From positions 1 through 64,000 of the forward strand of contig NZ_JAKLTQ010000015.1 of the NCBI RefSeq assembly GCF_022012395.1: a DNA stretch of 64,000 nt, read 5' to 3'. The notes beneath the pieces were generated by a model, which was given only the letters and a program-made list of their open reading frames with translations, was not told the origin of the DNA and did no database searches. The stretch is from Arthrobacter hankyongi. GTDB taxonomy: Bacteria > Actinomycetota > Actinomycetes > Actinomycetales > Micrococcaceae. Both the position numbers and the translations under genes were made by a program. Below, in pieces: positions 1 to 64,000 of the stretch; the first letter of the stretch is position 1, and the number at the start of each line of letters is the position of its first letter.

Positions 1-5
1 GGATT

Positions 6-80
6 CCAAAACAATGCTCCGCGCATTTTTATTTAATGCGCAAAAAATGCGCGCTGAAATGCTTCGGATAATTGTTTTGG
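6..80. repeat. AT-rich nested inverted repeats at the window edge
   Basis: CCAAAACAAT at 6-15 is perfectly inverted as ATTGTTTTGG at 71-80, and GCGCATTTTT at 21-30 is inverted as AAAAATGCGC at 43-52. The stretch is much richer in A and T than the rest of the window. It could be a structured regulatory region, a mobile-element remnant or the 3' end of something beyond the edge. Positions 81-314 contain no gene I can support, only the upstream region of the helicase gene. Confidence 0.6.
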
Positions 81-314
81 GATTTTGTTACCGGGCTTTC
101 GCAGTTCTCACTGCTGCTCCGTGGCAACCTCGAAAACATTACACGTCCCGGCGCACCCGTGCAAATCGGCGGGCGATGAGCCGGCGGCCGGCTCTCCCCG
201 GGAAGACCAGTGGCCGGTCAAAGCGCCTCCGGTCGTACGCCCCGAGGCCGGGGGGCGCCGTCCTTTCTGGGGTAGGTTTTAGGCATACCTAGCCAACTGT
301 TCTGAGGGGACAGC

Positions 315-1994
315 ATGCCGCGATGCATTCCGGAGCGGCCCGAGTTCGGGCCGGAGAGGCACGCCGAACGGGACGTGTGGGAGGCGCTGGTGCGCCAGCT
401 TCCCCCGGATGCCATCCTCATGCACTCGGTGAACCTGAACGAAAACGGGCGGGAACGCGAAATCGACCTGCTGGTGTTGTGGCCCCAGGTCGGGGTTGCG
501 GCCATTGAGGTCAAGGGCGGGCGGGTCAGCTTCGAGGCCGGACGCTGGTACCAGCAAAGCAACGGAACCAAGCACCAACTCCAGGATCCGGTGACCCAGG
601 TCCAGGACGCCCGGCACATGCTACAGCGATATCTCGGGGTCAATCTCGGACCGCGCAATGAAGGCCGTTTCGCCCATCTGCTGGCCTTCCCGTACACGCC
701 GGTGCCGAGCGGCTGGGACATTCCCGGCTGCAGCCGCTCCATGATTATCGACCGCGACGATCTGGGCCGGGCCGCGGAAGCCATCCGCGGCGCCCTCAAT
801 GTCTACGGCGACGGCGAAGGCGACATCGACCAGGATGCACTGGACCGGATGGCGACCGAAGTTCTGCGGGATCTGCCCGGTGCCCTCGGACCGCAGGCGG
901 TAGCCGCCGAACATGAAGCCCGCTCGGAGCAGCTAACCCGGGACCAGAGCAGGATCCTGGACCTGCTCCGCTACCAGAAGCGCGCCAAGATCATCGGTGG
1001 GGCGGGCAGCGGCAAGACGTGGCTGGCGCTGGAGTTGTCCCGGCGGCTGGCCGGACAGGGCAAGCGGGTGGCGCTGCTGTGCTTCGGCCGGGGCCTGGCC
1101 CGCTACTTCACCCAGGTCACCGGCAGTTGGAAGGCCAGCGAGCGTCCCGCGCACGTAGGCATGTTCCACGACCTGCCGCTTCGTTGGGGCGTCCACCATC
1201 CGCTGGACCCGCGCATGCTCACGGACGACTACTACAACCGCCGCCTGCCGCGCACCCTCATGCACCGTGCCCGCCGCCAGGACCGGTCCGAACTGTTCGA
1301 CGTGATCGTGGTGGATGAGGGGCAGGACTTCGAGTCCATCTGGTGGGAAGCGATCCTGCTGTGCCTGAAGGACCCGGCGGAGGGCGGCCTCTTCGTCTTT
1401 TCCGATGACAGCCAGCGGATCTTCGACCGCAAGGGCAACCCGCCTATCGCCGCCGACCCGTTTGTGCTGGGCGAAAACATCCGCAATACCAAGCAGATCG
1501 CCGCCCTGTGCGGCTCCCTCTCCGAAGAACTGACCACACCCCGCGGGCTTTCCGGCGCCAAGGTACGCCTGGTCGAGGCCGCGGTGGCCGAGGTCATCGA
1601 CCGCGCCGACGACGTCGTCGCGCACCTGACCGAGGCCGAAGGCTGGGCGCCGGGCCAGGTGGCGCTGCTGACCACCAAGCGCCGGCACCCCGAGCAGCTG
1701 CGGATCCTCGACCAGCGTGGCTGGGATGGCTACTGGAACTCCTACTTCAATGACGACGCCGTGATGTACGGCAACGTGCTCGGGTTCAAGGGGCTGGAAC
1801 GTACCGTCGTGGTACTGGCGGTCAACGGCTTCGCGGACCCGGCACGCGCGCGCGAGGTGCTGTATGCCGGCCTGTCCCGGGCCCGCAGCCAGCTGGTGGT
1901 CGTTGGCCCGCGGCAGCTGCTCGAGGAGGTGGGCGGACCCGGCGTCGCCTACCGGCTGGACGAGGCCGAACGCTGGGATCCGCCCCGCCGCTAG
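315..1994 (+). CDS. NERD-domain nuclease/helicase-like protein
   Basis: A 559-residue protein with an N-terminal NERD (nuclease-related) domain, seen as EIDLLVLWPQVGVAAIEVKGG around residues 50-72, including the E-x-K core of restriction-like nucleases. A UvrD-type P-loop ATPase follows: Walker A G228-GAGSGKT-T235, a Walker B-like segment VIVVDEGQDFE near residue 335, and a C-terminal helicase segment with LYAGLSRARSQLVVVG. NERD-helicase fusions act on DNA and some are linked to phage defence in other bacteria; that role here is inference. The ATG is preceded by GAGGGGACAGC, a good ribosome binding site. The gene stands alone, convergent with the next gene, next to an AT-rich leader region. 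Confidence 0.85.
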   Translation: MPRCIPERPEFGPERHAERDVWEALVRQLPPDAILMHSVNLNENGREREIDLLVLWPQVGVAAIEVKGGRVSFEAGRWYQQSNGTKHQLQDPVTQVQDARHMLQRYLGVNLGPRNEGRFAHLLAFPYTPVPSGWDIPGCSRSMIIDRDDLGRAAEAIRGALNVYGDGEGDIDQDALDRMATEVLRDLPGALGPQAVAAEHEARSEQLTRDQSRILDLLRYQKRAKIIGGAGSGKTWLALELSRRLAGQGKRVALLCFGRGLARYFTQVTGSWKASERPAHVGMFHDLPLRWGVHHPLDPRMLTDDYYNRRLPRTLMHRARRQDRSELFDVIVVDEGQDFESIWWEAILLCLKDPAEGGLFVFSDDSQRIFDRKGNPPIAADPFVLGENIRNTKQIAALCGSLSEELTTPRGLSGAKVRLVEAAVAEVIDRADDVVAHLTEAEGWAPGQVALLTTKRRHPEQLRILDQRGWDGYWNSYFNDDAVMYGNVLGFKGLERTVVVLAVNGFADPARAREVLYAGLSRARSQLVVVGPRQLLEEVGGPGVAYRLDEAERWDPPRR

Positions 1995-2040
1995 GACAGG
2001 GCGGCCGGACCTCGCGTCAGGATGGGCCGCCGCGGAATGT

Positions 2041-2838
2041 TCAGCGGCCGGTGAACTCCGGCTTCTGCTTGGCCACAAATGCCTTGGTCCCGATCCGGGC
2101 GTCCTCGGTGCCCGCGGCGCGGCCGAAGGCCGCCCGTTCAACCAACAGGCCGTCCGGCGTCGGCAGTCCTGTGGCGGCATCAATCGTGCGCTTGGCGTTG
2201 GCGACGGCGGCCGGGGACTTGGCTGCGATCTCGCGGCAGGTGGCCGCGGCGGCGTCGAGCATGTCGTCCTTGCTCGCGAACACCGCGTTCACCAGGCCGA
2301 TCCGGTGTGCCTCCCGGGCATCAACCGCGCGGCCGGTGTAGATCAGTTCCTTGGCCAGGCCCGGGCCCACCCGCTGCGGCAGCCGGACGGTGCCGCCGAA
2401 GCCGGGAATCAGCCCCAGCGAAACCTCGGGCAGGCCGAACCTGGCATTCTCCGTGGCATAGATGAAGTCGCAGGCCAGCGCCAGCTCCAGGCCGCCGCCG
2501 AGGGCGTAACCGTTCACGCAGCCGATGACCGGCAGGTCGAGGGTCTCCAGCGTGCGGGTGAAGTCCTGCATGGCCGCACTGTGCGCTTCGGCTTCCTCCG
2601 GCGTCATCTCCGCCAGTTCCCGGATGTCCGCGCCGGCCGCGAACGCCTTTTCCCCGGATCCGGTGATCAGGATGCTGCGCACCTCGGCGCCTTCGTCGGA
2701 ACGCACATCGGCCACGAACTGCCACAGGTCGGCGATGACCTGCCGGTTCAGGGCGTTCAGCGCGTCCGGACGGTTGATGACCACCGTCGCCAGCTCGCCC
2801 AAGCATTCAAGGGTAATGGTCTCGTAGCTCTTCTCCAC
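2041..2838 (-). CDS. enoyl-CoA hydratase/crotonase family protein
   Basis: A 265-residue single-domain crotonase. Enoyl-CoA hydratases add water to trans-2-enoyl-CoA in fatty-acid beta-oxidation. The oxyanion-hole segment AFAAGADIRELAEM and the central block NGYALGGGLELALACDF are present, followed by GLPEVSLGLIPGFGGTVRLP with the glutamate expected for catalysis. Length matches the short-chain family. The GTG start is preceded by AGAGGG with a six-base gap. It is followed on the minus strand by nothing close, and ends 46 bases from the convergent helicase gene. Substrate range cannot be told from sequence; other crotonase activities remain possible. Confidence 0.88.
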   Translation of the reverse strand: MEKSYETITLECLGELATVVINRPDALNALNRQVIADLWQFVADVRSDEGAEVRSILITGSGEKAFAAGADIRELAEMTPEEAEAHSAAMQDFTRTLETLDLPVIGCVNGYALGGGLELALACDFIYATENARFGLPEVSLGLIPGFGGTVRLPQRVGPGLAKELIYTGRAVDAREAHRIGLVNAVFASKDDMLDAAAATCREIAAKSPAAVANAKRTIDAATGLPTPDGLLVERAAFGRAAGTEDARIGTKAFVAKQKPEFTGR

Positions 2839-2874
2839 GGCTGCCCTCTCACGGTTCGGTCCTGAATTCCTCCA

Positions 2875-3684
2875 TCATGCCATGGCGCGGCCCTGCAGCA
2901 GGGCGACGGCGTCGGCCACCTGCTGCCGGCCGCCGGCCACATACCAGTGGTAGCCGTTGACCGGAACGACGGCGGTGTCCCCGCCGGCCGCTTCCACCAG
3001 CGCCTTGCCGGGCAGCCAGTCCCATTCGGGCAGCCCCTGCTGGAACCAGACGCCGAAGATGCCCGCCGACGTCGCTGCCAGCTCGCAGGACGCCGAGCCC
3101 CAGCTGCGGTAGGTCGCCGCCCCCAGCACCGCGTTCTGGTAGGGCTCGGCTGCGACGGCGTCACGCAGGTAGGTGTGGTGCAGGTAGACGGAGGCGCAGC
3201 TCTGCGCCAGCGGAGCCGAGGCCGCCGGACCGGCAGGTTGCCCGTTCCGCGTGGTCGGCCGGCCCGGCCCGCCCAGCCAGAGCGCGTCCTCGGCCGGGTG
3301 GTACACGGCGCCCAGCAGCACGCCGTCGTCGTCCTTCAGGGCCAGGGCCGCGCACCAGTAGCTGCCGCCGGTAAGGAAGTTGTAGGTGCCGTCCACCGGA
3401 TCGATCACCCAGGTCCGTCCCGAGGTGCCCGCGTGGCTGGAGCCCTCTTCGCCGAGAACCGAGTCCTCTGGACGCAGCCGGCGCAGGGTGTCTACCACGA
3501 GCCGCTCGGCAGCATGGTCGGCGGCGGTGACCACATCCGAAATGCTGGTCTTCTCCTCGAAGGTGGTGACATCGGCGCGCATCCGGGCAGCCGTCGTGCC
3601 GGCGGCACGGACGAGCCAGGCGGCCAGGTCGGCGTCGTCGAGGGTGTCCGGGGCGGTCTGGTCCGGGGCAATAGGGCTGGTCAT
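2875..3684 (-). CDS. inositol monophosphatase family phosphatase
   Basis: A 269-residue Mg-dependent phosphatase of the IMPase/FBPase fold. Metal-binding motifs are visible: LGEEGSS, then WVIDPVDGTYNFLTG (the D-P-x-D-G-T core), and the C-terminal EWDWLPGKALVEAAGG. Substrates in actinobacteria include inositol-1-phosphate, histidinol-phosphate and fructose-1,6-bisphosphate; I cannot choose among these. There is no ribosome binding site. Instead TAGGCT lies exactly six bases before the ATG, so the mRNA is probably leaderless. It lies 36 bases downstream of the start of the enoyl-CoA hydratase gene on the same strand and may be co-transcribed with it. Confidence 0.85.
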   Translation of the reverse strand: MTSPIAPDQTAPDTLDDADLAAWLVRAAGTTAARMRADVTTFEEKTSISDVVTAADHAAERLVVDTLRRLRPEDSVLGEEGSSHAGTSGRTWVIDPVDGTYNFLTGGSYWCAALALKDDDGVLLGAVYHPAEDALWLGGPGRPTTRNGQPAGPAASAPLAQSCASVYLHHTYLRDAVAAEPYQNAVLGAATYRSWGSASCELAATSAGIFGVWFQQGLPEWDWLPGKALVEAAGGDTAVVPVNGYHWYVAGGRQQVADAVALLQGRAMA

Positions 3685-3690
3685 GACCCC

Positions 3691-3696
3691 AGCCTA
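3691..3696 (-). promoter_or_regulatory. -10 hexamer for the IMPase-family gene
   Basis: On the minus strand TAGGCT is followed by six bases and then the ATG at 3684, which places the transcript start at or next to the start codon. The hexamer is the terminal part of a dispersed intergenic repeat (see 3691-3826). Confidence 0.5.
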
Positions 3697-3826
3697 GCCG
3701 CCGAGGGACCCGGTCCGAGCTTGCGAGGTAAGAGAGCAGCAGGGGTCCCCGCGCGCGGAGCGTTGTGGGGCGGCTGCGAACGGGGAGGCGGCTTGGCGCT
3801 AACGTTCGCCGCCTGCCCCGCGCGCC
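3691..3826. repeat. dispersed intergenic repeat, copy 1
   Basis: About 135 bases between the IMPase and flavin-reductase genes. Landmarks in order: CTAGCCGCCGAGGGACCCG, CGAGCTTGCGAGG, AAGAGAGCAGC, AGGGGTCCCC, GCGAACGGGGAGGCGG, GGCGCTAACGTTCGCCGCC. The same landmarks recur near 9.1, 25.1, 32.2/33.4 and 41.2 kb, always outside genes. Confidence 0.75.
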
Positions 3827-3832
3827 GCCTGC

Positions 3833-4588
3833 CTACCGGCGGTGCTCGGGATTCGGATTCTCGGGGTTGGACAGATCCCAGTTGGTGGTGACGTTGCCGT
3901 AGGCCGGGATGCCCCCGGCGTCCTTGAGCCGGCGCGCGGTGTGGAGCATGTTCCAGGCGGCGAAGACGGTGTTACGGGTGGTCCAGTGGTTGGCCGCGCC
4001 GCGGTTGTCGTCCAGGTAGGACGGTCCCGGACCGGCCTCGCCGGTCCAGTACGAATCGGCCTGCGGCGGAATGGTGAACCCGATGTGGGAGAGCGCATAG
4101 AGCATCTGCGCCGCGCAATGTTTGCCGCCGTCCTCGTTGCCGGTGACCAGGACGCCCCCGACCTTGCCGTAATAGGACCATTGGCCGGCGGCATTGAGCT
4201 CGCCGGACCAGCCGTACAGGCGCTCGATCATCAGCCGGGTCATCGAGGCCTGGTCCCCGAGCCAGATCGGCGTGGCCAGCACCACGATGTCGGCGGGCTC
4301 GACCAGCATCCGGTAGATGTCCGGGAAATCGTCCCGCTCCCAGCCGTGGTCCCGCATGTCCGGATACACGCCCGGCGGGATCACATGGTCCACCGTGCGC
4401 ACCACATCCACCCGCACTCCCACCCCGGCCATGACATGGCGGCTGATGTCGATCAGCCCTTCGGTGTGGCTGCGTTCGGGCGAGCGTTTCAACGTGCCGT
4501 TGAGGAACACCGCCCGCAGGTCCGAAAAACCCGTGGTGTTGGCTGCGATCTCGGCATCGATGAAGGCCTGGACGGACGGGGGAAGCAT
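3833..4588 (-). CDS. NAD(P)H-dependent FMN reductase-like flavodoxin-fold protein
   Basis: A flavodoxin-fold protein of 251 residues. The N-terminal LRAVFLNGTLKRSPERSHTEGLIDI matches the FMN-phosphate loop of NADPH-dependent FMN reductases and flavodoxin-like oxidoreductases. ADIVVLATPIWLGDQASM and GGVLVTGNEDGGKHCAAQML are the two further flavin-contact loops. The frame is open further upstream, but the ATG at 4588 has AGGAAAGGA upstream and the extra N-terminus reads as low-quality sequence, so I use 4588. The substrate is unknown. Confidence 0.8.
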   Translation of the reverse strand: MLPPSVQAFIDAEIAANTTGFSDLRAVFLNGTLKRSPERSHTEGLIDISRHVMAGVGVRVDVVRTVDHVIPPGVYPDMRDHGWERDDFPDIYRMLVEPADIVVLATPIWLGDQASMTRLMIERLYGWSGELNAAGQWSYYGKVGGVLVTGNEDGGKHCAAQMLYALSHIGFTIPPQADSYWTGEAGPGPSYLDDNRGAANHWTTRNTVFAAWNMLHTARRLKDAGGIPAYGNVTTNWDLSNPENPNPEHRR

Positions 4589-4820
4589 GCGGGGAGTCCT
4601 TTCCTGGCAGGGCCGCGGTAGCGGTGGCAGAACACTGCCGAGTCCATGGTCCTGCATCCGCAGAGGATGCGGTAGGGACGGTGCAGCCGGCGTGGCCATT
4701 CGCACAGTGCAGCCGGATCCCGGCAGTGTCACAGCACATACCGGGCCCGCCGGCGGCCCGATACGGTTCACCTAGGACCGGTCCCCAAGGGCGCGGCGTG
4801 CATCACGAAAGGCAGCATTC

Positions 4821-5045
4821 ATGGAAACCCCCTGCTCCGAGGACTGGAACCTGCTCGCGGGAAGGCACGTCCAGATCCGGAAGGACGGCCACCTCATCCG
4901 CACCGGACGCGTCGATACCGTGACCCGGGCGGCCAATGCGCTCTGGCTGGAAGGCCACGGTGCCCAGCTGCGGACGCTATTCGAAAAGGCAGAGGGCTAC
5001 ACCGCGTGGCCGGTACCCGAGGAGCAGGAGCGTTCCGGCCGCTGA
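4821..5045 (+). CDS. small hypothetical protein, 74 residues
   Basis: A short soluble protein (METPCSEDWNLLAGRHVQIRKDG...) with a possible small beta-barrel pattern (VQIRKDGHLIRTGRVDTVTRAANALWLEG). The ATG follows GAAAGGCAGCATTC, a usable ribosome binding site. It is divergent from the flavin-reductase gene. I do not recognise the family. Codon third positions are GC-rich as in neighbours, supporting coding. Confidence 0.6.
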   Translation: METPCSEDWNLLAGRHVQIRKDGHLIRTGRVDTVTRAANALWLEGHGAQLRTLFEKAEGYTAWPVPEEQERSGR

Positions 5046-5186
5046 CCGGCAGCCGGCCCGGCGAGCGGCCGGCGGACTTAGCCAACTCATAACCGGTCCA
5101 CATCTTCCGCCCACACTCGGTCCCCAGACTGGCTGTGTGCCACCCGCCCGGCGGGTGGCATCCAACTGATGGCGAAGGGGCCCATT

Positions 5187-5342
5187 ATGAAGGCACACAG
5201 CAAGCCACGCTTCCGGCATTCGGCACAGTTTCCCTGGTTTGTCCTGGCTGTGGCCATCGTCCTGGCCACCCTCGCCGCTGCCGTCGCGGTATGGTTCACC
5301 CGGATAGAACCGATGCCCCAACAGTTCCTCGGCAGGCTCTGA
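5187..5342 (+). CDS. small single-pass membrane protein, 51 residues
   Basis: ATG at 5187 is preceded by GAAGGGGCCCATT. The product MKAHSKPRFRHSAQFPWFVLAVAIVLATLAAAVAVWFTRIEP... has a basic N-terminus, one clear membrane helix at about residues 16-38, and a short outside tail. An in-frame ATG at 5169 would add six residues. It lies about 180 bases before the sensor kinase gene on the same strand. Function unknown. Confidence 0.5.
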   Translation: MKAHSKPRFRHSAQFPWFVLAVAIVLATLAAAVAVWFTRIEPMPQQFLGRL

Positions 5343-5523
5343 GGACCGGGACGGGGCCCTTGCGCCGCCGGCGTGCCACGCAAGGGCCCCGTCTGCCCGC
5401 TCCTGCGGGGCGCTCCCGCCGCGCGGGCCGCGCCGGTAGTATCGAGTCATCTGGCCTCCGGGCGGGTTCGCCGGACCGGGGGCCGGCCAACGCCAGCTTC
5501 GAGCCGTGAAAACGAGGCATTCG

Positions 5524-7059
5524 ATGCAGAATGTCAGCGTCCCGCCCCCGCCCGCCAGGCCGCCGCGCCGGTGGGCGTCTCCTCGGCTGCGCCGTCCGGC
5601 CGGCTGGCCGCTGCGCACCAAGCTGCTGGTGGCAACCTTGGCCCTGCTGGCCGCCATGTCCGCCACCGTGGGCCTCGTCGGCTACGGAGCCATGCGGGTC
5701 TATCTGTCCGCGCAGCTGGACCAGCAGCTGCAGGAGGCCTCCAACCGGGCCATCCGCTTCGGCCTGGTGTACCGCGGCGCGGACCGGAGCTCCCCGGACC
5801 TGCTCGCGGCCCCGGCCCAGGGCGCCGGCACCCTCAACGCCCGGATCCAGGACGGCGAGGTGGACCGTGCCGGGCTGCTGACTCCCGAGGGCCGCCGGCA
5901 GGACCTGCCCGCCCGGGACCGGCAGCTGCTGAACGGCTTGACAGTGGGTGGACCGCCGATCGACCGCACGCTTTCCGTGGGTGTCTACCGGCTGATTGCC
6001 CGACTGGACGAGGATGACGAGGACACCATTGTCACCGGCCTCCCGCTGGCGGGAATGGACCGGACCCTGTCGTCGCTGACGACGACGACGGCGGCCGTTT
6101 CGCTGGCCGGGCTGGCTGCCACCGGGCTGCTGGGCATGGTCATCATCCGGCGGACGCTGCGTCCGCTGGAGGACCTGTCCGCGGTGGCCACCCGGGTCTC
6201 GCGGCTGCCCTTGGACCAGGGCGATGTCGCGCTGTCCGTGCGCGTCCCGCCTGCCACGGCCCTGCCTGCCACGGAAGTCGGCCGCCTCGGCCATGCCTTT
6301 AACCTCATGCTGGACAACGTGGCCGGGGCCCTCGCGGCCCGTCGGCAGATCGAGACCAGGCTCCGCCGGTTTGTCGCGGATGCCAGCCACGAACTCCGCA
6401 CGCCGCTGGCCACGATCCGGGGGTACGCAGAGCTCATCAGGTTCACCCAGCCGCTGGCCCCGGACGGCCGGGTGTACCTGGAGCGGGTCGAGTCCGAGTC
6501 GCAGCGGATGACGGCGCTGGTGGAGGACCTGCTGCTGCTGGCGCGGCTGGACGAAGGACACCTGCCGCAGGAGGAGGACTTGGACCTAACCCAGCTGGTA
6601 GTCGAAACCGTCAGCGATGCCCAGGCTGCCGCGCCGACCCACACGTGGCGGGTGGAGTTGCCGGACGACCCGGTGACCGTACGGGGGGATGAAAGCCAGC
6701 TGCGGCAGGTGATGATCAATCTGCTGGCCAATGCCCACCGGCACACCGGCCCCGGAACCACGGTCCTGACGGCACTGCGTACGGAACCCGGCGCCGGCGC
6801 CGTCGTCACCGTAACCGATGACGGCCCGGGGATCCCGGCGGACCTGGTGGACCGGGTGTTCTCCCGCTTCACGCAGGCGGACCCGGCCCGCTCGGACAGC
6901 GGCACCCATGGGCTGGGGCTGTCCATCGCCGAGGCGATTGTAAGCGCCCACGGTGGCAGCATCGGCGTCAGCAGCAGACCCGGCCGCACCGAATTCACCG
7001 TCCAGCTGCCCGGCACCGAATCCGCGTGCCAGCCCGCGCCCGTGCCGGATACGCTATGA
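5524..7059 (+). CDS. sensor histidine kinase (HAMP, HisKA, HATPase)
   Basis: A 511-residue membrane kinase. Two membrane helices, at about residues 28-55 (LLVATLALLAAMSATVGLVGYG) and 185-210 (AAVSLAGLAATGLLGMVII), flank a short extracellular sensor. A HAMP segment follows, then a HisKA box FVADASHELRTPLATIRGY with phospho-acceptor H289, and the ATPase boxes VMINLLANAHRHT, VTDDGPGIP and THGLGLSIAEAI. A GTG at 5506 is in frame, but the ATG at 5524 has CGAGGC at proper spacing. It is followed by its response-regulator gene with 58 bases between. The signal is unknown. Confidence 0.9.
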   Translation: MQNVSVPPPPARPPRRWASPRLRRPAGWPLRTKLLVATLALLAAMSATVGLVGYGAMRVYLSAQLDQQLQEASNRAIRFGLVYRGADRSSPDLLAAPAQGAGTLNARIQDGEVDRAGLLTPEGRRQDLPARDRQLLNGLTVGGPPIDRTLSVGVYRLIARLDEDDEDTIVTGLPLAGMDRTLSSLTTTTAAVSLAGLAATGLLGMVIIRRTLRPLEDLSAVATRVSRLPLDQGDVALSVRVPPATALPATEVGRLGHAFNLMLDNVAGALAARRQIETRLRRFVADASHELRTPLATIRGYAELIRFTQPLAPDGRVYLERVESESQRMTALVEDLLLLARLDEGHLPQEEDLDLTQLVVETVSDAQAAAPTHTWRVELPDDPVTVRGDESQLRQVMINLLANAHRHTGPGTTVLTALRTEPGAGAVVTVTDDGPGIPADLVDRVFSRFTQADPARSDSGTHGLGLSIAEAIVSAHGGSIGVSSRPGRTEFTVQLPGTESACQPAPVPDTL

Positions 7060-7117
7060 ACACGAGGACCGCACCCTGGGCCCGGCGACCGGCCTCCCGA
7101 CGGCGGAAGGAACGCAC

Positions 7118-7861
7118 ATGACCGAGCCTCCGGCACGTGCCTTGACCGATAACCTGCCCCGGCTGCGGCGTCCGGACGGCACGCCGATCCGCGCGCTGGT
7201 GGTGGACGACGAGCCCAAGCTGACCGAGCTGGTCAGCCTGGGCCTGCGGCTGGCCGGCTGGGAGGTGGCCACCGCCGCCGAGGGCGGCACGGCGCTGCAG
7301 CGGGCGCGCGATTTCCGCCCGGACGTCCTGGTGCTCGACATCATGATGCCCGGGATCGACGGCGTCGAGGTCCTGGGCCGGATCCGCTCGTTCGCGCCGA
7401 AGGTGCCCGCGCTCTTCCTCACGGCCAAGGACGCAGTCCCGGACCGCATCCTCGGCCTCTCGGCGGGGGCGGACGACTACGTCACCAAGCCCTTCAGCCT
7501 GGAGGAGGTCCTGCTGCGGCTGCACCGGCTGGTCCAGCGCTCCGGCGCCGCCGCGGAGTCCTCGGTGCTGATGGTCGGGGACCTGGTGCTGAATCCGGAC
7601 ACCCACGAAGTATCCCGCGGGGGAACCCCGGTCCAGCTGACCGCGACGCAGTTCGAACTGCTCAGGTACCTGATGGAGAACGAGCGCCACGTGCTCAGCA
7701 AGGCCCAGATCCTGGACCGGGTCTGGGCCTACGACTTCGGCGGGCAGTCCAACATCGTGGAGCTGTACATCTCCTACCTGCGCAAGAAGATCGACGCCGG
7801 CCGCGAGCCGATGATCCATACGGTCCGCGGGGCCGGCTACATCCTCAAGCCGGCCGACTGA
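7118..7861 (+). CDS. OmpR-family response regulator
   Basis: A 247-residue regulator. The receiver domain (about residues 27-140) has RALVVDDEPKL, the phospho-acceptor D74 in VLVLDIMMPG, and LTAKDAV and DYVTKPFSLEE. The C-terminal winged helix includes LTATQFELLRYLMENERHVLSKAQILDRVW and NIVELYISYLRKKID. GGAAGGAACGCAC precedes the ATG. The partner is the sensor kinase directly upstream. The frame runs upstream into the kinase gene, but the ribosome binding site fixes this start. Confidence 0.92.
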   Translation: MTEPPARALTDNLPRLRRPDGTPIRALVVDDEPKLTELVSLGLRLAGWEVATAAEGGTALQRARDFRPDVLVLDIMMPGIDGVEVLGRIRSFAPKVPALFLTAKDAVPDRILGLSAGADDYVTKPFSLEEVLLRLHRLVQRSGAAAESSVLMVGDLVLNPDTHEVSRGGTPVQLTATQFELLRYLMENERHVLSKAQILDRVWAYDFGGQSNIVELYISYLRKKIDAGREPMIHTVRGAGYILKPAD

Positions 7862-7965
7862 TCCCCCGGGCCGGGCATCGCTGTTGATCTTGGGCCGCAG
7901 CGGTGCCTATGGTCGAAATAGTCATCCGCTGCATTCGCACACCGCCGCGACTACAGGAGGCCGGC

Positions 7966-8232
7966 ATGCCAGGCAAGAAGAATCCCAGCGTCAAGGACGA
8001 AGAACTCTACGAGAAGCTGCGCGACGAGGGCAATTCCAAGCAGAAATCCGCCCGGATCGCCAACGCTGCCGCACGGGACAGCCGCAGCGAGGTCGGCGAG
8101 CGGGGCGGCGAGTCCGGCAGCTACGAGGACTGGACCGTTGACGAACTGAAGAAGCGGGCCAAGGAGATCGGCCTGACCGGCTACTCGGATAAGAAGAAAA
8201 GCGAACTGATCGAGGCCCTGCGCAATTCCTGA
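7966..8232 (+). CDS. Rho-termination-factor-N-like small basic protein
   Basis: An 88-residue charged protein. The N-terminal half, MPGKKNPSVKDEELYEKLRDEGNSKQKSARIAN, is Lys/Glu rich. The C-terminal half, WTVDELKKRAKEIGLTGYSDKKKSELIEALR, is a typical Rho-N/SAP-like helix-extended-loop-helix that binds nucleic acid in other proteins. AGGAGG sits five bases before the ATG. Similar short stress-type proteins are common in Arthrobacter-like genomes. Binding of nucleic acid is inference. Confidence 0.8.
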   Translation: MPGKKNPSVKDEELYEKLRDEGNSKQKSARIANAAARDSRSEVGERGGESGSYEDWTVDELKKRAKEIGLTGYSDKKKSELIEALRNS

Positions 8233-8265
8233 GCCCCGGGCCGCTCGGCGCCGGGCAGGCGCGGA

Positions 8266-9021
8266 TCAGCGGCGGCCGCGCCGCGGGCCGCGGCCCTTGG
8301 CGCCCCGCCCGGAGCTGCCCGGCTTTCCCTTTCCGGAAGCCGCGCCGCCGCGGCCTTGGCCGCCTTTCGCCGCGGCGCCCTTGCCCGGCCGGCCCGGAGC
8401 GGCGCCGTCGTTCCCGGCACGCTTGCCGCCCTTCTGCTGCTCCTGCTGCACCGAGGGCTGGCGGGAGCTGTGGGCGGTCCGGCCCCGGACGATGCCGATG
8501 AATTCCTCGATGGTCTCGTCGGTGCGCTCAGTCAGCCAGGCCAGGCCGATCTGTGTCTGCTCGGCCCCGGCCACCGGCTTGTAGACCACGTCCTTGCGGT
8601 TGTAGAGCCGGGCCACGGACATGGGCAGGATCATCACTCCGGCGCCGGAGGCCACCACCTCGATGCCCGTCTTGGCACCGCCCATGGCCTCGGGGTCCAG
8701 GAAGTTCTCCCCCGCCAACTCGGACAGCGGGACCTCGTCGTCATACAGGGCGACGTCGTGCTCCTTGGGCGCCACCACCACCGGCAGTTCCTTGTACAGC
8801 GGGATCAGGCTCAGGCCCTCGCGCTCTACCGGCAGGCGCACGAAGCTCAGGTCCGCCCGGCCGTCGCGCAGGACCTGCAGCTGTTCGGCCTCGGTGCACT
8901 GGAAGACCGTCAGCGGGATGTCCGGCAGCCGCTCCTCCCACCTCCGGGTCCATTTCCCGGGGGTGACGCCGGGGACAAATCCCACCGACAGGGACCGCGC
9001 CGTGCGATGTTCCTGGTCCAT
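8266..9021 (-). CDS. LysR-type substrate-binding domain without HTH, with Gly/Lys/Arg tail
   Basis: A 251-residue protein whose first ~175 residues (LSVGFVPGVTPGKWTRRWEERLPDIPL... VLRDGRADLSFVRLP... PLYKELPVVVAPKEHDVAL) match the effector-binding half of LysR regulators. The usual N-terminal winged helix is missing: the protein starts within the effector domain, and GGAGGAACTG before the ATG supports this start. The last ~60 residues (QQKGGKRAGNDGAAPGRPGKGAAAKGG...GPRRGRR) are low-complexity and basic and could bind RNA or DNA. It is divergent from the DUF5997-like gene. The ligand is unknown. Confidence 0.8.
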   Translation of the reverse strand: MDQEHRTARSLSVGFVPGVTPGKWTRRWEERLPDIPLTVFQCTEAEQLQVLRDGRADLSFVRLPVEREGLSLIPLYKELPVVVAPKEHDVALYDDEVPLSELAGENFLDPEAMGGAKTGIEVVASGAGVMILPMSVARLYNRKDVVYKPVAGAEQTQIGLAWLTERTDETIEEFIGIVRGRTAHSSRQPSVQQEQQKGGKRAGNDGAAPGRPGKGAAAKGGQGRGGAASGKGKPGSSGRGAKGRGPRRGRR

Positions 9022-9110
9022 CAGTTCCTCCGGCTTCGGGTACCGGGCAGTTCACCGGCACGTCATCACCTTAACGCAGGCAGCCGGCGCCGGTGGGCTA
9101 CCGGGTTCAG

Positions 9111-9191
9111 GGCGGGGCTCCCGGCAAGAGAGCAGCCCGAGGTCCCCCTGCTGAGCTTGCGAAGCACGGGGCAGGCGGCGACCGCTACGCT
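9111..9191. repeat. dispersed intergenic repeat, copy 2
   Basis: Between the divergent LysR-like and DUF5997-like genes. It shares AAGAGAGCAGC, GAGCTTGCGA and GGGGCAGGCGGCGA with the other copies, in a rearranged order and partly inverted relative to copy 1. The last six bases, TACGCT, form the putative -10 of the DUF5997-like gene. Confidence 0.6.
9186..9191 (+). promoter_or_regulatory. -10 hexamer of a leaderless gene
   Basis: TACGCT is followed by six bases and then the ATG at 9198, with no ribosome binding site. This is the same geometry as at 3691 and 32203. Confidence 0.5.
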
Positions 9192-9197
9192 TGTTCC

Positions 9198-9590
9198 ATG
9201 ACAAGCGAGAAGTCCTCCCAGTCCATGAAGCCGGCCACGGCCGCCAAGAAGCTGGGCATTTACCTGCCTGCCGCTCCGCAGGAATTCCAGGACAATCCGG
9301 TCTCGCGTGCCGAATTCAACGAGCTGCAGTCCAACCCGCCGGCCTGGCTGTCCGAGCTGCGGCGCAACGGCCCGCACCCGCGTCCGGAGGTTGCGCGCAA
9401 GCTCAATGTCTCGATCGGCGGGCTCGCCCGCGGCGGTGTCAGCGAGGCGCTGACGACGGCGGAGATCACCGAACTGCTGCAGAACCCGCCGGAGTGGCTG
9501 GTCGCCGAGCGGGCCACCCAGGCCGCCGTGCGCGCCGAGGCCAAGCGTCTGAGGGACAAGGACAAGGCCGCTAAGAAGACCGCCCGGTAA
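9198..9590 (+). CDS. DUF5997-like protein
   Basis: A 130-residue soluble protein: MTSEKSSQSMKPATAAKKLGIYLPAAP... with two similar segments, FNELQSNPPAWLSELRRNGPH and ITELLQNPPEWLVAERATQ, that look like an internal duplication around the motif LQxNPPxWL. It ends in a Lys/Arg/Asp-rich tail. It fits DUF5997, an actinobacterial family of unknown function, as I recall it. It starts at ATG 9198 without a ribosome binding site, so it is probably leaderless. The divergent neighbour is the HTH-less LysR domain protein. Confidence 0.75.
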   Translation: MTSEKSSQSMKPATAAKKLGIYLPAAPQEFQDNPVSRAEFNELQSNPPAWLSELRRNGPHPRPEVARKLNVSIGGLARGGVSEALTTAEITELLQNPPEWLVAERATQAAVRAEAKRLRDKDKAAKKTAR

Positions 9591-9614
9591 CCGCGGGCCG
9601 GCGGCGGTTCCGCG

Positions 9615-9995
9615 TCAGTCCTGGTGGAGCTGGACGAGGTTGCCGCAGCCGTCGTCGAGCACCGCGGCCACGGCCCCGGACGGATCCGGAGCCGGCTCGG
9701 CGGTGAACTTCACGCCCAGTCCGGACAGGCGCTCATACTCGGCCTGCACATCGGGGACCCCGAAGACAATGGCAGGCAGCCCGGCGTCGTACACGCCCTG
9801 CCGGTAGGCTTCGCCCAGCGGATTGTCGCTGGGCTCGAGCAGCAGGCCGGCCCCCGGTGCCTCGTCCGGGGACTTCACGATGTAAAGGTTGTAGTCGGGC
9901 ATCGCCATCAGCTCCTCGAAGCCCAGGATCTGGGTATAGAAGGTGAAGGCTTCGGCGGGGTCCTTGACGTGGATGCTGCACATCTTGATTCGCAT
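9615..9995 (-). CDS. VOC (glyoxalase/bleomycin resistance) family protein
   Basis: A 126-residue single-domain VOC protein: MRIKMCSIHVKDPAEAFTFYTQILGF, then the second beta-alpha-beta-beta-beta module FGVPDVQAEYERLSGLGVKFTAEP...AVLDDGCGNLVQLHQD. Metal-ligand-type positions H9 and the final acidic/His positions are present. The ATG at 9995 lies seven bases after TAGGGT (10003-10008), so the transcript is probably leaderless; a GTG nine bases upstream would lie inside the putative promoter. The substrate is unknown. Confidence 0.85.
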   Translation of the reverse strand: MRIKMCSIHVKDPAEAFTFYTQILGFEELMAMPDYNLYIVKSPDEAPGAGLLLEPSDNPLGEAYRQGVYDAGLPAIVFGVPDVQAEYERLSGLGVKFTAEPAPDPSGAVAAVLDDGCGNLVQLHQD

Positions 9996-10002
9996 GCCTT
10001 GC

Positions 10003-10008
10003 ACCCTA
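10003..10008 (-). promoter_or_regulatory. -10 hexamer of the VOC gene
   Basis: TAGGGT on the minus strand, seven bases before the ATG at 9995. There is no ribosome binding site in the gap. Confidence 0.4.
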
Positions 10009-10022
10009 CCGGGTGCCGCCGA

Positions 10023-10589
10023 CTATTTATGCGGCATGTGCCGGAAACGCCGGAACAGCAGCGCGGCGGCGGTGAACAGGCACAGGGCCCACCAGATGAT
10101 GACGATCCGGTAGGCGCCGTCCCCGCCGATGCCCATGATGGCCCAGCTGCCCAGGGACACGGCCAGCGCCAGCACCAGGTAGATGCGGGTGCGATGCAGC
10201 CAGACATACGGCAGGAAGTGGGCACCGCCCACGGCGGCGAAGGTGGCCGGCACCAGCGCGGGGTTCGACTGGTACATCATGATGGACGCGGGCAGGGCGA
10301 CCATCTGCACCATCGCCAGCTGGACCGACAACGAGCGCAGCGGATGGTCGGCTGCCATCGGCCCGCTGCCCAGCCTGCGCTCCAGCGCGAACGCAATCGG
10401 CAGCGCGGCGCCACCCTGGAACAGCACGACGAGCACCGCAATCTCCAACGGCAGGAAGAAGGACAGCACCGCCGCGGCGGAGATGGTCAGCCCGAAGGCC
10501 AGCAGCCAGGCGCTTCCCAAGGCGGCGGTGCCGGATGCGGTAGTGCGGGCCTCGTCCACGGTCCAGTCCCGTGCAGTCTGTGTGGTCAT
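10023..10589 (-). CDS. multi-pass membrane protein, unknown
   Basis: A 188-residue protein (MTTQTARDWTVDEARTTASG...). It has about six hydrophobic helices, including SAWLLAFGLTISAAAVLSFFL, IAVLVVLFQGGAALPIAFAL, LAMVQMVALPASIMMY, IYLVLALAVSLGSWAIMG and IVIIWWALCLFTAAALLF. It ends in the basic RRFRHMPHK. The start is uncertain: a TTG lies four codons upstream and no clear ribosome binding site is seen. I do not recognise the family. It ends 28 bases before the VOC start on the same strand and may be co-transcribed. Confidence 0.65.
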   Translation of the reverse strand: MTTQTARDWTVDEARTTASGTAALGSAWLLAFGLTISAAAVLSFFLPLEIAVLVVLFQGGAALPIAFALERRLGSGPMAADHPLRSLSVQLAMVQMVALPASIMMYQSNPALVPATFAAVGGAHFLPYVWLHRTRIYLVLALAVSLGSWAIMGIGGDGAYRIVIIWWALCLFTAAALLFRRFRHMPHK

Positions 10590-10863
10590 CACAGGATTCA
10601 ACCAAAAGAATGCATTGTTTTACAGGGCTGCGCCACAGTCCCGGCGTGATCTTGCCCACAGTTCCGGCCCGGTGCGGAAAGGTCCGCCCAGGGGTTCCCG
10701 TTTGATCCGTCCGACCTGGCGCGCCGGACCGGAGCCCGCACTGCTAGAGTGACTCCCGGTCGGCGGCTCCGCACGGCGCAGGACCGGAAGACGGGGGAAA
10801 ACCCCCGCAGGAGCGGGGGTACACCGGATTCCGGCCGCCCCGGAACCACGGGAAGCTGAATCC

Positions 10864-12228
10864 ATGACAACCATCCTTGCGCCCGGCACCCCCGGCACTG
10901 CCGCGCCGGCTCCCCCACTTCCGGCCTACCGCTTCCTGTCCGGCTTCTTCCAGCGGCGGACCTGGTCCGCCTTCCTCTACCACTGGTGTTCGCTGGTTCT
11001 GGCGTCCCTGGGGCTGGCCTACGCCGTCACCACCGTCTCGCTCGGGGCCTCGCTGGCCGTGACCGTGGTCGGCCTGGCTGTTCCGGCAGCCCTCATCGCC
11101 GGCGCCCGGTCCTGGGGAAGCCTGCAGCGTGCGCTGTGCCGGTCTCTGCTTGGCACCCCGGTGGCCGATCCGGTGCCCTTCCGGCGCCGGCCGGGATTCA
11201 CCGGCTTCATCCGCAGCGGCCTGGCCGACGCGGCGGGCTGGCGCGCCATCGCCCATCAGGCTTTGTCCTTCGTGACCTCGGTGACCGGGGCGACCGTGAG
11301 CATTGCCTTCTTCTTCGCCGGCCTGGGTGCCATGACCCACTGGTTCTGGTACCAGTTCCTGCCCCCGCAGCAGGCTTCGGACGGCTCGTGGCACCGCGGC
11401 AGCCAGCTCGGGCCGGATGTCTTTGTCGACACCCCGCCGCTGCAGCTGGCCTACGCGGGCCTCGGCGCCCTGCTGTTCTTTTTCCTCTGGCCGGCCCTGA
11501 ACCACGCCTTCGCCCGGCTCCAGGCGGCGCTGGCCGCCGGGCTGCTCGGACCCACCGCCGCCAGCCTGCGGGTCAGGGACCTGGAGCGCTCGCGCAGCCG
11601 CACCGTCGAGGAGTCCGACGCGAAGCTGCGCCGGATCGAGCGTGACCTGCACGACGGCACCCAGGCCCAGCTCGTCGCCATCGCGATGAAGGTCGGGGAC
11701 GCCAAGGAACGCCTGGCCGGCGAGGCTGCGTCCCCGGCGGTCATGGCCCTGCTGGAAAGCGCCCACGGCACGGCCAAGGACGCCCTCGTGGACCTGCGCG
11801 ACCTGGCCCGCGGCATCCATCCACCGGTGCTGAACGACGGGCTGGAGACCGCCTTGGAAACCCTGGCGGCCAACGCGGCCATCCGCACCTCGCTGATCTG
11901 CTCGCTGCCCGTGCGCCCGTCGCCCGCGGTGGAAGCCATCGCCTACTTCTGCGTCATGGAACTGGTGACCAACGCCGTCAAGCACGCCCACGCGCATCAG
12001 GTGCGGATCAGCGTGAAGTCCGATGGCGGCCGGCTGCGGGTGCGGGTCGGCGACGACGGGCGCGGCGGCGCCGCCGTTGCCACCGCGGTCGACGGCCACC
12101 GTTCCGGGCTGGCCGGACTCGCGGAGCGGGTGGCGGCGGTGGACGGCGCGCTGGCCATCGACTCGCCCCGCGGCGGCCCCACCACCGTGAGCATCGACCT
12201 GCCGCTGGCCATGGATCCGGCCGCATGA
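10864..12228 (+). CDS. NarL-type sensor histidine kinase
   Basis: A 454-residue kinase. The N-terminal half carries four hydrophobic segments (for example WCSLVLASLGLAYAVTTVSL, TVVGLAVPAALIAGA, VSIAFFFAGLGAMTHWFWY, YAGLGALLFFFLWPALNHAF), typical of the membrane sensor domain of actinobacterial kinases. The HisKA_3 box RRIERDLHDGTQAQLVAIAMKVG has phospho-acceptor H263. The ATPase domain has YFCVMELVTNAVKHAHA, VRVGDDGRGG and SGLAGLAERVAAVDG. It shares an ATGA overlap with the regulator gene, so the two are translated together. Confidence 0.92.
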   Translation: MTTILAPGTPGTAAPAPPLPAYRFLSGFFQRRTWSAFLYHWCSLVLASLGLAYAVTTVSLGASLAVTVVGLAVPAALIAGARSWGSLQRALCRSLLGTPVADPVPFRRRPGFTGFIRSGLADAAGWRAIAHQALSFVTSVTGATVSIAFFFAGLGAMTHWFWYQFLPPQQASDGSWHRGSQLGPDVFVDTPPLQLAYAGLGALLFFFLWPALNHAFARLQAALAAGLLGPTAASLRVRDLERSRSRTVEESDAKLRRIERDLHDGTQAQLVAIAMKVGDAKERLAGEAASPAVMALLESAHGTAKDALVDLRDLARGIHPPVLNDGLETALETLAANAAIRTSLICSLPVRPSPAVEAIAYFCVMELVTNAVKHAHAHQVRISVKSDGGRLRVRVGDDGRGGAAVATAVDGHRSGLAGLAERVAAVDGALAIDSPRGGPTTVSIDLPLAMDPAA

Positions 12229-12869
12229 GGATTGCCATCGCCGAAGACTCGGCCATCCTGCGGGCCGGGCTGGTCGAACTGCTCACCGGCCGCGGGCACG
12301 ACGTGACCGCGGCGGTGGGCGATGCGCCCTCCCTGCTCGCCGCGGTGACCGAGCAGGAACCCGAGGTGGTCATCCTGGACAACCGGATGCCTCCGACCCA
12401 CACGAACGAGGGCGTCCGGGCCGCGCTCACACTCAGGCAGCGGCACCCGGACGTCAGCGTGCTGGTGTTCTCCCAGTATGTGGAGACGCGCTACGCCGCC
12501 GACCTGTTCGCCAACCACCCCGCCGGCGTCGGCTACCTGCTGAAGGACCGGGTAGCGGAGGTAGGCACCTTCGTGCAGGCGCTCGAGCGGGTACGGCAGG
12601 GCGAAACCGTACTGGATCCGGAGGTGGTCGCCCAGCTCATGGGGGCTTCCCGGCAGCGGGACGGTATCGCCGCACTGACGGCCCGCGAACGCGAGGTGCT
12701 GGAGCTGATGGCCCAGGGCCGGACCAATGCCGGTATCGCCGAAGCGCTGTTCCTTTCTCCCGGAGCGGTGGAGAAGAACGTGACCTCCATCTTTGCCAAG
12801 CTGCAGCTGGCCCCGGCGCCGAACGACCACCGGCGGGTGCTGGCAGTGCTGAAGTACCTCCAGGTATGA
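12225..12869 (+). CDS. LuxR/NarL-family response regulator
   Basis: A 214-residue regulator. The receiver has MRIAIAEDSAILRAGL and D52 in VVILDNRMPPT. The C-terminal HTH, LTAREREVLELMAQGRTNAGIAEALFLSPGAVEKNVTSIFAKLQL, is the LuxR type. Its start codon overlaps the stop of the upstream kinase gene. Targets unknown. Confidence 0.93.
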   Translation: MRIAIAEDSAILRAGLVELLTGRGHDVTAAVGDAPSLLAAVTEQEPEVVILDNRMPPTHTNEGVRAALTLRQRHPDVSVLVFSQYVETRYAADLFANHPAGVGYLLKDRVAEVGTFVQALERVRQGETVLDPEVVAQLMGASRQRDGIAALTAREREVLELMAQGRTNAGIAEALFLSPGAVEKNVTSIFAKLQLAPAPNDHRRVLAVLKYLQV

Positions 12870-13004
12870 GGCGCGGGGCCGGAATATCGTCCCACCGGAT
12901 GACGCGGCCCGCCGGTGCCGCTCCGTACAGTCGGTAGCGAGGGGTCCGGCGCACCAGCGCCACCTGCCCCAACAGGATCCAAGCCGCAGCGGAAGGAGGC
13001 CCCC

Positions 13005-13292
13005 GTGCCGTTGGACCATGTCTTCTGGCTCGGCGGAGCCGTGTTCGGAGCGGTGTTTGCACTGTTGCTGGCCTCCGGAAGCCTGGTGAGCATGCTCCGC
13101 AGCGACGGCCGCGGCCGCCGTGCCCGGGCGGCCTGGGCCGCCGTCATCGTCCTGCTTCCGGTCCTCGGGCCGGTGCTGTGGCTGGCCGTGGCCGGCGGCC
13201 GGGCGCCGTCCCCGGAGGCGGCGGACGGCGGCCCCGCCGACGCTCCTATAACACCGGGCATCCAACTGATGCAGTCCGTGGTTCCGGACTAA
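13005..13292 (+). CDS. PLDc_N-domain small membrane protein
   Basis: A 95-residue protein starting at GTG after GGAAGGAGG. Helix 1 is FWLGGAVFGAVFALLLASGSL, and helix 2, AAWAAVIVLLPVLGPVLWLAVAGGR, carries the proline-rich pattern of PLDc_N (phospholipase D N-terminal) domains. No phospholipase domain follows. A Pro/Gly-rich tail ends the protein. Such proteins are probably small membrane-stress or anchoring proteins; the role here is unknown. Confidence 0.7.
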   Translation: MPLDHVFWLGGAVFGAVFALLLASGSLVSMLRSDGRGRRARAAWAAVIVLLPVLGPVLWLAVAGGRAPSPEAADGGPADAPITPGIQLMQSVVPD

Positions 13293-13467
13293 ATCCGGCC
13301 GCGGTGGGTACCTGCCTCGTCGGAGGTTCCCGCAGAAGCGGCAGTCCGGGTTCCTGGCCGTGCGGTCCATGGTGGTACTTTCGGTTTACCTGCGCCGGCG
13401 CGGCTCGCCCGGATCCAAGCCGGTCGGCGCGGCCCATGAGGACCAACATTGGAGGGCAGAGGCAGCA

Positions 13468-14175
13468 ATGTGCGGACGTTTCGTAATGGCCCGGGCGACG
13501 GCGGACCTCGTCTCGGCCTTCGGCGTCGACGACGTCGCCGGTCCGGAGGTACGCCCGTCCTGGAACATCGCCCCGACCCAGCGCGTGCGCCTGGTCACCG
13601 AGCGGCTGGATCCGGAAACCGGGGAACTGACCCGGCTGCTGGAGACCGCCCGCTGGGGCCTGGTCCCGGTCTGGGCCAAGTCCGCCTCCGTCGGGGCGCG
13701 GATGATCAACGCGCGCGTGGAAACCGTGACGGAGAAGCCGTCCTTCCGTGCCGCGGCGGTCAAGCGGCGGGCACTGGTGCCGGCCGAGGGCTACTACGAG
13801 TGGCAGAAGACCGGGGCGGGGAAGATCCCGCACTACCTGACCTCCGAGGACGGCAGCCTGCTCGCCTTCGCCGGCCTGTACGAGTTTTGGAAGGACCCGG
13901 AACTGCCCGAGGAGGCCGAGGAGCAGTGGTTGATGAGCTGCACGATCATCACCACCAGCGCCACGGACGCCCTAGGCCACATCCACGACCGCACCCCGCT
14001 GATCGTGCCGCCGGACCTGCAGGCTGACTGGCTGGACCCGCACCTGGCCGACAAGCACGACGTCCGGCAACTGCTCGATGCCATGCCCGAGCCGCGTCTG
14101 GTCCCCCGCATAGTCTCGGCCGCCGTCGGCTCGGTGCGTAACAACGGCCCGGAACTCATCGAGCCGGCCGGATAG
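13468..14175 (+). CDS. SOS response-associated peptidase (HMCES/YedK family)
   Basis: A 235-residue SRAP protein. Family members form a covalent crosslink with abasic sites in single-stranded DNA and protect them. The catalytic cysteine is C2 (MCGRFVM), exposed after removal of the methionine. The other family blocks are present: PSWNIAPTQ, RWGLVPVWAK, MINARVETV, FRAAAVKRRALVPAEGYYEW and GHIHDRTPLIV. GGAGGGCAGAGGCAGCA precedes the ATG. A strong hairpin shared with tRNA-Leu follows. Confidence 0.93.
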   Translation: MCGRFVMARATADLVSAFGVDDVAGPEVRPSWNIAPTQRVRLVTERLDPETGELTRLLETARWGLVPVWAKSASVGARMINARVETVTEKPSFRAAAVKRRALVPAEGYYEWQKTGAGKIPHYLTSEDGSLLAFAGLYEFWKDPELPEEAEEQWLMSCTIITTSATDALGHIHDRTPLIVPPDLQADWLDPHLADKHDVRQLLDAMPEPRLVPRIVSAAVGSVRNNGPELIEPAG

Positions 14176-14225
14176 ATCCGGGACTGGTTTCCACCGCCGG
14201 CTGGATTCCTGCGGGACAACGAAAA

Positions 14226-14259
14226 AGGACCCCGACGATCCGTAGATCTCCGGGGTCCT
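14226..14259. terminator. bidirectional hairpin between SRAP gene and tRNA-Leu
   Basis: AGGACCCCG at 14226-14234 is inverted as CGGGGTCCT at 14251-14259, with a central loop that contains GATC twice. It follows the SRAP stop on the plus strand and the tRNA-Leu 3' end on the minus strand. Confidence 0.7.
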
Positions 14260-14265
14260 GCTGCG

Positions 14266-14348
14266 TGCGCGAGGGGGGATTTGAACCCCCACGCCCTTTC
14301 GGACACTGGCACCTGAAGCCAGCGCGTCTGCCGTTCCGCCACTCGCGC
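14266..14348 (-). tRNA. tRNA-Leu (anticodon CAG)
   Basis: 83 bases without encoded CCA. Acceptor GCGCGAG pairs with CTCGCGC. The anticodon stem CTGGC/GCCAG encloses loop TTCAGGT (anticodon CAG). A long variable arm TGTCCGAAAGGGCG identifies the class II tRNA, and the T-arm GGGGGTTCAAATCCCCC is intact. On the minus strand TAGTAT at 14391-14396 is a likely -10. Confidence 0.95.
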
Positions 14349-14694
14349 ATTCGTCCGTCCGATCGGTTTCCCTCTCGAACAGCGAGATCAATACTAGCCT
14401 TAAACCGCCCAAAAAACCTAAACGGGACCGAACCCCAAGGTGAACCGGTGGAAAATCCGCGGAATTCCGCGGTTTCCTGGGCATCGGGGCCGCAGCCGGA
14501 GTGGCCGTCCGGGCGGCGTTGCCGCTGTGACCTTTGCCACTTGCCGCCCGCGGCCGCAACTTTCCGCGGTGCGCAGGCGTTTCCGATTAGGGCCTTTTGG
14601 AGATCCCCCAAGTAGTATCGATAGGGACTTAACATCCCCGGCGCGTGCCTATCCATGCGCCGGAACCACGAAAGCCAGCGAGAGGAGGCAGCCG
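14349..14694. other. divergent promoter region of tRNA-Leu and the fha-pkn operon
   Basis: No gene seen. It contains TAGTAT on the minus strand (tRNA-Leu), TAGTAT on the plus strand at 14613-14618 (about 75 bases before the fhaA start) and a 16-bp perfect palindrome CCGCGGAATTCCGCGG at 14457-14472 that could be an operator. Confidence 0.5.
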
Positions 14695-15423
14695 GTGGGC
14701 CTGTTGGATAACGTCGAACGCGGAATCGAGAAAATGGTCCGCAGCGCCTTCTCGGCCGGCGGCAAGGGACAGGTCCAGCCGGTGGAGATCGCCAGCCGCC
14801 TGCGCCGCGAACTGGACAATCGTTCCATGGCCCTGGACGAGGACCGCACCCTAGCCCCCAATGTCTTCACGGTCCGGCTGAGCGATTCCGACTACGCGCT
14901 GGCGGAGCAGTGGGGACCGACGCTGGCGGAGGAACTGTGCGACGTGGCCATCCGGCATGTCAACAGCCAGAAGTACACCCTCCAAGGGCCCGTACGCGTC
15001 TCCTTCGTGCGTGACAAGGACCTGCGCGGCGGCGAATTCGAACTGGACTCCTCCGTGGAAAAATCCGGCTCGCCGTCCCCGCGGACATCCCGCCCCGCCG
15101 CGCCGGCGCGCCAGCCGGTCCGGCTGACCCCGGTGCTGGAAATTGACGGCCAGCGCTACTCGCTCAATGCCCCCTCCATCATTCTGGGCCGTTCCTCCGA
15201 GGCGGACATCCTGATCGAGGATCCGGGCGTTTCCCGGCGCCATCTGGAGATCCGCACCGTCAACGGCATCACCAGCGCCGTCGACCTGGGTTCAACCAAT
15301 GGAAGCTACGTCAACGGGGCACGGGTGGAAGGACAGGAAGAACTCCAGGATGGTTCAGTGATCACGATGGGCCGCACCCGCATTACATTCCGCCTGATGC
15401 CGCCGGCGAACGGCGGGCAGTAA
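14695..15423 (+). CDS. fhaA: FhaA-type protein (DUF3662 plus FHA domain)
   Basis: A 242-residue protein. The N-terminal DUF3662 (MGLLDNVERGIEKMVRSAFSAGGKGQVQPVEIASRLRREL...) spans about 120 residues. A linker follows, then a C-terminal FHA domain binding phosphothreonine, with GRSSEADILIEDPGVSRRHLEI and DLGSTNGSYVNG. In mycobacteria FhaA binds phosphorylated MviN and controls peptidoglycan synthesis. The GTG start follows AGAGGAGGCAGCC. It is the first gene of the operon. The stop TAA shares its last A with the fhaB ATG. Confidence 0.92.
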   Translation: MGLLDNVERGIEKMVRSAFSAGGKGQVQPVEIASRLRRELDNRSMALDEDRTLAPNVFTVRLSDSDYALAEQWGPTLAEELCDVAIRHVNSQKYTLQGPVRVSFVRDKDLRGGEFELDSSVEKSGSPSPRTSRPAAPARQPVRLTPVLEIDGQRYSLNAPSIILGRSSEADILIEDPGVSRRHLEIRTVNGITSAVDLGSTNGSYVNGARVEGQEELQDGSVITMGRTRITFRLMPPANGGQ

Positions 15424-15905
15424 TGAGCGATCTTGTCGTCACGGCCCTGCGTTTCGGGTTCCTGATCCTGCTGTGGATCATGATCCTGGGCATTGTCACC
15501 GCCATGCGGCGGGACCTGGTGATCGGCAACCGGACCAAGACCGGAACCCCCAGCGCCCGGCAGGTGCGCCGGCATCCGGAACTGGCGGACGAGCAGCCGC
15601 CGGCCCAGCGCATCCAGGCCCGCAAGCTGGTGGTCGTCGAGGGTCCGCTGGCCGGCACCACTCTGGACCTGGCCGCGAGCCCGATCCTGCTCGGCCGCGC
15701 CCAGGAGGCCACCCTGGTCCTGGAAGACGACTATGCTTCCGGCCGGCATGCCCGCCTGTTTCCGCAGGGCAGCCGGTGGTTCATCGAGGACCTCGGGTCC
15801 ACCAACGGGACCTTTCTGGGCGACACCCAGCTGACCCGCGCCCTGCCGGTGGAACCCGGCGCACCCATCCGGATCGGTAAGACGGTCATTGAGTTGAGGC
15901 CGTAG
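15423..15905 (+). CDS. fhaB: FhaB/FipA-type membrane-anchored FHA protein
   Basis: A 160-residue protein with an N-terminal membrane helix (ALRFGFLILLWIMILGIVTAM) followed by a linker and a C-terminal FHA domain: LLGRAQEATLVLEDDYASGRHARLF and DLGSTNGTFLGD. FHA domains bind phosphothreonine, here most likely on proteins modified by the two kinases in the same operon. The start codon overlaps the fhaA stop, so translation is coupled. Homologous to mycobacterial FhaB by domain order and place. Confidence 0.9.
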   Translation: MSDLVVTALRFGFLILLWIMILGIVTAMRRDLVIGNRTKTGTPSARQVRRHPELADEQPPAQRIQARKLVVVEGPLAGTTLDLAASPILLGRAQEATLVLEDDYASGRHARLFPQGSRWFIEDLGSTNGTFLGDTQLTRALPVEPGAPIRIGKTVIELRP

Positions 15906-15907
15906 GG

Positions 15908-17533
15908 ATGACATTGATCCTGCGCTACGCGGCGCGGTCGGATGTCGGCAAGGCACGTTCCAAAAATGATGATTCGGCCTATGCGGGGCAGCACCTTGCC
16001 GTCGTCGCCGACGGCATGGGGGGCCACGCCGGCGGCGACGTCGCCTCCGCGTCCACCGTGCTGGATCTGGTCCATCTGGACAAGCCCGAGCATGAGGATC
16101 CGGCCAACGTCCTGGCGGACGAAATCCAGGCGGCCAATTCCATCCTCTCCGAACTGGTCAAGACCAGCCCGAAGCTGGCCGGGATGGGCACCACGGTCAC
16201 CGCGCTGCTGCTGCACGACGACGTCTTCGAATTCGCACACATCGGGGATTCCCGCGCCTACCGGCTGAAGAACGGCGTCTTCGAACAGGTCAGCCGGGAC
16301 CACACGTTTGTCCAGCGCCTGATCGACGAGGGCCGCCTGCGCCCCGAAGAGGCCGCCGTCCATCCGCACCGCAATGTCTTGATGCGCGTGCTCGGCGATG
16401 TCGACGCCAGCCCGGAACTGGACCTGGCCACCCATCCCGCCGAGGAAGGCGAACGCTGGCTGCTCTGCTCGGACGGCCTGGACGCCGTTGTCCCCGACCA
16501 TGTCATCGGACAGGTGATGCGCCACTCGGCCAGCCTGCAGGACACCGTGGACAAACTCGTGGAGCTGACCCTCAACGGCGGTGCCCCGGACAACGTCACG
16601 GTGGTGGCCATCGAGGTGGCCGAGGCGGAAGCAACGCCCACCACCGCCCCGGTCGCGGTGGCAGCGGAACCGGCCGAACCGGTCATCACCGCTTCCAAGC
16701 CTGCACCGGCAGCCACCGCAGCCCAGCGGGCGGATGGGGTGGTGCCTGCGGCCGCCGATCCAGTCTTGGTCGAGGCACCCGAGGAGTCCGAGGAGGAACA
16801 GTTCCGCGCGGCCGCCATCCGCGGCGACCTGTCTACCCGGCCGCACGTGCTCGTCGGCGCCGCCGCCCTGGCCACCGAGACCGGGCAGATTCCCATTGTC
16901 ACCAAACGAACGAACGAACGCCGCGCCGCCGCCCTGCTCACCCACAAGGCCCCGGAACGGGAACCGGGCGAGGGCGAGGCTGCACCGGTTGCGCCGAGGC
17001 GCCGCCGCTGGCTGGTTCCGGCCTTCCTCGCGGTCATGGCGCTGCTGCTGGCGACGGTCATGTGGTTCGGCTACCTCTGGACGCAAACCCAGTACTACGT
17101 CAGCCAGGTGGACGGGCGCGTCGCGATCTTCAACGGCGTCTCGCAGAACCTCGGCCCTCTCCCGCTCTCACACGTCGACAAGGTATACAACATCCCACTG
17201 CAGAGCCTGCCCGCTTATACCCAGCAGCGCCTGACTTCCGGCTTGGCCGCGCGGGACCTGGGCCACGCCGAACAAATAGTGGAGGAACTGCGCGTCTCCA
17301 GCCAGGTCTGCCCGCCGTCGCCGACGGCAGCTCCCGGCACCGCCTCCGCAACAGCCAGCAAACCGGCCGCCACCGGCACGGCGCCGGCCACGGCCAAGCC
17401 CACGGCGACGGCCAAGCCCACGGCGACATCCAAGCCGACCGCGGCTGCCACGGCTACCGGCACCCGTCCGGCCACCCCCGGGCAGTCCGCCGCCGCCGTA
17501 CCGCCCGAATGCCTAGGTGCTTCCAATGAGTGA
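15908..17533 (+). CDS. pstP: PP2C-family Ser/Thr protein phosphatase (PstP)
   Basis: A 541-residue phosphatase. Residues 1-235 form the PP2C domain, with VADGMGGHAGGDVAS, HIGDSRAYRL, LLCSDGLDAVV and GGAPDNVTVVAIEV carrying the metal-binding aspartates. An Ala/Pro/Glu-rich linker leads to one membrane helix, WLVPAFLAVMALLLATVMWFGYLW, near residue 367. An outside domain and a tail of repeated Ala/Thr/Lys/Pro (TAKPTATAKPTATSKPT) follow. It reverses phosphorylation by PknA/PknB. It overlaps the next gene by eight bases. Confidence 0.93.
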   Translation: MTLILRYAARSDVGKARSKNDDSAYAGQHLAVVADGMGGHAGGDVASASTVLDLVHLDKPEHEDPANVLADEIQAANSILSELVKTSPKLAGMGTTVTALLLHDDVFEFAHIGDSRAYRLKNGVFEQVSRDHTFVQRLIDEGRLRPEEAAVHPHRNVLMRVLGDVDASPELDLATHPAEEGERWLLCSDGLDAVVPDHVIGQVMRHSASLQDTVDKLVELTLNGGAPDNVTVVAIEVAEAEATPTTAPVAVAAEPAEPVITASKPAPAATAAQRADGVVPAAADPVLVEAPEESEEEQFRAAAIRGDLSTRPHVLVGAAALATETGQIPIVTKRTNERRAAALLTHKAPEREPGEGEAAPVAPRRRRWLVPAFLAVMALLLATVMWFGYLWTQTQYYVSQVDGRVAIFNGVSQNLGPLPLSHVDKVYNIPLQSLPAYTQQRLTSGLAARDLGHAEQIVEELRVSSQVCPPSPTAAPGTASATASKPAATGTAPATAKPTATAKPTATSKPTAAATATGTRPATPGQSAAAVPPECLGASNE

Positions 17534-18956
17534 CATCCTGACCACCCCCAAGTCGCGCCGCAATGCGGAGCTGCTGCTGCTGATCCTGGCCCTTGCCGTA
17601 GGTGTGGGCGCCAATGCCCTGGCCGGCCTGGACCAGGACAAGGGCTTCAGCCGGGACTTCTATGTCCAGAGCCTGACCCTGGCCATCCTGGTTCTCGCAG
17701 TCCATGTGGTCCTGCGCTTCCGCGCGAAATATGCCGATCCGGTAATGCTTCCGATCGTGGCCGTGCTGAACGGCCTCGGGCTGGCCATGATCCAGCGGCT
17801 CGACGTCGCGATGGACCCGCCGACCACCGCGGCCGCCCGCCAGTTGATGTGGACCGGGATCGCCGCTGCCGTCGCCATCGCGGTGATTTTGCTGCTGAAG
17901 GACCACCGGGTACTGCGCCGGTTCACGTATATATCGCTGATCATCAGCGCGGCGCTGCTGATCCTGCCGCTGTTGCCCGGCGTCGGTATGGAGCTCAACG
18001 GGGCGCGGATCTGGGTAAACCTCGGCTTCGCCACCTTCCAGCCCGGCGAGATCGCCAAGATCACCCTCGCTATATTCTTTGCGGGGTATCTATCTACCAA
18101 CCGGGACCTGATCCTGCTGGCAGGCAAGAAGATCGGCCCGCTGCAGCTGCCGCGCTGGCGCGACATGGGACCGATGCTGGCGGCCTGGCTGGTCAGCATC
18201 GGCGTGCTCATCTTCCAGCGCGACCTCGGCTCCGCCATCCTCTTCTTCGGCATGTTCATGGCCATGATCTACGTGGCCACCAGCCGGGTCAGCTGGGTGC
18301 TGATCGGCCTGGTCATGATCGCGGTCGGCGGCTTCATGGCGTTCAAGCTCTTCCCGCACGTGACCGCCCGGATCGACGGCTGGCTCAACGCCTTCGACCC
18401 CGACGTGTACAACCGGGCCGGTGGCAGCCACCAGATCGTCCAAGGCCTCTTCGGCCTGGCCAGCGGCGGGCTGACCGGTACCGGCCTCGGACAGGGCCGG
18501 CCGGACCTGGTCACGTTTGCCAACAGCGACATGATCATCACCGCGCTGGGCGAGGAACTGGGCCTGATCGGTGTTTCAGCCATCGTCCTGCTCTACCTGC
18601 TGCTGGTCTCGCGGGGCATCCGGACCGCGCTGGGCACCCGCGACGCCTTCGGCAAGCTGCTGGCGACCGGTCTGTCCTTCACCCTGGCCCTGCAGTGCTT
18701 CGTGGTGATCGGCGGGGTGACCCGCCTGATTCCGCTCACCGGCCTGACGACGCCGTTCATGGCCGCGGGTGGTTCCTCGCTGCTGGCCAACTGGCTGATC
18801 GTGGCCCTGCTGCTGCTGATTTCGCATGCGGCCCGGCGGCCCGCACCGCCGGCCGGCCTGGCCGGAACCCACCCGCCGGCCGGGCGGCCAGGCCGGCGGC
18901 GGGACAGCGAACAGGCGCGGCTGGCAGCCGGAGCAGGAGAGGGTGAACAGCGATGA
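17526..18956 (+). CDS. rodA: SEDS-family peptidoglycan glycosyltransferase (FtsW/RodA)
   Basis: A 476-residue polytopic membrane protein with about ten helices. SEDS hallmarks are NGARIWVNLGFATFQPGEIAKI, FQRDLGSAILFFGMFMAMIYVATSR and GGVTRLIPLTGLTTPFMAAGGSSLLANWLIV. SEDS proteins polymerise lipid II together with a class B PBP, which here is the next gene (ATGA overlap). A Pro/Arg-rich cytoplasmic tail ends the protein. RodA is chosen over FtsW by its place beside pbpA, as in mycobacteria. Confidence 0.92.
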   Translation: MSDILTTPKSRRNAELLLLILALAVGVGANALAGLDQDKGFSRDFYVQSLTLAILVLAVHVVLRFRAKYADPVMLPIVAVLNGLGLAMIQRLDVAMDPPTTAAARQLMWTGIAAAVAIAVILLLKDHRVLRRFTYISLIISAALLILPLLPGVGMELNGARIWVNLGFATFQPGEIAKITLAIFFAGYLSTNRDLILLAGKKIGPLQLPRWRDMGPMLAAWLVSIGVLIFQRDLGSAILFFGMFMAMIYVATSRVSWVLIGLVMIAVGGFMAFKLFPHVTARIDGWLNAFDPDVYNRAGGSHQIVQGLFGLASGGLTGTGLGQGRPDLVTFANSDMIITALGEELGLIGVSAIVLLYLLLVSRGIRTALGTRDAFGKLLATGLSFTLALQCFVVIGGVTRLIPLTGLTTPFMAAGGSSLLANWLIVALLLLISHAARRPAPPAGLAGTHPPAGRPGRRRDSEQARLAAGAGEGEQR

Positions 18957-20401
18957 ACCAGGCAATCCGCAGCACCTGGATGGTGGCCGTGGCCATGTTT
19001 GCGCTGCTCTTTGGCGCGCTGACGGTGGTCCAGTTCTTCCAGGCCGACAACCTCAATGCCAACGACTGGAACAGCCGCACCCTCTACAAGGACTTCGACA
19101 TCAACCGCGGCGCCATCCTGGTCGGCGGGGACCCGATCGCCGAGTCCGTGCCGTCCTCCGACGGCTTTGCGTTCCAGCGCAAATACACCGACGCCGAGCT
19201 GTACGCCCCGCTGACCGGCTTCTACTCCTTGGTCTACGGCGCCACCCAGCTCGAATCGGCGATGAACGACCAGCTCTCCGGCAGCGGCAACGAACTGCTC
19301 TACGACCGGATCGTCAGGCTCTTCTCCGGTGCGCAGGTCGAGGGTGCCTCCGTCGAGCTGACCATCGACCCCAAGCTGCAGCAGCTGGCCTGGGACCTGC
19401 TGCCGGACGGAGTCAAGGGATCCATCGTGGTGATGGAGCCGAAGACCGGAAACATCCTGGCCATGGTGTCCAAGCCCAGCTTCGATCCGAACAAGCTGGC
19501 GGGCCACAGTTCCGAAAAGGTCGTGTCCAACATGGCCAACCTCGAGGAGGTACCCGGGCTCTCCCCGTTCCTGAACCCGGCCACCGAGTCCCTGGTGGCA
19601 CCGGGCTCGGTCTTCAAGCTGGTCGACACCGCGGCCGCCTTGGAATCGGGCAAGTACAACGCCGACAGCGTGCTGGACAATCCGGCGGAACTGAAGCTGC
19701 CGGGCACCAACGTATCGCTGCCCAACTATGTCAACGGCGGCTGCAGCGCCCGGACGAAGGCAGACTTCTCCTTCGCCCTGGAGCAGTCCTGCAACACCCC
19801 GTTCGCGCAGATTGCCTGGGACCTGGGCGAGGACGCCATCGCGAAGCAGGCGGAGAAGTTCGGCTTCGGCCAGTCCTTCAACATTCCAGTCAATGTGACC
19901 GCCAGCCAGTTCCCGACCGGCATGAGCAAGGACCTGCTGGCCCAGGCGGCGATCGGCCAGTACGACGTGCGGGTCACCCCGCTGCAGGTGGCGATGATGA
20001 CCAGCGCCATCGCCAACGACGGCAAGCTGATGAAGCCGAACCTGATCCGCACCGTGCGGGCCCCGGACCTGCGCGTGCTGCAGAGCCCGAAGCCCGAGCA
20101 GCTGCAGCAGTCGCTGTCCGCTGACCATGCCCGGCAGATCTCCCAGTGGATGGTCAACGCTGTGGACCGCGGCATCGCGCGCAACGCGGCCATTCCGGGC
20201 GTGCAGGTGGCGGGCAAGACCGGCACCGCCGAACTGCTGGCCGGCAGTGCCGGCAACAACTCGTGGTTCACCGGCTTCGCGCCGGCCGATAACCCCCAAG
20301 CGGTGGTCTCCATCGTGATCCAGGATGTCGATCTTCCCACCGGCTCCCAACTGACCAGTCCGAACGCTAAGCAACTCCTGGAGGCGGTGTTGAATAAGTG
20401 A
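18953..20401 (+). CDS. pbpA: class B penicillin-binding protein PbpA
   Basis: A 482-residue transpeptidase with one N-terminal membrane helix ([20 protein letters not shown]). The catalytic motifs are S219-VF-K222 (APGSVFKL), SxN as EQSCNTPF, and K422-TG in VAGKTGTAE. It crosslinks peptidoglycan with the SEDS polymerase encoded just upstream. Length and motif spacing match actinobacterial PbpA. Its stop overlaps the GTG start of pknA (GTGA). Confidence 0.94.
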
Positions 20402-22233
20402 GGCCTACATCGGGTATCACATTAGGCGGCAGATACCAGCTCACCGACCGTATCGCCATCGGCGGCATGGGCGAGGTCTGGAAGGCCCGGGACCAGGTGC
20501 TGGGCCGCATCATCGCCATCAAGATCCTCAAGGAGGAGTACACCGGCGACCCGGGCTTCCTGAACCGCTTCCGTGCCGAAGCCCGCCACACGGCGCTGCT
20601 GAACCACAACGGCATCGCCAATGTCTTCGACTATGGCGAGGAAGCCGGCTCGGCCTACCTGGTCATGGAGCTGGTGCCGGGCCAGCCGCTCTCGGCGATT
20701 ATCGAACGTGAACGCGTGCTGTCCCCGGACCGGACGATGTCGCTGGTCGCGCAGACCGCACGGGCGCTGGAAATCGCCCACCAGCAGGGACTGGTGCACC
20801 GTGACGTGAAGCCGGGGAACCTGCTGATTACCCCGGAGGGCCGGGTCAAGATCACCGACTTCGGCATTGCCCGGCTGGCGGACCAGGTGCCGCTGACGGC
20901 CACCGGACAGGTGATGGGCACCGCCCAGTACCTGGCGCCCGAGCAGGCCACCGGGCAGACGGCCACCGGGCAGAGCGATATCTACTCCCTGGGCGTCATT
21001 GCCTACGAGTGCCTCTCCGGTACCCGGCCGTTCTCGGGGGAGTCGCAGATCGCCATCGCCCTGGCCCAGGTCAACGACACCCCGCCGCCGCTGCCCGAGT
21101 CCCTGCCGCATTCGGTCCGTGCCCTGGTGATGTCCATGCTGTCCAAGGATCCGGCGGACCGCCCGGCCACGGCCGAGAAGCTGGCCGAGGCCGCCGATGC
21201 GATCCGCTCCGGCGACGTCCGGGCCGCCGAGGCGGCCGTCCCAGGCATGCTCCTGTTCGGCGGCGGTGAAGCGCCCACCGGGGCGATGACCGCCGTGACG
21301 CAAACCGTGCCGCGGGAGGAGCGCACGCAGGCCTTCGGCGCCCAGGCCACCGCCACCCGGGCCATGAGCCCCGGCACCTCCCAGCTGCCGCTGATCCCTG
21401 CCACGGACGACGACGGCGCCAAGTCGCTGGCCGCCGAGCGCGCCTGGAGCGATGACGACGTCGACGAAGCGCAGGCGCCCCCGCCGCGGCCGCCGGCCCA
21501 GCCGCGCCGCCGCGGCCGCAGCCCCTGGACCTGGCCGCTGGTCGGGCTCATCCTGCTCGTCGTCTTCGCCGTGCTGGGGGCCTGGCTGCTGCCCACCCTC
21601 ATCCCGCTGGGCGGCAGCAATCCCGCCTCGACGCCGGCGCGCAGCACCAGCGCCTCGCCGCGCGCGACCTTCACGAGCTCCACCCCGGAGCAGACCCAAA
21701 CCGCCGAACAGACCCCGCAGACCAAGACGATCGAACTGGCCGCCGCCACCTACCAGGGCCGGCCGTACAACGACGTCAAGGCCGAACTCGAGTCTCTGGG
21801 CTTCCAGGTCAAGGGCCGCGCGGTTCAGGACCAGGCCGCCGAAGGCCTGGTCCTGAACATCAACCCGCGGGGACAGGTCGAGGAGGGCGCGACCATTACC
21901 GTCACCTACTCCGAGGGTCCCGGCACGGTCACCGTCCCGGGCGGGCTCGTCGGCGCCAACGAAGGCCGCGTGCAGGCCGCCCTGTACAGGGCCGGGCTCC
22001 AGCCGCAGAACCTCGGCGCGGAACCCGACGATTCCCCGGTCGGCACGGTCATCCGGCTGGAACCGGGGGAGGGTAGCGAGGTTCAACCCGGCGCCACCGT
22101 GGGCTACGTTGTCTCGTCCGGACCGGAGGAGCAGTCAAGCACACCGCCGGCAGAACCGACGGCACCGGCCGAACCGACGCAGACCGGCAAGCCCACCGAC
22201 GGCCCCGGCAAGACCCCGCCCGGCAACGGCTAA
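20398..22233 (+). CDS. pknA: Ser/Thr protein kinase, PknA position, with two PASTA repeats
   Basis: A 611-residue membrane kinase. The kinase domain (about residues 9-270) has [20 protein letters not shown], the catalytic loop H134-R-D136 ([11 protein letters not shown]), DFG at 154-156, and the activation loop [17 protein letters not shown]. An acidic linker is followed by a membrane helix near 378-402 and two PASTA-like repeats ([20 protein letters not shown]..., [22 protein letters not shown]...). Mycobacterial PknA has no PASTA repeats, so the domain set differs. The tail is Pro/Thr rich. It probably phosphorylates division proteins. Confidence 0.92.
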
Positions 22234-22266
22234 CCAAGTAACGACATCGTGGAAGGAGCGCAGCCT

Positions 22267-24189
22267 GTGAACTCGCCGCAGGTCCTCAACGGGCGTTACG
22301 AAGTGGGCGAACTGATCGGCCGCGGTGGTATGGCCGATGTCTACCTCGGCCGTGACACCCGGCTAGGGCGGTCCGTGGCGATCAAGCAGCTGCGTCCGGA
22401 TCTGGCCCGCGACCCAATGTTCCAGTCGCGCTTCCGCCGCGAAGCCCAGGCCGTGGCCGGGCTGAACCATCCGGCGATCGTGGCCGTCTACGACACCGGC
22501 GAGCACGAGGTCCCGGGCGGCTACGACATCACCGCGCCGTTCATCGTGATGGAATACGTCAGCGGCCACACGCTGCGTGAACTGATCCGGTCCGGCGACG
22601 TGACTGGCGACCAGGCGGTGGACTACGCGCTCGGGATCCTGTCCGCGCTCGAATACAGCCACCGCTCGGGCATCGTCCACCGGGACATCAAGCCCGCCAA
22701 CGTGATGGTGACCCCGCGCGGGGACGTGAAGGTCATGGACTTCGGCATCGCCCGGGCACTGGCCGACTCGGCCGCCACGATGACCCAGACCCAGGCCATC
22801 CTGGGCACCGCCCAGTACCTCTCACCGGAACAGGCCCGGGGCGAGGCCGTGGACGCCCGCAGCGACCTGTATTCGGCCGCCTGCCTGCTGTACGAAATGC
22901 TGGCCGGCCGGCCCCCGTTCGTCGGCGACAGCCCGGTGTCGGTGGCCTACCAGCATGTGCGCGAACTGCCCGACCCGCCGAGCCGGCACAACCCCCAGGT
23001 CAGCTCCGCGCTGGATTCGGTGCTGGCCCGGGCCCTGCAGAAGGACAAGGCCGACCGGTTCCAGGACGCCGCGGCTTTCAGCTCGGCCCTGCGCGCCGCC
23101 CGCACCGGGATGCCGGTGCCGGACGCCGACGCCGGAGCAACCCAGGCGATGCCCGCCCAGCCGCCGGCCACCACGCCGCTCGGCACCTCCGGTCCCGCTG
23201 TCCTGGCGGCGTCCCGCCCCTGGAGCCCGGTGGCGGAGCAGACCCAGCCGGACGACTATGTGGACGGGGAGGATGACGAGGATCCCTACGCGGCCGCGAC
23301 GGACCCGGAGACGGACACCGGCTCGCTGCAGCAGGCCTCGTTCCCCCGCAGCGGCGAGGACTTCGACGACGCCCGGCGGACCCGGCGGCGAGCCTGGATT
23401 GTGACGCTGATCGTGGCCCTGTTCCTGGTGCTCGGGGCGGGCGCCTTCTTCCTCGTCAATGTGATCCAGGCGAACGCCCGGCCGCAGCTGGTGGCAGTCC
23501 CGGCAGTGGCCGGGATGGACCAGACCCAGGCGTCCAATGCCATTTGGGACGCCGGACTGCGGCCGATGACCGTCCAGGAATACAGCGACGACGTCGACTC
23601 CGGCACGGCCATCCGTTCGCAGCCTGGCACCGGCGAGCAGGCTGCCGTGGGCAGCAACGTCAACATCTACATTTCGCGCGGACGCGAGTTCATCACCCTG
23701 CCCAAGGACCTCGGCGGCAAGACCGAGGGGGAGGTACGCGACCGGCTGCGCCAGCTCGGCCTGGTACCTGGCACCTCCGAGCCGGCCAACAGTGCCGACC
23801 TGCCCCCGGGCAGCGTCGTATCGCTCGATCCTGCACCCGGGCAGCAGGTCCGCACCGGATCCACCGTGGACCTGATGATCTCCAACGGCAAGGTCACCGT
23901 GCCGCAACTGCTGGACAAGTCCGAACAGGACGCCATCAAACTGCTGGAAGATCCTGCTGTGGCACTTCCGTACACGGTGCAGACGGTGGAAAATTCCGTG
24001 GTGGAACCCGGCACTGTGACCGCGCAAAGCCAGACCGCGGGAAGCGACGTCGAGCAGGGCACGCTGATTACCATCACGGTGGCAGTTGCGCCCGAGGAGA
24101 AGAAGGGCAAGAAGGAAAAGGCCAAGGATTCCCGCCCGACCTCCTCCACCTCGCCGTCACAGGGCGGCGGGGGCGACGGCGGCCAGTAA
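22267..24189 (+). CDS. pknB: Ser/Thr protein kinase PknB with three PASTA repeats
   Basis: A 640-residue receptor kinase that senses cell-wall fragments in related bacteria. The kinase domain has YEVGELIGRGGMADVYLGRD, H138-R-D140 (HRDIKPANVMV), DFG at 158-160, and TMTQTQAILGTAQYLSPEQ. The membrane helix AWIVTLIVALFLVLGAGAFFL lies near 376-398. Three PASTA repeats follow (VPAVAGMDQTQASNAIWDAGL, LPKDLGGKTEGEVRDRLRQLGL, VPQLLDKSEQDAIKLLEDPAV), then a Lys/Ser-rich tail. The GTG at 22267 has GGAAGGAG upstream; a GTG at 22249 is in frame but lies before that site. Last gene of the operon. Confidence 0.94.
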   Translation: MNSPQVLNGRYEVGELIGRGGMADVYLGRDTRLGRSVAIKQLRPDLARDPMFQSRFRREAQAVAGLNHPAIVAVYDTGEHEVPGGYDITAPFIVMEYVSGHTLRELIRSGDVTGDQAVDYALGILSALEYSHRSGIVHRDIKPANVMVTPRGDVKVMDFGIARALADSAATMTQTQAILGTAQYLSPEQARGEAVDARSDLYSAACLLYEMLAGRPPFVGDSPVSVAYQHVRELPDPPSRHNPQVSSALDSVLARALQKDKADRFQDAAAFSSALRAARTGMPVPDADAGATQAMPAQPPATTPLGTSGPAVLAASRPWSPVAEQTQPDDYVDGEDDEDPYAAATDPETDTGSLQQASFPRSGEDFDDARRTRRRAWIVTLIVALFLVLGAGAFFLVNVIQANARPQLVAVPAVAGMDQTQASNAIWDAGLRPMTVQEYSDDVDSGTAIRSQPGTGEQAAVGSNVNIYISRGREFITLPKDLGGKTEGEVRDRLRQLGLVPGTSEPANSADLPPGSVVSLDPAPGQQVRTGSTVDLMISNGKVTVPQLLDKSEQDAIKLLEDPAVALPYTVQTVENSVVEPGTVTAQSQTAGSDVEQGTLITITVAVAPEEKKGKKEKAKDSRPTSSTSPSQGGGGDGGQ

Positions 24190-24207
24190 CGACGCCGCCG
24201 CAGAGGG

Positions 24208-24852
24208 CTACTTGGTAATCAGCGGGCTCAGCTTGGCCGCCCGCTCCGCCACACCGGCCATTCCGAGGCTCTCCAGCCAGTTGCCCAGCATCAGGTAGCC
24301 ACCCTCGGTCAGCACCGACTCCGGGTGGAACTGCACGCCCCACAACGGTGCGCTCCGGTGCTGCAGGCCCATGATCACGCCGCCGGCGGTCTCCGCGGTG
24401 ATCTCCAGCTCTGCCGGAATGGTCTCCCGCACGGCGGCCAGCGAATGGTAGCGGGTGGCGGTGAAGGGGTTGGGAACGCCGTCGAAGACCTTTTCGCCGT
24501 GGTGGCTCACCAGCGAGGTTTTGCCGTGCATCAGCTCCGGGGCATGAGTCACGGTGCCGCCGTAAGCCTCGGCCAGGGCCTGATGGCCCAGGCAGACGCC
24601 GAGCATGGGTTTGGCATGTTCGCCGCACCAGCGGATCAGGTCAATGCAGATGCCCGCCTCCGCGGGGTTGCCCGGGCCGGGGGAGACGAGCACGCCGTCC
24701 CGCGCGGACGCCAGCTCAACCGCCTCGGCCAGCGTCACGTCGTCGTTGCGCACGACCGTGGTTTCGGCACCCAGCTGCTGCAGGTAGCCCACCAGCGTGT
24801 AGACGAAGCTGTCATAGTTGTCGACGACGAGGATACGGATGGAGTCGCTCAT
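24208..24852 (-). CDS. pabA: glutamine amidotransferase of anthranilate/aminodeoxychorismate synthase
   Basis: A 214-residue class I glutamine amidotransferase that supplies ammonia to chorismate-using synthases. Visible are DNYDSFVYTLVGYLQQLG, LVSPGPGNPAEAG, nucleophile C87 in LGVCLGHQALAEAYGG, and H176 and E178 in WGVQFHPESV. The mycobacterial gene at this locus is called trpG; sequence alone cannot separate the tryptophan and folate roles, and dual use is common. It is convergent with pknB and divergent from crgA. The ATG at 24852 aligns with the family N-terminus. Confidence 0.9.
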   Translation of the reverse strand: MSDSIRILVVDNYDSFVYTLVGYLQQLGAETTVVRNDDVTLAEAVELASARDGVLVSPGPGNPAEAGICIDLIRWCGEHAKPMLGVCLGHQALAEAYGGTVTHAPELMHGKTSLVSHHGEKVFDGVPNPFTATRYHSLAAVRETIPAELEITAETAGGVIMGLQHRSAPLWGVQFHPESVLTEGGYLMLGNWLESLGMAGVAERAAKLSPLITK

Positions 24853-25040
24853 GGCTTGTCGATGGCACCAATCGGGAAGGGGATAAGTCCGGCCGGCGAC
24901 GTCGCGGCCGCCGGATCCCGGGGCTGCGGCCATCAGGGCCTCATACAATCTTCCGCGCCGCGGCGGGTCCGGGCAAATGCGACAGGGCTATGGCAGATTC
25001 CGCCTTAGTGGCGCGGCCGGTGCCCGCGGCTGCGGTTGAC

Positions 25041-25245
25041 TCCCACGTGGGCTCGGCGCGGGTCCCTCGGCGGATAGCGTCCACCCGCCTCCCCGTTCGC
25101 GGCCCACCCCAACACGCTTCGCGCGCCGGGGACCCCTGGCCGCTCTCTTGCCTCGCAAGCTCGGCGCGGGTCCCTCGGCGGATAGCGTCCACCCGCCTCC
25201 CACGCCTCGCAAGCTCGGCGCGGGTCCCTCGGCGGATAGACTGGC
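25041..25245. repeat. dispersed intergenic repeat, copy 3 (tandem)
   Basis: CTCGGCGCGGGTCCCTCGG recurs at 25052, 25160 and 25214, each followed by CGGATAG. Spacings are 108 and 54 bases. The first interval contains a full-length unit including GGGGACCCCTGGCCGCTCTC and CTCGCAAGCTCGG. The array is in the opposite orientation to copy 1. It is not CRISPR: the intervals are homologous to other repeat copies. Confidence 0.8.
25237..25242 (+). promoter_or_regulatory. -10 hexamer for crgA at the repeat end
   Basis: TAGACT occurs where the inner repeat copies have TAGCGT. The expected transcript start is near 25249, about 28 bases before the GTG and leaving room for the AGGAGG site. Confidence 0.45.
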
Positions 25246-25276
25246 GGGGAGACAATGCCCCGTGCAAGGAGGACCA

Positions 25277-25528
25277 GTGCCCGAATCGAAGCCGCGCAAG
25301 AAGACCGAGCGCCGGCCGCAGGAGACGGTAGCCAAGGACTACAAGCCGAATCCGGTCTGGTACAAGCCGGTCATGTTCGGCCTGATGATCATTGGTCTGC
25401 TGTGGATCATCGTCTTCTACATCACGCAGGGCGTCTGGCCGCTTCCCGCTGCCGGTTCCTGGAACATCCTCATCGGCTTCGGCATCGCCATCGTCGGCTT
25501 CCTGATGACCACACGGTGGCGCTCCTAG
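25277..25528 (+). CDS. crgA: cell division protein CrgA
   Basis: An 83-residue protein with two membrane helices (YKPVMFGLMIIGLLWIIVFYITQG and GSWNILIGFGIAIVGFLMTTRW) after a basic cytoplasmic N-terminus. CrgA recruits division proteins such as FtsI in actinobacteria. The W-Y-K-P-V-M-F-G-L-M entry and the final TTRWRS are typical. AAGGAGGACCA precedes the GTG start. It stands apart from the pkn operon, as in mycobacteria. Confidence 0.95.
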   Translation: MPESKPRKKTERRPQETVAKDYKPNPVWYKPVMFGLMIIGLLWIIVFYITQGVWPLPAAGSWNILIGFGIAIVGFLMTTRWRS

Positions 25529-25653
25529 GCGGCCGGCAGGCATGCATCGTACGCCCTGATCATCCCCGACGGCCCGCCGCGTCATAGCGGGTCATAAATC
25601 CGTTCTTCAGCCCGGGGAACCGACGACCCGGAGAGTGGGATCCTGGCGCGCAT

Positions 25654-25691
25654 GCATTCCCGCCGCGGCACCAAGGCCGCGGCGGGAATGC
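25654..25691. terminator. perfect 16-bp hairpin between crgA and malic enzyme
   Basis: Arms GCATTCCCGCCGCGGC (25654-25669) and its exact inverse (25676-25691) enclose a six-base loop. It lies between two convergent genes and probably serves both. No T-run follows. Confidence 0.7.
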
Positions 25692-25697
25692 CGCTCC

Positions 25698-26891
25698 CTA
25701 CTTGGCGTCCGCCGCGGCGGCGATGACGGCCGCGGTGACCGCGGGGGCCACGCGCTCGTCCAGCGGGCTGGGAATGATGTAGTCCGGGCGCAGCCCGTCC
25801 TGCGCGGCGATGCCGGCGATTGCTTCGGCCGCGGCAACCTTCATCGCGGGGGTGATCCGCCGTGCCCCGGCGTCCAGGGCGCCGCGGAAGATGCCGGGGA
25901 ACGCCAGCACATTGTTGATCTGGTTGGCAAAGTCGGACCGGCCGGTAGCCACGACCTTGGCGTATTTGTGCGCGATCTCCGGGTGGATTTCCGGGTCCGG
26001 GTTGGACAGCGCGAAGATCACCGCGTCCGCGGACATCTTTGCCAGCGTTTCTTCCGGAACGGTGCCCGAGGACACGCCAATGAATACGTCCGCCCCGTCC
26101 AGGGCCTGCGTGGTGCCGCCGGTGATCGAGCGCGGGTTGGTGCGTGCGGCGTAGGCGGCCTTGATCTCGGTCAGGTCGCCGCGGTCGGTGTGGATGATGC
26201 CGCGGGAATCGAGCAGGATCACGTCGGTGATGCCGGCGGCCAGCAGGATCTCGGCCACCGCGATGCCGGCGGCACCGGCGCCGGAGATGACCACCTTGAG
26301 CGAGGCCGCCTCGCGGCCGATGACCTTCGCGGCGTTGGTCAGCGCGGCCAGGACCACGACGGCGGTGCCGTGCTGGTCGTCGTGCATCACCGGCATGTCC
26401 AGGGCCTCGATCAGCTTCGCCTCGAGCTCGAAGCAGCGCGGGGCGGCGATATCCTCCAGGTTGACCGCCCCAAAGCTCGAGCGCAGCCGGACCAGGGTCT
26501 CGACGATCTCGTCCACGTCGGTGGTCTCGAGCACCAGCGGGATCGAGTCCAGCCCGCCGAACTTCTTGAACAGGGCTGCCTTGCCCTCCATCACCGGCAG
26601 CGACGCGGCGGCGCCGATGTTCCCCAGGCCCAGCACTGCGGTGCCGTCCGAAACCACCGCGACCAGGCGCGAGGCCCAGGTGTAGCGTTTGGCCAGCTCC
26701 GGGTCCAGGTTGATGGCCCGCGAGACCTGGGCAACCCCCGGGGTGTAGGCGATGGACAGATCGCGCTTGTCGTCCAGCGGTGCGGTCAGTCCGATCTGCA
26801 GCTTGCCGCCCTCATGCGCGGCGAAGATCTCCTCGTCGGTCAGTTCAATGGAGTTGGAATTGCCAGCTATGGCGGTCAAAGCATTCCTCAT
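25698..26891 (-). CDS. NAD(P)-dependent malic enzyme
   Basis: A 397-residue enzyme that decarboxylates malate to pyruvate. Visible are DLSIAYTPGVAQVSRAI, SDGTAVLGLGNIGAAASLPVMEGKAALFKKFGG, MPVMHDDQHGTAVVVLAAL (metal and substrate site), the nucleotide loop VVISGAGAAGIAVAEILLAAG, and FALSNPDPEIHPE. The short form without a phosphotransacetylase domain is seen. The ATG at 26891 lacks a clear ribosome binding site; a TTG four codons in has GAGG upstream and is an alternative start. The upstream region is the DnaA-box cluster. Confidence 0.9.
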   Translation of the reverse strand: MRNALTAIAGNSNSIELTDEEIFAAHEGGKLQIGLTAPLDDKRDLSIAYTPGVAQVSRAINLDPELAKRYTWASRLVAVVSDGTAVLGLGNIGAAASLPVMEGKAALFKKFGGLDSIPLVLETTDVDEIVETLVRLRSSFGAVNLEDIAAPRCFELEAKLIEALDMPVMHDDQHGTAVVVLAALTNAAKVIGREAASLKVVISGAGAAGIAVAEILLAAGITDVILLDSRGIIHTDRGDLTEIKAAYAARTNPRSITGGTTQALDGADVFIGVSSGTVPEETLAKMSADAVIFALSNPDPEIHPEIAHKYAKVVATGRSDFANQINNVLAFPGIFRGALDAGARRITPAMKVAAAEAIAGIAAQDGLRPDYIIPSPLDERVAPAVTAAVIAAAADAK

Positions 26892-27283
26892 TTCAACATC
26901 GGGGCCCGTGGACAGGGCGTAGATACGGCCACGTAGCAGGAGAGGTCTTCTCCGCCCGGCAGCTGCAGGCTGTGCTGTTCAACAAAGGACCGGTCCGCGC
27001 ACAATCAGGCCTGCTCGACCGCGGCGCGGCCAACCGGTGGCCATCCGACGTGCCCGGCTGGTCGAACCGGGTCCCGGACTCGTTAAATTACCGGACAATC
27101 CCTCCTCGCCGCAGGCATGTGTCCTGATCGGCGGCAATTGTGTCGCCCGGTTTGCGGACGCCGAACTTTGCACAGATGTTCACAGAGTTATCCACAGGTG
27201 TGTACAACTCGGAGTCGGAATCACGCAAAAACCCCTCGATCCCCGTGTTTCCGGACGAAGCACGATAAATCACACGCATGTAA

Positions 27284-27317
27284 GTTATCCACCCTGTGTA
27301 TAAACACTGTGGATAAC
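27284..27317. repeat. DnaA-box dyad 1
   Basis: GTTATCCAC at 27284-27292 is inverted as GTGGATAAC at 27309-27317. Between them GTGTATAAACAC (27296-27307) forms an inner inverted repeat with an ATAA centre. Confidence 0.85.
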
Positions 27318-27491
27318 CCGACGTCCATGCGCCTGGCGGGCGTCCTCAACCGTCGGACCGCCGAAAAGGTGCGTTGAACCGGCCGTCAATCCGCGAAAAC
27401 TCGTTCGCCGCTTCGCCCGGCCCACATCTGTCGGCCCCACACCGGCAACAGACGCAGCAAAGTCTGCAAATTGCCCGGGTCCACAGTTGTG

Positions 27492-27525
27492 CACACAGTT
27501 ATCCACAGGCGTGGATAACTGTGTG
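27492..27525. repeat. DnaA-box dyad 2, 15-bp perfect arms
   Basis: CACACAGTTATCCAC at 27492-27506 is exactly inverted at 27511-27525 around the loop AGGC. Each arm contains a DnaA box. The centre is 208 bases from that of dyad 1. Confidence 0.9.
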
Positions 27526-27673
27526 TCTTTCACCGCACCAATCGCCGCCAGCATGCGGAAGTGCGTGGTCATGGGAGCGGATGACAGGCCTGTAAGTTTC
27601 CCACACTGTGCACAACCCCTGTGGAAAACCGGAGCCTTAATGTGAAACAGCCGCGAAAACTCGTGGTGAAAGG

Positions 27674-27697
27674 TTAAATAAAAGGCCGGTACCGGCC
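27674..27697 (-). terminator. terminator of the rhomboid gene
   Basis: On the minus strand GGCCGGTACCGGCC is followed by TTTTATTTAA, a hairpin with a T-rich tail about 65 bases after the rhomboid stop. Confidence 0.65.
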
Positions 27698-27761
27698 CGT
27701 CAACGGTGAACGGTTCCGGTCCCGGCCGGGACAGATTCTCCAGGGCCTGGGCCGCCGGCGG

Positions 27762-28628
27762 TTAGCCAGTAATGGAGACGAGCATGGAGCCGGCCCAGGT
27801 CAGCACGGCCAGCAGCACCGCGATCCCGCCCAGGCCAGCCCACTGGAGCTTCTGCTGGTTCCTTCCCCGGGGCGCATAGACAATCACTGCCGCAGCCAGC
27901 GCCCCCACCACGAGTCCGCCCAGGTGTGCCTGCCAGGAGATCCCCGGCATCAGGCTCACTGCCGCGTTGATGGCGATCAGCACAAGAATCCCACGCACGT
28001 CCTGCTTGCGCTGCAGCTGGATGATGAAGAGCGTGGCAAACAGGCCGAAGACGCCGCCGGAGGCACCGACCACGCCCTGGTTCCACTGGCCCAGCAGCAG
28101 TACCGCCACGGACCCGCCCCAGATCGACAGCAGGTAGACGGTGATGAACCGTGCCCTGCCCAGCAGGGGTTCAAGTACCTGGCCGAATACCCACAGGGCG
28201 TACATGTTGAAGGCGATGTGCAGCACAAAGCCCTGCGAATGCAGGAATCCCGCGGTAATCATCCGCCATGGCTCGAACGGCACACCGGGCAGCTGGGAGG
28301 TGTAGACGGGGGCGTAGATCAGATAGTCCGAGATGGCCGGCACCACCCACTGCAGGATGTAAAACACGACGCAGGTAATGATGATGCCGACGGTCACCAC
28401 GGGCTGCCCGGACGTGGCGGCACCGAAGGCCGTCCGCGGCGTCTTGACTTTGGCAGCCAGCTCGTTCACACAGTCCACGCACTGGATGCCGACCGCGGCG
28501 CTGCGCTGGCATTCCGGGCAGGCAGGCCTGCCGCACCGCTGGCAGCGGACATAGGAGACTCGGTCCGGGTGCCGCGGGCACACGGGGGCTTCGGTGTGTG
28601 CAGGCTCTGCCGGAGCGCCGAACGACAT
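27762..28628 (-). CDS. rhomboid family intramembrane serine protease with N-terminal zinc-binding cysteines
   Basis: A 288-residue protease. The N-terminal 55 residues have paired cysteines (CPRHPDRVSYVRCQRCGRPACPECQ...CVDC), a B-box-like zinc motif. Six or so helices follow. The rhomboid signature is complete: H137-x3-N141 in LHIAFNMYALWVFG, catalytic S190 in GVVGASGGVFGLF, and partner H235 in SWQAHLGGLVVG. It cleaves membrane-helix substrates, not identified here. The stop is followed by a terminator. Confidence 0.93.
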   Translation of the reverse strand: MSFGAPAEPAHTEAPVCPRHPDRVSYVRCQRCGRPACPECQRSAAVGIQCVDCVNELAAKVKTPRTAFGAATSGQPVVTVGIIITCVVFYILQWVVPAISDYLIYAPVYTSQLPGVPFEPWRMITAGFLHSQGFVLHIAFNMYALWVFGQVLEPLLGRARFITVYLLSIWGGSVAVLLLGQWNQGVVGASGGVFGLFATLFIIQLQRKQDVRGILVLIAINAAVSLMPGISWQAHLGGLVVGALAAAVIVYAPRGRNQQKLQWAGLGGIAVLLAVLTWAGSMLVSITG

Positions 28629-28652
28629 CTGGATACTCCTGTGGATAGACAG

Positions 28653-28680
28653 ATCCCCGCCCGGATGCCCGGGCGGGGAT
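28653..28680 (-). terminator. hairpin after ppiA
   Basis: ATCCCCGCCCG and its exact inverse enclose GATGCC. It lies between the ppiA stop and the rhomboid start on the same strand and has no clear T-run, so it may be a partial terminator or a processing site. Confidence 0.6.
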
Positions 28681-28691
28681 AGTGCTTGTGG

Positions 28692-29243
28692 CTAGAGCTG
28701 CTCGACGGTGATGCTCTGGATCACCACGTCCTCAAGCGGCTTGTCCCGCATGTCCGTGGCGACCGAATTGAGCTTGTCGACGACGGCGCGGGAGGCTTCG
28801 TCCGATACGTCGCCGAAGATCGTGTGCTTACCCTGGAGCCAGGTGGTGGGCGTCGTGGTGATAAAGAACTGGGAGCCGTTGGTGCCGCGGCCGCCGCGGA
28901 TGCCGGCGTTGGCCATGGCCAGCTTGTACGGCTCGGTGAAGTCCAGATCCGGGTTGATTTCGTCGTCGAACTGGTAGCCCGGTCCGCCGATGCCCTGGCC
29001 CAGCGGGTCCCCGCCCTGGATCATGAAGTCCTTGATGATCCGGTGGAAGATGACCCCGTTGTACAGCGGCGCATTGGTCTCCTCGCCGGTTTCGGGGTGC
29101 TTCCAGGTGATTTCCCCGGTGGCCAGGCCCACAAAGTTCTTCACCGTCTTCGGCGCGTGGTTGCCGAAGAGGTTGACGACGATGTCGCCGTGGTTCGTAT
29201 GGATGGTCGCTTTGGCGGTAGGAATTGCAGTCATGGCACCCAT
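28692..29243 (-). CDS. ppiA: cyclophilin-type peptidyl-prolyl cis-trans isomerase
   Basis: A 183-residue cytoplasmic cyclophilin (no signal peptide) that helps protein folding. Active-site blocks are VIFHRIIKDFMIQGGDP, AMANAGIRGGRGTNGSQFFITTTPTTWLQGKHTIFG. An insertion, WKHPETGEETNAP, is typical of actinobacterial PpiA. ATG codons at 29243 and 29234 are both possible. Its place next to the origin matches mycobacterial ppiA. Confidence 0.95.
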   Translation of the reverse strand: MGAMTAIPTAKATIHTNHGDIVVNLFGNHAPKTVKNFVGLATGEITWKHPETGEETNAPLYNGVIFHRIIKDFMIQGGDPLGQGIGGPGYQFDDEINPDLDFTEPYKLAMANAGIRGGRGTNGSQFFITTTPTTWLQGKHTIFGDVSDEASRAVVDKLNSVATDMRDKPLEDVVIQSITVEQL

Positions 29244-29347
29244 TGTTCCACGCAGCTGGGGCGGAAATGCCAGCCGCCGCCGGTTCCGCGCTCAGTGAAA
29301 ATCGCGGATATTCGCGGACCGGCGTAGCAGCCCCCCGCCGCGCAAAG

Positions 29348-29353
29348 TAGGCT
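29348..29353 (+). promoter_or_regulatory. -10 hexamer upstream of the 11-residue-repeat gene
   Basis: TAGGCT lies 33 bases before the ATG at 29387, with GGGAGGTAGTT as ribosome binding site in between. Confidence 0.45.
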
Positions 29354-29386
29354 GAACCTGACTGTTGCCGTGCACGGGAGGTAGTT

Positions 29387-30316
29387 ATGAAGAAGAATGA
29401 ACGTCTGAACTACGACTTGGGAAACACGATGACCACAGCCAAGGACTGGGCGAGTCCCAAGGTGGAGGCGGCGTACCTGTGGGCGGAGAAGGGGATCGAG
29501 GCCGCGTCCCCGCGCGTTCAGGAGGCCGTCCGGCGGGCGTCCCACGAACTGTCGATGGGCGTGACCACGGTGACCCCGAAGATCCAGTTGGAACTGGAAA
29601 AGCTCGCCCCGAAAATCGCCCGTCTCATCGACGATGCCACCCCCAAGATCCAGGACACCTTGGACCGGGCGACACCGGCCCTTAATACGGCCAAGGAAAA
29701 GGTGGTGGGTGACTACATCCCCACGATTTCCACCAAGCTGGGGGCCACGGCCGAAACCGTCGCACGCAGCCTGGACAAGGCCACGGCCGCCGAGACCGCA
29801 GCGGCCGCCGCGGCGGCCGCCAAAGCACAGGCTGACGCTGCCCGCTCCGGCAAGAAGGGCAAGGGCTGGCTGATTGCCGGCATTGTCGGTGCCGCCGCCG
29901 CGGCCGGCGTAGCCGCCTGGCGAGCCTCCCGCCCCGTCGAGGACCCGTGGAAGACCCCGGTCCCGACGCCGGCCCCGGCCGCGGTCCCGACGCCGGCCGC
30001 AACCCCGACGTCCGCAGCCGGTCAGGCGTCTGCCGCTCCGGCAGCCGGGCAGGCAGCATCCCAGGTCTCGGGTGCCACACCGGCGGCGGAAGCCGCTGGC
30101 AAGGCCTCGGCCGAGTCAGCCACCGATGCCACCGCCCCCGATGCGCCCGGTACCGTCGGCAGCGGCAAGCACCTGGCCGGGGACACCGGCAAAGCCGGGG
30201 ATGTGACGGCGGCGGAAGCCGCACTGGACGACGTTGCCCCGGAGAAGGCCGATGCGGAGAAGCCTGCCACGCGCAGGAACTCTCGCAAGGAGGGCCCGGC
30301 CGAAGACGCCGTCTGA
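29387..30316 (+). CDS. 11-residue-repeat protein with one membrane helix
   Basis: A 309-residue protein of unknown function. Residues 41-106 are six consecutive 11-residue units (SPRVQEAVRRA, SHELSMGVTTV, TPKIQLELEKL, APKIARLIDDA, TPKIQDTLDRA, TPALNTAKEKV). Such units are expected to form an amphipathic helix, as in apolipoproteins and LEA proteins. An Ala-rich helix follows, then a membrane-like segment GWLIAGIVGAAAAAGVAAWRA near 160-180. The tail is disordered and rich in Ala, Pro and Thr, with some charge. GGGAGG precedes the ATG. A membrane- or lipid-surface role is inference. Confidence 0.75.
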   Translation: MKKNERLNYDLGNTMTTAKDWASPKVEAAYLWAEKGIEAASPRVQEAVRRASHELSMGVTTVTPKIQLELEKLAPKIARLIDDATPKIQDTLDRATPALNTAKEKVVGDYIPTISTKLGATAETVARSLDKATAAETAAAAAAAAKAQADAARSGKKGKGWLIAGIVGAAAAAGVAAWRASRPVEDPWKTPVPTPAPAAVPTPAATPTSAAGQASAAPAAGQAASQVSGATPAAEAAGKASAESATDATAPDAPGTVGSGKHLAGDTGKAGDVTAAEAALDDVAPEKADAEKPATRRNSRKEGPAEDAV

Positions 30317-30353
30317 GGACGATGAGGGGCGTTCCCGCCCCGCTGCCTTGAAC

Positions 30354-30387
30354 CACGTGGGGGCCCGTCATCACGGGCCCCCACGTG
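30354..30387 (+). terminator. terminator of the 11-residue-repeat gene
   Basis: Arms of 15 perfect base pairs starting CACGTGGGGG enclose CATC. TTTAA follows. Confidence 0.85.
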
Positions 30388-30436
30388 TTTAACGGCTCGG
30401 CACCGTGCGTTAACGGTTCGGCCGCAAGCTGGCTGT

Positions 30437-30442
30437 TAGATT
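30437..30442 (+). promoter_or_regulatory. -10 hexamer of the leaderless glycosyltransferase gene
   Basis: TAGATT is followed by six bases and the GTG at 30449. No ribosome binding site is present. Confidence 0.45.
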
Positions 30443-30448
30443 GAACCC

Positions 30449-31288
30449 GTGCAGCCTGCCATGCCAAGCGTCTCGATCGTGATTCCGGCCTACAACGAAG
30501 AGGCGGTCATCCGCCAGTGCATCCTTGCCGCCCTCTACCAGTCGGTGCCGGCCCTGGAAATCATCGTGGTGGACAACCGGTCCACTGACCGGACGGCGGA
30601 GCTGGTCGGCCTGATGCAGGAAGAATATCCGGAGGCACCGCTCGTCCTGCTCTCCCATGACGCCGAACAGGGCCTGATTCCCACCCGCAATTACGGACTG
30701 GATCATGCCACGGGAGATGTGCTGGGCAGGATCGATGCGGATTCGGTGCTGGAACCGGACTGGGTGGAGCAGGTCCAGCGCGGTTTCGCCGATCCCACGG
30801 TCATGGCAGCCACCGGCCCGGTGCTCTACTACGACATGCCGCTACGCCGCTTCGGGCTGCGGGCCGACGACCGGATTCGCCGCTTTGTGCTGAAGCTGGC
30901 CAGGAAGCAGTACCACTTCCTGTTCGGTTCCAACATGGCACTCCGCCGGGACGCCTGGGAGGCCATCCGGGCCGAGGTGTGCCGGGACGAGGCGGACGAG
31001 ATGCACGAAGACCTCGACCTGTCGGTGCACCTGGCCGACCATGCGCTGAAGATCCTGTACCTTCCCGGCATGATCAGCGGCATGTCGGCGCGCCGGCTGG
31101 AGGACTCGCCCAAAGATTACCGGTACTACGTCACACGCTTTGACCGGACCTACCGGAACCACAAGATCCACCGGCGCGTACTGCGCGTGCCGATGCTGAT
31201 CTTCATGGGCGTCTACTACCCGGCCAAGGTGCTGCGCAAGGTGCACCAGGTACGTACCGGACAGTTGATCCGCCGCGGCGGCATCTGA
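30449..31288 (+). CDS. family 2 glycosyltransferase
   Basis: A 279-residue GT-A fold enzyme. Nucleotide-sugar motifs are VSIVIPAYNEEAVIRQC, IIVVDNRSTDRTAELV, GRIDADSVLEPDWVEQV (D-x-D) and HEDLDLSVHLADHALKI. There is no multi-helix membrane domain; the C-terminus has only one weak hydrophobic stretch (VPMLIFMGVYYPAKVL). The sugar and acceptor are unknown; an envelope polysaccharide or glycolipid is likely. The GTG start is probably leaderless; an ATG lies four codons in. Confidence 0.88.
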   Translation: MQPAMPSVSIVIPAYNEEAVIRQCILAALYQSVPALEIIVVDNRSTDRTAELVGLMQEEYPEAPLVLLSHDAEQGLIPTRNYGLDHATGDVLGRIDADSVLEPDWVEQVQRGFADPTVMAATGPVLYYDMPLRRFGLRADDRIRRFVLKLARKQYHFLFGSNMALRRDAWEAIRAEVCRDEADEMHEDLDLSVHLADHALKILYLPGMISGMSARRLEDSPKDYRYYVTRFDRTYRNHKIHRRVLRVPMLIFMGVYYPAKVLRKVHQVRTGQLIRRGGI

Positions 31289-31296
31289 GCCGCGGC

Positions 31297-32196
31297 TCAG
31301 TCGGTGCCCAACGCCGCTTCGGCACCGCTGCCGCCGGTGTCCCGGCCACGGTTCTGGAACAGCACGACGACGGCGAGCCCGGCCAGGATCAAGGCCAGGC
31401 CCAGGTAGGTCACCCAGGGCAGGGTTTCGCCCAGGAACAAGGCGGCCAGCAACGCCGCGCCGGGGATCTCCAGCAGGATGATCATGGACACCACCAGCGG
31501 GCTGATCACCGCCAGCAGGTGGTTCAAGGCGGTATGCCCCACGAGCTGGGCCGCCAGGGTGACGCCCAGGATGCCGAGCCAGGCCTCCGTGGAGAAGCCC
31601 ACCAGGGGCTGGCCAAAGCCCAGGCAGAGCACCAGCAGCAGGACGGCACACAGCCCGTAGCACAGGCCCGTGTAGCTCTGCGTGGACAGCGTGCGGCGCA
31701 CCCGCCCGCCGGCCATGGTGTACAGCCCGGCGAGGGCCCCGCCCAGCAGCGCCAGGATGTCTCCGGTGACTGCGGCGGGGGACAGCCGCAGGTCGAATCC
31801 TGAGATCAGCATTGCGCCCATCAAGGCCAAGCCCAGCCCGGCCGCCACTGCCGGGGCGGTCCGGATCCCGCGCACACGGTTGAAGACGACAATCCAGGCA
31901 GACTGCAGGCAGACCAGGGCGGTCGCCGCGGCCACCGAGGTCAGCTGCAGCGCGGTGATGAAACAGGCGAAGTGCAGGGCCAGCGCCGTCGCGGCCACGG
32001 CGGTCCAGGTGCGGTCCGCCCTCGTCATCCGCTTCAGTTCCCCGCGCCGGGAAACCGCGGCCGGCACTCCCATCACGATGCCGCCCAGGCAGTTGCGCCA
32101 GAAGGCGATGGCCAGTGCGGGAGCGGCGGTGGCGGCCATGATCGGGCCAGATGCCGAGATCCCCAGTACTCCGGCGGTGGCGAGGACGAAGTTCAC
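31297..32196 (-). CDS. EamA/DMT-superfamily exporter
   Basis: A 299-residue membrane protein with about ten helices in two EamA halves, for example AFWRNCLGGIVMGVPAAVS and VAATALALHFACFITALQLTSVAAATALV in the first half, and LVGHTALNHLLAVISPLVVSMIILLEIPGAALLAALFLGE in the second. The family exports small metabolites; the substrate cannot be read here. The GTG start lies six bases after TAGGCT, so the mRNA is probably leaderless. It is convergent with the glycosyltransferase gene. Confidence 0.88.
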   Translation of the reverse strand: MNFVLATAGVLGISASGPIMAATAAPALAIAFWRNCLGGIVMGVPAAVSRRGELKRMTRADRTWTAVAATALALHFACFITALQLTSVAAATALVCLQSAWIVVFNRVRGIRTAPAVAAGLGLALMGAMLISGFDLRLSPAAVTGDILALLGGALAGLYTMAGGRVRRTLSTQSYTGLCYGLCAVLLLVLCLGFGQPLVGFSTEAWLGILGVTLAAQLVGHTALNHLLAVISPLVVSMIILLEIPGAALLAALFLGETLPWVTYLGLALILAGLAVVVLFQNRGRDTGGSGAEAALGTD

Positions 32197-32202
32197 CAGC
32201 CC

Positions 32203-32208
32203 AGCCTA
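32203..32208 (-). promoter_or_regulatory. -10 hexamer of the DMT exporter gene
   Basis: TAGGCT on the minus strand, six bases before the GTG at 32196. The 12 bases upstream are identical to those upstream of the -10 at 3691 apart from the repeat's internal variation. Confidence 0.5.
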
Positions 32209-32258
32209 GCCGCCGAGGGCCCCGCCGCGAGCTTGCGAGCGGTGGGAGGCGGCTTGGC

Positions 32259-32264
32259 GCTAGC
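32259..32264. repeat. target-site duplication GCTAGC, left
   Basis: GCTAGC directly before the left inverted repeat; the same six bases follow the right end at 33383-33388. Confidence 0.8.
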
Positions 32265-33382
32265 TGTACTGGTCCGGGAGGTTAGTGACACGGGGCGGGA
32301 AATGAGGCACTAAAGAGGACCTCCGGTGTTGTGTGGAGCTTGTCGAAGGCCTGCACACCCACCGGGAGGTCCCGTGTCCCACCCTAACTCTCCATTGTCC
32401 GAAACGGGCCGGCTGCGGCTGGCCCGATGCATCGTGAAGGATGGCTGGCCGCTGCGCCGGGCCGCCGAACGCTTCGGTGTCTCCACCGCCACTGCCGCGC
32501 GGTGGGCCCGGCGCTACCGGCAGCACGGCGAGGCCGGGATGGCCGGGCACAGCAGCAGGCCGCGTTCCTGCCCCCACCAAACCGGCAGGCGCACCGAACG
32601 CCGCGCTGTGGGGCTGCGCACCAGCAGGCGCTGGGGGCCGGCCAGGATTGCCTGGCACCTGCACCTGGCGCCCTCCACGGTCCGGCGGATCCTGGCCCGG
32701 TACGGCTGCCCGCCGCTGCGGTTCACCGACCCTGCCAGCGGCGCCCGGATCCGCTCCGGCCGCCAGGTGCGCCGGTACGAGTATCCGGCGCCCGGCGGGA
32801 TGCTGCACGTGGACATCAAGAAGCTCGGGTCCATCCCCGACGGCGGCGGGCACAAGGTGCTGGGCAGGTCCGCAGGCGAACACAACCGCCGCAGCCGCAA
32901 CCGGGCCCAGACCGGACGCCGCCTGCGCGGGCAGAAGCTCGGCTACGGATTCATCCACCACGCCCTCGACGACCACTCCCGCTACGCGTGTTCGGAGATC
33001 CTCGGGGACGAGACGAAGGAAACGGCCGCCGGATTCATGGCCCGCGCCTTGGCCCACTTCACGGCCCTGGGCGTGCGGGTCGAACGCGTCATGACCGACA
33101 ACGGCTCCTGCTACCGCTCCCGGGACTTCGCCGCGGTGCTGCACGACGCAGGCGTCAGGCACTACCGCACCCGTCCCTACCGGCCCCAGACCAACGGCAA
33201 GGTCGAACGCTTCAACCGCATCCTGCTGGAGGAATGGGCCTACGCCCGGGCCTACGGCTCGGAAACCGAACGCCGGTCCCTCTACCCGGGCTTCCTGGAA
33301 CACTACAATCAGCACAGGCCCCACACGGCACTGAAGGGAAAGGCGCCCGCCAGCCGTGTCACCAACCAACCGGCCTAGTACA
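32265..33382 (+). mobile_element. complete IS481-family-like insertion sequence, 1118 bp
   Basis: Both ends start TGTACT and end in 29-bp imperfect inverted repeats (24 of 29 identical; 32265-32293 and 33354-33382), reading inward to GTGACACGG. Six-base direct duplications GCTAGC flank it. It carries one intact transposase gene and no passenger. It sits in intergenic repeat copy 4. Confidence 0.93.
32374..33378 (+). CDS. IS481-family-like transposase
   Basis: A 334-residue DDE transposase, apparently intact. The N-terminal HTH, LARCIVKDGWPLRRAAERFGVSTATAARWARRYRQHG, is followed by a second HTH-like region. The rve catalytic core has D147 (HVDIKK), D242 (MTDNGS) and E278 (GKVERF), with 35 residues between the last two. 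YNQHRPHTALKGKAPASR is the usual C-terminal block. The GTG start has GGGAGG upstream; an in-frame start at 32326 is possible. The stop overlaps the right inverted repeat. Confidence 0.93.
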   Translation: MSHPNSPLSETGRLRLARCIVKDGWPLRRAAERFGVSTATAARWARRYRQHGEAGMAGHSSRPRSCPHQTGRRTERRAVGLRTSRRWGPARIAWHLHLAPSTVRRILARYGCPPLRFTDPASGARIRSGRQVRRYEYPAPGGMLHVDIKKLGSIPDGGGHKVLGRSAGEHNRRSRNRAQTGRRLRGQKLGYGFIHHALDDHSRYACSEILGDETKETAAGFMARALAHFTALGVRVERVMTDNGSCYRSRDFAAVLHDAGVRHYRTRPYRPQTNGKVERFNRILLEEWAYARAYGSETERRSLYPGFLEHYNQHRPHTALKGKAPASRVTNQPA

Positions 33383-33462
33383 GCTAGCGTTCGCCGCCTG
33401 CCCCGCACGGGAGGCGGTAGCATCGGTGCACCGGCTGCCGGGCCGGGGAAAGCGAGGCGGAA

Positions 33463-33963
33463 ATGGATGCGCCGTTTCTGGGCGTCTACGTTGCGGCTGC
33501 CGGCATCGTCGTCAGTGCGGTGCTCAGCATCGTCGAAAGCCGCCGGCAGAGCCGCAGTGCGGCGGCCAGCGCCCTGCGGGCGGAGGCCGCCGGGCGGGTG
33601 AGCGACTACAACGCCCAGCGCATCATCTCCGCGCTGGAACGTCTTGCCGACAGCGCGGCAGGTTCGCGGCCGGCCGTCCTGTTTGAGCCGGTGCCGCGGG
33701 TGGTCTGGCAGTTGGCGCCGCGGGACGCCGGCTACGAACTCACCAATACCGGGACCGGGACCGCCGCCGACGTCCGTATCCGGCTGCCGGCGAGCCTGCC
33801 GGGCCGGACTCCGGCGGAGGCCCGTCCGGTGGCACCGGGGGAGTCCCTGGCCTTCACCGCTGCGCCGGACCGCCTCACCACCGATGCGACGGTAACCGTG
33901 GCCTGGCGTGACCCGGACGGCACCGACCGGGAATGGTTCTACCCGCTGCCACCGGCCGCCTGA
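33463..33963 (+). CDS. membrane-anchored hypothetical protein with Ig-like domain
   Basis: A 166-residue protein. One N-terminal membrane helix (FLGVYVAAAGIVVSAVLSIV) is followed by a charged helical segment (ESRRQSRSAAASALRAEAAGRVSDYNAQRIISALERL). A C-terminal beta-rich domain follows (YELTNTGTGTAADVRIRLPA...ATVTVAWRDPDGTDREWFYPLP). I do not recognise the family. It may have been driven by a promoter within the split repeat (TAGCAT near 33418). Confidence 0.65.
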   Translation: MDAPFLGVYVAAAGIVVSAVLSIVESRRQSRSAAASALRAEAAGRVSDYNAQRIISALERLADSAAGSRPAVLFEPVPRVVWQLAPRDAGYELTNTGTGTAADVRIRLPASLPGRTPAEARPVAPGESLAFTAAPDRLTTDATVTVAWRDPDGTDREWFYPLPPAA

Positions 33964-34075
33964 CCGGACCCCGGGCCGTGGCCGCCCAGGGCGGAAGAAC
34001 CGTCAAGCACAGGTCTTCCGGCTACACAAGGCACGGATCGATTAAGCGCCGCCTTCCCAAGCTTTTCGCAAGAAG

Positions 34076-34089
34076 CAGTGGAAACACTG
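34076..34089 (+). other. small GNRA hairpin in the leader of the coupled ORF pair
   Basis: CAGTG GAAA CACTG, a five-pair stem closed by a GAAA tetraloop, 53 bases before the 36-residue ORF. Confidence 0.35.
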
Positions 34090-34141
34090 TGCCTGCATGG
34101 TGTTGTCACATCGGAAATCCCCCATCGGAAAAGAGCGTTCC

Positions 34142-34252
34142 ATGACCGAGTCTGCGTCGTCCAACGCGGAGTTCCGCGGTTCGTGCACCCCTGCGAACGG
34201 CAGCGTCGGCCTGGATGAGTCCAGGACGGCCGTCACCGTGAAGAAACCGTGA
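34142..34252 (+). CDS. 36-residue ORF coupled to a lipoprotein gene
   Basis: MTESASSNAEFRGSCTPANG... ends with TGA overlapping the GTG start of the lipoprotein gene (GTGA), the usual sign of translational coupling. GGAAAAGAG upstream is a weak ribosome binding site. There is no known motif. It may be a leader peptide, a real microprotein or chance. Confidence 0.35.
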   Translation: MTESASSNAEFRGSCTPANGSVGLDESRTAVTVKKP

Positions 34253-34911
34253 CCGCCGCTTCCACCACGGTTGAACCGTACTTCCGCCCCCGCGCGCCCG
34301 GCCCGCGCCGGGGGCCAGCCGTGGCAACCGTGGTCCTGGCGCTGTCGGCCTTCCTGGCCGGATGCTCGGCGCCCGCCGAATCCGGCCACCCGGGGCAGGA
34401 TCCGATCGCCCGCACCGATGCGCCGGGCACTGGCACCCCGGCCTCGCGTCTGACGGCGGGCGCCGGCCTCTACAGTGCCTGCACCACCCCGGAAGCGGCA
34501 AAGGACGGCACGGGCCTTACCTCGGTTGCACTGGTCACCCAGGACGGACAGCTGGTCCTGGCCTTCACCTTCGTAAAACCGGTTGCCGGCAACCTGCGGC
34601 TCGAGTCGGCCTTCGGAGCCGGGCACGATCCGGCGGACACACCGGCCGCCGGGAAGTTCACCGTGCAGGTCAGTCTGGCGGACGGGCTGCCCAGCGAGGC
34701 TGTGGTCCGGACCCCCTCCGGCGCCTCAGTGGCGGCACGGACAGCGGACGTCGTCCACGTCGCCGGCAATCTGGTGCACGTCGACCTGCCCGGCGGGATC
34801 CTCACACCGTTGGGCGGCGAATGGCACTGGAGAGCCGCAGTCTCCAGCGCTACCGGAGCCGTCGCCTGCCCCGGGGCCGGCGACGGCTCCGGAGTCGTCA
34901 CCGTTGGCTAG
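34249..34911 (+). CDS. putative lipoprotein, unknown
   Basis: A 220-residue exported protein. After a basic segment (RAPGPRRG), a hydrophobic stretch ATVVLALSAFLAGC ends in the lipobox LAGC, with the lipidated cysteine near residue 39. The mature part begins with a disordered Pro/Gly/Thr linker and then a beta-rich domain (LTSVALVTQDGQLVLAFTFVKPVAGNLRLESAFG...). No family is recognised. The GTG start overlaps the stop of the upstream 36-residue ORF. Confidence 0.7.
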   Translation: MTAASTTVEPYFRPRAPGPRRGPAVATVVLALSAFLAGCSAPAESGHPGQDPIARTDAPGTGTPASRLTAGAGLYSACTTPEAAKDGTGLTSVALVTQDGQLVLAFTFVKPVAGNLRLESAFGAGHDPADTPAAGKFTVQVSLADGLPSEAVVRTPSGASVAARTADVVHVAGNLVHVDLPGGILTPLGGEWHWRAAVSSATGAVACPGAGDGSGVVTVG

Positions 34912-34958
34912 GCCTGCACAACCCGTGCCCCACGCCTTGGCCGGCGGGACAAATGCAA

Positions 34959-34997
34959 AAGCCGGTCTGCTGGATGGACCATCCAGCAGACCGGCTT
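34959..34997. terminator. bidirectional terminator between lipoprotein gene and tRNA-Ala
   Basis: Two 19-base arms are perfect inverses around a single A. On the minus strand the stem is followed by TTTTGC, fitting termination of tRNA-Ala. Confidence 0.8.
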
Positions 34998-35004
34998 CTT
35001 CCGG

Positions 35005-35077
35005 TGGAGGCAAGGGGACTCGAACCCCTAACCCCCTGCTTGCAAAGCAGGTGCGCTACCAATTGCGCCATGCCCCC
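35005..35077 (-). tRNA. tRNA-Ala (anticodon TGC)
   Basis: 73 bases without CCA. Acceptor GGGGGCA pairs with TGCCTCC (one G-T pair). The anticodon arm CCTGC-TTTGCAA-GCAGG gives TGC, and the T-arm AGGGGTTCGAGTCCCCT is intact. Confidence 0.95.
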
Positions 35078-35112
35078 GGGTTTGGTTCCGCGGTCCGGAG
35101 CGGACCTGCGGA

Positions 35113-35229
35113 CTAGTCAACCATGTCGGTTGCCTTGCTCCAAGCGGATTTCTCCGCTTCAGATTCCTGCCACTTCTTGTAGATGGCCGCGCCGGCAACT
35201 ACCGCAGCCAGTACGAGCAACTTCTTCAC
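35113..35229 (-). CDS. DLW-39 family microprotein, 38 residues
   Basis: GTG start preceded by AGGAGGACATT. The product MKKLLVLAAVVAGAAIYKKW... has a short hydrophobic helix (residues 4-16), then a charged tail with EAEKSAWSKATDMVD. This matches the DLW-39 microprotein family of actinobacteria, usually 38-39 residues and found close to gyrA, DUF3566 and tRNA genes. Function unknown; probably an exported or membrane-anchored helix. It sits between tRNA-Ile and tRNA-Ala on the same strand. Confidence 0.8.
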   Translation of the reverse strand: MKKLLVLAAVVAGAAIYKKWQESEAEKSAWSKATDMVD

Positions 35230-35272
35230 AATGTCCTCCTAGGACGTGTGGAAGACCGGGCAAGGAATTCCG

Positions 35273-35346
35273 TGGGCGTACCAGGACTTGAACCTGGGAC
35301 CTCTTCGTTATCAGCGAAGCGCTCTAACCGCCTGAGCTATACGCCC
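35273..35346 (-). tRNA. tRNA-Ile (anticodon GAT)
   Basis: 74 bases. Acceptor GGGCGTA pairs with TACGCCC, the anticodon loop contains GAT within CTTCGCTGATAACGAAG, and the T-arm CCAGGTTCAAGTCCTGG is intact. Confidence 0.96.
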
Positions 35347-35456
35347 CCTGCCCTGTTCGGGCCGAGATAAGACTCTACCGCACCGAGGGACCCATTTCAA
35401 AATCGGGCCTTCAAGGCAGGCGGTGCGCCCAAACACGGCCGTGACGCATATACAGG

Positions 35457-35490
35457 CAGGCCCCTCCTGCCGGTTGGCAGGAGGGGCCTG
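35457..35490 (-). terminator. hairpin after the gyrB-gyrA-DUF3566 operon
   Basis: Two perfect 15-base arms (left starts CAGGCCCCTC) enclose GGTT, 33 bases after the DUF3566 stop. No T-run on the minus strand. Confidence 0.75.
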
Positions 35491-35523
35491 TGCCGCAACG
35501 AAGATCGGGGCAGGCTCCGGACT

Positions 35524-36117
35524 TTAGTCGTCCGTCAGGGTGACGCCGATGCCGCCGACAAGGGTGGCCGAGATGTTGTAGAGCACGGCGCACAGCATGG
35601 ACAAGGCCGTCAGCAGGACCACGTTGACGACCGCAATGATGGTCGCGAAGGAGGCCACCTGTCCCAGCGAGGCGTAGCTGCGCAGGTCGAAGCCGCCGCC
35701 CTCGGAGCCGGCGATCTCGCTGAGCAGGTCGTTGACGCGGTTGAAGATGCCGGTGATGTCCAGCGTGGTCCACAGCACGATCGAGGCCACCACGGTCACG
35801 ATGCCCAGGGCCACGGAGAGCAGGAAGGCCATCTTCAGCACGGACCAGGGGTCGACCTTGCTGATCAGCAGCCGGGCGCGGCGTGCCTTGGCTTTCGGGG
35901 CCGGCCTGACCAGGCCGGAGTTGCCGTTGGCCGGACGGGCGGCGGGACGCTGCCCCGGCTGCGCCGGCCGCTGGGCCGTCCCGTTCCGGGCCCCGGAACT
36001 GCCGGCCGTCGGCCGCTGGGTCGGTTTGGCCGGCGTGGCGGAGCGCTGCGTCCCGTTGCGCGGTGCCGTTGCCGGCTGCGGACGCGTACCCGATCGCGGT
36101 GTGTTGGGTGTACTCAC
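35524..36117 (-). CDS. DUF3566 membrane protein
   Basis: A 197-residue protein. The first ~85 residues are disordered and rich in Pro, Arg, Thr and Gln. The DUF3566 domain follows with two helices, [24 protein letters not shown] and [28 protein letters not shown]. It is encoded after gyrA in most actinobacteria (as in the mycobacterial Rv0007 region). The GTG start overlaps the gyrA stop (GTGA), so translation is coupled. Function unknown. Confidence 0.92.
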
Positions 36118-38792
36118 TCGATACCTCCGTTATCCGGCGCCTGGGCCGCCGCCCCAGCCGGCTGCTGCGGTGCTGAAGACAACGGTACTTCATCGACCGG
36201 CTGCGGCGTAGGATCCTGGCCCGCCGCAGCCGCCCCGGCGTCGGGTTCGGCACCGCCGTCGGCGGTCTCCTCATCCTCCTCGCCCAGGTTGCGCTCGGTG
36301 TTCCGGGCGACGGCGATGATGCGGTCCTTCTTGTCCGGCTTGGCGAAGATGACGCCCATCGTGTCGCGGCCCTTGGCCGGGACACCGGCCACGGCGGACC
36401 GGACCACCTTGCCGCCTTCCATGACGACCAGGACCTCGTCCTCGTCCTGGACGATCAGGGCCCCGACCAGATGGCCGCGTTCCTCCTGGTACTTGCCGAC
36501 CTTGATGCCCAGGCCGCCACGGCCCTGCACGCGGTACTCGTCCTCGGCGGTCCGCTTGGCGTAGCCGCCTTCGGTGACGATGAACACGAAGGATCCCTCG
36601 GTGACCACATCGGCGGCGAGCAACTCGTCGTCGTCGCGGAACTTCATGCCGGTCACGCCGGAGGTCGCCCGGCCCATCGGCCGCAGCGCCTCGTCCGTGG
36701 CGGTGAAGCGCAGCGACTGGCCGTGCCGGGAGACGAGCATCAGGTCGTCGGTCTCGGACACCAGCTGCGCGGAGACCAGTTCGTCGCCCTCGCGCAGGTT
36801 GATCGCGATCACGCCGGCGGAGCGGTTCGTGTCGTAGTCCTCCAGCCGGGTCTTCTTGACCAGGCCGTTGCGCGTGGCCAGCACCAGGTAGGGGGCCTGG
36901 TTGTAGTCGCGCAGGTCCAGCACCTGGGCGATGCGTTCGTCCGGCTGGAAGGCCAGCAGGTTGGCCACGTGCTGCCCCTTGGCGTCCCGGCCGGCTTCGG
37001 CCAGTTCGTACGCCTTGGCCCGGTAGACCCGGCCGAGGTTGGTGAAGAACAGCAGCCAATGGTGGGTGGTGGTGACGAAGAAGTGCTCGACGACGTCGTC
37101 ACCGCGCAGCTGGGCACCCCTGATGCCCTTGCCGCCGCGCTGCTGGGACCGGTAGTTGTCGCTGCGGGTGCGCTTGACATAGCCGCCGCGCGTGATCGTG
37201 ACGACCATTTCCTCTTCGGGGATGAGGTCCTCGACGCTCATGTCCCCGTCGTAGCCCATCATGATCTGGGTGCGGCGGTCGTCCCCGTACCGATCGGTGA
37301 TCTCGGCGAGTTCCTCGCTGACAATGCCACGCTGGACTTCGTCCGAGGCCAGGATGCGGTTGTACTCGGCGATCTCGGTCTCAAGCTTGGCATGCTGGTC
37401 CTGGATCTTCTGCCGTTCCAGGGCGGCCAGCCGGCGCAGCTGCATGTCCAGGATGGCCTGGGCCTGGATCTCGTCGATGTCCAGCAGCTCGATCAACCCG
37501 TTGCGCGCATCCTCCACGGTGGGGGAGCGCCGGATCAGCGCGATGACCTCGTCCAGGGCGTCCAGCGCCTTGAGCAGGCCGCGCAGGATGTGCGCCGCTT
37601 CCTCGGCCTTGCGCAGCCGGTACCGGGTACGGCGGACGATGACGTCCAGCTGGTGGGTGACCCAGTGCCGCACGAAGGCGTCGAGGGTCAGGGTCCGAGG
37701 CACGCCGTCGACGAGGGCCAGCATGTTGGCCGCAAAGTTTTCCTGCAGCTGGGTGTGCTTGTAGAGGTTGTTCAGCACCACCTTGGCCACCGCGTCGCGC
37801 TTGAGCACGATCACCAGGCGCTGGCCGGTACGGCCGGAGGTCTCGTCGCGCATATCGGCGATGCCGCCGATCCTGCCGTCCTTGACCAGTTCGGCGATCT
37901 TGATGGCCAGATTGTCCGGGTTGGCCTGGTAGGGCAGCTCGGTCACCACCAGGCAGGTGCGGCCCTGGAGTTCCTCGACGTTGACCACCGCGCGCATCGT
38001 GATTGATCCGCGGCCGGTCCGGTAGGCGTCCTCGATGCCCTTGTGGCCGAGGATCTGGGCGCCGGTGGGGAAGTCCGGGCCCTTGATCCGCTGCAGCAGG
38101 GCCTCGAGCAGTTCCTCGCGGGTGGCCCCGGGGTTCTTCAGGTACCACTGGACGCCGTCGGCCACCTCGCGCAGGTTGTGCGGCGGAATGTTGGTGGCCA
38201 TGCCGACGGCGATGCCGGAGGAGCCATTGACCAGAAGGTTCGGGAACCGGGCCGGCAGGACCGTGGGTTCCTGGTTCTTGCCGTCGTAGTTGTCCTGGAA
38301 ATCGACGGTTTCCTCGTCGATGTCCCGGACCATCTCCATGGCCAGCGGGGCCATCTTGGTTTCGGTGTACCGCGGGGCCGCGGCGCCGTCGTTGCCGGGG
38401 GAGCCGAAGTTGCCCTGGCCCAGGGCCAGCGGGTAGCGCATGGTCCAGTCCTGGATCAGGCGCACCAGCGCATCGTAGATGGCCGAGTCGCCGTGCGGGT
38501 GGTACTGGCCCATGACCTCGCCGACCACGCGGGCGCACTTGTTGAAGGCCCGGTCCGGGCGGTAGCCGCCGTCGTACATCGCGTACAGCACGCGCCGGTG
38601 CACGGGCTTGAGCCCGTCGCGGATATCCGGCAGGGCGCGGCCTACGATCACGGCCATCGCGTAGTCCAGGTAGGACCGCTGCATCTCGGTCTGCAGGTCC
38701 ACCTGCTCCACGCGGTCCGTCAGCACGCCGCCTTCCAGCACTGCGTCATCGGCCGGGTCCTCGGGCACCTCGGGCGTCTCTTCGTCGCTCAT
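36114..38792 (-). CDS. gyrA: DNA gyrase subunit A
   Basis: An 892-residue topoisomerase subunit that breaks and rejoins DNA. The catalytic tyrosine is Y142 in AAAPRYTE. The quinolone-binding loop [10 protein letters not shown] carries S103 and D107, the sensitive-type residues in other species. The GyrA box is [10 protein letters not shown], and C-terminal beta-pinwheel blades follow (for example RYGDD... [34 protein letters not shown]). The tail is acidic and Pro/Ala rich. AAGGAACTGAACG precedes the ATG. gyrB lies 57 bases upstream. Confidence 0.97.
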
Positions 38793-38849
38793 CGTTCAGT
38801 TCCTTCTAAATACGTCTTGGCCGATGCGGCCTGCGGCTGGCAGTGCGGG

Positions 38850-40928
<2,079 letters not shown>

Positions 40929-41123
40929 TTACATCCGAAGCGCCCTCCCGTCCGGACGAAGGCGCTGCGTGCTCAATTCTACCGTGCCGCGGGGCTCAAT
41001 CCCGCCTGGACACCGCCTGACAGGCCAGAGAAGCATGGTTTCCGGCAATCACCGGGTACCGCATGGGACGCAGTATGTCCTCAGGCCTCCGCAGCGCCCT
41101 ACGCGCCCTCTGCGCAGTCCGCC

Positions 41124-41206
41124 CCCGCGGCGCTAAGAGAAGCGCCAGGGGTCCCCGGCCCGAGCCTGCGAGGGACGGCGCAGGCGCTGAACGCTACCCG
41201 TAGGTA
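41124..41206. repeat. dispersed intergenic repeat, copy 5
   Basis: Between gyrB and DUF721, with AGGGGTCCCCGGC, CGAGCCTGCGAGG and GCGCTGAACGCTACC. It is shorter and more diverged than copies 1, 3 and 4. The rest of the 292-base gap holds no gene. Confidence 0.5.
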
Positions 41207-41775
41207 TCCCGGGGACCGCGGCCGCCGGCGCTGCGCGGACCCTTGCGCCAGTTCGGCGCGGCCGGGGCGAGGACCTGGATTTTTGTGACCACCCCGCGGC
41301 CCAGGGCCTCGTCGAAGCGGGCCAGCAGGGCCGAGCTGAGCAGCCGCAGCTGGGTGGCCCAGGCGGTGGAATCGCAGCGGACCTGCACGGTGGTGTCCTG
41401 GAAGCTTTCCGGGCGGCAGTGCGCCGCGATGTCCGCACCGACCAGCTCGTCCCAGCGCGAAATCACCGAGCCGACCGCCACCGGCGAGTTCCAGCCGCGG
41501 TCCCGCACCAACCGGTTGAAGACCGTGCCCAGCCCCTGCGGATCCCGGCCGGAGTCGTATTTGGGCTGCGCCGCGCGGTTCCGGCCCCCGGCGCGGCCGT
41601 CGGCGGCCGGGGCACGACGCCGGCTGCCCGGCCGCAGGCGGACGTCGCCGCGCGCCGCGGCCGCTTCGCGCATCCGGTTGAGCATGGCCTGGGCGGCGTC
41701 GATGTCCTGGTCCTGGCCGGGTTCGGACTGGCCCGCTTCCTCTCCGGCCGGCTGCTCAGGCCGTTTGTCTGCCAT
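41194..41775 (-). CDS. DUF721/DciA-like protein
   Basis: A 193-residue protein. A charged, disordered N-terminal half leads to the DUF721 domain: LGTVFNRLVRDRGWNSPVAVGSVISRWDELVGADIAAHCRPESFQDTTVQVRCDSTAWATQLRLLSSALLARF. DciA proteins with this domain load the replicative helicase in bacteria that lack DnaC; the gene's constant place after recF fits that role. It overlaps recF by 20 bases. The ATG at 41775 aligns with usual starts. Confidence 0.88.
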   Translation of the reverse strand: MADKRPEQPAGEEAGQSEPGQDQDIDAAQAMLNRMREAAAARGDVRLRPGSRRRAPAADGRAGGRNRAAQPKYDSGRDPQGLGTVFNRLVRDRGWNSPVAVGSVISRWDELVGADIAAHCRPESFQDTTVQVRCDSTAWATQLRLLSSALLARFDEALGRGVVTKIQVLAPAAPNWRKGPRSAGGRGPRDTYG

Positions 41776-42961
41776 CGCTGACGCCTCCGGGCACCACCGT
41801 GATCTGGCCGCCGCGCAGGCCGGCTGGAATGTCGTCGGCGACCGCCGCCGTGACCAGCACCTGCTCCGCCCCGGCAACGATGCCGGCGAGCTTGTCGCGG
41901 CGCTGGGTGTCCAGTTCGGCGAACACGTCGTCCAGGATCAGCACCGGGGTGGCGCCCGGTCCCTGCCCGTCCTCGCAGAGCACGTAGTACGAGGCCAGGC
42001 GCAGGGCCAGGGCCAGCGACCAGGTTTCCCCGTGCGAGGCGTAGCCCTTGGCCGGTGCCTGTCCGAGCCACAGCTCGAGCTCGTCCCGGTGCGGTCCCAC
42101 CAGCGAAAGGCCGCGCTCCACTTCCCGCCGGCGCTGCCGGCGCAGCGCCTCGAGATACCGCTCCCGCAGCTGCTCCAGGTCCAGGTCCGCCAGCCCGCCG
42201 TCGCCGGGGGCTCCGGCCGCTTCCGGACCCTCCGGTTCGCCGTCGTCGGACAGTTGGCTCTCAAGCGTGGACCGGTAGACGGCTACGGCGGGCTTGGATC
42301 CGTCCGTCAGCGCCGCGTAGGCGCGGTCGATCCGCGGCTGGAGCAGCTGGACCAGCTCCAGCCGGGCCTTGACCAGGGCCGCTCCGGCCTGGGCCAGGTG
42401 GTGGTCCCAGACCTCGAGCGTGGCCTCGTGCGCGGAGGTGAACCGGCCGGCGGCCCGGGCCGACTTGAGCAGCGCGTTGCGCTGCTTGAGCACCCGCTCG
42501 TAGTCGCTGCGGGTCGCGGCGTGGTGCGGGATGAGGCTGGTCAGCAGTTCGTCCAGGAAGCGGCGCCGGCTGGAGGGGTCCCCCTTGACCAGGGCCAGGT
42601 CCTCCGGCGCGAACAGCACGGTGCGCAGGATGCCCAGGATTTCGCGGGCCCGCACCGGGTTGGCCCGGTTGATCCGGGCACGGTTGGCCTTGCCCGGGTT
42701 CAGTTCCAGTTCCAGCGAGGTGGTCTGCTGGCCGCGGACCACCCGTGCCCGGACCAGGGCCTGTCCGCTGCCGAAGCGCACCAGCGGTCCATCCGAACTG
42801 ACCCGATGCGAGGACAGCGAGGCCAGGTAGCCGATGGCTTCGACAATGTTGGTCTTGCCGATCCCGTTGGCCCCGACGAAGACCGTGACGCCGGGACCCA
42901 GCGCGACATCCAGCTGCGGGTAAGTGCGGAAATCCGTCAGCGACAAATACTCGATAAACAC
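41756..42961 (-). CDS. recF: DNA replication/repair protein RecF
   Basis: A 401-residue SMC-like ATPase that loads RecA at single-stranded gaps. The Walker A is VGANGIGKTNIVEAI. LFAPEDLALVKGDPSSRRRFLDELL and LVGPHRDELELWLG are RecF-specific. The Walker B is PVLILDDVFAELDTQRR. It overlaps the DUF721 gene and starts 22 bases after the gnd stop. Confidence 0.96.
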   Translation of the reverse strand: MFIEYLSLTDFRTYPQLDVALGPGVTVFVGANGIGKTNIVEAIGYLASLSSHRVSSDGPLVRFGSGQALVRARVVRGQQTTSLELELNPGKANRARINRANPVRAREILGILRTVLFAPEDLALVKGDPSSRRRFLDELLTSLIPHHAATRSDYERVLKQRNALLKSARAAGRFTSAHEATLEVWDHHLAQAGAALVKARLELVQLLQPRIDRAYAALTDGSKPAVAVYRSTLESQLSDDGEPEGPEAAGAPGDGGLADLDLEQLRERYLEALRRQRRREVERGLSLVGPHRDELELWLGQAPAKGYASHGETWSLALALRLASYYVLCEDGQGPGATPVLILDDVFAELDTQRRDKLAGIVAGAEQVLVTAAVADDIPAGLRGGQITVVPGGVSDGRQTA

Positions 42962-42983
42962 CTGTGGTTACGCCGGACTTCCC

Positions 42984-43883
42984 TTAGCCCGCATGCCTGT
43001 CGACGGGCCGGCGCACCGCGTGGCCGCCGAACTGGTTGCGCAGCGCCGCCACCAGCTGCATCGCCGGGGAATCATCCTGCCGGGAACCGTAGCGGGCAAA
43101 CAGCGCCGCGGTGATGACCGGCGCGGGCACCTCGTTGGCAATGGCCTCTTCCACGGTCCACCGGCCTTCGCCCGAGTCCTCGACGTAGCCGGCCACTTGG
43201 CTCAGGTCCGGATCCTCCTGCAGTGCCTTGACCGCCAGGTCCAGCAGCCAGGACCGGACGACGGTGCCTTTCTGCCAGGCCCGGAAAGTGCCGGGGACAT
43301 CCTTGATGATGTCCTTGGCCTGGAGCAGTTCGTAGCCTTCGGCGTAGGCCTGCATCAGGCCGTATTCGATGCCGTTGTGGACCATTTTGGCGTAGTGCCC
43401 GGCCCCGACGTCGCCGACGTGGACGAAGCTTTCCTCCCGGGGCCCCTCCGGCCGCAGCGCGTCGAAGACCGGCAGGACGGCCTGGACGTGTTCCGCCGCT
43501 CCACCGGCCATCAGCCCGTATCCGTTGGCCAGGCCCCAGACACCGCCGGACACCCCGACGTCGATAAAACCGATGCCCCGGCCTGCAAGCAGGGCCTCGT
43601 GCCGCAGGTCCTCGGTGAACTTGGAGTTCCCGCCGTCGATCACCAGGTCCCCGGGCTGGAGCTTCCCGGCCAGTTCCGTGATGACCGAGTCCGTGGCGGC
43701 CCCGGCCGGGACCATCACCCAGACGATCCGGGGAGCCGGCAGTGCCGCGACGAATTCATCCAGCGAGGCGGCATCGCTGACCTCGGGGTTCCGGTCGAAT
43801 CCGGTGACCTCGATGCCGGCGCTGCGCAGCCGCCCGCGCATGTTGAATCCCATCTTGCCCAACCCGATCAGGCCGATGTGCAT
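42984..43883 (-). CDS. gnd: 6-phosphogluconate dehydrogenase, short NAD-type
   Basis: A 299-residue decarboxylating dehydrogenase of the pentose phosphate pathway, in the short (YqeC/GntZ-like) form. Visible are IGLIGLGKMGFNMRGRL (dinucleotide binding), VIDGGNSKF, FIDVGVSGGVWGLANGYGLMAGG and GAGHYAKMVHNGIEYGLMQAYAEGYELL. Its place between dnaN and recF is typical for this actinobacterial group. The ATG at 43883 follows GGAAGGG; a GTG three codons upstream is too close to that site. Confidence 0.92.
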   Translation of the reverse strand: MHIGLIGLGKMGFNMRGRLRSAGIEVTGFDRNPEVSDAASLDEFVAALPAPRIVWVMVPAGAATDSVITELAGKLQPGDLVIDGGNSKFTEDLRHEALLAGRGIGFIDVGVSGGVWGLANGYGLMAGGAAEHVQAVLPVFDALRPEGPREESFVHVGDVGAGHYAKMVHNGIEYGLMQAYAEGYELLQAKDIIKDVPGTFRAWQKGTVVRSWLLDLAVKALQEDPDLSQVAGYVEDSGEGRWTVEEAIANEVPAPVITAALFARYGSRQDDSPAMQLVAALRNQFGGHAVRRPVDRHAG

Positions 43884-43934
43884 CCGGACCACACCCTTCC
43901 ACTGGTTCTCACGGCTGTTGGCAGGGACCGGATC

Positions 43935-45059
43935 CTACTGGTTGGGCAGGCGCACCGGCATCAGCAGGTAACGGTATTCGGGGCGGTCTTCACCGGTCAG
44001 GTCGTCCTGGCCGGTGAGCACCGCCGGCTTCGGCGGGGTGGTGAAGGAGAACCGCACGTACTTGGTGTCGAACGCGCTCAGGCCTTCGGAGAGGTAGTGC
44101 GGGTTGAAGGCGACGGTGATCTCGTCGCCGACCAGGGCCGCTTCCAGTGCTTCGGAGGCCTGGGCGTCTTCGCCGGTGCCGGCATCCAGGGTCAGCTGCC
44201 CGTCGGTGAAGGCCAGCCGGACCGGGGTGTTGCGCTCGGCCACCAGCGAGACACGGCGGACCGCCTCGACCAGCACCGAGGTTTCCACCGTCGCATGGAT
44301 CGGCGTGTTTTCGGGGAACAGCGAACGGATCTTGGGGTAGTCCCCGTCCACCAGCAGGGAGGTGGTGCGCCGGCCGCCGCTTTCGAATCCGATCAGTTCG
44401 CTGTTCTCGGACAGGGCCAGGCTCAGTTCCCCGGACCCGCCGAGGGTCTTGGCCACTTCGCTCAGGGTCTTGGCCTTGACCAGCGCACTGGTGGAGATGC
44501 CCGGATTGCCCGGACGCCAGGGAAGCTCACGCAGCGCCAGCCGGTACCGGTCGGTGGACAGCAGCGTGATCAGCCCGTCCTCGATTTCCATCCGGACACC
44601 GGTCAGGATCGGCAGGGTGTCGTCCCGGCTGGCGGCAATGATGACCTGGCTGACGGCCTGGGCAAAGGCATCCCCGTCCACGACGCCGCTGGCTTCGGGC
44701 AGTGCCGGCAGCTCGGGATAGTCGGCCACCGGCATGGTGGCCAGATTGAAGCGGCTGCTGCGGCAGGTCAGGGTGACCTTGGATCCGTCGGTGCCGATTT
44801 CGACCGGTGCGGAGGGCAGGCTGCGGCAGATGTCGGCCAGGAGCCGGCCGGAGACCAGGATGGTGCCCTCCTCGGAGACGTCCGCGGCGATCTGCAGCCG
44901 GGCGGAGATCTCGTAATCAAAGCTGGCGATGCTGACCATGCCGCCTTCGGCCTTGATCAGCAGCCCGGAGAGCACCGGCACGGGTGGGCGAGGCGACAGG
45001 GACCGGGCTGTCCAGGTTACGGCTTCGGCCAGTACATCCCGGTCAACTCTGAACTTCAC
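43935..45059 (-). CDS. dnaN: DNA polymerase III beta sliding clamp
   Basis: A 374-residue clamp with three similar domains: KFRVDRDVLAEAVTWTARSLSPRPPVPVLSGLLI at the start, ASRDDTLPILTGVRMEIEDG in the second domain, and the C-terminal RYLLMPVRLP. The GTG at 45059 aligns with the usual N-terminus, although the frame is open further upstream. The gene lies 51 bases upstream of gnd. Confidence 0.97.
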   Translation of the reverse strand: MKFRVDRDVLAEAVTWTARSLSPRPPVPVLSGLLIKAEGGMVSIASFDYEISARLQIAADVSEEGTILVSGRLLADICRSLPSAPVEIGTDGSKVTLTCRSSRFNLATMPVADYPELPALPEASGVVDGDAFAQAVSQVIIAASRDDTLPILTGVRMEIEDGLITLLSTDRYRLALRELPWRPGNPGISTSALVKAKTLSEVAKTLGGSGELSLALSENSELIGFESGGRRTTSLLVDGDYPKIRSLFPENTPIHATVETSVLVEAVRRVSLVAERNTPVRLAFTDGQLTLDAGTGEDAQASEALEAALVGDEITVAFNPHYLSEGLSAFDTKYVRFSFTTPPKPAVLTGQDDLTGEDRPEYRYLLMPVRLPNQ

Positions 45060-45662
45060 TGAAGGGTGCCGCCTTTCACAACGAACATGCCAAGGAAGGC
45101 CACCTGGGTCTTCAGCCGGCCCACCGCACGGCGTGCGGTGGGGCTGGTGAGTGCAGGTGACAACGATTCTTCCTGCAAGCTTAGCCGCCGTCAGGCGATT
45201 CTGACACCGGAACGCAGGCCGGGCGAGTGTTTGGGCCGGCGGACCGGAACGGGCCGTTTGTCCGAGGTTGGGTCTTGGACCTGATGTTATTTGGCAGGGT
45301 TCCAAGAATGGGATTCGTAGTGTTAATAACAGCTGTGGATTCTGTGGAAAACCTTCGCTCTTGCCGCCGCCGCGCGGAATCGGGCTGTTCACAAGCTGTG
45401 GGCTTTAAGCGGTTCCGCCGCCGCGGCCGTGTGGACAACTTTCCGGACAGTTTCGGCGATCCACAGGGGTACCCCCGTTTTCCTCCACAGGGTGCGGTTC
45501 TCCACTTAAGAATCCACAGAGTTATCCACACCTGTTAATTTTCCCGGCCCTGCGGTCCGGAAACGGCGGGCGGGCAGCACGGAAACAGGCAGCCCGTGGG
45601 CAAAGGAGGTGCCCCGGAGGGGGCGGAAGGGAAACCGGACGTCCGCCGCCGGCCGCGCGGCG
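45060..45662. promoter_or_regulatory. oriC: dnaA-dnaN intergenic region, candidate oriC
   Basis: No gene seen. DnaA boxes are at 45343 (minus, TTTTCCACA), 45430 (minus, TTGTCCACA) and 45522 (plus, TTATCCACA), with degenerate ones at 45386, 45460 and 45512. A GTTAATAAC palindrome at 45322-45330 is the most AT-rich spot. This is the usual actinobacterial origin position, but the box count is lower than at 27.2-27.6 kb. Confidence 0.6.
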
Positions 45663-47078
45663 TCAGTGTTCGCGCTGCTGCTGTTTGATCCGGTTGGTCA
45701 GCTCGGTGACCTGGTTGTAGATGGCACGCCGTTCGGCCATCAGCTCGCGGATCTTGCGGTCCGCGTGGATCACGGTGGTATGGTCCCGGCCGCCGAGCTC
45801 CTGGCCGATCTTGGGCAGCGACATGTCGGTCAGCTCGCGGCACAGGTACATGGCGATCTGGCGGGCGGTGACCAGGGTGCGGGTGCGGGACTTGCTCTTG
45901 AGTTCGTCCAGGCTCAGCTTGAAGTACGCGGCGGTCTGGCCCAGGATCGTCGCCGCCGTGATTTCCTCGGCGCCTTCGTCGGTGATCAGGTCCTTGAGCA
46001 CTGTTTCGGCCAGCACCATGTCCACCGGCTGCCGGTTCAGGCTGGCGAAGGCGGTGACCCGGATCAGCGCGCCTTCGAGTTCGCGGATGTTGGTGGAGAT
46101 TTTCGAAGCGATGTATTCCATCACCTCGTCCGGTACCAGCAGGCCTTCGTTCTGCGCCTTCTTGCGCAGGATGGCGATCCGGGTCTCCAGTTCCGGCGGC
46201 TGGATGTCGGTGAGCAGGCCCCATTCGAAGCGGGAGCGCATGCGTTCCTCGAAGCCGGAGAGCTGCTTGGGCGGCAGGTCCGAGGTGATGACCACCTGCT
46301 TGTTGTGGTTGTGCAGCGCGTTGAAGGTGTGGAAGAACTCCTCCTGCGTCGCATCCTTGTTGGCCAGGAACTGGATGTCGTCGATCAGCAGGATGTCCAC
46401 ATTGCGGTAGAGCTGCTTGAAGCTGGCGCCCTCGTCGTCGCGGATCGAGTTGATGAAGTCGTTGGTGAATTCCTCGGAATTGACGTACCGGACCCGGATG
46501 CCGTTGTACAGATGGCGGGCGTAGTGGCCGATGGCATGCAGCAGGTGGGTCTTGCCCAGCCCGGAGTCGCCGTAAATGAACAGCGGGTTGTAGGCCTTGG
46601 CCGGCGCCTCGGCGACCGCGACGGCGGCGGCGTGCGCGAAGCGGTTGGAGGAACCGATGACAAAGGTGTCGAAAACATACTTTGGATTCAGTCGGCCGAA
46701 TTCCTGCGACGTGCTTGGCGGGGCGGGCTGGGGCCTGACATCGTGCCGGATTTCGGGCGGCGCGGGCACCGGCTCGGACACCGGCTCCTGCTCCACATGG
46801 GCAGCCAGGTCCGCATCCACGCTGAAGGCACAGAGGATCTCGTCCTGGTAGACCTCGCGCAGGGCATCCTGGAGCGGATCCTTCAGCTGCTGGGACTGGA
46901 AGACCTCGCGGGTGAGCTCGTTGGGCACGGCCACCAGAAGGGTGGTGCCGATCAGCCCCTTGGCCTGGGCCAGGACGAGGAAGCCCCGCTGGCGCGGGGT
47001 CACCCGGTCGTCGCGTTCGAGGGTTCGGACCACCTTGCGCCAGGAACTTCCGACGTCGTTAATCTGGTCCGTATCCAC
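45663..47078 (-). CDS. dnaA: chromosomal replication initiator DnaA
   Basis: A 471-residue initiator. Domain III has Walker [15 protein letters not shown], Walker [16 protein letters not shown] and the arginine-finger region [22 protein letters not shown]. Domain IV has the DNA-binding signature [16 protein letters not shown]. The GTG at 47078 follows GAGGGGTTTTG with a good gap; a TTG just upstream is the only longer option. It is transcribed away from rpmH and towards dnaN. Confidence 0.97.
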
Positions 47079-47535
47079 CAAAACCCCTCAATAGCTCTTG
47101 CAACCCTGGCTGAGCCAAGGACCGGGCGTGTTGCGGGCCCGATCATCTGTCTTCGTCCACAGAGTTATGCACAGTCCGTGGATAAAGTGCCCCTGCCAAG
47201 GGTAGAGGAAGAATCCCGGAGAATACAGCCGGGCGGCGGGCCGTGGGGCGTCCCGGCAGGCTACCGGAGTGTTAGTCTGGGCGAGGGTTGTCCACAGGAA
47301 ATCTTCGGTTGTGGATGGCGTTTTTCCTTTGGCCGGTTTGACGGGCGACGTCGGTAGCCCCTACCGTTATGTAGTCCACCGTGTCTGCCTTGTGCATTCC
47401 TGCATGCCTGCAGGGGAATGAACGAATCCCCGTGGCCATGACCGGAACGTACCGGGCCGGCACCTCATAGAGCGTCCGCCTGTGCCTTCAGCAACGGGTT
47501 CAGGCGCATCTTTCGATCGTCTTGGAGTTACCACC
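47079..47535. promoter_or_regulatory. divergent dnaA/rpmH promoter region with DnaA boxes
   Basis: No gene seen. DnaA boxes at 47165 (plus, TTATGCACA), 47177 (minus, one mismatch) and 47288 (plus, TTGTCCACA) suggest dnaA autoregulation or an origin extension. Confidence 0.65.
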
Positions 47536-47673
47536 GTGAGCAAGCGGACTTTTCAGCCGAATAACCGCCGTCGTGCCAAGAAGCACGGCTTCCGCCTTCG
47601 CATGCGCACCCGCGCCGGCCGTGCCATCCTGGCTGCCCGCCGCAGCAAGGGCCGTACCGAACTGTCGGCCTAG
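47536..47673 (+). CDS. rpmH: 50S ribosomal protein L34
   Basis: 45 residues: [20 protein letters not shown]... with [23 protein letters not shown]. The complete L34 signature is seen. GTG start. Confidence 0.98.
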
Positions 47674-47750
47674 CCTGCCGGCCGTCTGCCTGGCCGCAGC
47701 CATGGGTTCCCGGCAGTGCCGCGGCTTCGCGGCGGATTCCCGCCACTAGC

Positions 47751-48140
47751 ATGCTTTCCGGCCAGAACCGAATGCGCAGTTCGGCAGACTTCTCAACCAC
47801 CGTACGTTCCGGTGCCCGTTCCGGGCGCCGGAACTTGGTGTTATATGCGGCCCCTGCCCCGCAGCGGCCGACGGTGTTCGGATTCATCGTCTCCAAGGCG
47901 GTAGGGAACGCAGTGACCCGCAATCTCGTTAAGCGCAGACTGCGGGAAATCGCTGCCCTGAGCCTGGCGGAGCACCCCGAGGGGCTTGCCGTGGTGGTTC
48001 GGGCGCTGCCTGCCGCCGCGACGGCGGACTTTGCGGGGCTGGGCAGCGATTACCGCAAGGCGTTTTCGGCAGCCGTGGCCCGCCTCCGGCCGGCCCGGCG
48101 CCTGGAGGAAGCCGGTACAGAGAAGGGACCCGACGAGTGA
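47751..48140 (+). CDS. rnpA: ribonuclease P protein component
   Basis: A 129-residue basic protein that assists the RNase P RNA in tRNA 5' maturation. The signature is [20 protein letters not shown] (the RNR motif), preceded by [27 protein letters not shown]. It overlaps the yidD start (GTGA). Confidence 0.96.
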
Positions 48141-48523
48141 GCACATCCGCCCAGTCCTCCCTGCGTCCCGCGGCCGCGGTGCTGCACTTTCTCTGGACGC
48201 TGCCCCAGCAGACCCTGATCCTGCTGCTCAAGGGTTACCGGCGGCTCGTTTCCCCGCTGTACGGGCAGGTGTGCCGTTTCTTCCCGTCCTGCTCCGCCTA
48301 CGCGCTGGAAGCGGTAACGGTGCACGGTGCCGTGAAGGGGACCTGCCTTGCGGTCCGCAGGCTGGCCCGCTGCCATCCGTGGAACGACGGCGGGGTGGAC
48401 CACGTGCCGGCCTCGGACCGGTATGAACGGATGCTGCGTGAGAACCCCGCCAGGACCCCACGGATTTTGGTACTGAACCACCCGGTCATTCCAGCCGATG
48501 ATGAAGGCCGCGCCGCGGCTTGA
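48137..48523 (+). CDS. yidD: membrane protein insertion efficiency factor YidD
   Basis: A 128-residue protein with the core [35 protein letters not shown] and [13 protein letters not shown]. The three conserved cysteines are present. It helps YidC insert membrane proteins. The N-terminal ~22 and C-terminal ~35 residues extend beyond the core. The GTG start overlaps the rnpA stop; yidC follows after 17 bases. Confidence 0.95.
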
Positions 48524-48540
48524 GGAGCTAAAGAGAGATC

Positions 48541-49500
48541 ATGGACTTCTTCAACACGATACTGATGCCCTTTACCTGGGTGGTGTCCTGGATTATGTGG
48601 GCCTTCCACGAGGCCTTCAGCTGGCTCGGGATGGATCCCGCCAACGGCTGGACCTGGACACTGTCGATTATCGGGCTGGTGCTGGTGATCCGTGCGGCTC
48701 TCATCCCGGTCTTCGTCAAGCAGATCAAGGCCCAGCGCGGGATGCAGGCGCTGCAGCCGGACCTGCGCAAGCTCCAGCAGAAGTACAAGGGCAAGACGGA
48801 CCAGCTCTCCCGCCAGGCCATGACGCAGGAGCAGATGGCCCTGTACAAGAAGCACGGGACCAACCCGTTCTCCGCGTGCCTGCCGATGCTGATCCAGATG
48901 CCGTTCTTCTTCGCGCTGTTCAACGTGCTGAACAACACGGCCAAGGCCAGCCAGGGCGGCCAGGGCATCGGCGCGCTGTCCGCGGACGATGTCGCGCAGT
49001 TCGACGCCTCCACCATTTTCGGCGCCCCGCTCTCCGCCTCGCTGCTGCACGGCGGCGCAGGGAACCCTTCCGTCGTCGTGCTCTCCATCCTGATGATCCT
49101 GGCCATGATCACCTCGCAGTTCATCACGCAGAAGCAGATCATGGCCAAGAACATGTCCGAGGAGGCGCTGCAGTCCCCGTTCATGAAGCAGCAGCAGATG
49201 ATGCTCTACATCCTGCCGCTGGTCTTCGGCATCGGCGGCATCAACTTCCCCATCGGCGTGCTGATCTACTGGACCACCACCAACCTGTGGACCATGGCCC
49301 AGCAGTTCTTCGTGATCCGCCGCATGCCTACCCCGGGCTCGCCGGCCGCCAAGGCGCTGGCCGAGCGCCGCGCCCGCAAGGGCCTGCCGATGGTTCCGCT
49401 CCTGGGCGAACGCAAGTCCGAGGAAGAAGCCCTGCCCGCCCCCGCTGCGCCCAAGGGCCAGCGCCAGCAGCCCCAGCGCAAGAACAGGAAGAAAAAATGA
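48541..49500 (+). CDS. yidC: membrane protein insertase YidC
   Basis: A 319-residue insertase with five helices, no large extracytoplasmic domain and no signal peptide, as in other actinobacteria. Visible are WTLSIIGLVLVIRAALIPVFVKQIKAQRGM (with the hydrophilic-groove arginine), NPFSACLPMLIQMPFFFALFNVL and GGINFPIGVLIYWTTTNLWTMAQQFFV. The tail is Lys/Arg/Gln rich, which in others contacts the ribosome. The stop overlaps the khpB start. Confidence 0.96.
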   Translation: MDFFNTILMPFTWVVSWIMWAFHEAFSWLGMDPANGWTWTLSIIGLVLVIRAALIPVFVKQIKAQRGMQALQPDLRKLQQKYKGKTDQLSRQAMTQEQMALYKKHGTNPFSACLPMLIQMPFFFALFNVLNNTAKASQGGQGIGALSADDVAQFDASTIFGAPLSASLLHGGAGNPSVVVLSILMILAMITSQFITQKQIMAKNMSEEALQSPFMKQQQMMLYILPLVFGIGGINFPIGVLIYWTTTNLWTMAQQFFVIRRMPTPGSPAAKALAERRARKGLPMVPLLGERKSEEEALPAPAAPKGQRQQPQRKNRKKK

Positions 49501-50051
49501 GCACTGAGAGCGTATCCGATGTGAACATCGAGGGGCCGGACACGGCGCAGCCGGACGCCGCGGAGCCCGCCGCTTCCGTGAGCCGCCTGGAGGAAGAAGG
49601 CGACATCGCCGCGGACTACCTCGAGGAGCTGCTGGACATCGCCGATATCGACGGCGACATCGACATCGAGGTGCGGAACGGACGCACCTACATTTCCATC
49701 GTTTCCGAAGACGGGGAGAACGAAGCCCTCGCGGGCCTGGTCGGCCCCGGCGGCGAAGTCCTGGAAGCGCTTCAGGAGCTGGCCCGGCTGGCGGTGCTGG
49801 CGTCCACCGAGAACCGCTCCCGGCTGGTGCTGGACATCACCGGGTACCGCGAGGAGCGCGGCAAGGAACTGCAGCAGATTGCGCAGGACGCTGTGGCCCG
49901 GGCCAAGGAGACCGGCAAGCCGGTGGCCCTGGAACCGATGAGCGCCTACGAACGCAAGATCGTCCACGACGCCGTGGCGGACATGGGACTGGTCAGCGAA
50001 TCCGACGGCGAAGGTTCCGGCCGGCACATCGTGGTGTTCCTCGAATCCTGA
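49497..50051 (+). CDS. khpB: RNA-binding protein KhpB/Jag
   Basis: A 184-residue protein with a KH-type domain (YLEELLDIADIDGDIDIEVRNGRTYISIV...LVGPGGEVLEALQELARLAV) and an R3H domain (MSAYERKIVHDAVADMGLVSESDGEGSGRHIVVF). Short acidic N-terminus; the long Jag-N domain is missing, as usual in actinobacteria. It is co-translated with yidC through an ATGA overlap. Confidence 0.94.
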   Translation: MSTESVSDVNIEGPDTAQPDAAEPAASVSRLEEEGDIAADYLEELLDIADIDGDIDIEVRNGRTYISIVSEDGENEALAGLVGPGGEVLEALQELARLAVLASTENRSRLVLDITGYREERGKELQQIAQDAVARAKETGKPVALEPMSAYERKIVHDAVADMGLVSESDGEGSGRHIVVFLES

Positions 50052-50098
50052 GCCGCACCGGCGGCGCACCGGCCCCGGACGATTTCCCAAGGTAGGAC

Positions 50099-50734
50099 AT
50101 GCTTGAAATATCGGCGGCCGAAAAGGCCGCGGCGGAGAAGATTTTTGGCGACCGCCTCGGCCTGGCCGAGCGCTACGTGGAGCACCTGGCCACCTCGGGG
50201 ATGGAGCGCGGGCTGCTCGGTCCGCGCGAGGTGCCCCGCCTGTGGAGCCGGCATGTGCTCAATTGCGCCGTGGTGGCCGAGCTGATTGCCGAAGGGGCCC
50301 GCGTGGCCGATGTCGGCAGCGGCGCCGGGCTGCCGGGGCTGACCCTGGCACTGGCCCGGCAGGACCTGCAGCTGACCCTGATCGAACCGCTGGAGCGGCG
50401 CGTGATCTGGCTCAACGAGGTGGTCGATGACCTGGGGCTGGAGAATGTCACGGTGCTCAGGATGCGGGCCGAGCAGGCCGTCGGCCAAACGGCCGCCGAC
50501 GTCGTCACCGCCCGGGCCGTTTCGGCCCTGAAGAACCTGGCCGGCCTCACCATCCCGCTGCTCGAAGGCCGCGGCGAGGTGCTGGCCATCAAGGGGCGCA
50601 GCGCCGCCGAGGAGATCGAGAAGGCGGCGAAGACCATCCGTAAGCTCGGCGGCACCGCTACGTCGGTGGTTACCGTGGGGGAGGGACTGCTGGAGGAGCC
50701 GACGACGGTGGTCCGGATCGTGGTGGGTTCCTAG
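50099..50734 (+). CDS. rsmG: 16S rRNA (guanine-N7) methyltransferase RsmG
   Basis: A 211-residue SAM-dependent methyltransferase. Visible are GPREVPRLWSRHVLNCAVVAELI, the SAM-binding VADVGSGAGLPGLTLALAR, LIEPLERRVIWLNEVV and VVTARAVSALKNLAGLTIPLL. It modifies G527 of 16S rRNA in E. coli numbering. Last gene of the rpmH operon. Confidence 0.96.
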   Translation: MLEISAAEKAAAEKIFGDRLGLAERYVEHLATSGMERGLLGPREVPRLWSRHVLNCAVVAELIAEGARVADVGSGAGLPGLTLALARQDLQLTLIEPLERRVIWLNEVVDDLGLENVTVLRMRAEQAVGQTAADVVTARAVSALKNLAGLTIPLLEGRGEVLAIKGRSAAEEIEKAAKTIRKLGGTATSVVTVGEGLLEEPTTVVRIVVGS

Positions 50735-50959
50735 CCCGGCAGTCGGTGTATTCCGGTGCGGCTGCCGTAACCGTCCGGAACGGACCTCCGCAACCGATAA
50801 CCTATACATGCCGAAGCCGCGGGAATCGAAAGTGGAGGAACCGGCCGGGCAGGGGAGCGGGGCGCCGGGCGTCCCGCGGCCACAGCCGGCTGGAAGGGTT
50901 CCACGCTCGATGCCGGCCGACGGCAACCAACCTTTTCGGGTTGATTCCGGGAAGGCGGC

Positions 50960-51928
50960 ATGGAGGTTTCACGTGAAACAACGAGTGGCGGCAAGGTCAG
51001 TATGAAAGTTGATGAAGAGGCTACGGTTCCGAACGTAATGGATACTATTGACGAGAGCACGCCCCTGGCAGCGGAGCTGGCGAATGAGAACCGCCGGCGC
51101 GAGCGGCTGCAGGGCAAAGAGTTGCCCAGGCCGGCCAAGACGCGCATCCTCACGGTCAGCAACCAGAAGGGCGGTGTCGGCAAGACAACCACCACGGTGA
51201 ACCTGGCAGCGGCCCTGGGCGCTGCGGGTTTGAACGTCCTGGTCATCGACATCGATCCGCAGGGCAATGCCTCCACCGCGCTCGGTGTCGAGCACCATGC
51301 GGAGATCGAAAGCATCTACGACGTGCTGATCAACGACCTGCCGCTGAAGGAAGTCATCGCCCCGTGCGCCGACGTGCCGAACCTGATCTGCGCCCCGGCC
51401 ACCATCCACCTGGCCGGCGCCGAGATCGAACTGGTGTCCCTCGTGGCCCGGGAGCAGCGGCTGCGCCGGGCGATCGACGTCTACGCCCGGGAACGCGAGA
51501 AGGCGGGACTGCCGCGGCTTGACTACATTTTCATCGACTGCCCGCCCAGCCTCGGCCTGCTGACCGTCAACGCGTTTGTCGCCGCGCACGAAGTGCTGAT
51601 TCCGATCCAGTGCGAGTACTACGCCCTTGAGGGATTGAGCCAGCTGCTCAAGAACATCGAAATGATCCAGAAGCACCTGAACGCGGATCTGGTTGTTTCC
51701 ACCATCCTGCTGACCATGTACGACGGCCGCACGAACCTCGCCGCGCAGGTCGCAGCGGAAGTGCGCGAGCACTTTCCCGAGCAGGTGCTCAGCGCCGTCG
51801 TGCCCCGCTCGGTCCGGATCTCCGAGGCCCCGAGCTACCAGCAGACGGTGATCACCTACGACCCGAATTCCAGCGGTGCCCTGTCCTATCAGGAAGCTGC
51901 GGCCGAAATCGCCGAACGCGCCGGGTAA
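50960..51928 (+). CDS. parA: chromosome-partitioning ATPase ParA
   Basis: A 322-residue deviant-Walker ATPase: VSNQKGGVGKTTTTVNLAAALG, VIDIDPQGNASTALG, YIFIDCPPSLGLLTVNAFVAA. An N-terminal ~60-residue extension precedes the fold. Two starts are possible. The ATG at 50960 (GGGAAGG upstream) makes parS encode residues 3-7 (VSRET); the ATG at 51002 (AAGG upstream) leaves parS in the leader. parB lies 87 bases downstream. Confidence 0.95.
   Translation: MEVSRETTSGGKVSMKVDEEATVPNVMDTIDESTPLAAELANENRRRERLQGKELPRPAKTRILTVSNQKGGVGKTTTTVNLAAALGAAGLNVLVIDIDPQGNASTALGVEHHAEIESIYDVLINDLPLKEVIAPCADVPNLICAPATIHLAGAEIELVSLVAREQRLRRAIDVYAREREKAGLPRLDYIFIDCPPSLGLLTVNAFVAAHEVLIPIQCEYYALEGLSQLLKNIEMIQKHLNADLVVSTILLTMYDGRTNLAAQVAAEVREHFPEQVLSAVVPRSVRISEAPSYQQTVITYDPNSSGALSYQEAAAEIAERAG
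50966..50979. other. parS: parS site 1
   Basis: GTTTCACGTGAAAC, a perfect 14-bp parS palindrome, overlapping or just upstream of the parA start. Confidence 0.95.
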
Positions 51929-52015
51929 CTCCGGTCATCCTGAACGGCACCAGTAGAATGACCTCTGACTTGAAATGCACCGCCGGCACAGATGCAGTAC
52001 GGAAGGAATCCCCAG

Positions 52016-53326
52016 ATGAGTGAGAAGCGGCGCGGACTCGGAAGAGGACTGGGCGCACTGATCCCCAGCACACCCGCGGCGGCAACTCTGGAGGAGGACA
52101 CGGCAGGGGATGCCGCCCGGAAAACCAGGCCCGTGGACCTGTTCTTCCCGGCGCCCCCGTCCCGCGGGGACGGGGCGGCCGAAGAGGGCACCGGGTCGTC
52201 GGCCGCGCACGTTGCCGAGGTACTGCGGGCACCCCGGAAGAAGGCCGCGCCGGCCCGCAGGACGCCGGCGAAGAAGCCTGCCGCCGCCGCTGCGTCCCGG
52301 GATGCGGACACCGAGGGGATGACGGCCGGGGAGGCGTCCGTGGCGGACAACCCGCCGGCGGGCGGGGGTAAGGGAGCCGACGGTCAGGGTGCCCTGGACC
52401 TTGGCGGCATTCAGGCCGCCGAGTATGCCGCAGAAGCCGTGGACAGTCCGGCTGCTGCCGACAGCGCCGACGCCGCGGACGGCTCCGACATTGACGTGCT
52501 GATGCCCGTGCCCGGTGCCGCCTTCGCCGAACTGCCGATCGAGTTGATCCATCCCAACCGGAAGCAGCCCAGGTCGGTCTTCGACGAAGAGGACATGGCG
52601 GAGCTGGTCCACTCGGTGCGCGAGATCGGCATCCTGCAGCCGGTTGTGGTGCGTCCCTCGAGCGAATCCGGCGACCACCAGTATGAACTTGTCATGGGTG
52701 AGCGCCGCTGGCGCGCCGCCCAGGCCGCCGGGCTCGAGGCGGTTCCGGCGATCATCCGCTCCACCGCGGATGATGACCTGCTCCGCGACGCCCTGCTGGA
52801 GAACCTGCACCGGAGCCAGCTGAATCCGCTGGAAGAAGCGGCCGCCTACCAGCAGCTGCTGGAGGATTTCGGCTGCACGCACGACGAGCTGGCGGAGCGG
52901 ATCGGCCGGTCCCGGCCGCAGATTTCCAATACCATCCGGCTGATGAAGCTTCCGCCGCTGGTGCAGCGCCGGGTTGCCGCCGGTGTCCTGACTGCCGGAC
53001 ATGCCCGGGCCCTGCTGGGTCTGAGCGAGGTGGCCGAGATGGAGAAGCTGGCCCAGCGGATTGTGGCCGAGGGCATGTCCGTGCGCAGCACCGAGGAGGC
53101 AGTGGCGCTCAGCGGCGGCGCCTCGCGGCCGGCCCGGGAGAGCAAACCGAAGGACAGCGGCCGGCACGAGCGGCTGGACTATCTGGCCAATTCGCTGTCG
53201 GACCGGCTGGATACCAATGTGAAGATCACGCTGGGGGCACGCAAGGGCCGGGTCAGCATTGAGTTCGCCAGCGTGGAAGATCTCAACCGGATCATGGATG
53301 TGCTGAGCCCCGGCTCGGCGAACTAG
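52016..53326 (+). CDS. parB: chromosome-partitioning protein ParB
   Basis: A 436-residue CTP-dependent clamp that loads at parS. The N-terminal [13 protein letters not shown] binds ParA. An unusually long Ala/Asp/Gly-rich linker (about 160 residues) precedes the CTPase domain ([42 protein letters not shown]) and the HTH ([23 protein letters not shown]). GGAAGGAATCCCCAG precedes the ATG. parS sites surround the gene. Confidence 0.96.
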
Positions 53327-53356
53327 GGGTTGCGGACCGGAGCACCTGTCCGGTCG

Positions 53357-53370
53357 GTTTCACGTGAAAC
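53357..53370. other. parS: parS site 2
   Basis: GTTTCACGTGAAAC, 31 bases after the parB stop. Its last five bases are the first five of the parB terminator stem. Confidence 0.95.
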
Positions 53371-53410
53371 AGGTAAGGGCCCGGCCGCTGGCCGGGCCCT
53401 TACCTGTTTC
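53366..53410 (+). terminator. parB terminator, 21-bp perfect stem
   Basis: Two perfect 21-base arms (left begins GAAACAGGTAAGGGCC) enclose a three-base loop. The right arm ends in TGTTTC. Confidence 0.85.
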
Positions 53411-53522
53411 CAGGTGCTGAGCGGGACTGGCCCGATGCGTCAGCCGGCTGATCCGTGCCGCCGCCGTCCTGGCCGCAATCCCGAATGCCTGCGGTCCTGT
53501 GCTGCGCCGCGACGTTGTGGAA

Positions 53523-53536
53523 GTTTCACGTGAAAC
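53523..53536. other. parS: parS site 3
   Basis: GTTTCACGTGAAAC, perfect consensus. Confidence 0.95.
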
Positions 53537-53565
53537 ACCGGACGGGCGGAGGCTGGGGTGCTGGG

Positions 53566-53579
53566 GTTCCACGTGGAAC
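53566..53579. other. parS: parS-like variant site
   Basis: GTTCCACGTGGAAC, a perfect palindrome differing from the consensus at two symmetrical positions, 43 bases from site 3. Confidence 0.6.
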
Positions 53580-53689
53580 ATCGCCCCCGGGAGCCGGCGG
53601 CGGACCGGGGGGCGCTGCCGGCCGCCCGGGGTGCCGCGGAGCGGCCGGGCAGCATCGCGGTCCTTCCCACCGAACCCCCTGTGCACGCT

Positions 53690-54190
53690 CGGATGCTTAC
53701 CGGGGTATCTGCGTTGTTGGACAGGTCAGCCCCTCAACCCTGAGCCGTGTCGAAACCGGGCATCGCAGGATGGCCCTTGACCAACTGGTGCCGATCGCCC
53801 GGGCACCGGACATTACCTGGATCGGCTCGTCGAGTCCGGTGAGGACGACGACGTGGTGAGCCGGCCCCAGGCCGAGCACACGCCGGGGTGACGACCTGGC
53901 CATTGACGCGCGCGCTCCACGGCGTCATCGTGGCCACGATGCGAATCACGCCGGAATGGACACCGGGCCCAGGGGAGCCGAGGGTGCACCCGGGTCACGA
54001 GTGGTTCACCGTCTTGTCCGGCACGGCCTGCCTGCCACTGGGGAGCGGACCATTTTGGCTCGGGCCGGGGCTGCGGCCGAGTTCCCGACCATGGTGCCGC
54101 ACTTCATCGGCGCCCGGGACGGCCCCGTCGAGATCCTCGCCATCTTCGATCCGGACGGGAAGCGGGCCCACCTGCACGCCCGGATGCTGC
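53690..54190 (+). pseudogene. decayed XRE-family regulator with cupin domain
   Basis: HTH-type sequence SPSTLSRVETGHRRMALDQLVPIARA is in one frame, LDRLVESGEDDDVVSRPQ in a second, PGEPRVHPGHEWFTVLSGTACLPLG (cupin motif 1) in a third, and AEFPTMVPHFIGARDGPVEILAIFDPDGKRAHLHAR (cupin motif 2) back in the first. At least three frameshifts break a typical XRE-cupin regulator of about 190 residues. The N-terminus is also lost. Confidence 0.75.
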
Positions 54191-54213
54191 CGTGTGAAAC
54201 CCCGGCCGGTGGC

Positions 54214-54227
54214 GTTTCACGTGAAAC
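54214..54227. other. parS: parS site 4
   Basis: GTTTCACGTGAAAC, perfect, just after the decayed gene. Confidence 0.95.
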
Positions 54228-54322
54228 GGAAGCTGCTCCCCGAACCAGGCCGGCGGTGCCGCGTGCCGATTTGTGCCGGTGCGGCCATCGCGGCCGCGCC
54301 GCAGGGCGGTGGTCGGCGGCCC

Positions 54323-54336
54323 GTTTCACGTGAAAC
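54323..54336. other. parS: parS site 5
   Basis: GTTTCACGTGAAAC, perfect, 60 bases from the kdpE stop. Confidence 0.95.
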
Positions 54337-54395
54337 GGCGGCGGCCCAGGGGAGGAGGCCGGCCGTCCGTTCCGGGCCGCGCGGAGGCCAAGGCC

Positions 54396-55085
54396 TCATT
54401 CCGCCTGGACAGGGTCGGGGACATAACGGTAGCCCATGCCCGGCTCGGTGACGAAGTAGCGCGGTGCCGCCGGATCCGGCTCCAGCTTCTTGCGTAATTG
54501 CCCGATATACAGCCTCAGGTAGCCGGTGTCCCTGGTGTGCCGGGGCCCCCAGACCTCCGCCAGCATGGTCTGCTGGGAGATCAGCTTGCCGGGATTGCTG
54601 ACCAGCAGATCCAGCAGCCGCCATTCCGTGGGGGTCAGCCGGACGGGCCGTCCCTGCCGGATGACCTGCCGGGCCGACAGGTCGGCGGTAATGTCGGCGA
54701 AGGCGACGACCGGGTCATTGGCCGCGATGGGAGTGCGCCGTGTGAGCGCCCGGATCCGGGCGAGCAGTTCCTCGGTCGAGAAGGGTTTCGTGACGTAGTC
54801 GTCCGCCCCGAGATCCAGCGCGCGCACCTTGTCGGCGGAATCGGTTCGGCCGGAAATTACCAGGATCGGGATCCGGCTCCAGCCGCGCAGCCCCTCGATG
54901 ACTTCGAAGCCGCTGAACCTCGGCATGCCCAAATCCAGCAGGACCAGGTCAGGGTGCAGGTCGGCGGACTTGCGCAGCGCCGAGGCGCCGTCGGCGGCGG
55001 TGACGACCTCGTAATCGTAGCCGGCCAGGGTGATGCGCAGGGCGCGCAGGATCTGCGGATCGTCGTCGGCGACCAGGATTCTCAT
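54396..55085 (-). CDS. kdpE: KDP operon response regulator KdpE
   Basis: A 229-residue OmpR-type regulator. MRILVADDDPQILRAL opens the receiver, the phospho-acceptor is D51 in LVLLDLGMPRFSGFEV, and GADDYVTKPFSTEELLARIRALTRR follows. The winged helix has LTPTEWRLLDLLVSNPGKLISQQTMLAEVWG and YLRLYIGQLRKKLE. It activates kdp transcription at low potassium or high osmolarity. The start overlaps the kdpD stop. Confidence 0.96.
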   Translation of the reverse strand: MRILVADDDPQILRALRITLAGYDYEVVTAADGASALRKSADLHPDLVLLDLGMPRFSGFEVIEGLRGWSRIPILVISGRTDSADKVRALDLGADDYVTKPFSTEELLARIRALTRRTPIAANDPVVAFADITADLSARQVIRQGRPVRLTPTEWRLLDLLVSNPGKLISQQTMLAEVWGPRHTRDTGYLRLYIGQLRKKLEPDPAAPRYFVTEPGMGYRYVPDPVQAE

Positions 55086-57598
55086 TCGCGTACCTGCCCT
55101 GTCTGCGGTACCTGCACGGACTCGGACGCCGCCTGCCGCAGGGAGACGACCATGGTCAGGCCGCCGCCCGGCGTCTCTTCGATCTCCAGCGAGCCGCCCA
55201 TGCCCTCCGCGAACCCCTTGGACAGCGCGAGGCCGAGGCCAAGCCCGGTCTGGTTGTCGGTGTCGCCCCGGCGTTGGAAGGGGAGGAACATGTCCTGATG
55301 GCGGTCCGCGGGAACGCCCGGCCCGTGGTCGATGATGCGGATTTCGCAGCTGCCGGCGAACTGGCTGGCCGCGATGACGGCCGGCCGATCGGGCGGCGAG
55401 TGCTGGAGGGCATTGGCCAGCAGATTGACGATGACGCGCCGGAGCAGGACCGCATCGGCCAGCACCGGTTGCAGGCTCTCCGGCAGGTCCAGGTCGACGT
55501 CGGCCGGTCCCACGCCGAGTTCCTCCAGGGCGGGCAGCACAACGTCCTCGACGTCGGTGGGTGCGAGTTCGACGGCGAGCACGCCGGCCTGCAGCCTGCT
55601 GGCGTCCAGCAGGTTGGTGACCAGGTCGGAGAGGCTGTTGAGGCTCTCTTCGGCGGTGGCCAGCAGGTCTTCGCGGTCCTTCTCGGACCAGGTGACATCG
55701 GTGGAGCGCAGGCCCGTGATGGCCGCGGTTGCCGCCGTCAGCGGCCGGCGCAGGTCGTGCCCGACGGCCTGGAGCAGGGCGCTGCGCACCCGGTCCGCTT
55801 CGGCCAGCGGTCCGATCTCGCGGGCGGCCTCCGACAGATCCCGGTAGTCCAGGGTGGCCTCGATCTGCGCGGCAATGGCCGCCAGCAGCCGGCTGTCGGC
55901 CGCCTCCAGGTCCCGGCCGTAGAGCTCCAAGGTCGCCCGGCTGCCGACCGGGAGGCTGGTGCGGTGTGCGGCGCCGTCGGTGTCGCCGTCGACGGCGAGC
56001 ACGTCGTCGCCGGCCGACAGCCTGGCGCCGGAGAGGCCGAAGGCCTCGCGGGTGCGGCTGATGAGTGACTGGAGGGCATCCCCGCCGCGGAGCACGTTGC
56101 CGGCGACGGTCGCCAGCAGTTCCGATTCGGCTCCCGCCCGGGCGGCGGCCCGGCTGCGCCGGGCCGCCTGGTCCACCACGTAGCTGACCAGGACCGCGTT
56201 GATGACGTAGAGCACCAGGGCGGCGAAATGCGACGGCTCGTTGATGGTCACGCGGTGCAGCGGTTCGATGAAGAAGTAGTCGAGGGTCAGGCCGGAGAGC
56301 AGCGCGGCGAAGACGGCCGGCCCGAAGCCGCCGACCAGCGCGACGAGGACGACCAGCAGCTGGTAGCTGAGCACTTCCACGGTGATGGACTGCGGAGTCC
56401 TCAGGGCGGCCAGCAGCCAGGTCAGCAGCGGGCCGCCGGCTACGGCCAGGACCCAGCCGAGGAGGCGGCGCCGGAGCGTCAGTGCCCCGGCCAGCCGGGG
56501 CAGGGCGAAGCGTCCGCCGGCGGCGGAGTGGGTGACGATGTGGACGTCGATGTCGCCTGATTCGCGTACCACGGTGGCGCCGATGCCCGGGCCGCTGAGC
56601 AGGGAGGCCAGCCGGGTGCGCCGGCTGACCCCGATGACCAGCTGGGTGGCGTTGGCGGCCCGGGCGAAATCCACCAGTGCGCGGGGAACGTCGCCGCCGA
56701 GGATCTGGTGGTAGCTGCCGCCGAGGCGTTCGACCAGCAGTCGCTGGGCGGCCAGGGCACCCGGGTCGGGTTCGCGCAGGCCGTCCTGGGCGGTCACATG
56801 CACGGCAATCAGCTCGCCTCCGGCGGAACGCGCAGCGATGCGTGCTCCCCGGCGCAGCAGGGTTTCGCCTTCGGGGCCGCCGGTGAGGGCGACGACGACG
56901 CGTTCCCGGGCTTCCCACTTGGCGTCGATGCCGTGTTCGGTGCGGTATTTGTTCAGGGCGCTGTCCACCTCGTCGGCGAGCCAGAGCAGTGCGATTTCCC
57001 GCAGCGCGGTGAGGTTGCCCAGCCGGAAGTAGTTCGACAGGGCGGCGTCGATGCGGGACTGCGGATAGACCAGGCCGTCGCTGAGTCGTTCCCGGAGCGC
57101 CTGCGGGGTGAGGTCCACCAGTTCGATCTCGTCCGCGCCGCGCAGCACCGCGTCCGGAATGGTCTCCCGCTGCTGCACGCCGGTGATCTGCAGGACGACG
57201 TCATTGAGTGATTCGATGTGCTGGATATTGACCGTGGAGATGACGTTGATGCCGGCCTCGAGCAGCGTCTGGACATCCTGCCAGCGCTTCTCGTGGGCCA
57301 GGCCCGGCGCGTTGGTGTGGGCCAGCTCGTCGACCAGCGCGAATTCCGGCTTGCGGGCCAGGACCGCGGCCAGGTCCAGGTCGGTCAGCGTCACGCCGCG
57401 GTGCTCGACGGCCAGCCGCGGGATGGTCTCCAGGCCTTGGGCCATGGCCGCGGTGGCATCGCGGCCATGGTCTTCCATCAGCGCGACCACCACATCGTTG
57501 CCGTCCGCCCGGAGCCGGCGGCCCTCCTCGAGCATCGTGTAGGTTTTACCGACGCCCGGTGCCGCCCCCAGCAGGACGCGCAGCCGTCCCTGTGCCAT
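55082..57598 (-). CDS. kdpD: KDP operon sensor kinase KdpD
   Basis: An 838-residue kinase. The N-terminal KdpD domain has the Walker A GAAPGVGKTYTMLEEG, VDELAHTNAPG and a universal-stress-like domain (IAARSAGGELIAVHVTAQDGL, VIGVSRRTRLASLLSGPGIG). Four membrane helices follow near residues 390-490, then a GAF-like domain, the HisKA box AVGHDLRRPLTAATAAITGL with H614, and the ATPase blocks IVNLLANALQHS and QTGLGLGLALSKGF. The ATG at 57598 aligns with the KdpD N-terminus. It starts four bases after the kdpC stop. Confidence 0.96.
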   Translation of the reverse strand: MAQGRLRVLLGAAPGVGKTYTMLEEGRRLRADGNDVVVALMEDHGRDATAAMAQGLETIPRLAVEHRGVTLTDLDLAAVLARKPEFALVDELAHTNAPGLAHEKRWQDVQTLLEAGINVISTVNIQHIESLNDVVLQITGVQQRETIPDAVLRGADEIELVDLTPQALRERLSDGLVYPQSRIDAALSNYFRLGNLTALREIALLWLADEVDSALNKYRTEHGIDAKWEARERVVVALTGGPEGETLLRRGARIAARSAGGELIAVHVTAQDGLREPDPGALAAQRLLVERLGGSYHQILGGDVPRALVDFARAANATQLVIGVSRRTRLASLLSGPGIGATVVRESGDIDVHIVTHSAAGGRFALPRLAGALTLRRRLLGWVLAVAGGPLLTWLLAALRTPQSITVEVLSYQLLVVLVALVGGFGPAVFAALLSGLTLDYFFIEPLHRVTINEPSHFAALVLYVINAVLVSYVVDQAARRSRAAARAGAESELLATVAGNVLRGGDALQSLISRTREAFGLSGARLSAGDDVLAVDGDTDGAAHRTSLPVGSRATLELYGRDLEAADSRLLAAIAAQIEATLDYRDLSEAAREIGPLAEADRVRSALLQAVGHDLRRPLTAATAAITGLRSTDVTWSEKDREDLLATAEESLNSLSDLVTNLLDASRLQAGVLAVELAPTDVEDVVLPALEELGVGPADVDLDLPESLQPVLADAVLLRRVIVNLLANALQHSPPDRPAVIAASQFAGSCEIRIIDHGPGVPADRHQDMFLPFQRRGDTDNQTGLGLGLALSKGFAEGMGGSLEIEETPGGGLTMVVSLRQAASESVQVPQTGQVRE

Positions 57599-57602
57599 AG
57601 CT

Positions 57603-58211
57603 CTAAGTGTCCATTCCCGCCAGCGCAATATTCAACTGCAGGACATTGACGGCCGGCTGGCCCAGATAGCCGGCGTCGCGGCCCTGGGTGTGCCGGGCCA
57701 CCAGGGCGCGGACGGTTGCCTCGCTCAAGTGCCGCGCCGCGGCCACCCGCGGGACCTGGAGCAGGGCATACTGCGGGCTGATATGCGGGTCCAGGCCGGA
57801 GCCGGAAGCGGTGACCGCGTCGGCCGGGACGGCGGCTTCAGGCACCCCGTCCAGCCGGGCCACGGCGTGCTTCCGTTCGTTGACTGCGGCGATGAACTTT
57901 GGGTTCTCCGGACCCCAGTTGCTGCCGCCGGACGCGCCGGCATCGTACCCGTCCCCGGCCGCCGAGGGTCTGGACTGGAACCACTGCGGCAGTGGTTTTC
58001 CGGAGGCATCGGTGAAGGACTGTCCGATCAACGCCGACCCGACCGGCCGGCCGCCAACGCTGAGCCTGGAACCATTGGCCTGGAACGGGAAGGCGGCCTG
58101 CCCCAGGCCGGTGAGGACCAGGGGATAGGCGATGCCCAGGACGGCGGTCAGCACGAGCATGGCGCGCAGGGCCGCCAGGTAAGGCCGTGCCGAGCCGCGG
58201 GATGTTCTCAT
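57603..58211 (-). CDS. kdpC: potassium-transporting ATPase subunit KdpC
   Basis: A 202-residue single-pass subunit: LRAMLVLTAVLGIAYPLVLTGLGQAAFPFQANGS, LIGQSFTD..WFQSRPSAAG, SGGSNWGPEN, VTASGSGLDPHISPQYALLQVPRVAAARHL. It stabilises the KdpFABC complex. It lies 41 bases downstream of kdpB. Confidence 0.97.
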   Translation of the reverse strand: MRTSRGSARPYLAALRAMLVLTAVLGIAYPLVLTGLGQAAFPFQANGSRLSVGGRPVGSALIGQSFTDASGKPLPQWFQSRPSAAGDGYDAGASGGSNWGPENPKFIAAVNERKHAVARLDGVPEAAVPADAVTASGSGLDPHISPQYALLQVPRVAAARHLSEATVRALVARHTQGRDAGYLGQPAVNVLQLNIALAGMDT

Positions 58212-58252
58212 GGTGTATTCCTGTCGGGTAGTCCGTGGCGGTCCGGGTGCGC

Positions 58253-60415
58253 TCAGAAGCCGGGGATCAGCATGACCAGCAGGTCGATGAGCTTGATGCC
58301 GATGAACGGGGCGATGACCCCGCCGATCCCGTAGATCAGCAGGTTCCGGTTCAGGATCCGGGCGGCGGAGGCCGGGCGGTACTTCACCCCGCGCAAGGCC
58401 AGCGGGATCAGCAGGACGATGATGATGGCATTGAAGATCACCGCCGAGAGGATGGCGGAAGCCGGAGAATGCAGCTGCATCAGGTTCAGCGCCGCCAGGC
58501 CGGGAAACACCGCGGCGAACATGGCCGGGATAATGGCGAAGTATTTGGCGACGTCGTTGGCGATGGAGAAAGTGGTCAGGGCACCGCGGGTGATCAGCAG
58601 CTGCTTGCCGATCCGCACGATGTCGATCAGCTTGGTCGGATCGGAGTCGAGGTCGACCATGTTGCCGGCCTCCTTGGCCGCGGAGGTGCCGGTGTTCATG
58701 GCGACGCCGACGTCGGCCTGGGCCAGGGCGGGGGCGTCGTTGGTGCCGTCGCCGGTCATGGCCACCAGGTTGCCGCCTTCCTGTTCGCGGCGGATCAGGC
58801 GCATCTTGTCCTCGGGGGTGGCCTCGGCCAGGAAGTCGTCGACCCCGGCCTCGGCGGCGATGGCCCGGGCGGTCAGGGGGTTGTCGCCGGTGATCATCAC
58901 GGTCCTGATGCCCATTGCACGGAGCTCGGCGAAGCGTTCCACCAGCCCGTCCTTGACCACGTCCTTGAGGTGGACGATGCCCAGGACCGAACCCCGTCCG
59001 GCAGCGGGCCGGGCGGCGACCACCAGCGGGGTGCCGCCGGTGCGGCCGATCCGTTCCATGACTTGGTCCATTTCCTGCCGGACGCCGTCGTCCATGCCGC
59101 CGTTGGCGTCCAGCCAGGCAGTGATGGCGGAGCCGGCGCCCTTGCGGATCCGGGCGCCGTCGGCATGGTCGATGCCGCTCATCCGGGTCTGGGCGGTGAA
59201 TGGGACGGCCTCGCCGTCCGCGGAGCCGGCGGCCTCGAAGCCCTGCTGCCGGGCCAGGTCTACGATGGACTTGCCCTCCGGGGTGGAGTCGCTGAGCGAG
59301 GCCAGCGCCGCGGCCCGGACCAGCTCGGCCAGGCTGTGGCCGCCGACCGGGACGAACTCGCTGGCCTGGCGGTTGCCGTAGGTGATGGTGCCGGTCTTGT
59401 CCAGCAGCAGCGTGGTGACATCGCCGGCGGCCTCGACGGCGCGGCCGGACATGGCCAGGACGTTGCGCTGGACCAGCCGGTCCATGCCGGCGATGCCGAT
59501 GGCCGAGAGCAGCGCGCCGATCGTCGTCGGGATGAGGCAGACGAGCAGGGCCACCAGGACCGGCACACTCACGGCGGCACCGGAGTAGCCGGCAATCGGG
59601 TCCAGGGACAGGACCACGACGACGAAGATGATGGACAGGGCCGCCAGCAGGATGTTCAGCGCGATCTCGTTGGGGGTTTTCTGCCGGGAGGCGCCCTCGA
59701 CCAGGCGGATCATCCGGTCCACGAGCGACTCGCCCGGCTGGCTGGTCATCCGGACCACGATGCGGTCCGAGAGTACCTGGGTGCCGCCGGTGACGGCGGA
59801 GCGGTCGCCGCCGGATTCGCGGATCACCGGAGCGGATTCACCGGTGATGGCGGATTCATTCACCGAGGCGATGCCCCAGATAATCTCCCCGTCGCCGGGA
59901 ATCAGTTCGCCGGCCGCGACGACGACGACGTCGCCGAGCCGCAGTTCCGACGACGGCACGTCGGTGGCCGGGACGCCGGTGGCCGCGCCGTCGCGTGCCG
60001 GGCTGTACGTGTCGAGGCGGTGGGCCATGGTGCTGGTCCGGGTCTTGCGCAGGCTGGCGGCCTGGGCCTTGCCGCGGCCTTCGGCCACGGATTCGGCCAG
60101 GTTGGCGAAGATGACGGTCAGCCACAGCCAGGCGGCAATGGCGGCGGTGAAGGAGGGCGGAACCGGCGCGGTACCGGAGGCCCGGCCGCCGCCAAGGAGC
60201 GGTTCGGCGATGGCCAGGGCCGTGGTCAGCGCGGCGCCGGTCTCGACGATGAACATGACGGGTGAATGCCACATCTGCCGAGGACCGAGCTTGCGCAGCG
60301 CCCCGGGAAGGGCGGCCGCCAGCTGTGGGAACGAGAAGGCATTCCGCTTGGTCCCGGGGGCGTGGCCGCCGGGGTGCCGGGCGGACTTTGACGGGGCAGG
60401 GGTCAGGGTGGACAC
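58253..60415 (-). CDS. kdpB: potassium-transporting ATPase ATP-binding subunit KdpB
   Basis: A 720-residue P-type ATPase. The phosphorylated aspartate is D339 in [13 protein letters not shown]. Other P-type blocks are [15 protein letters not shown] (actuator TGES), [31 protein letters not shown] and [21 protein letters not shown]. It energises potassium movement through KdpA. GTG start four bases after the kdpA stop. Confidence 0.98.
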
Positions 60416-60419
60416 GGTC

Positions 60420-62093
60420 TTACACCAATCCTTCGGCCAGAGGGCCCAGGGCGAGAACGGGGAAGAAGGTCAGGGCGGTGACGACAATCGTGACGCTGCC
60501 GAGCAGCGCGGCGAACTGCGGCCGGTGGGTGGGCAAGGTACCTGCCGTGGCCGGGACCTTGTCCTGGGCGGCCAGCGAGCCGGCCAGGGCGAGCACGAAC
60601 ACGATCGGCAGGAACCGGCCCAGCAGCATGGCAACGCCCAGCGCGGTGTTGAGCCAGGGGGTGTTGGCGGCCAGCCCGGCGAACGCCGAGCCGTTGTTGT
60701 TCGCCGCCGAGGTGAAGGCGTAGAGCACTTCGGAGAAGCCGTGCAGGCCCGGATTCCAGATGGAGGCCGACTGCACGCTTTCGCGGACGCCGGGCAGGGC
60801 GAAGCTCAACGCCGTCCCGGCCAGCACCAGGGTGGGGGTGGTCAGGATGTAGAGGCTGGCCAGCTTGATCTCCCGCGGACCGATCTTCTTGCCCAGGTAC
60901 TCCGGCGTCCGGCCCACCAGCAGGCCGGCGATGAACACCGTGACCACGGCCAGCACCAGCATGCCGTAGAGCCCCGACCCGACGCCGCCGGGCGCCACCT
61001 CGCCGAGCATCATGTTCAGCAGCGGCATCATGCCGCCGAGGGCGGTGAAGCTGTCGTGCATGGAATTGACCGCGCCGCTGGAGGTCAGCGTGCTGGCGGA
61101 GCTGAACAAGGTGGACCCGTCGATCCCGAAGCGCACCTCCTTGCCCTCCATGGCTGCGCCCGCGGCCTGCGGCCCGGTGCCGGAACCTGCCGACTCCAGG
61201 GCTGTCAGCACAAGCGTGGAGACCAGGAAGAGCGCCGCCATCGCCCCCAGGATCGCGTAGCCCTGTTTCCGGTTGCCGACCAGGGTGCCGAAGGTCCGGG
61301 GCAGGCTGAACGGGATCGCGAGCATCAGCACGATTTCGAAGAGGCTGGTCCAGGCGGTGGGGTTCTCGAACGGGTGGGCCGAGTTGGCGTTGAAGAAGCC
61401 GCCGCCGTTGGTGCCCAGCAGCTTGATCGCCTCCTGGGAGGCGACCGGGCCGCCGGGGATGCTTTGCGCGGCTCCGGCCAGGGTGCTCACCCCGGTGGGC
61501 CCGGCAAGATTCTGGACCACGCCGCCGGCCAGCAGGACCATTGCCGCGAGCACGGCGCCCGGCAGCAGCAGGCGGAAGCACCCGCGGGTCAGGTCCACCC
61601 AGAAGTTGCCCACCGTTTCGCTGCGGCGCGCGGCGAAGCCCCGCACCAGGGCAACGGCCACGGCGATGCCGACGGCGGCGGAGACGAAGTTCTGCACCGC
61701 CAGCCCGGCCGCCTGCACCGTGTAGCCCATGGTCAGTTCGGGGGAGTAGGACTGCCAGTTCGTGTTGGTCACGAAGGACGCAGCCGTATTGAAGGCCAGT
61801 CCCGCCGGGACCGCCGGCAAACCCAGCGCATACGGCAGGAAGGACTGTAGCCGCTGCAAGGCGTACAGCAGCAGGACTGACACCGCGGAGAAGGCCAGCA
61901 CGGCCCGCAGATAGTACTGCCAGGTCTGCGTCGAGCCCGGATCGACCCCCACCAGGCGGTAGATCCACCGTTCGAATTTCAGGTTCCTGGCCGAACTGTA
62001 GACGGCGGCCATGTAGTCGCCCAGCGGCCGGTACAGGATGGCAAGGACGGCACCGAGCGTGAGCAGCTGGGCAGCCGTGTACCAGGCTTCCAT
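60420..62093 (-). CDS. kdpA: potassium-transporting ATPase channel-like subunit KdpA
   Basis: A 557-residue membrane protein related to K+ channels, with four pore-loop repeats such as [41 protein letters not shown] and [16 protein letters not shown]. It forms the selectivity filter of the Kdp pump. The ATG overlaps the kdpF stop (ATGA). Confidence 0.98.
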
Positions 62094-62182
62094 CAGAAAC
62101 GCTCCGGCTTCACCAGGGCATAGAGCAGGTACGCGGTGGCTGCCAGGCCCAGCACCAGGGCCAGCAGGTCAAAGACGATCAC
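62093..62182 (-). CDS. kdpF: potassium-transporting ATPase subunit KdpF
   Basis: 29 residues: [20 protein letters not shown]... ending YALVKPERF, the KdpF pattern of a single helix with a K/R-P-E-x-F end. The GTG start overlaps the stop of an upstream 27-residue ORF (GTGA); an ATG at 62197 would add five residues but has no ribosome binding site. KdpF lies in the membrane and stabilises the pump. Confidence 0.85.
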
Positions 62183-62262
62183 AGTTTTTCGACCCATCGC
62201 GAGGCCAGGCCGAGGATCAGGAACACCGCGACGGTGGCGAGGATGAAGACGATGTCAAGCAC
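62179..62262 (-). CDS. 27-residue membrane microprotein upstream of kdpF
   Basis: GTG start with GGGAG five bases upstream, the only good ribosome binding site before kdpF. The product MLDIVFILATVAVFLILGLA... is one membrane helix ending SRWVEKL. Its stop overlaps the kdpF start, so kdpF probably depends on its translation. Its size and helix resemble KdpF, and it may be an additional pump-associated subunit; that is inference. Confidence 0.6.
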   Translation of the reverse strand: MLDIVFILATVAVFLILGLASRWVEKL

Positions 62263-62517
62263 TTGAACTCCCAAAGGTGGACCTCGAGCGGCCGGCCAAG
62301 GTGGCGCCGCTTCGGCGCTTACGTCACGATTAGACACCCGCGCAGGCCGGCTGCCGGCGGTCCTAACGGCTTCCTAACGTCCCGGGCTTGAACCTCTACG
62401 CGGCCCTTACACCAGGTCGCCGGCCGGAGCAGGGCGTCCGCTGGCCGCCATTGGCATGGCGGCCGGAAGGGCCTATCGTCACAGCCAAGGGCTGAGTGTC
62501 CGAAAGGAGGACCTGCC
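62263..62517. promoter_or_regulatory. divergent kdp / corA promoter region
   Basis: 255 bases between divergent potassium and magnesium transport genes. The KdpE site should lie here. I see no clear direct repeat for KdpE and no other feature. Confidence 0.4.
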
Positions 62518-63534
62518 GTGGCCATTGTCGATAACGCCGTCTACGTGGACGGCCGCCGGACCGCGGATCCGGAGGGCCTGGACGAGACCTACTTCCTGCT
62601 GCGGCAGCGCCAGGGCATGGCCTGGATCGGGCTGTACCGGCCCGATGTGGCGGAGCTGCAATCCGTTGCCGGCGAATTCGGCCTCAGCGATCTCGCCGTG
62701 GAGGACGCGCTGGCCGGACATCAGCGGGCCAAGCTGGAACACTATGGCGACATGCTTTTCCTGGTGTTGCGCCCGGCCCGGTATCTCGACGATGTGGAAA
62801 AGGTGGAGTTCGGCGAGATCCATATTTTTGCCGGCCCGGATTTCGTCGTCACCGTCCGCCGTGCCGAATCGCCGGACCTGACCCGCGTGCGCCGGCGCAT
62901 GGAATCCCAGCCGGAGTTCCTGGCCCTGGGACCGCATGCCGTGCTCTACGCGATTCTCGACCAGGTGGTCGATGAGTACGAGCCGGTTGCGGCGGGGCTG
63001 GAGAACGATGTCGACGAAATCGAGGACGGCCTCTTCGGCGGGGATCCCGACGTGTCCCGCCGGATCTATGACTTGTTGCGCGAGGTCATCATGTTCCAGC
63101 GGGCGACCGCTCCGCTGCCGGGAATCCTCCAGTCACTGATGGCCGGGGCGCCCGGGGAACGGCCGGACTCCCAGCTGCAGGACCATTTCCGCGACGTGCT
63201 GGACCATGTGTTGCGGATGGGCGACCGGGTCGCTGCTTTCCGCGCGCTGTTGCAGAACGCGCTGACGGTCAACGCCGCCCTGGTGGCCCAGCGCCAGAAT
63301 GACGAGATGCGCCGGCTGACTGAGTCCAGCTATGCCCAGAACGAGCAGGTCAAGCGCATCTCCGCCTGGGCCGCCATCCTCTTTGCGCCCACCTTGATCG
63401 GCACTATCTACGGCATGAATTTCAGTAAGATGCCCGAACTCCATTGGGCGTTGGGCTACCCGATGGCATTAGGGCTGATGATCGGGATGGGCGTGGTCCT
63501 GTACGTAACCTTCAGGCACAACAAGTGGATCTAG
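62518..63534 (+). CDS. corA: CorA-family divalent cation transporter
   Basis: A 338-residue channel-like transporter. A large cytoplasmic N-terminal domain and long helices precede two C-terminal membrane helices, ISAWAAILFAPTLIGTIY and GYPMALGLMIGMGVVLYVTF. The selectivity motif GMNFSKMPE lies between them. It moves Mg2+, or Co2+/Ni2+ in some relatives. GTG start after AAAGGAGGACCTGCC. Confidence 0.94.
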   Translation: MAIVDNAVYVDGRRTADPEGLDETYFLLRQRQGMAWIGLYRPDVAELQSVAGEFGLSDLAVEDALAGHQRAKLEHYGDMLFLVLRPARYLDDVEKVEFGEIHIFAGPDFVVTVRRAESPDLTRVRRRMESQPEFLALGPHAVLYAILDQVVDEYEPVAAGLENDVDEIEDGLFGGDPDVSRRIYDLLREVIMFQRATAPLPGILQSLMAGAPGERPDSQLQDHFRDVLDHVLRMGDRVAAFRALLQNALTVNAALVAQRQNDEMRRLTESSYAQNEQVKRISAWAAILFAPTLIGTIYGMNFSKMPELHWALGYPMALGLMIGMGVVLYVTFRHNKWI

Positions 63535-63696
63535 GCACCACCGCGGTGCGTGTCAGGATCGCGTCAGGATCCGGCCCGGAGCCGTTAAGGATTCGTCAGG
63601 AAACGGTTACGGCGTTCTTTTCCGCGGTTCCATGGTGACAGGGGAGCGGCCGCGGGCCGCCTCCGGAAAGCGGCCGGCAGGAGGAGAAGGGCCGTC

Positions 63697-63852
63697 ATGG
63701 AAACTGGCGTTTTCTGGGAAATGGTTCCGGTGTTCGTCGTCGGCGGGATCCTGCTCGGGTTCCTGATCCGCTCGCTGCTGCGTTACCGTGGCTGGTGGTC
63801 TTCGGCACTCAGTGGCCGGACCGGCCGGGCCGGACCCGGAACGGACCGGTAG
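63697..63852 (+). CDS. small membrane protein, 51 residues
   Basis: METGVFWEMVPVFVVGGILL... has one membrane helix (residues 9-27), then RSLLRYRGWWSSAL and a Gly/Arg-rich tail. GGAGGAGAAGGGCCGTC precedes the ATG. No family is recognised. It lies 162 bases after corA and is followed by a palindromic parS/terminator. Confidence 0.6.
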   Translation: METGVFWEMVPVFVVGGILLGFLIRSLLRYRGWWSSALSGRTGRAGPGTDR

Positions 63853-63865
63853 GGCGCGGAGCAGT

Positions 63866-63901
63866 CCGGCCGGCTCGTTTCACGTGAAACGAGCCGGCCG
63901 G
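63866..63901. terminator. 36-bp perfect palindrome centred on a parS site
   Basis: Arms of 18 bases (left begins CCGGCCGGCTCG) meet without a spacer, with parS at the centre. As RNA it would fold into a strong hairpin between two convergent genes. Confidence 0.8.
63877..63890. other. parS: parS site 6
   Basis: GTTTCACGTGAAAC, perfect, about 9.5 kb from the nearest other site. Confidence 0.95.
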
Positions 63902-63934
63902 CCACCGGGGTTGTGGTTCGGCCGACGTCGTGGC

Positions 63935-64000
63935 TCAGCCGACGTGGATGCCCGGACGCTGCGCGGGGTCGGGTTCGTTCTCGCGGATGATCTCCCGGAC
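63935..64000 (-). CDS. 3' end of a gene cut by the window edge
   Basis: The frame reads VREIIRENEPDPAQRPGIHVG and a stop. It is open to the edge with GC-rich third positions. It is too short to name. Confidence 0.5.
   Translation of the reverse strand, partial: VREIIRENEPDPAQRPGIHVG

What the first reader, a model, noticed from the sequence alone, without database searches (positions are those of the whole stretch)
27171..27628. Densest DnaA-box cluster lies about 18 kb from dnaA, between malic enzyme and rhomboid genes
Eight boxes fit TTWTNCACA/TTGTNCACA exactly, plus three near matches, within 460 bases. The classical dnaA-dnaN gap has three exact boxes and the dnaA upstream region two. 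A second rich cluster could be the true origin, a second origin module, or a DnaA titration/reactivation site like datA or DARS. The box positions are seen directly; the role is inference.
Basis: partly seen in the sequence, partly recalled or inferred. Interest (0 to 1): 0.75.

Follow-up and report, generated by a model that had tools for sequence, protein, structure and literature searches.

The report
Conserved DnaA-box control locus near oriC
Beside, but apart from, the likely replication origin of an Arthrobacter-type bacterium lies a dense cluster of binding sites for the replication starter DnaA; relatives keep it next to the same gene with a fixed internal layout, so it is probably a control site for when DNA copying starts rather than a second origin.

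Summary
In detail: eight exact DnaA boxes (TTNTNCACA) at 27188-27628 against 0.11 expected, 18 kb from dnaA. It is not peculiar to this genome. Of 80 named relatives, 79 have 3-10 boxes within 1.7 kb downstream of the same rhomboid gene (the 80th contig ends there); 4.2/kb against 0.14/kb nearby. Weaker versions occur in part of the other actinomycete families sampled, including large, Streptomyces-like genomes. In four genomes the locus lies 108-330 kb from dnaA and keeps boxes. The origin-type module (box pair plus TTATTAACACTACG) is in the dnaA-dnaN gap in 21 of 30 dnaA loci and in 0 of 161 rhomboid gaps. Inside the cluster a 45-bp composite, twice in the window, joins a palindrome (TTACANNNNTGTAA) to three boxes (one facing two) at fixed distances; 62 of 120 family genomes have it, reversed control 0. 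The three-box topology matches E. coli DARS1/DARS2, with other spacing. Best reading: a cis-acting DnaA control locus of datA/DARS type, perhaps the relative of a Streptomyces cluster that restrains initiation, plus an unidentified palindrome-binding partner.

The parts
26892..27761 (.). Gap between malic enzyme start and rhomboid stop that holds the cluster
27176..27207 (.). Module A: three boxes ++-, near box 27176 (+), exact 27188 (+), exact 27199 (-); starts 12 and 11 bp apart
27270..27283 (.). Palindrome copy 1 (TCACACGCATGTAA, variant of TTACANNNNTGTAA)
27285..27316 (.). Module B, DARS-core-like triplet: box I 27285 (+, TTATCCACC), box II 27295 (-), box III 27308 (-); exact box centres 22.5 and 35.5 bp from palindrome centre
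27487..27518 (.). Module C, repeat of A at +311: 27487 (+), 27499 (+), near box 27510 (-); starts 12 and 11 bp apart
27582..27595 (.). Palindrome copy 2 (TGACAGGCCTGTAA; three mismatches to TTACACNNGTGTAA)
27597..27628 (.). Module D, repeat of B at +312: near box 27597 (+), 27607 (-), 27620 (-); same 22.5/35.5 geometry
27762..28628 (-). Rhomboid-family protease, conserved neighbour whose 3' end faces the cluster
25277..25528 (+). crgA (cell division protein CrgA, PF06781) on the far side
25698..26891 (-). Malic enzyme gene lying between cluster and crgA here and in 6 of 80 named relatives
45061..45662 (.). dnaA-dnaN gap with 3 exact boxes and the box-box-TTATTAACACTACG element: the likely oriC
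45663..47081 (-). dnaA
   Evidence: TIGR00362

Best explanation
The cluster is a cis-acting DnaA control locus of the datA/DARS kind: not a replication origin and, in the main, not a promoter. DnaA assembles on preset triplets (one box facing two tandem boxes) while a second, unidentified dimeric DNA-binding protein sits on the adjoining palindrome and helps or gates the assembly. The locus thereby changes how much active DnaA reaches oriC in the dnaA-dnaN gap. The layout and its conservation are shown here. DnaA binding, the partner protein and any effect on initiation are inferred. I think restraint of initiation (titration or inactivation of DnaA) more likely than reactivation, about 60:30, because DnaA-box clusters near oriC in Streptomyces coelicolor and Bacillus subtilis are reported, in reviews seen as passages, to repress untimely initiation.
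For: Far above chance. Same place in relatives: 79 of 80 named loci have >=3 exact boxes in the 1.7 kb taken downstream (the 80th contig ends 22 bases past the match), mean 7.1, 4.2/kb against 0.14/kb in the rest of the loci, reversed-pattern control 7 in total. Fixed geometry: 131 palindromes (<=2 mismatches, spacer 2) in 101 of 161 gaps, control halves 1, other spacers 2-11; 128 of 131 start within 40 bp of an exact box; box centres at 22.5 bp (62 cases) and 35.5 bp (62) are the commonest offsets. Composite in 62 of 120 family genomes, reversed control 0 of 120; 58 of 76 hits within 2 kb downstream of the rhomboid. Topology ++-/+-- in 83 of 131 triplets, the topology of E. coli DARS1 and DARS2. 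Boxes persist 108-330 kb from dnaA in four genomes. Origin-type module in 21 of 30 dnaA loci and 0 of 161 rhomboid gaps. In 41 of 70 loci where crgA was found, the first gene called beyond the cluster points back at it (convergent) or is crgA itself.
Against: No DnaA binding, nucleotide exchange or phenotype was measured. In 29 of those 70 loci the next gene called runs the same way as the rhomboid (malic enzyme in 6; a CMD-family gene, PF02627, in one checked of the others), so boxes could act on its promoter there. Spacing differs from E. coli DARS (10/13 or 11/12 against 14/12), and no IHF/Fis sites were sought. Outside family f1 the cluster is patchy: 12 of 28 class-level loci have no exact box in the 1.5-kb flank, and 9 of 13 further loci outside f34 have none close to the gene. 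18 of 76 composites lie elsewhere. The palindrome is only mildly enriched genome-wide (80 sites against 45 reversed controls in 118 genomes, my count from the table). Counts over related genomes are not independent.
Confidence: 0.7

Rival explanations
1. DARS-like reactivation site: ADP-DnaA assembles head-to-head on the triplets, releases ADP and promotes initiation (a sub-reading of the best explanation).
For: One box opposite to two tandem boxes, the topology of DARS cores (PMC5742627, passages), repeated in the window and commonest across loci; E. coli DARS1 and DARS2 read here as + - - with starts 14/12 bp apart.
Against: Box I-II distance is 10-11 rather than 14 bp; analogues in Streptomyces and Bacillus are described as repressive.
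Confidence: 0.25
2. Second origin, or second half of a bipartite origin.
For: Cumulative GC skew is flat from dnaA to about 20-22 kb beyond it in four relatives and rises only past the cluster; its minimum is at about +20 kb in two of the four. In G010 the flat stretch lasts to about 105 kb, where the displaced cluster lies. G112 shows a small local dip at the displaced locus and G128 turns positive just past it.
Against: No origin-type module in any of 161 rhomboid gaps. The rise past the cluster coincides with a change of gene strand, and third-position skew is intermediate. The minimum is near dnaN in two of the four relatives and in G010, and near dnaA in the G112 stretch.
Confidence: 0.06
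3. Promoter-type regulation of neighbouring genes by DnaA.
For: In the window the malic enzyme start faces the cluster; in 29 of 70 relatives the next gene called runs the same way as the rhomboid.
Against: In 41 of 70 the next gene called is convergent or crgA itself; the neighbour differs between species (malic enzyme, CMD family, methyladenine glycosylase, short-chain dehydrogenase) while the cluster stays; composites occur beside still other genes in other genera.
Confidence: 0.07
4. Chromosome-organising or anchoring site near the origin (segregation, looping) that uses DnaA as architectural protein.
For: Origin-proximal in most genomes measured; domain I contacts have been proposed to link distant DnaA-box clusters within the Streptomyces oriC (PMC13270200, passages).
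Against: Retained when 108-330 kb from dnaA; in the window no parS-type site on that side of dnaA.
Confidence: 0.08

Closest known systems
Streptomyces coelicolor oriC-proximal DnaA-box clusters (Smulczyk-Krawczyszyn 2006; paper not held, known through review passages and recall)
   Same: From recall only: the tested cluster H69 is named after a cosmid that carries crgA.
   Different: Identity of H69 with this gap could not be checked; f1 genomes carry more boxes and a box-palindrome composite that was not found in f34 at the thresholds used (0 of 6).
E. coli DARS1/DARS2
   Same: Three-box core with box I opposite to boxes II and III
   Different: Start-to-start 10/13 or 11/12 instead of 14/12; an adjoining palindrome; several triplets per locus; IHF/Fis sites not tested
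E. coli datA
   Same: Intergenic DnaA-box cluster with a partner-protein site beside the boxes
   Different: No + - - triplet of the tested geometry found in datA; no IHF site shown here
Bacillus subtilis oriC-proximal DnaA-box clusters (Okumura 2012, not read; cited)
   Same: Clusters near oriC reported to restrain initiation
   Different: Other phylum; no comparison of layout was made

Membership tests
DARS | Three DnaA boxes, box I opposite to II and III | tested here: met
   window modules A-D; 66 of 161 gaps have at least one such triplet with at most one mismatch in all
DARS | Same inter-box spacing as E. coli DARS1/2 (14/12) | tested here: not met
   10/13 and 11/12 in the window
DARS | Releases ADP from ADP-DnaA | not testable with these tools
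   needs biochemistry
datA | Intergenic DnaA-box cluster outside promoters | tested here: inconclusive
   intergenic; next gene convergent or crgA in 41 of 70 loci, codirectional in 29
datA | IHF site between boxes, ATP-DnaA hydrolysis | not testable with these tools
   a palindrome adjoins the boxes; the protein is unknown
oriC | DnaA boxes next to the conserved AT-rich unwinding-type element | tested here: not met
   module in 21 of 30 dnaA loci and 0 of 161 rhomboid gaps; element alone in the gaps: 2 mismatches once, otherwise 3-7; the excess at 3 mismatches (49 gaps against 5 for the reversed motif) is mostly a box variant TTATTAACACTGTG
oriC | Cumulative GC-skew minimum at the site | tested here: inconclusive
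   minima relative to dnaA at +2.6 kb in 2 of 4 relatives, about +20 kb in the other 2, and +10.9 kb in the window
Actinomycete oriC-proximal titration cluster (Streptomyces type) | Same syntenic place and DnaA boxes in Streptomyces-like genomes | tested here: met
   6 of 6 f34 rhomboid-crgA gaps examined; the second rhomboid locus of G174 has none. That this is the published cluster is not shown.
Actinomycete oriC-proximal titration cluster (Streptomyces type) | Bound by DnaA; deletion alters initiation | not testable with these tools
   -

The most novel reading that the evidence does not exclude
An actinomycete DnaA control element: DARS-like box triplets locked at fixed distances to a palindrome bound by an unknown, dedicated partner protein, which also sits at nrdR and whiB-type promoters and so ties initiation control, dNTP supply and cell-cycle genes together.
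Probability: 0.4. Interest if true: 0.82.

Novelty: new variant of a known kind. Interest (0 to 1): 0.66.

Why it matters
Loci that set the DnaA activity cycle are worked out mainly in E. coli; for actinomycetes the passages I read mention datA-like clusters in Streptomyces but no partner protein or layout. A syntenic, rigidly built element in a whole family, with traces across the class, gives a defined 45-bp target for ChIP, footprinting and deletion, and its palindrome is a handle for fishing out an unknown partner. It would show that DARS-like topology recurs in a distant phylum.

Tried and rejected
GC skew as arbiter between dnaA and the cluster: plateau in the four relatives and nearly so in the window; third-codon-position comparison by region and strand intermediate; no decision. 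G010, G112 and G128 skew: dips or rises near the displaced locus, but the positive stretch after it is where oppositely oriented genes lie (seen by gene calls in G010 only); not used as proof.

Strict non-promoter argument: my first reading was that the gap is simply rhomboid/crgA convergent in 64 of 80 loci. The check showed other genes between them in many loci (methyladenine glycosylase, CMD family, short-chain dehydrogenase), leaving 41 of 70 convergent. I lowered the best explanation from 0.72 to 0.70 and raised the promoter rival from 0.05 to 0.07. The gene caller is a simple codon-usage script, so these counts are rough.

Palindrome identity: neighbours of other copies are nrdR, whiB-type, glutaredoxin, LysM/SLT, rsmG and an Rv2175c-type gene (ten proteins checked in Pfam, of which two are CrgA). 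No single regulator followed; MtrA, WhiA, NrdR and Rv2175c were considered from recall and none could be assigned.

Literature: ten searches. 'dnaa box cluster'+'arthrobacter'+'oric', 'crga'+'dnaa box'+'intergenic' and 'h69'+'dnaa'+'streptomyces'+'oric' returned no paper, so I found no description of this locus in that library; most subscription papers are not held. The two key experimental papers (2006, 2012) were not read: the 2006 one is not held under either id tried, the 2012 one was not looked up. Their content is cited through review passages and recall.

Full report
OBSERVATION. The window carries 15 exact TTNTNCACA sites against 1.72 expected; eight lie at 27188-27628. In the 870-bp gap 26892-27761 the shuffle mean is 0.11 and none of 2000 shuffles reaches eight. 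In the host genome (5.19 Mb, 67 contigs) TTATCCACA occurs 25 times and 3 of these are in this gap. dnaA, dnaN and malic enzyme match their profiles; the rhomboid matches rhomboid profiles below their curated cut-offs.

ANATOMY. The cluster is two copies of a two-part unit, 311-312 bp apart, with diverged spacers. Part one (27176-27207; 27487-27518) is a ++- triplet with starts 12 and 11 bp apart. Part two (27270-27316; 27582-27628) is a palindrome followed by a + - - triplet; the box starts are 10 and 13 bp apart. In each triplet one box is a near match. In both copies of part two the two exact boxes are centred 22.5 and 35.5 bp from the palindrome centre (from the coordinates); across 161 gaps these two offsets are the commonest, 62 cases each, with 25 at 20.5 bp.

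CONSERVATION IN THE FAMILY. Of 80 named loci (mostly Arthrobacter and Pseudarthrobacter; the best 80 of 520 found, chosen by rhomboid similarity), 79 have at least three exact boxes within the 1.7 kb taken downstream of the rhomboid gene and 74 at least four; the one without is a contig that ends 22 bases past the match. Density is 4.2/kb against 0.14/kb in the rest of the same loci; the reversed pattern gives 7 in all. Of 571 boxes 344 are TTATCCACA, and start-to-start distances are strongly preferred (13 bp same strand 61 times; 11 bp opposite strand 32 times). Of 20 loci from further f1 genera, 19 have at least two exact boxes downstream of the gene and 17 at least three; G132 has one, with a composite about 12 kb further on.

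NEIGHBOURS. The rhomboid 3' end is the constant border. crgA was found downstream on the opposite strand in 70 of 80 named loci, with a malic enzyme between in 6. A rough gene call puts no gene between in 15, a first gene pointing back at the cluster in 26, and a codirectional first gene in 29 (the malic enzyme in 6 of these). Genes checked in between are a CMD-family protein, methyladenine glycosylase and a short-chain dehydrogenase. So the cluster lies between two 3' ends in 41 of 70, and the gene beyond it changes while it stays. CrgA is confirmed by PF06781 in the window and in an f34 genome, where it is directly convergent.

CLASS-WIDE TRACES. Of 28 loci from outside family f1 (L240-L267), 16 have at least one and 12 at least two exact boxes downstream of the rhomboid; 12 have none, and none of the 28 has a box in the 1.5 kb upstream. 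Of nine further order-level loci in that call, six have a downstream box and one also an upstream box; one genome (G025) is in both sets. Six f34 gaps (7-10 Mb genomes, Streptomyces-like by size; my inference) have 3-5 exact boxes, and a second rhomboid locus of one of them has none; of 13 loci from other families in that call, four have a box close to the gene and nine do not. dnaA to rhomboid is 21-23 kb in three f34 genomes and 55 kb in a fourth; box positions there are.

NATURAL RELOCATIONS. The rhomboid-linked boxes lie 108 kb (G010, 3 boxes), 149 kb (G070, 4), 232 kb (G128, 6) and 330 kb (G112, 5) from dnaA and are kept. In G112 the cumulative skew minimum of the stretch fetched, sampled every 10 kb, is near dnaA; a small dip at the displaced locus exists, and skew to its far side is positive, so the chromosome looks rearranged. 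The locus thus goes with the rhomboid gene, not with dnaA.

ORIGIN. A box, a second TATCCACA-like box and GTTATTAACACTACGAATCC follow each other next to dnaA in all 10 same-genus genomes (<=1 mismatch to a 14-base element) and at <=2 mismatches in 8 of 13 other f1 loci. Requiring a box at the right distance, the module is in 21 of 30 dnaA loci and 0 of 161 rhomboid gaps. The element alone has 3-mismatch matches in 49 gaps against 5 for the reversed motif; most are TTATTAACACTGTG, a variant of box I running into box II. It was not found in the dnaA region of G112. A Kocuria genome paper predicts oriC between dnaA and dnaN with unwinding element and DnaA-trio (PMC12500396, passages). Skew cannot separate sites 15-18 kb apart, and third-position skew is intermediate.

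PALINDROME. In 161 gaps TTACAC-NN-GTGTAA (<=2 mismatches) is found 131 times in 101 gaps, against 1 for control half-sites and 2-11 for other spacers; 128 of 131 start within 40 bp of an exact box. It was found in 83 of 106 f1 gaps and in 12 of 30 other families, and in none of the six f34 gaps. The 45-bp composite pattern matched 62 of 120 family genomes (<=2 mismatches), reversed control 0 of 120; 58 of 76 hits, in 49 genomes, are within 2 kb downstream of the rhomboid. The pattern was derived from the window and one same-genus relative, so other genera may be undercounted. The 18 other hits are further off or on another contig; of those opened, several are multi-box clusters near superoxide dismutase, Rpf-type transglycosylase or TetR genes. 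Exact YTACAYNNRTGTAR occurs in 58 of 118 class genomes, 80 sites against 45 reversed controls (my count from the table); comparing by eye, at least 13 of these genomes have it next to the rhomboid (the place list is capped). Other copies lie near nrdR, whiB-type, glutaredoxin, LysM/SLT and rsmG genes (sample in Pfam); one nrdR copy (L301) has exact DnaA boxes beside it.

MECHANISM. E. coli DARS1 and DARS2, read here from MG1655, are + - - with starts 14 and 12 bp apart; datA gave no such triplet. A review states that box I is opposite to II and III in DARS and that head-to-head contact between the DnaA bound to I and II is a prominent feature of DARS (PMC5742627, passages). In the 161 gaps 83 of 131 triplets have this topology, where random orientation would give a quarter (the sequences are related, so this is no probability); in 30 dnaA loci 5 of 8 triplets have it too, so it is not exclusive to this gap. 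Reviews say that Streptomyces and Bacillus clusters repress untimely initiation (passages). I therefore place the locus as a DnaA control site of datA/DARS type with a partner protein on the palindrome, more likely restraining than activating. From recall only, the tested Streptomyces cluster H69 is named after the cosmid that carries crgA, which would make it this very site; the paper could not be read.

VERDICT. Real, conserved and structured; ordinary in kind (a DnaA-box control cluster near oriC), new in extent and in layout as far as the library searched shows.

Noticed in passing
window 50966-63877: Six exact GTTTCACGTGAAAC (parS-type) sites and one two-mismatch site, all on the parAB side of dnaA and none on the cluster side.
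   Followed up: no
G003:C2 and G009:C4, about 84-92 kb on the other side of dnaA: Further clusters of 4-5 exact DnaA boxes within 1 kb.
   Followed up: no
L353-L361: In several other f1 genera composite multi-box clusters lie at other places, e.g. near superoxide dismutase, Rpf-type transglycosylase or TetR genes.
   Followed up: partly
L300, L301, L303-L305, L314-L316, L318, L319, L323-L325: The same palindrome lies near nrdR genes in many actinomycete families (two checked in Pfam), in L301 next to exact DnaA boxes.
   Followed up: partly
G125, G108, G063, G086 (genus g12): dnaA is inverted relative to the rhomboid gene at about 14 kb distance, a possible natural test of orientation effects.
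   Followed up: no
L180-L197 (G010): Cumulative GC skew is roughly flat for about 105 kb between dnaA and the displaced rhomboid cluster.
   Followed up: partly
L111, L113, L114 and others, downstream of the rhomboid: A CMD-family gene (PF02627, checked in L111) sits inside the box cluster of many Pseudarthrobacter-type loci and splits it in two.
   Followed up: partly
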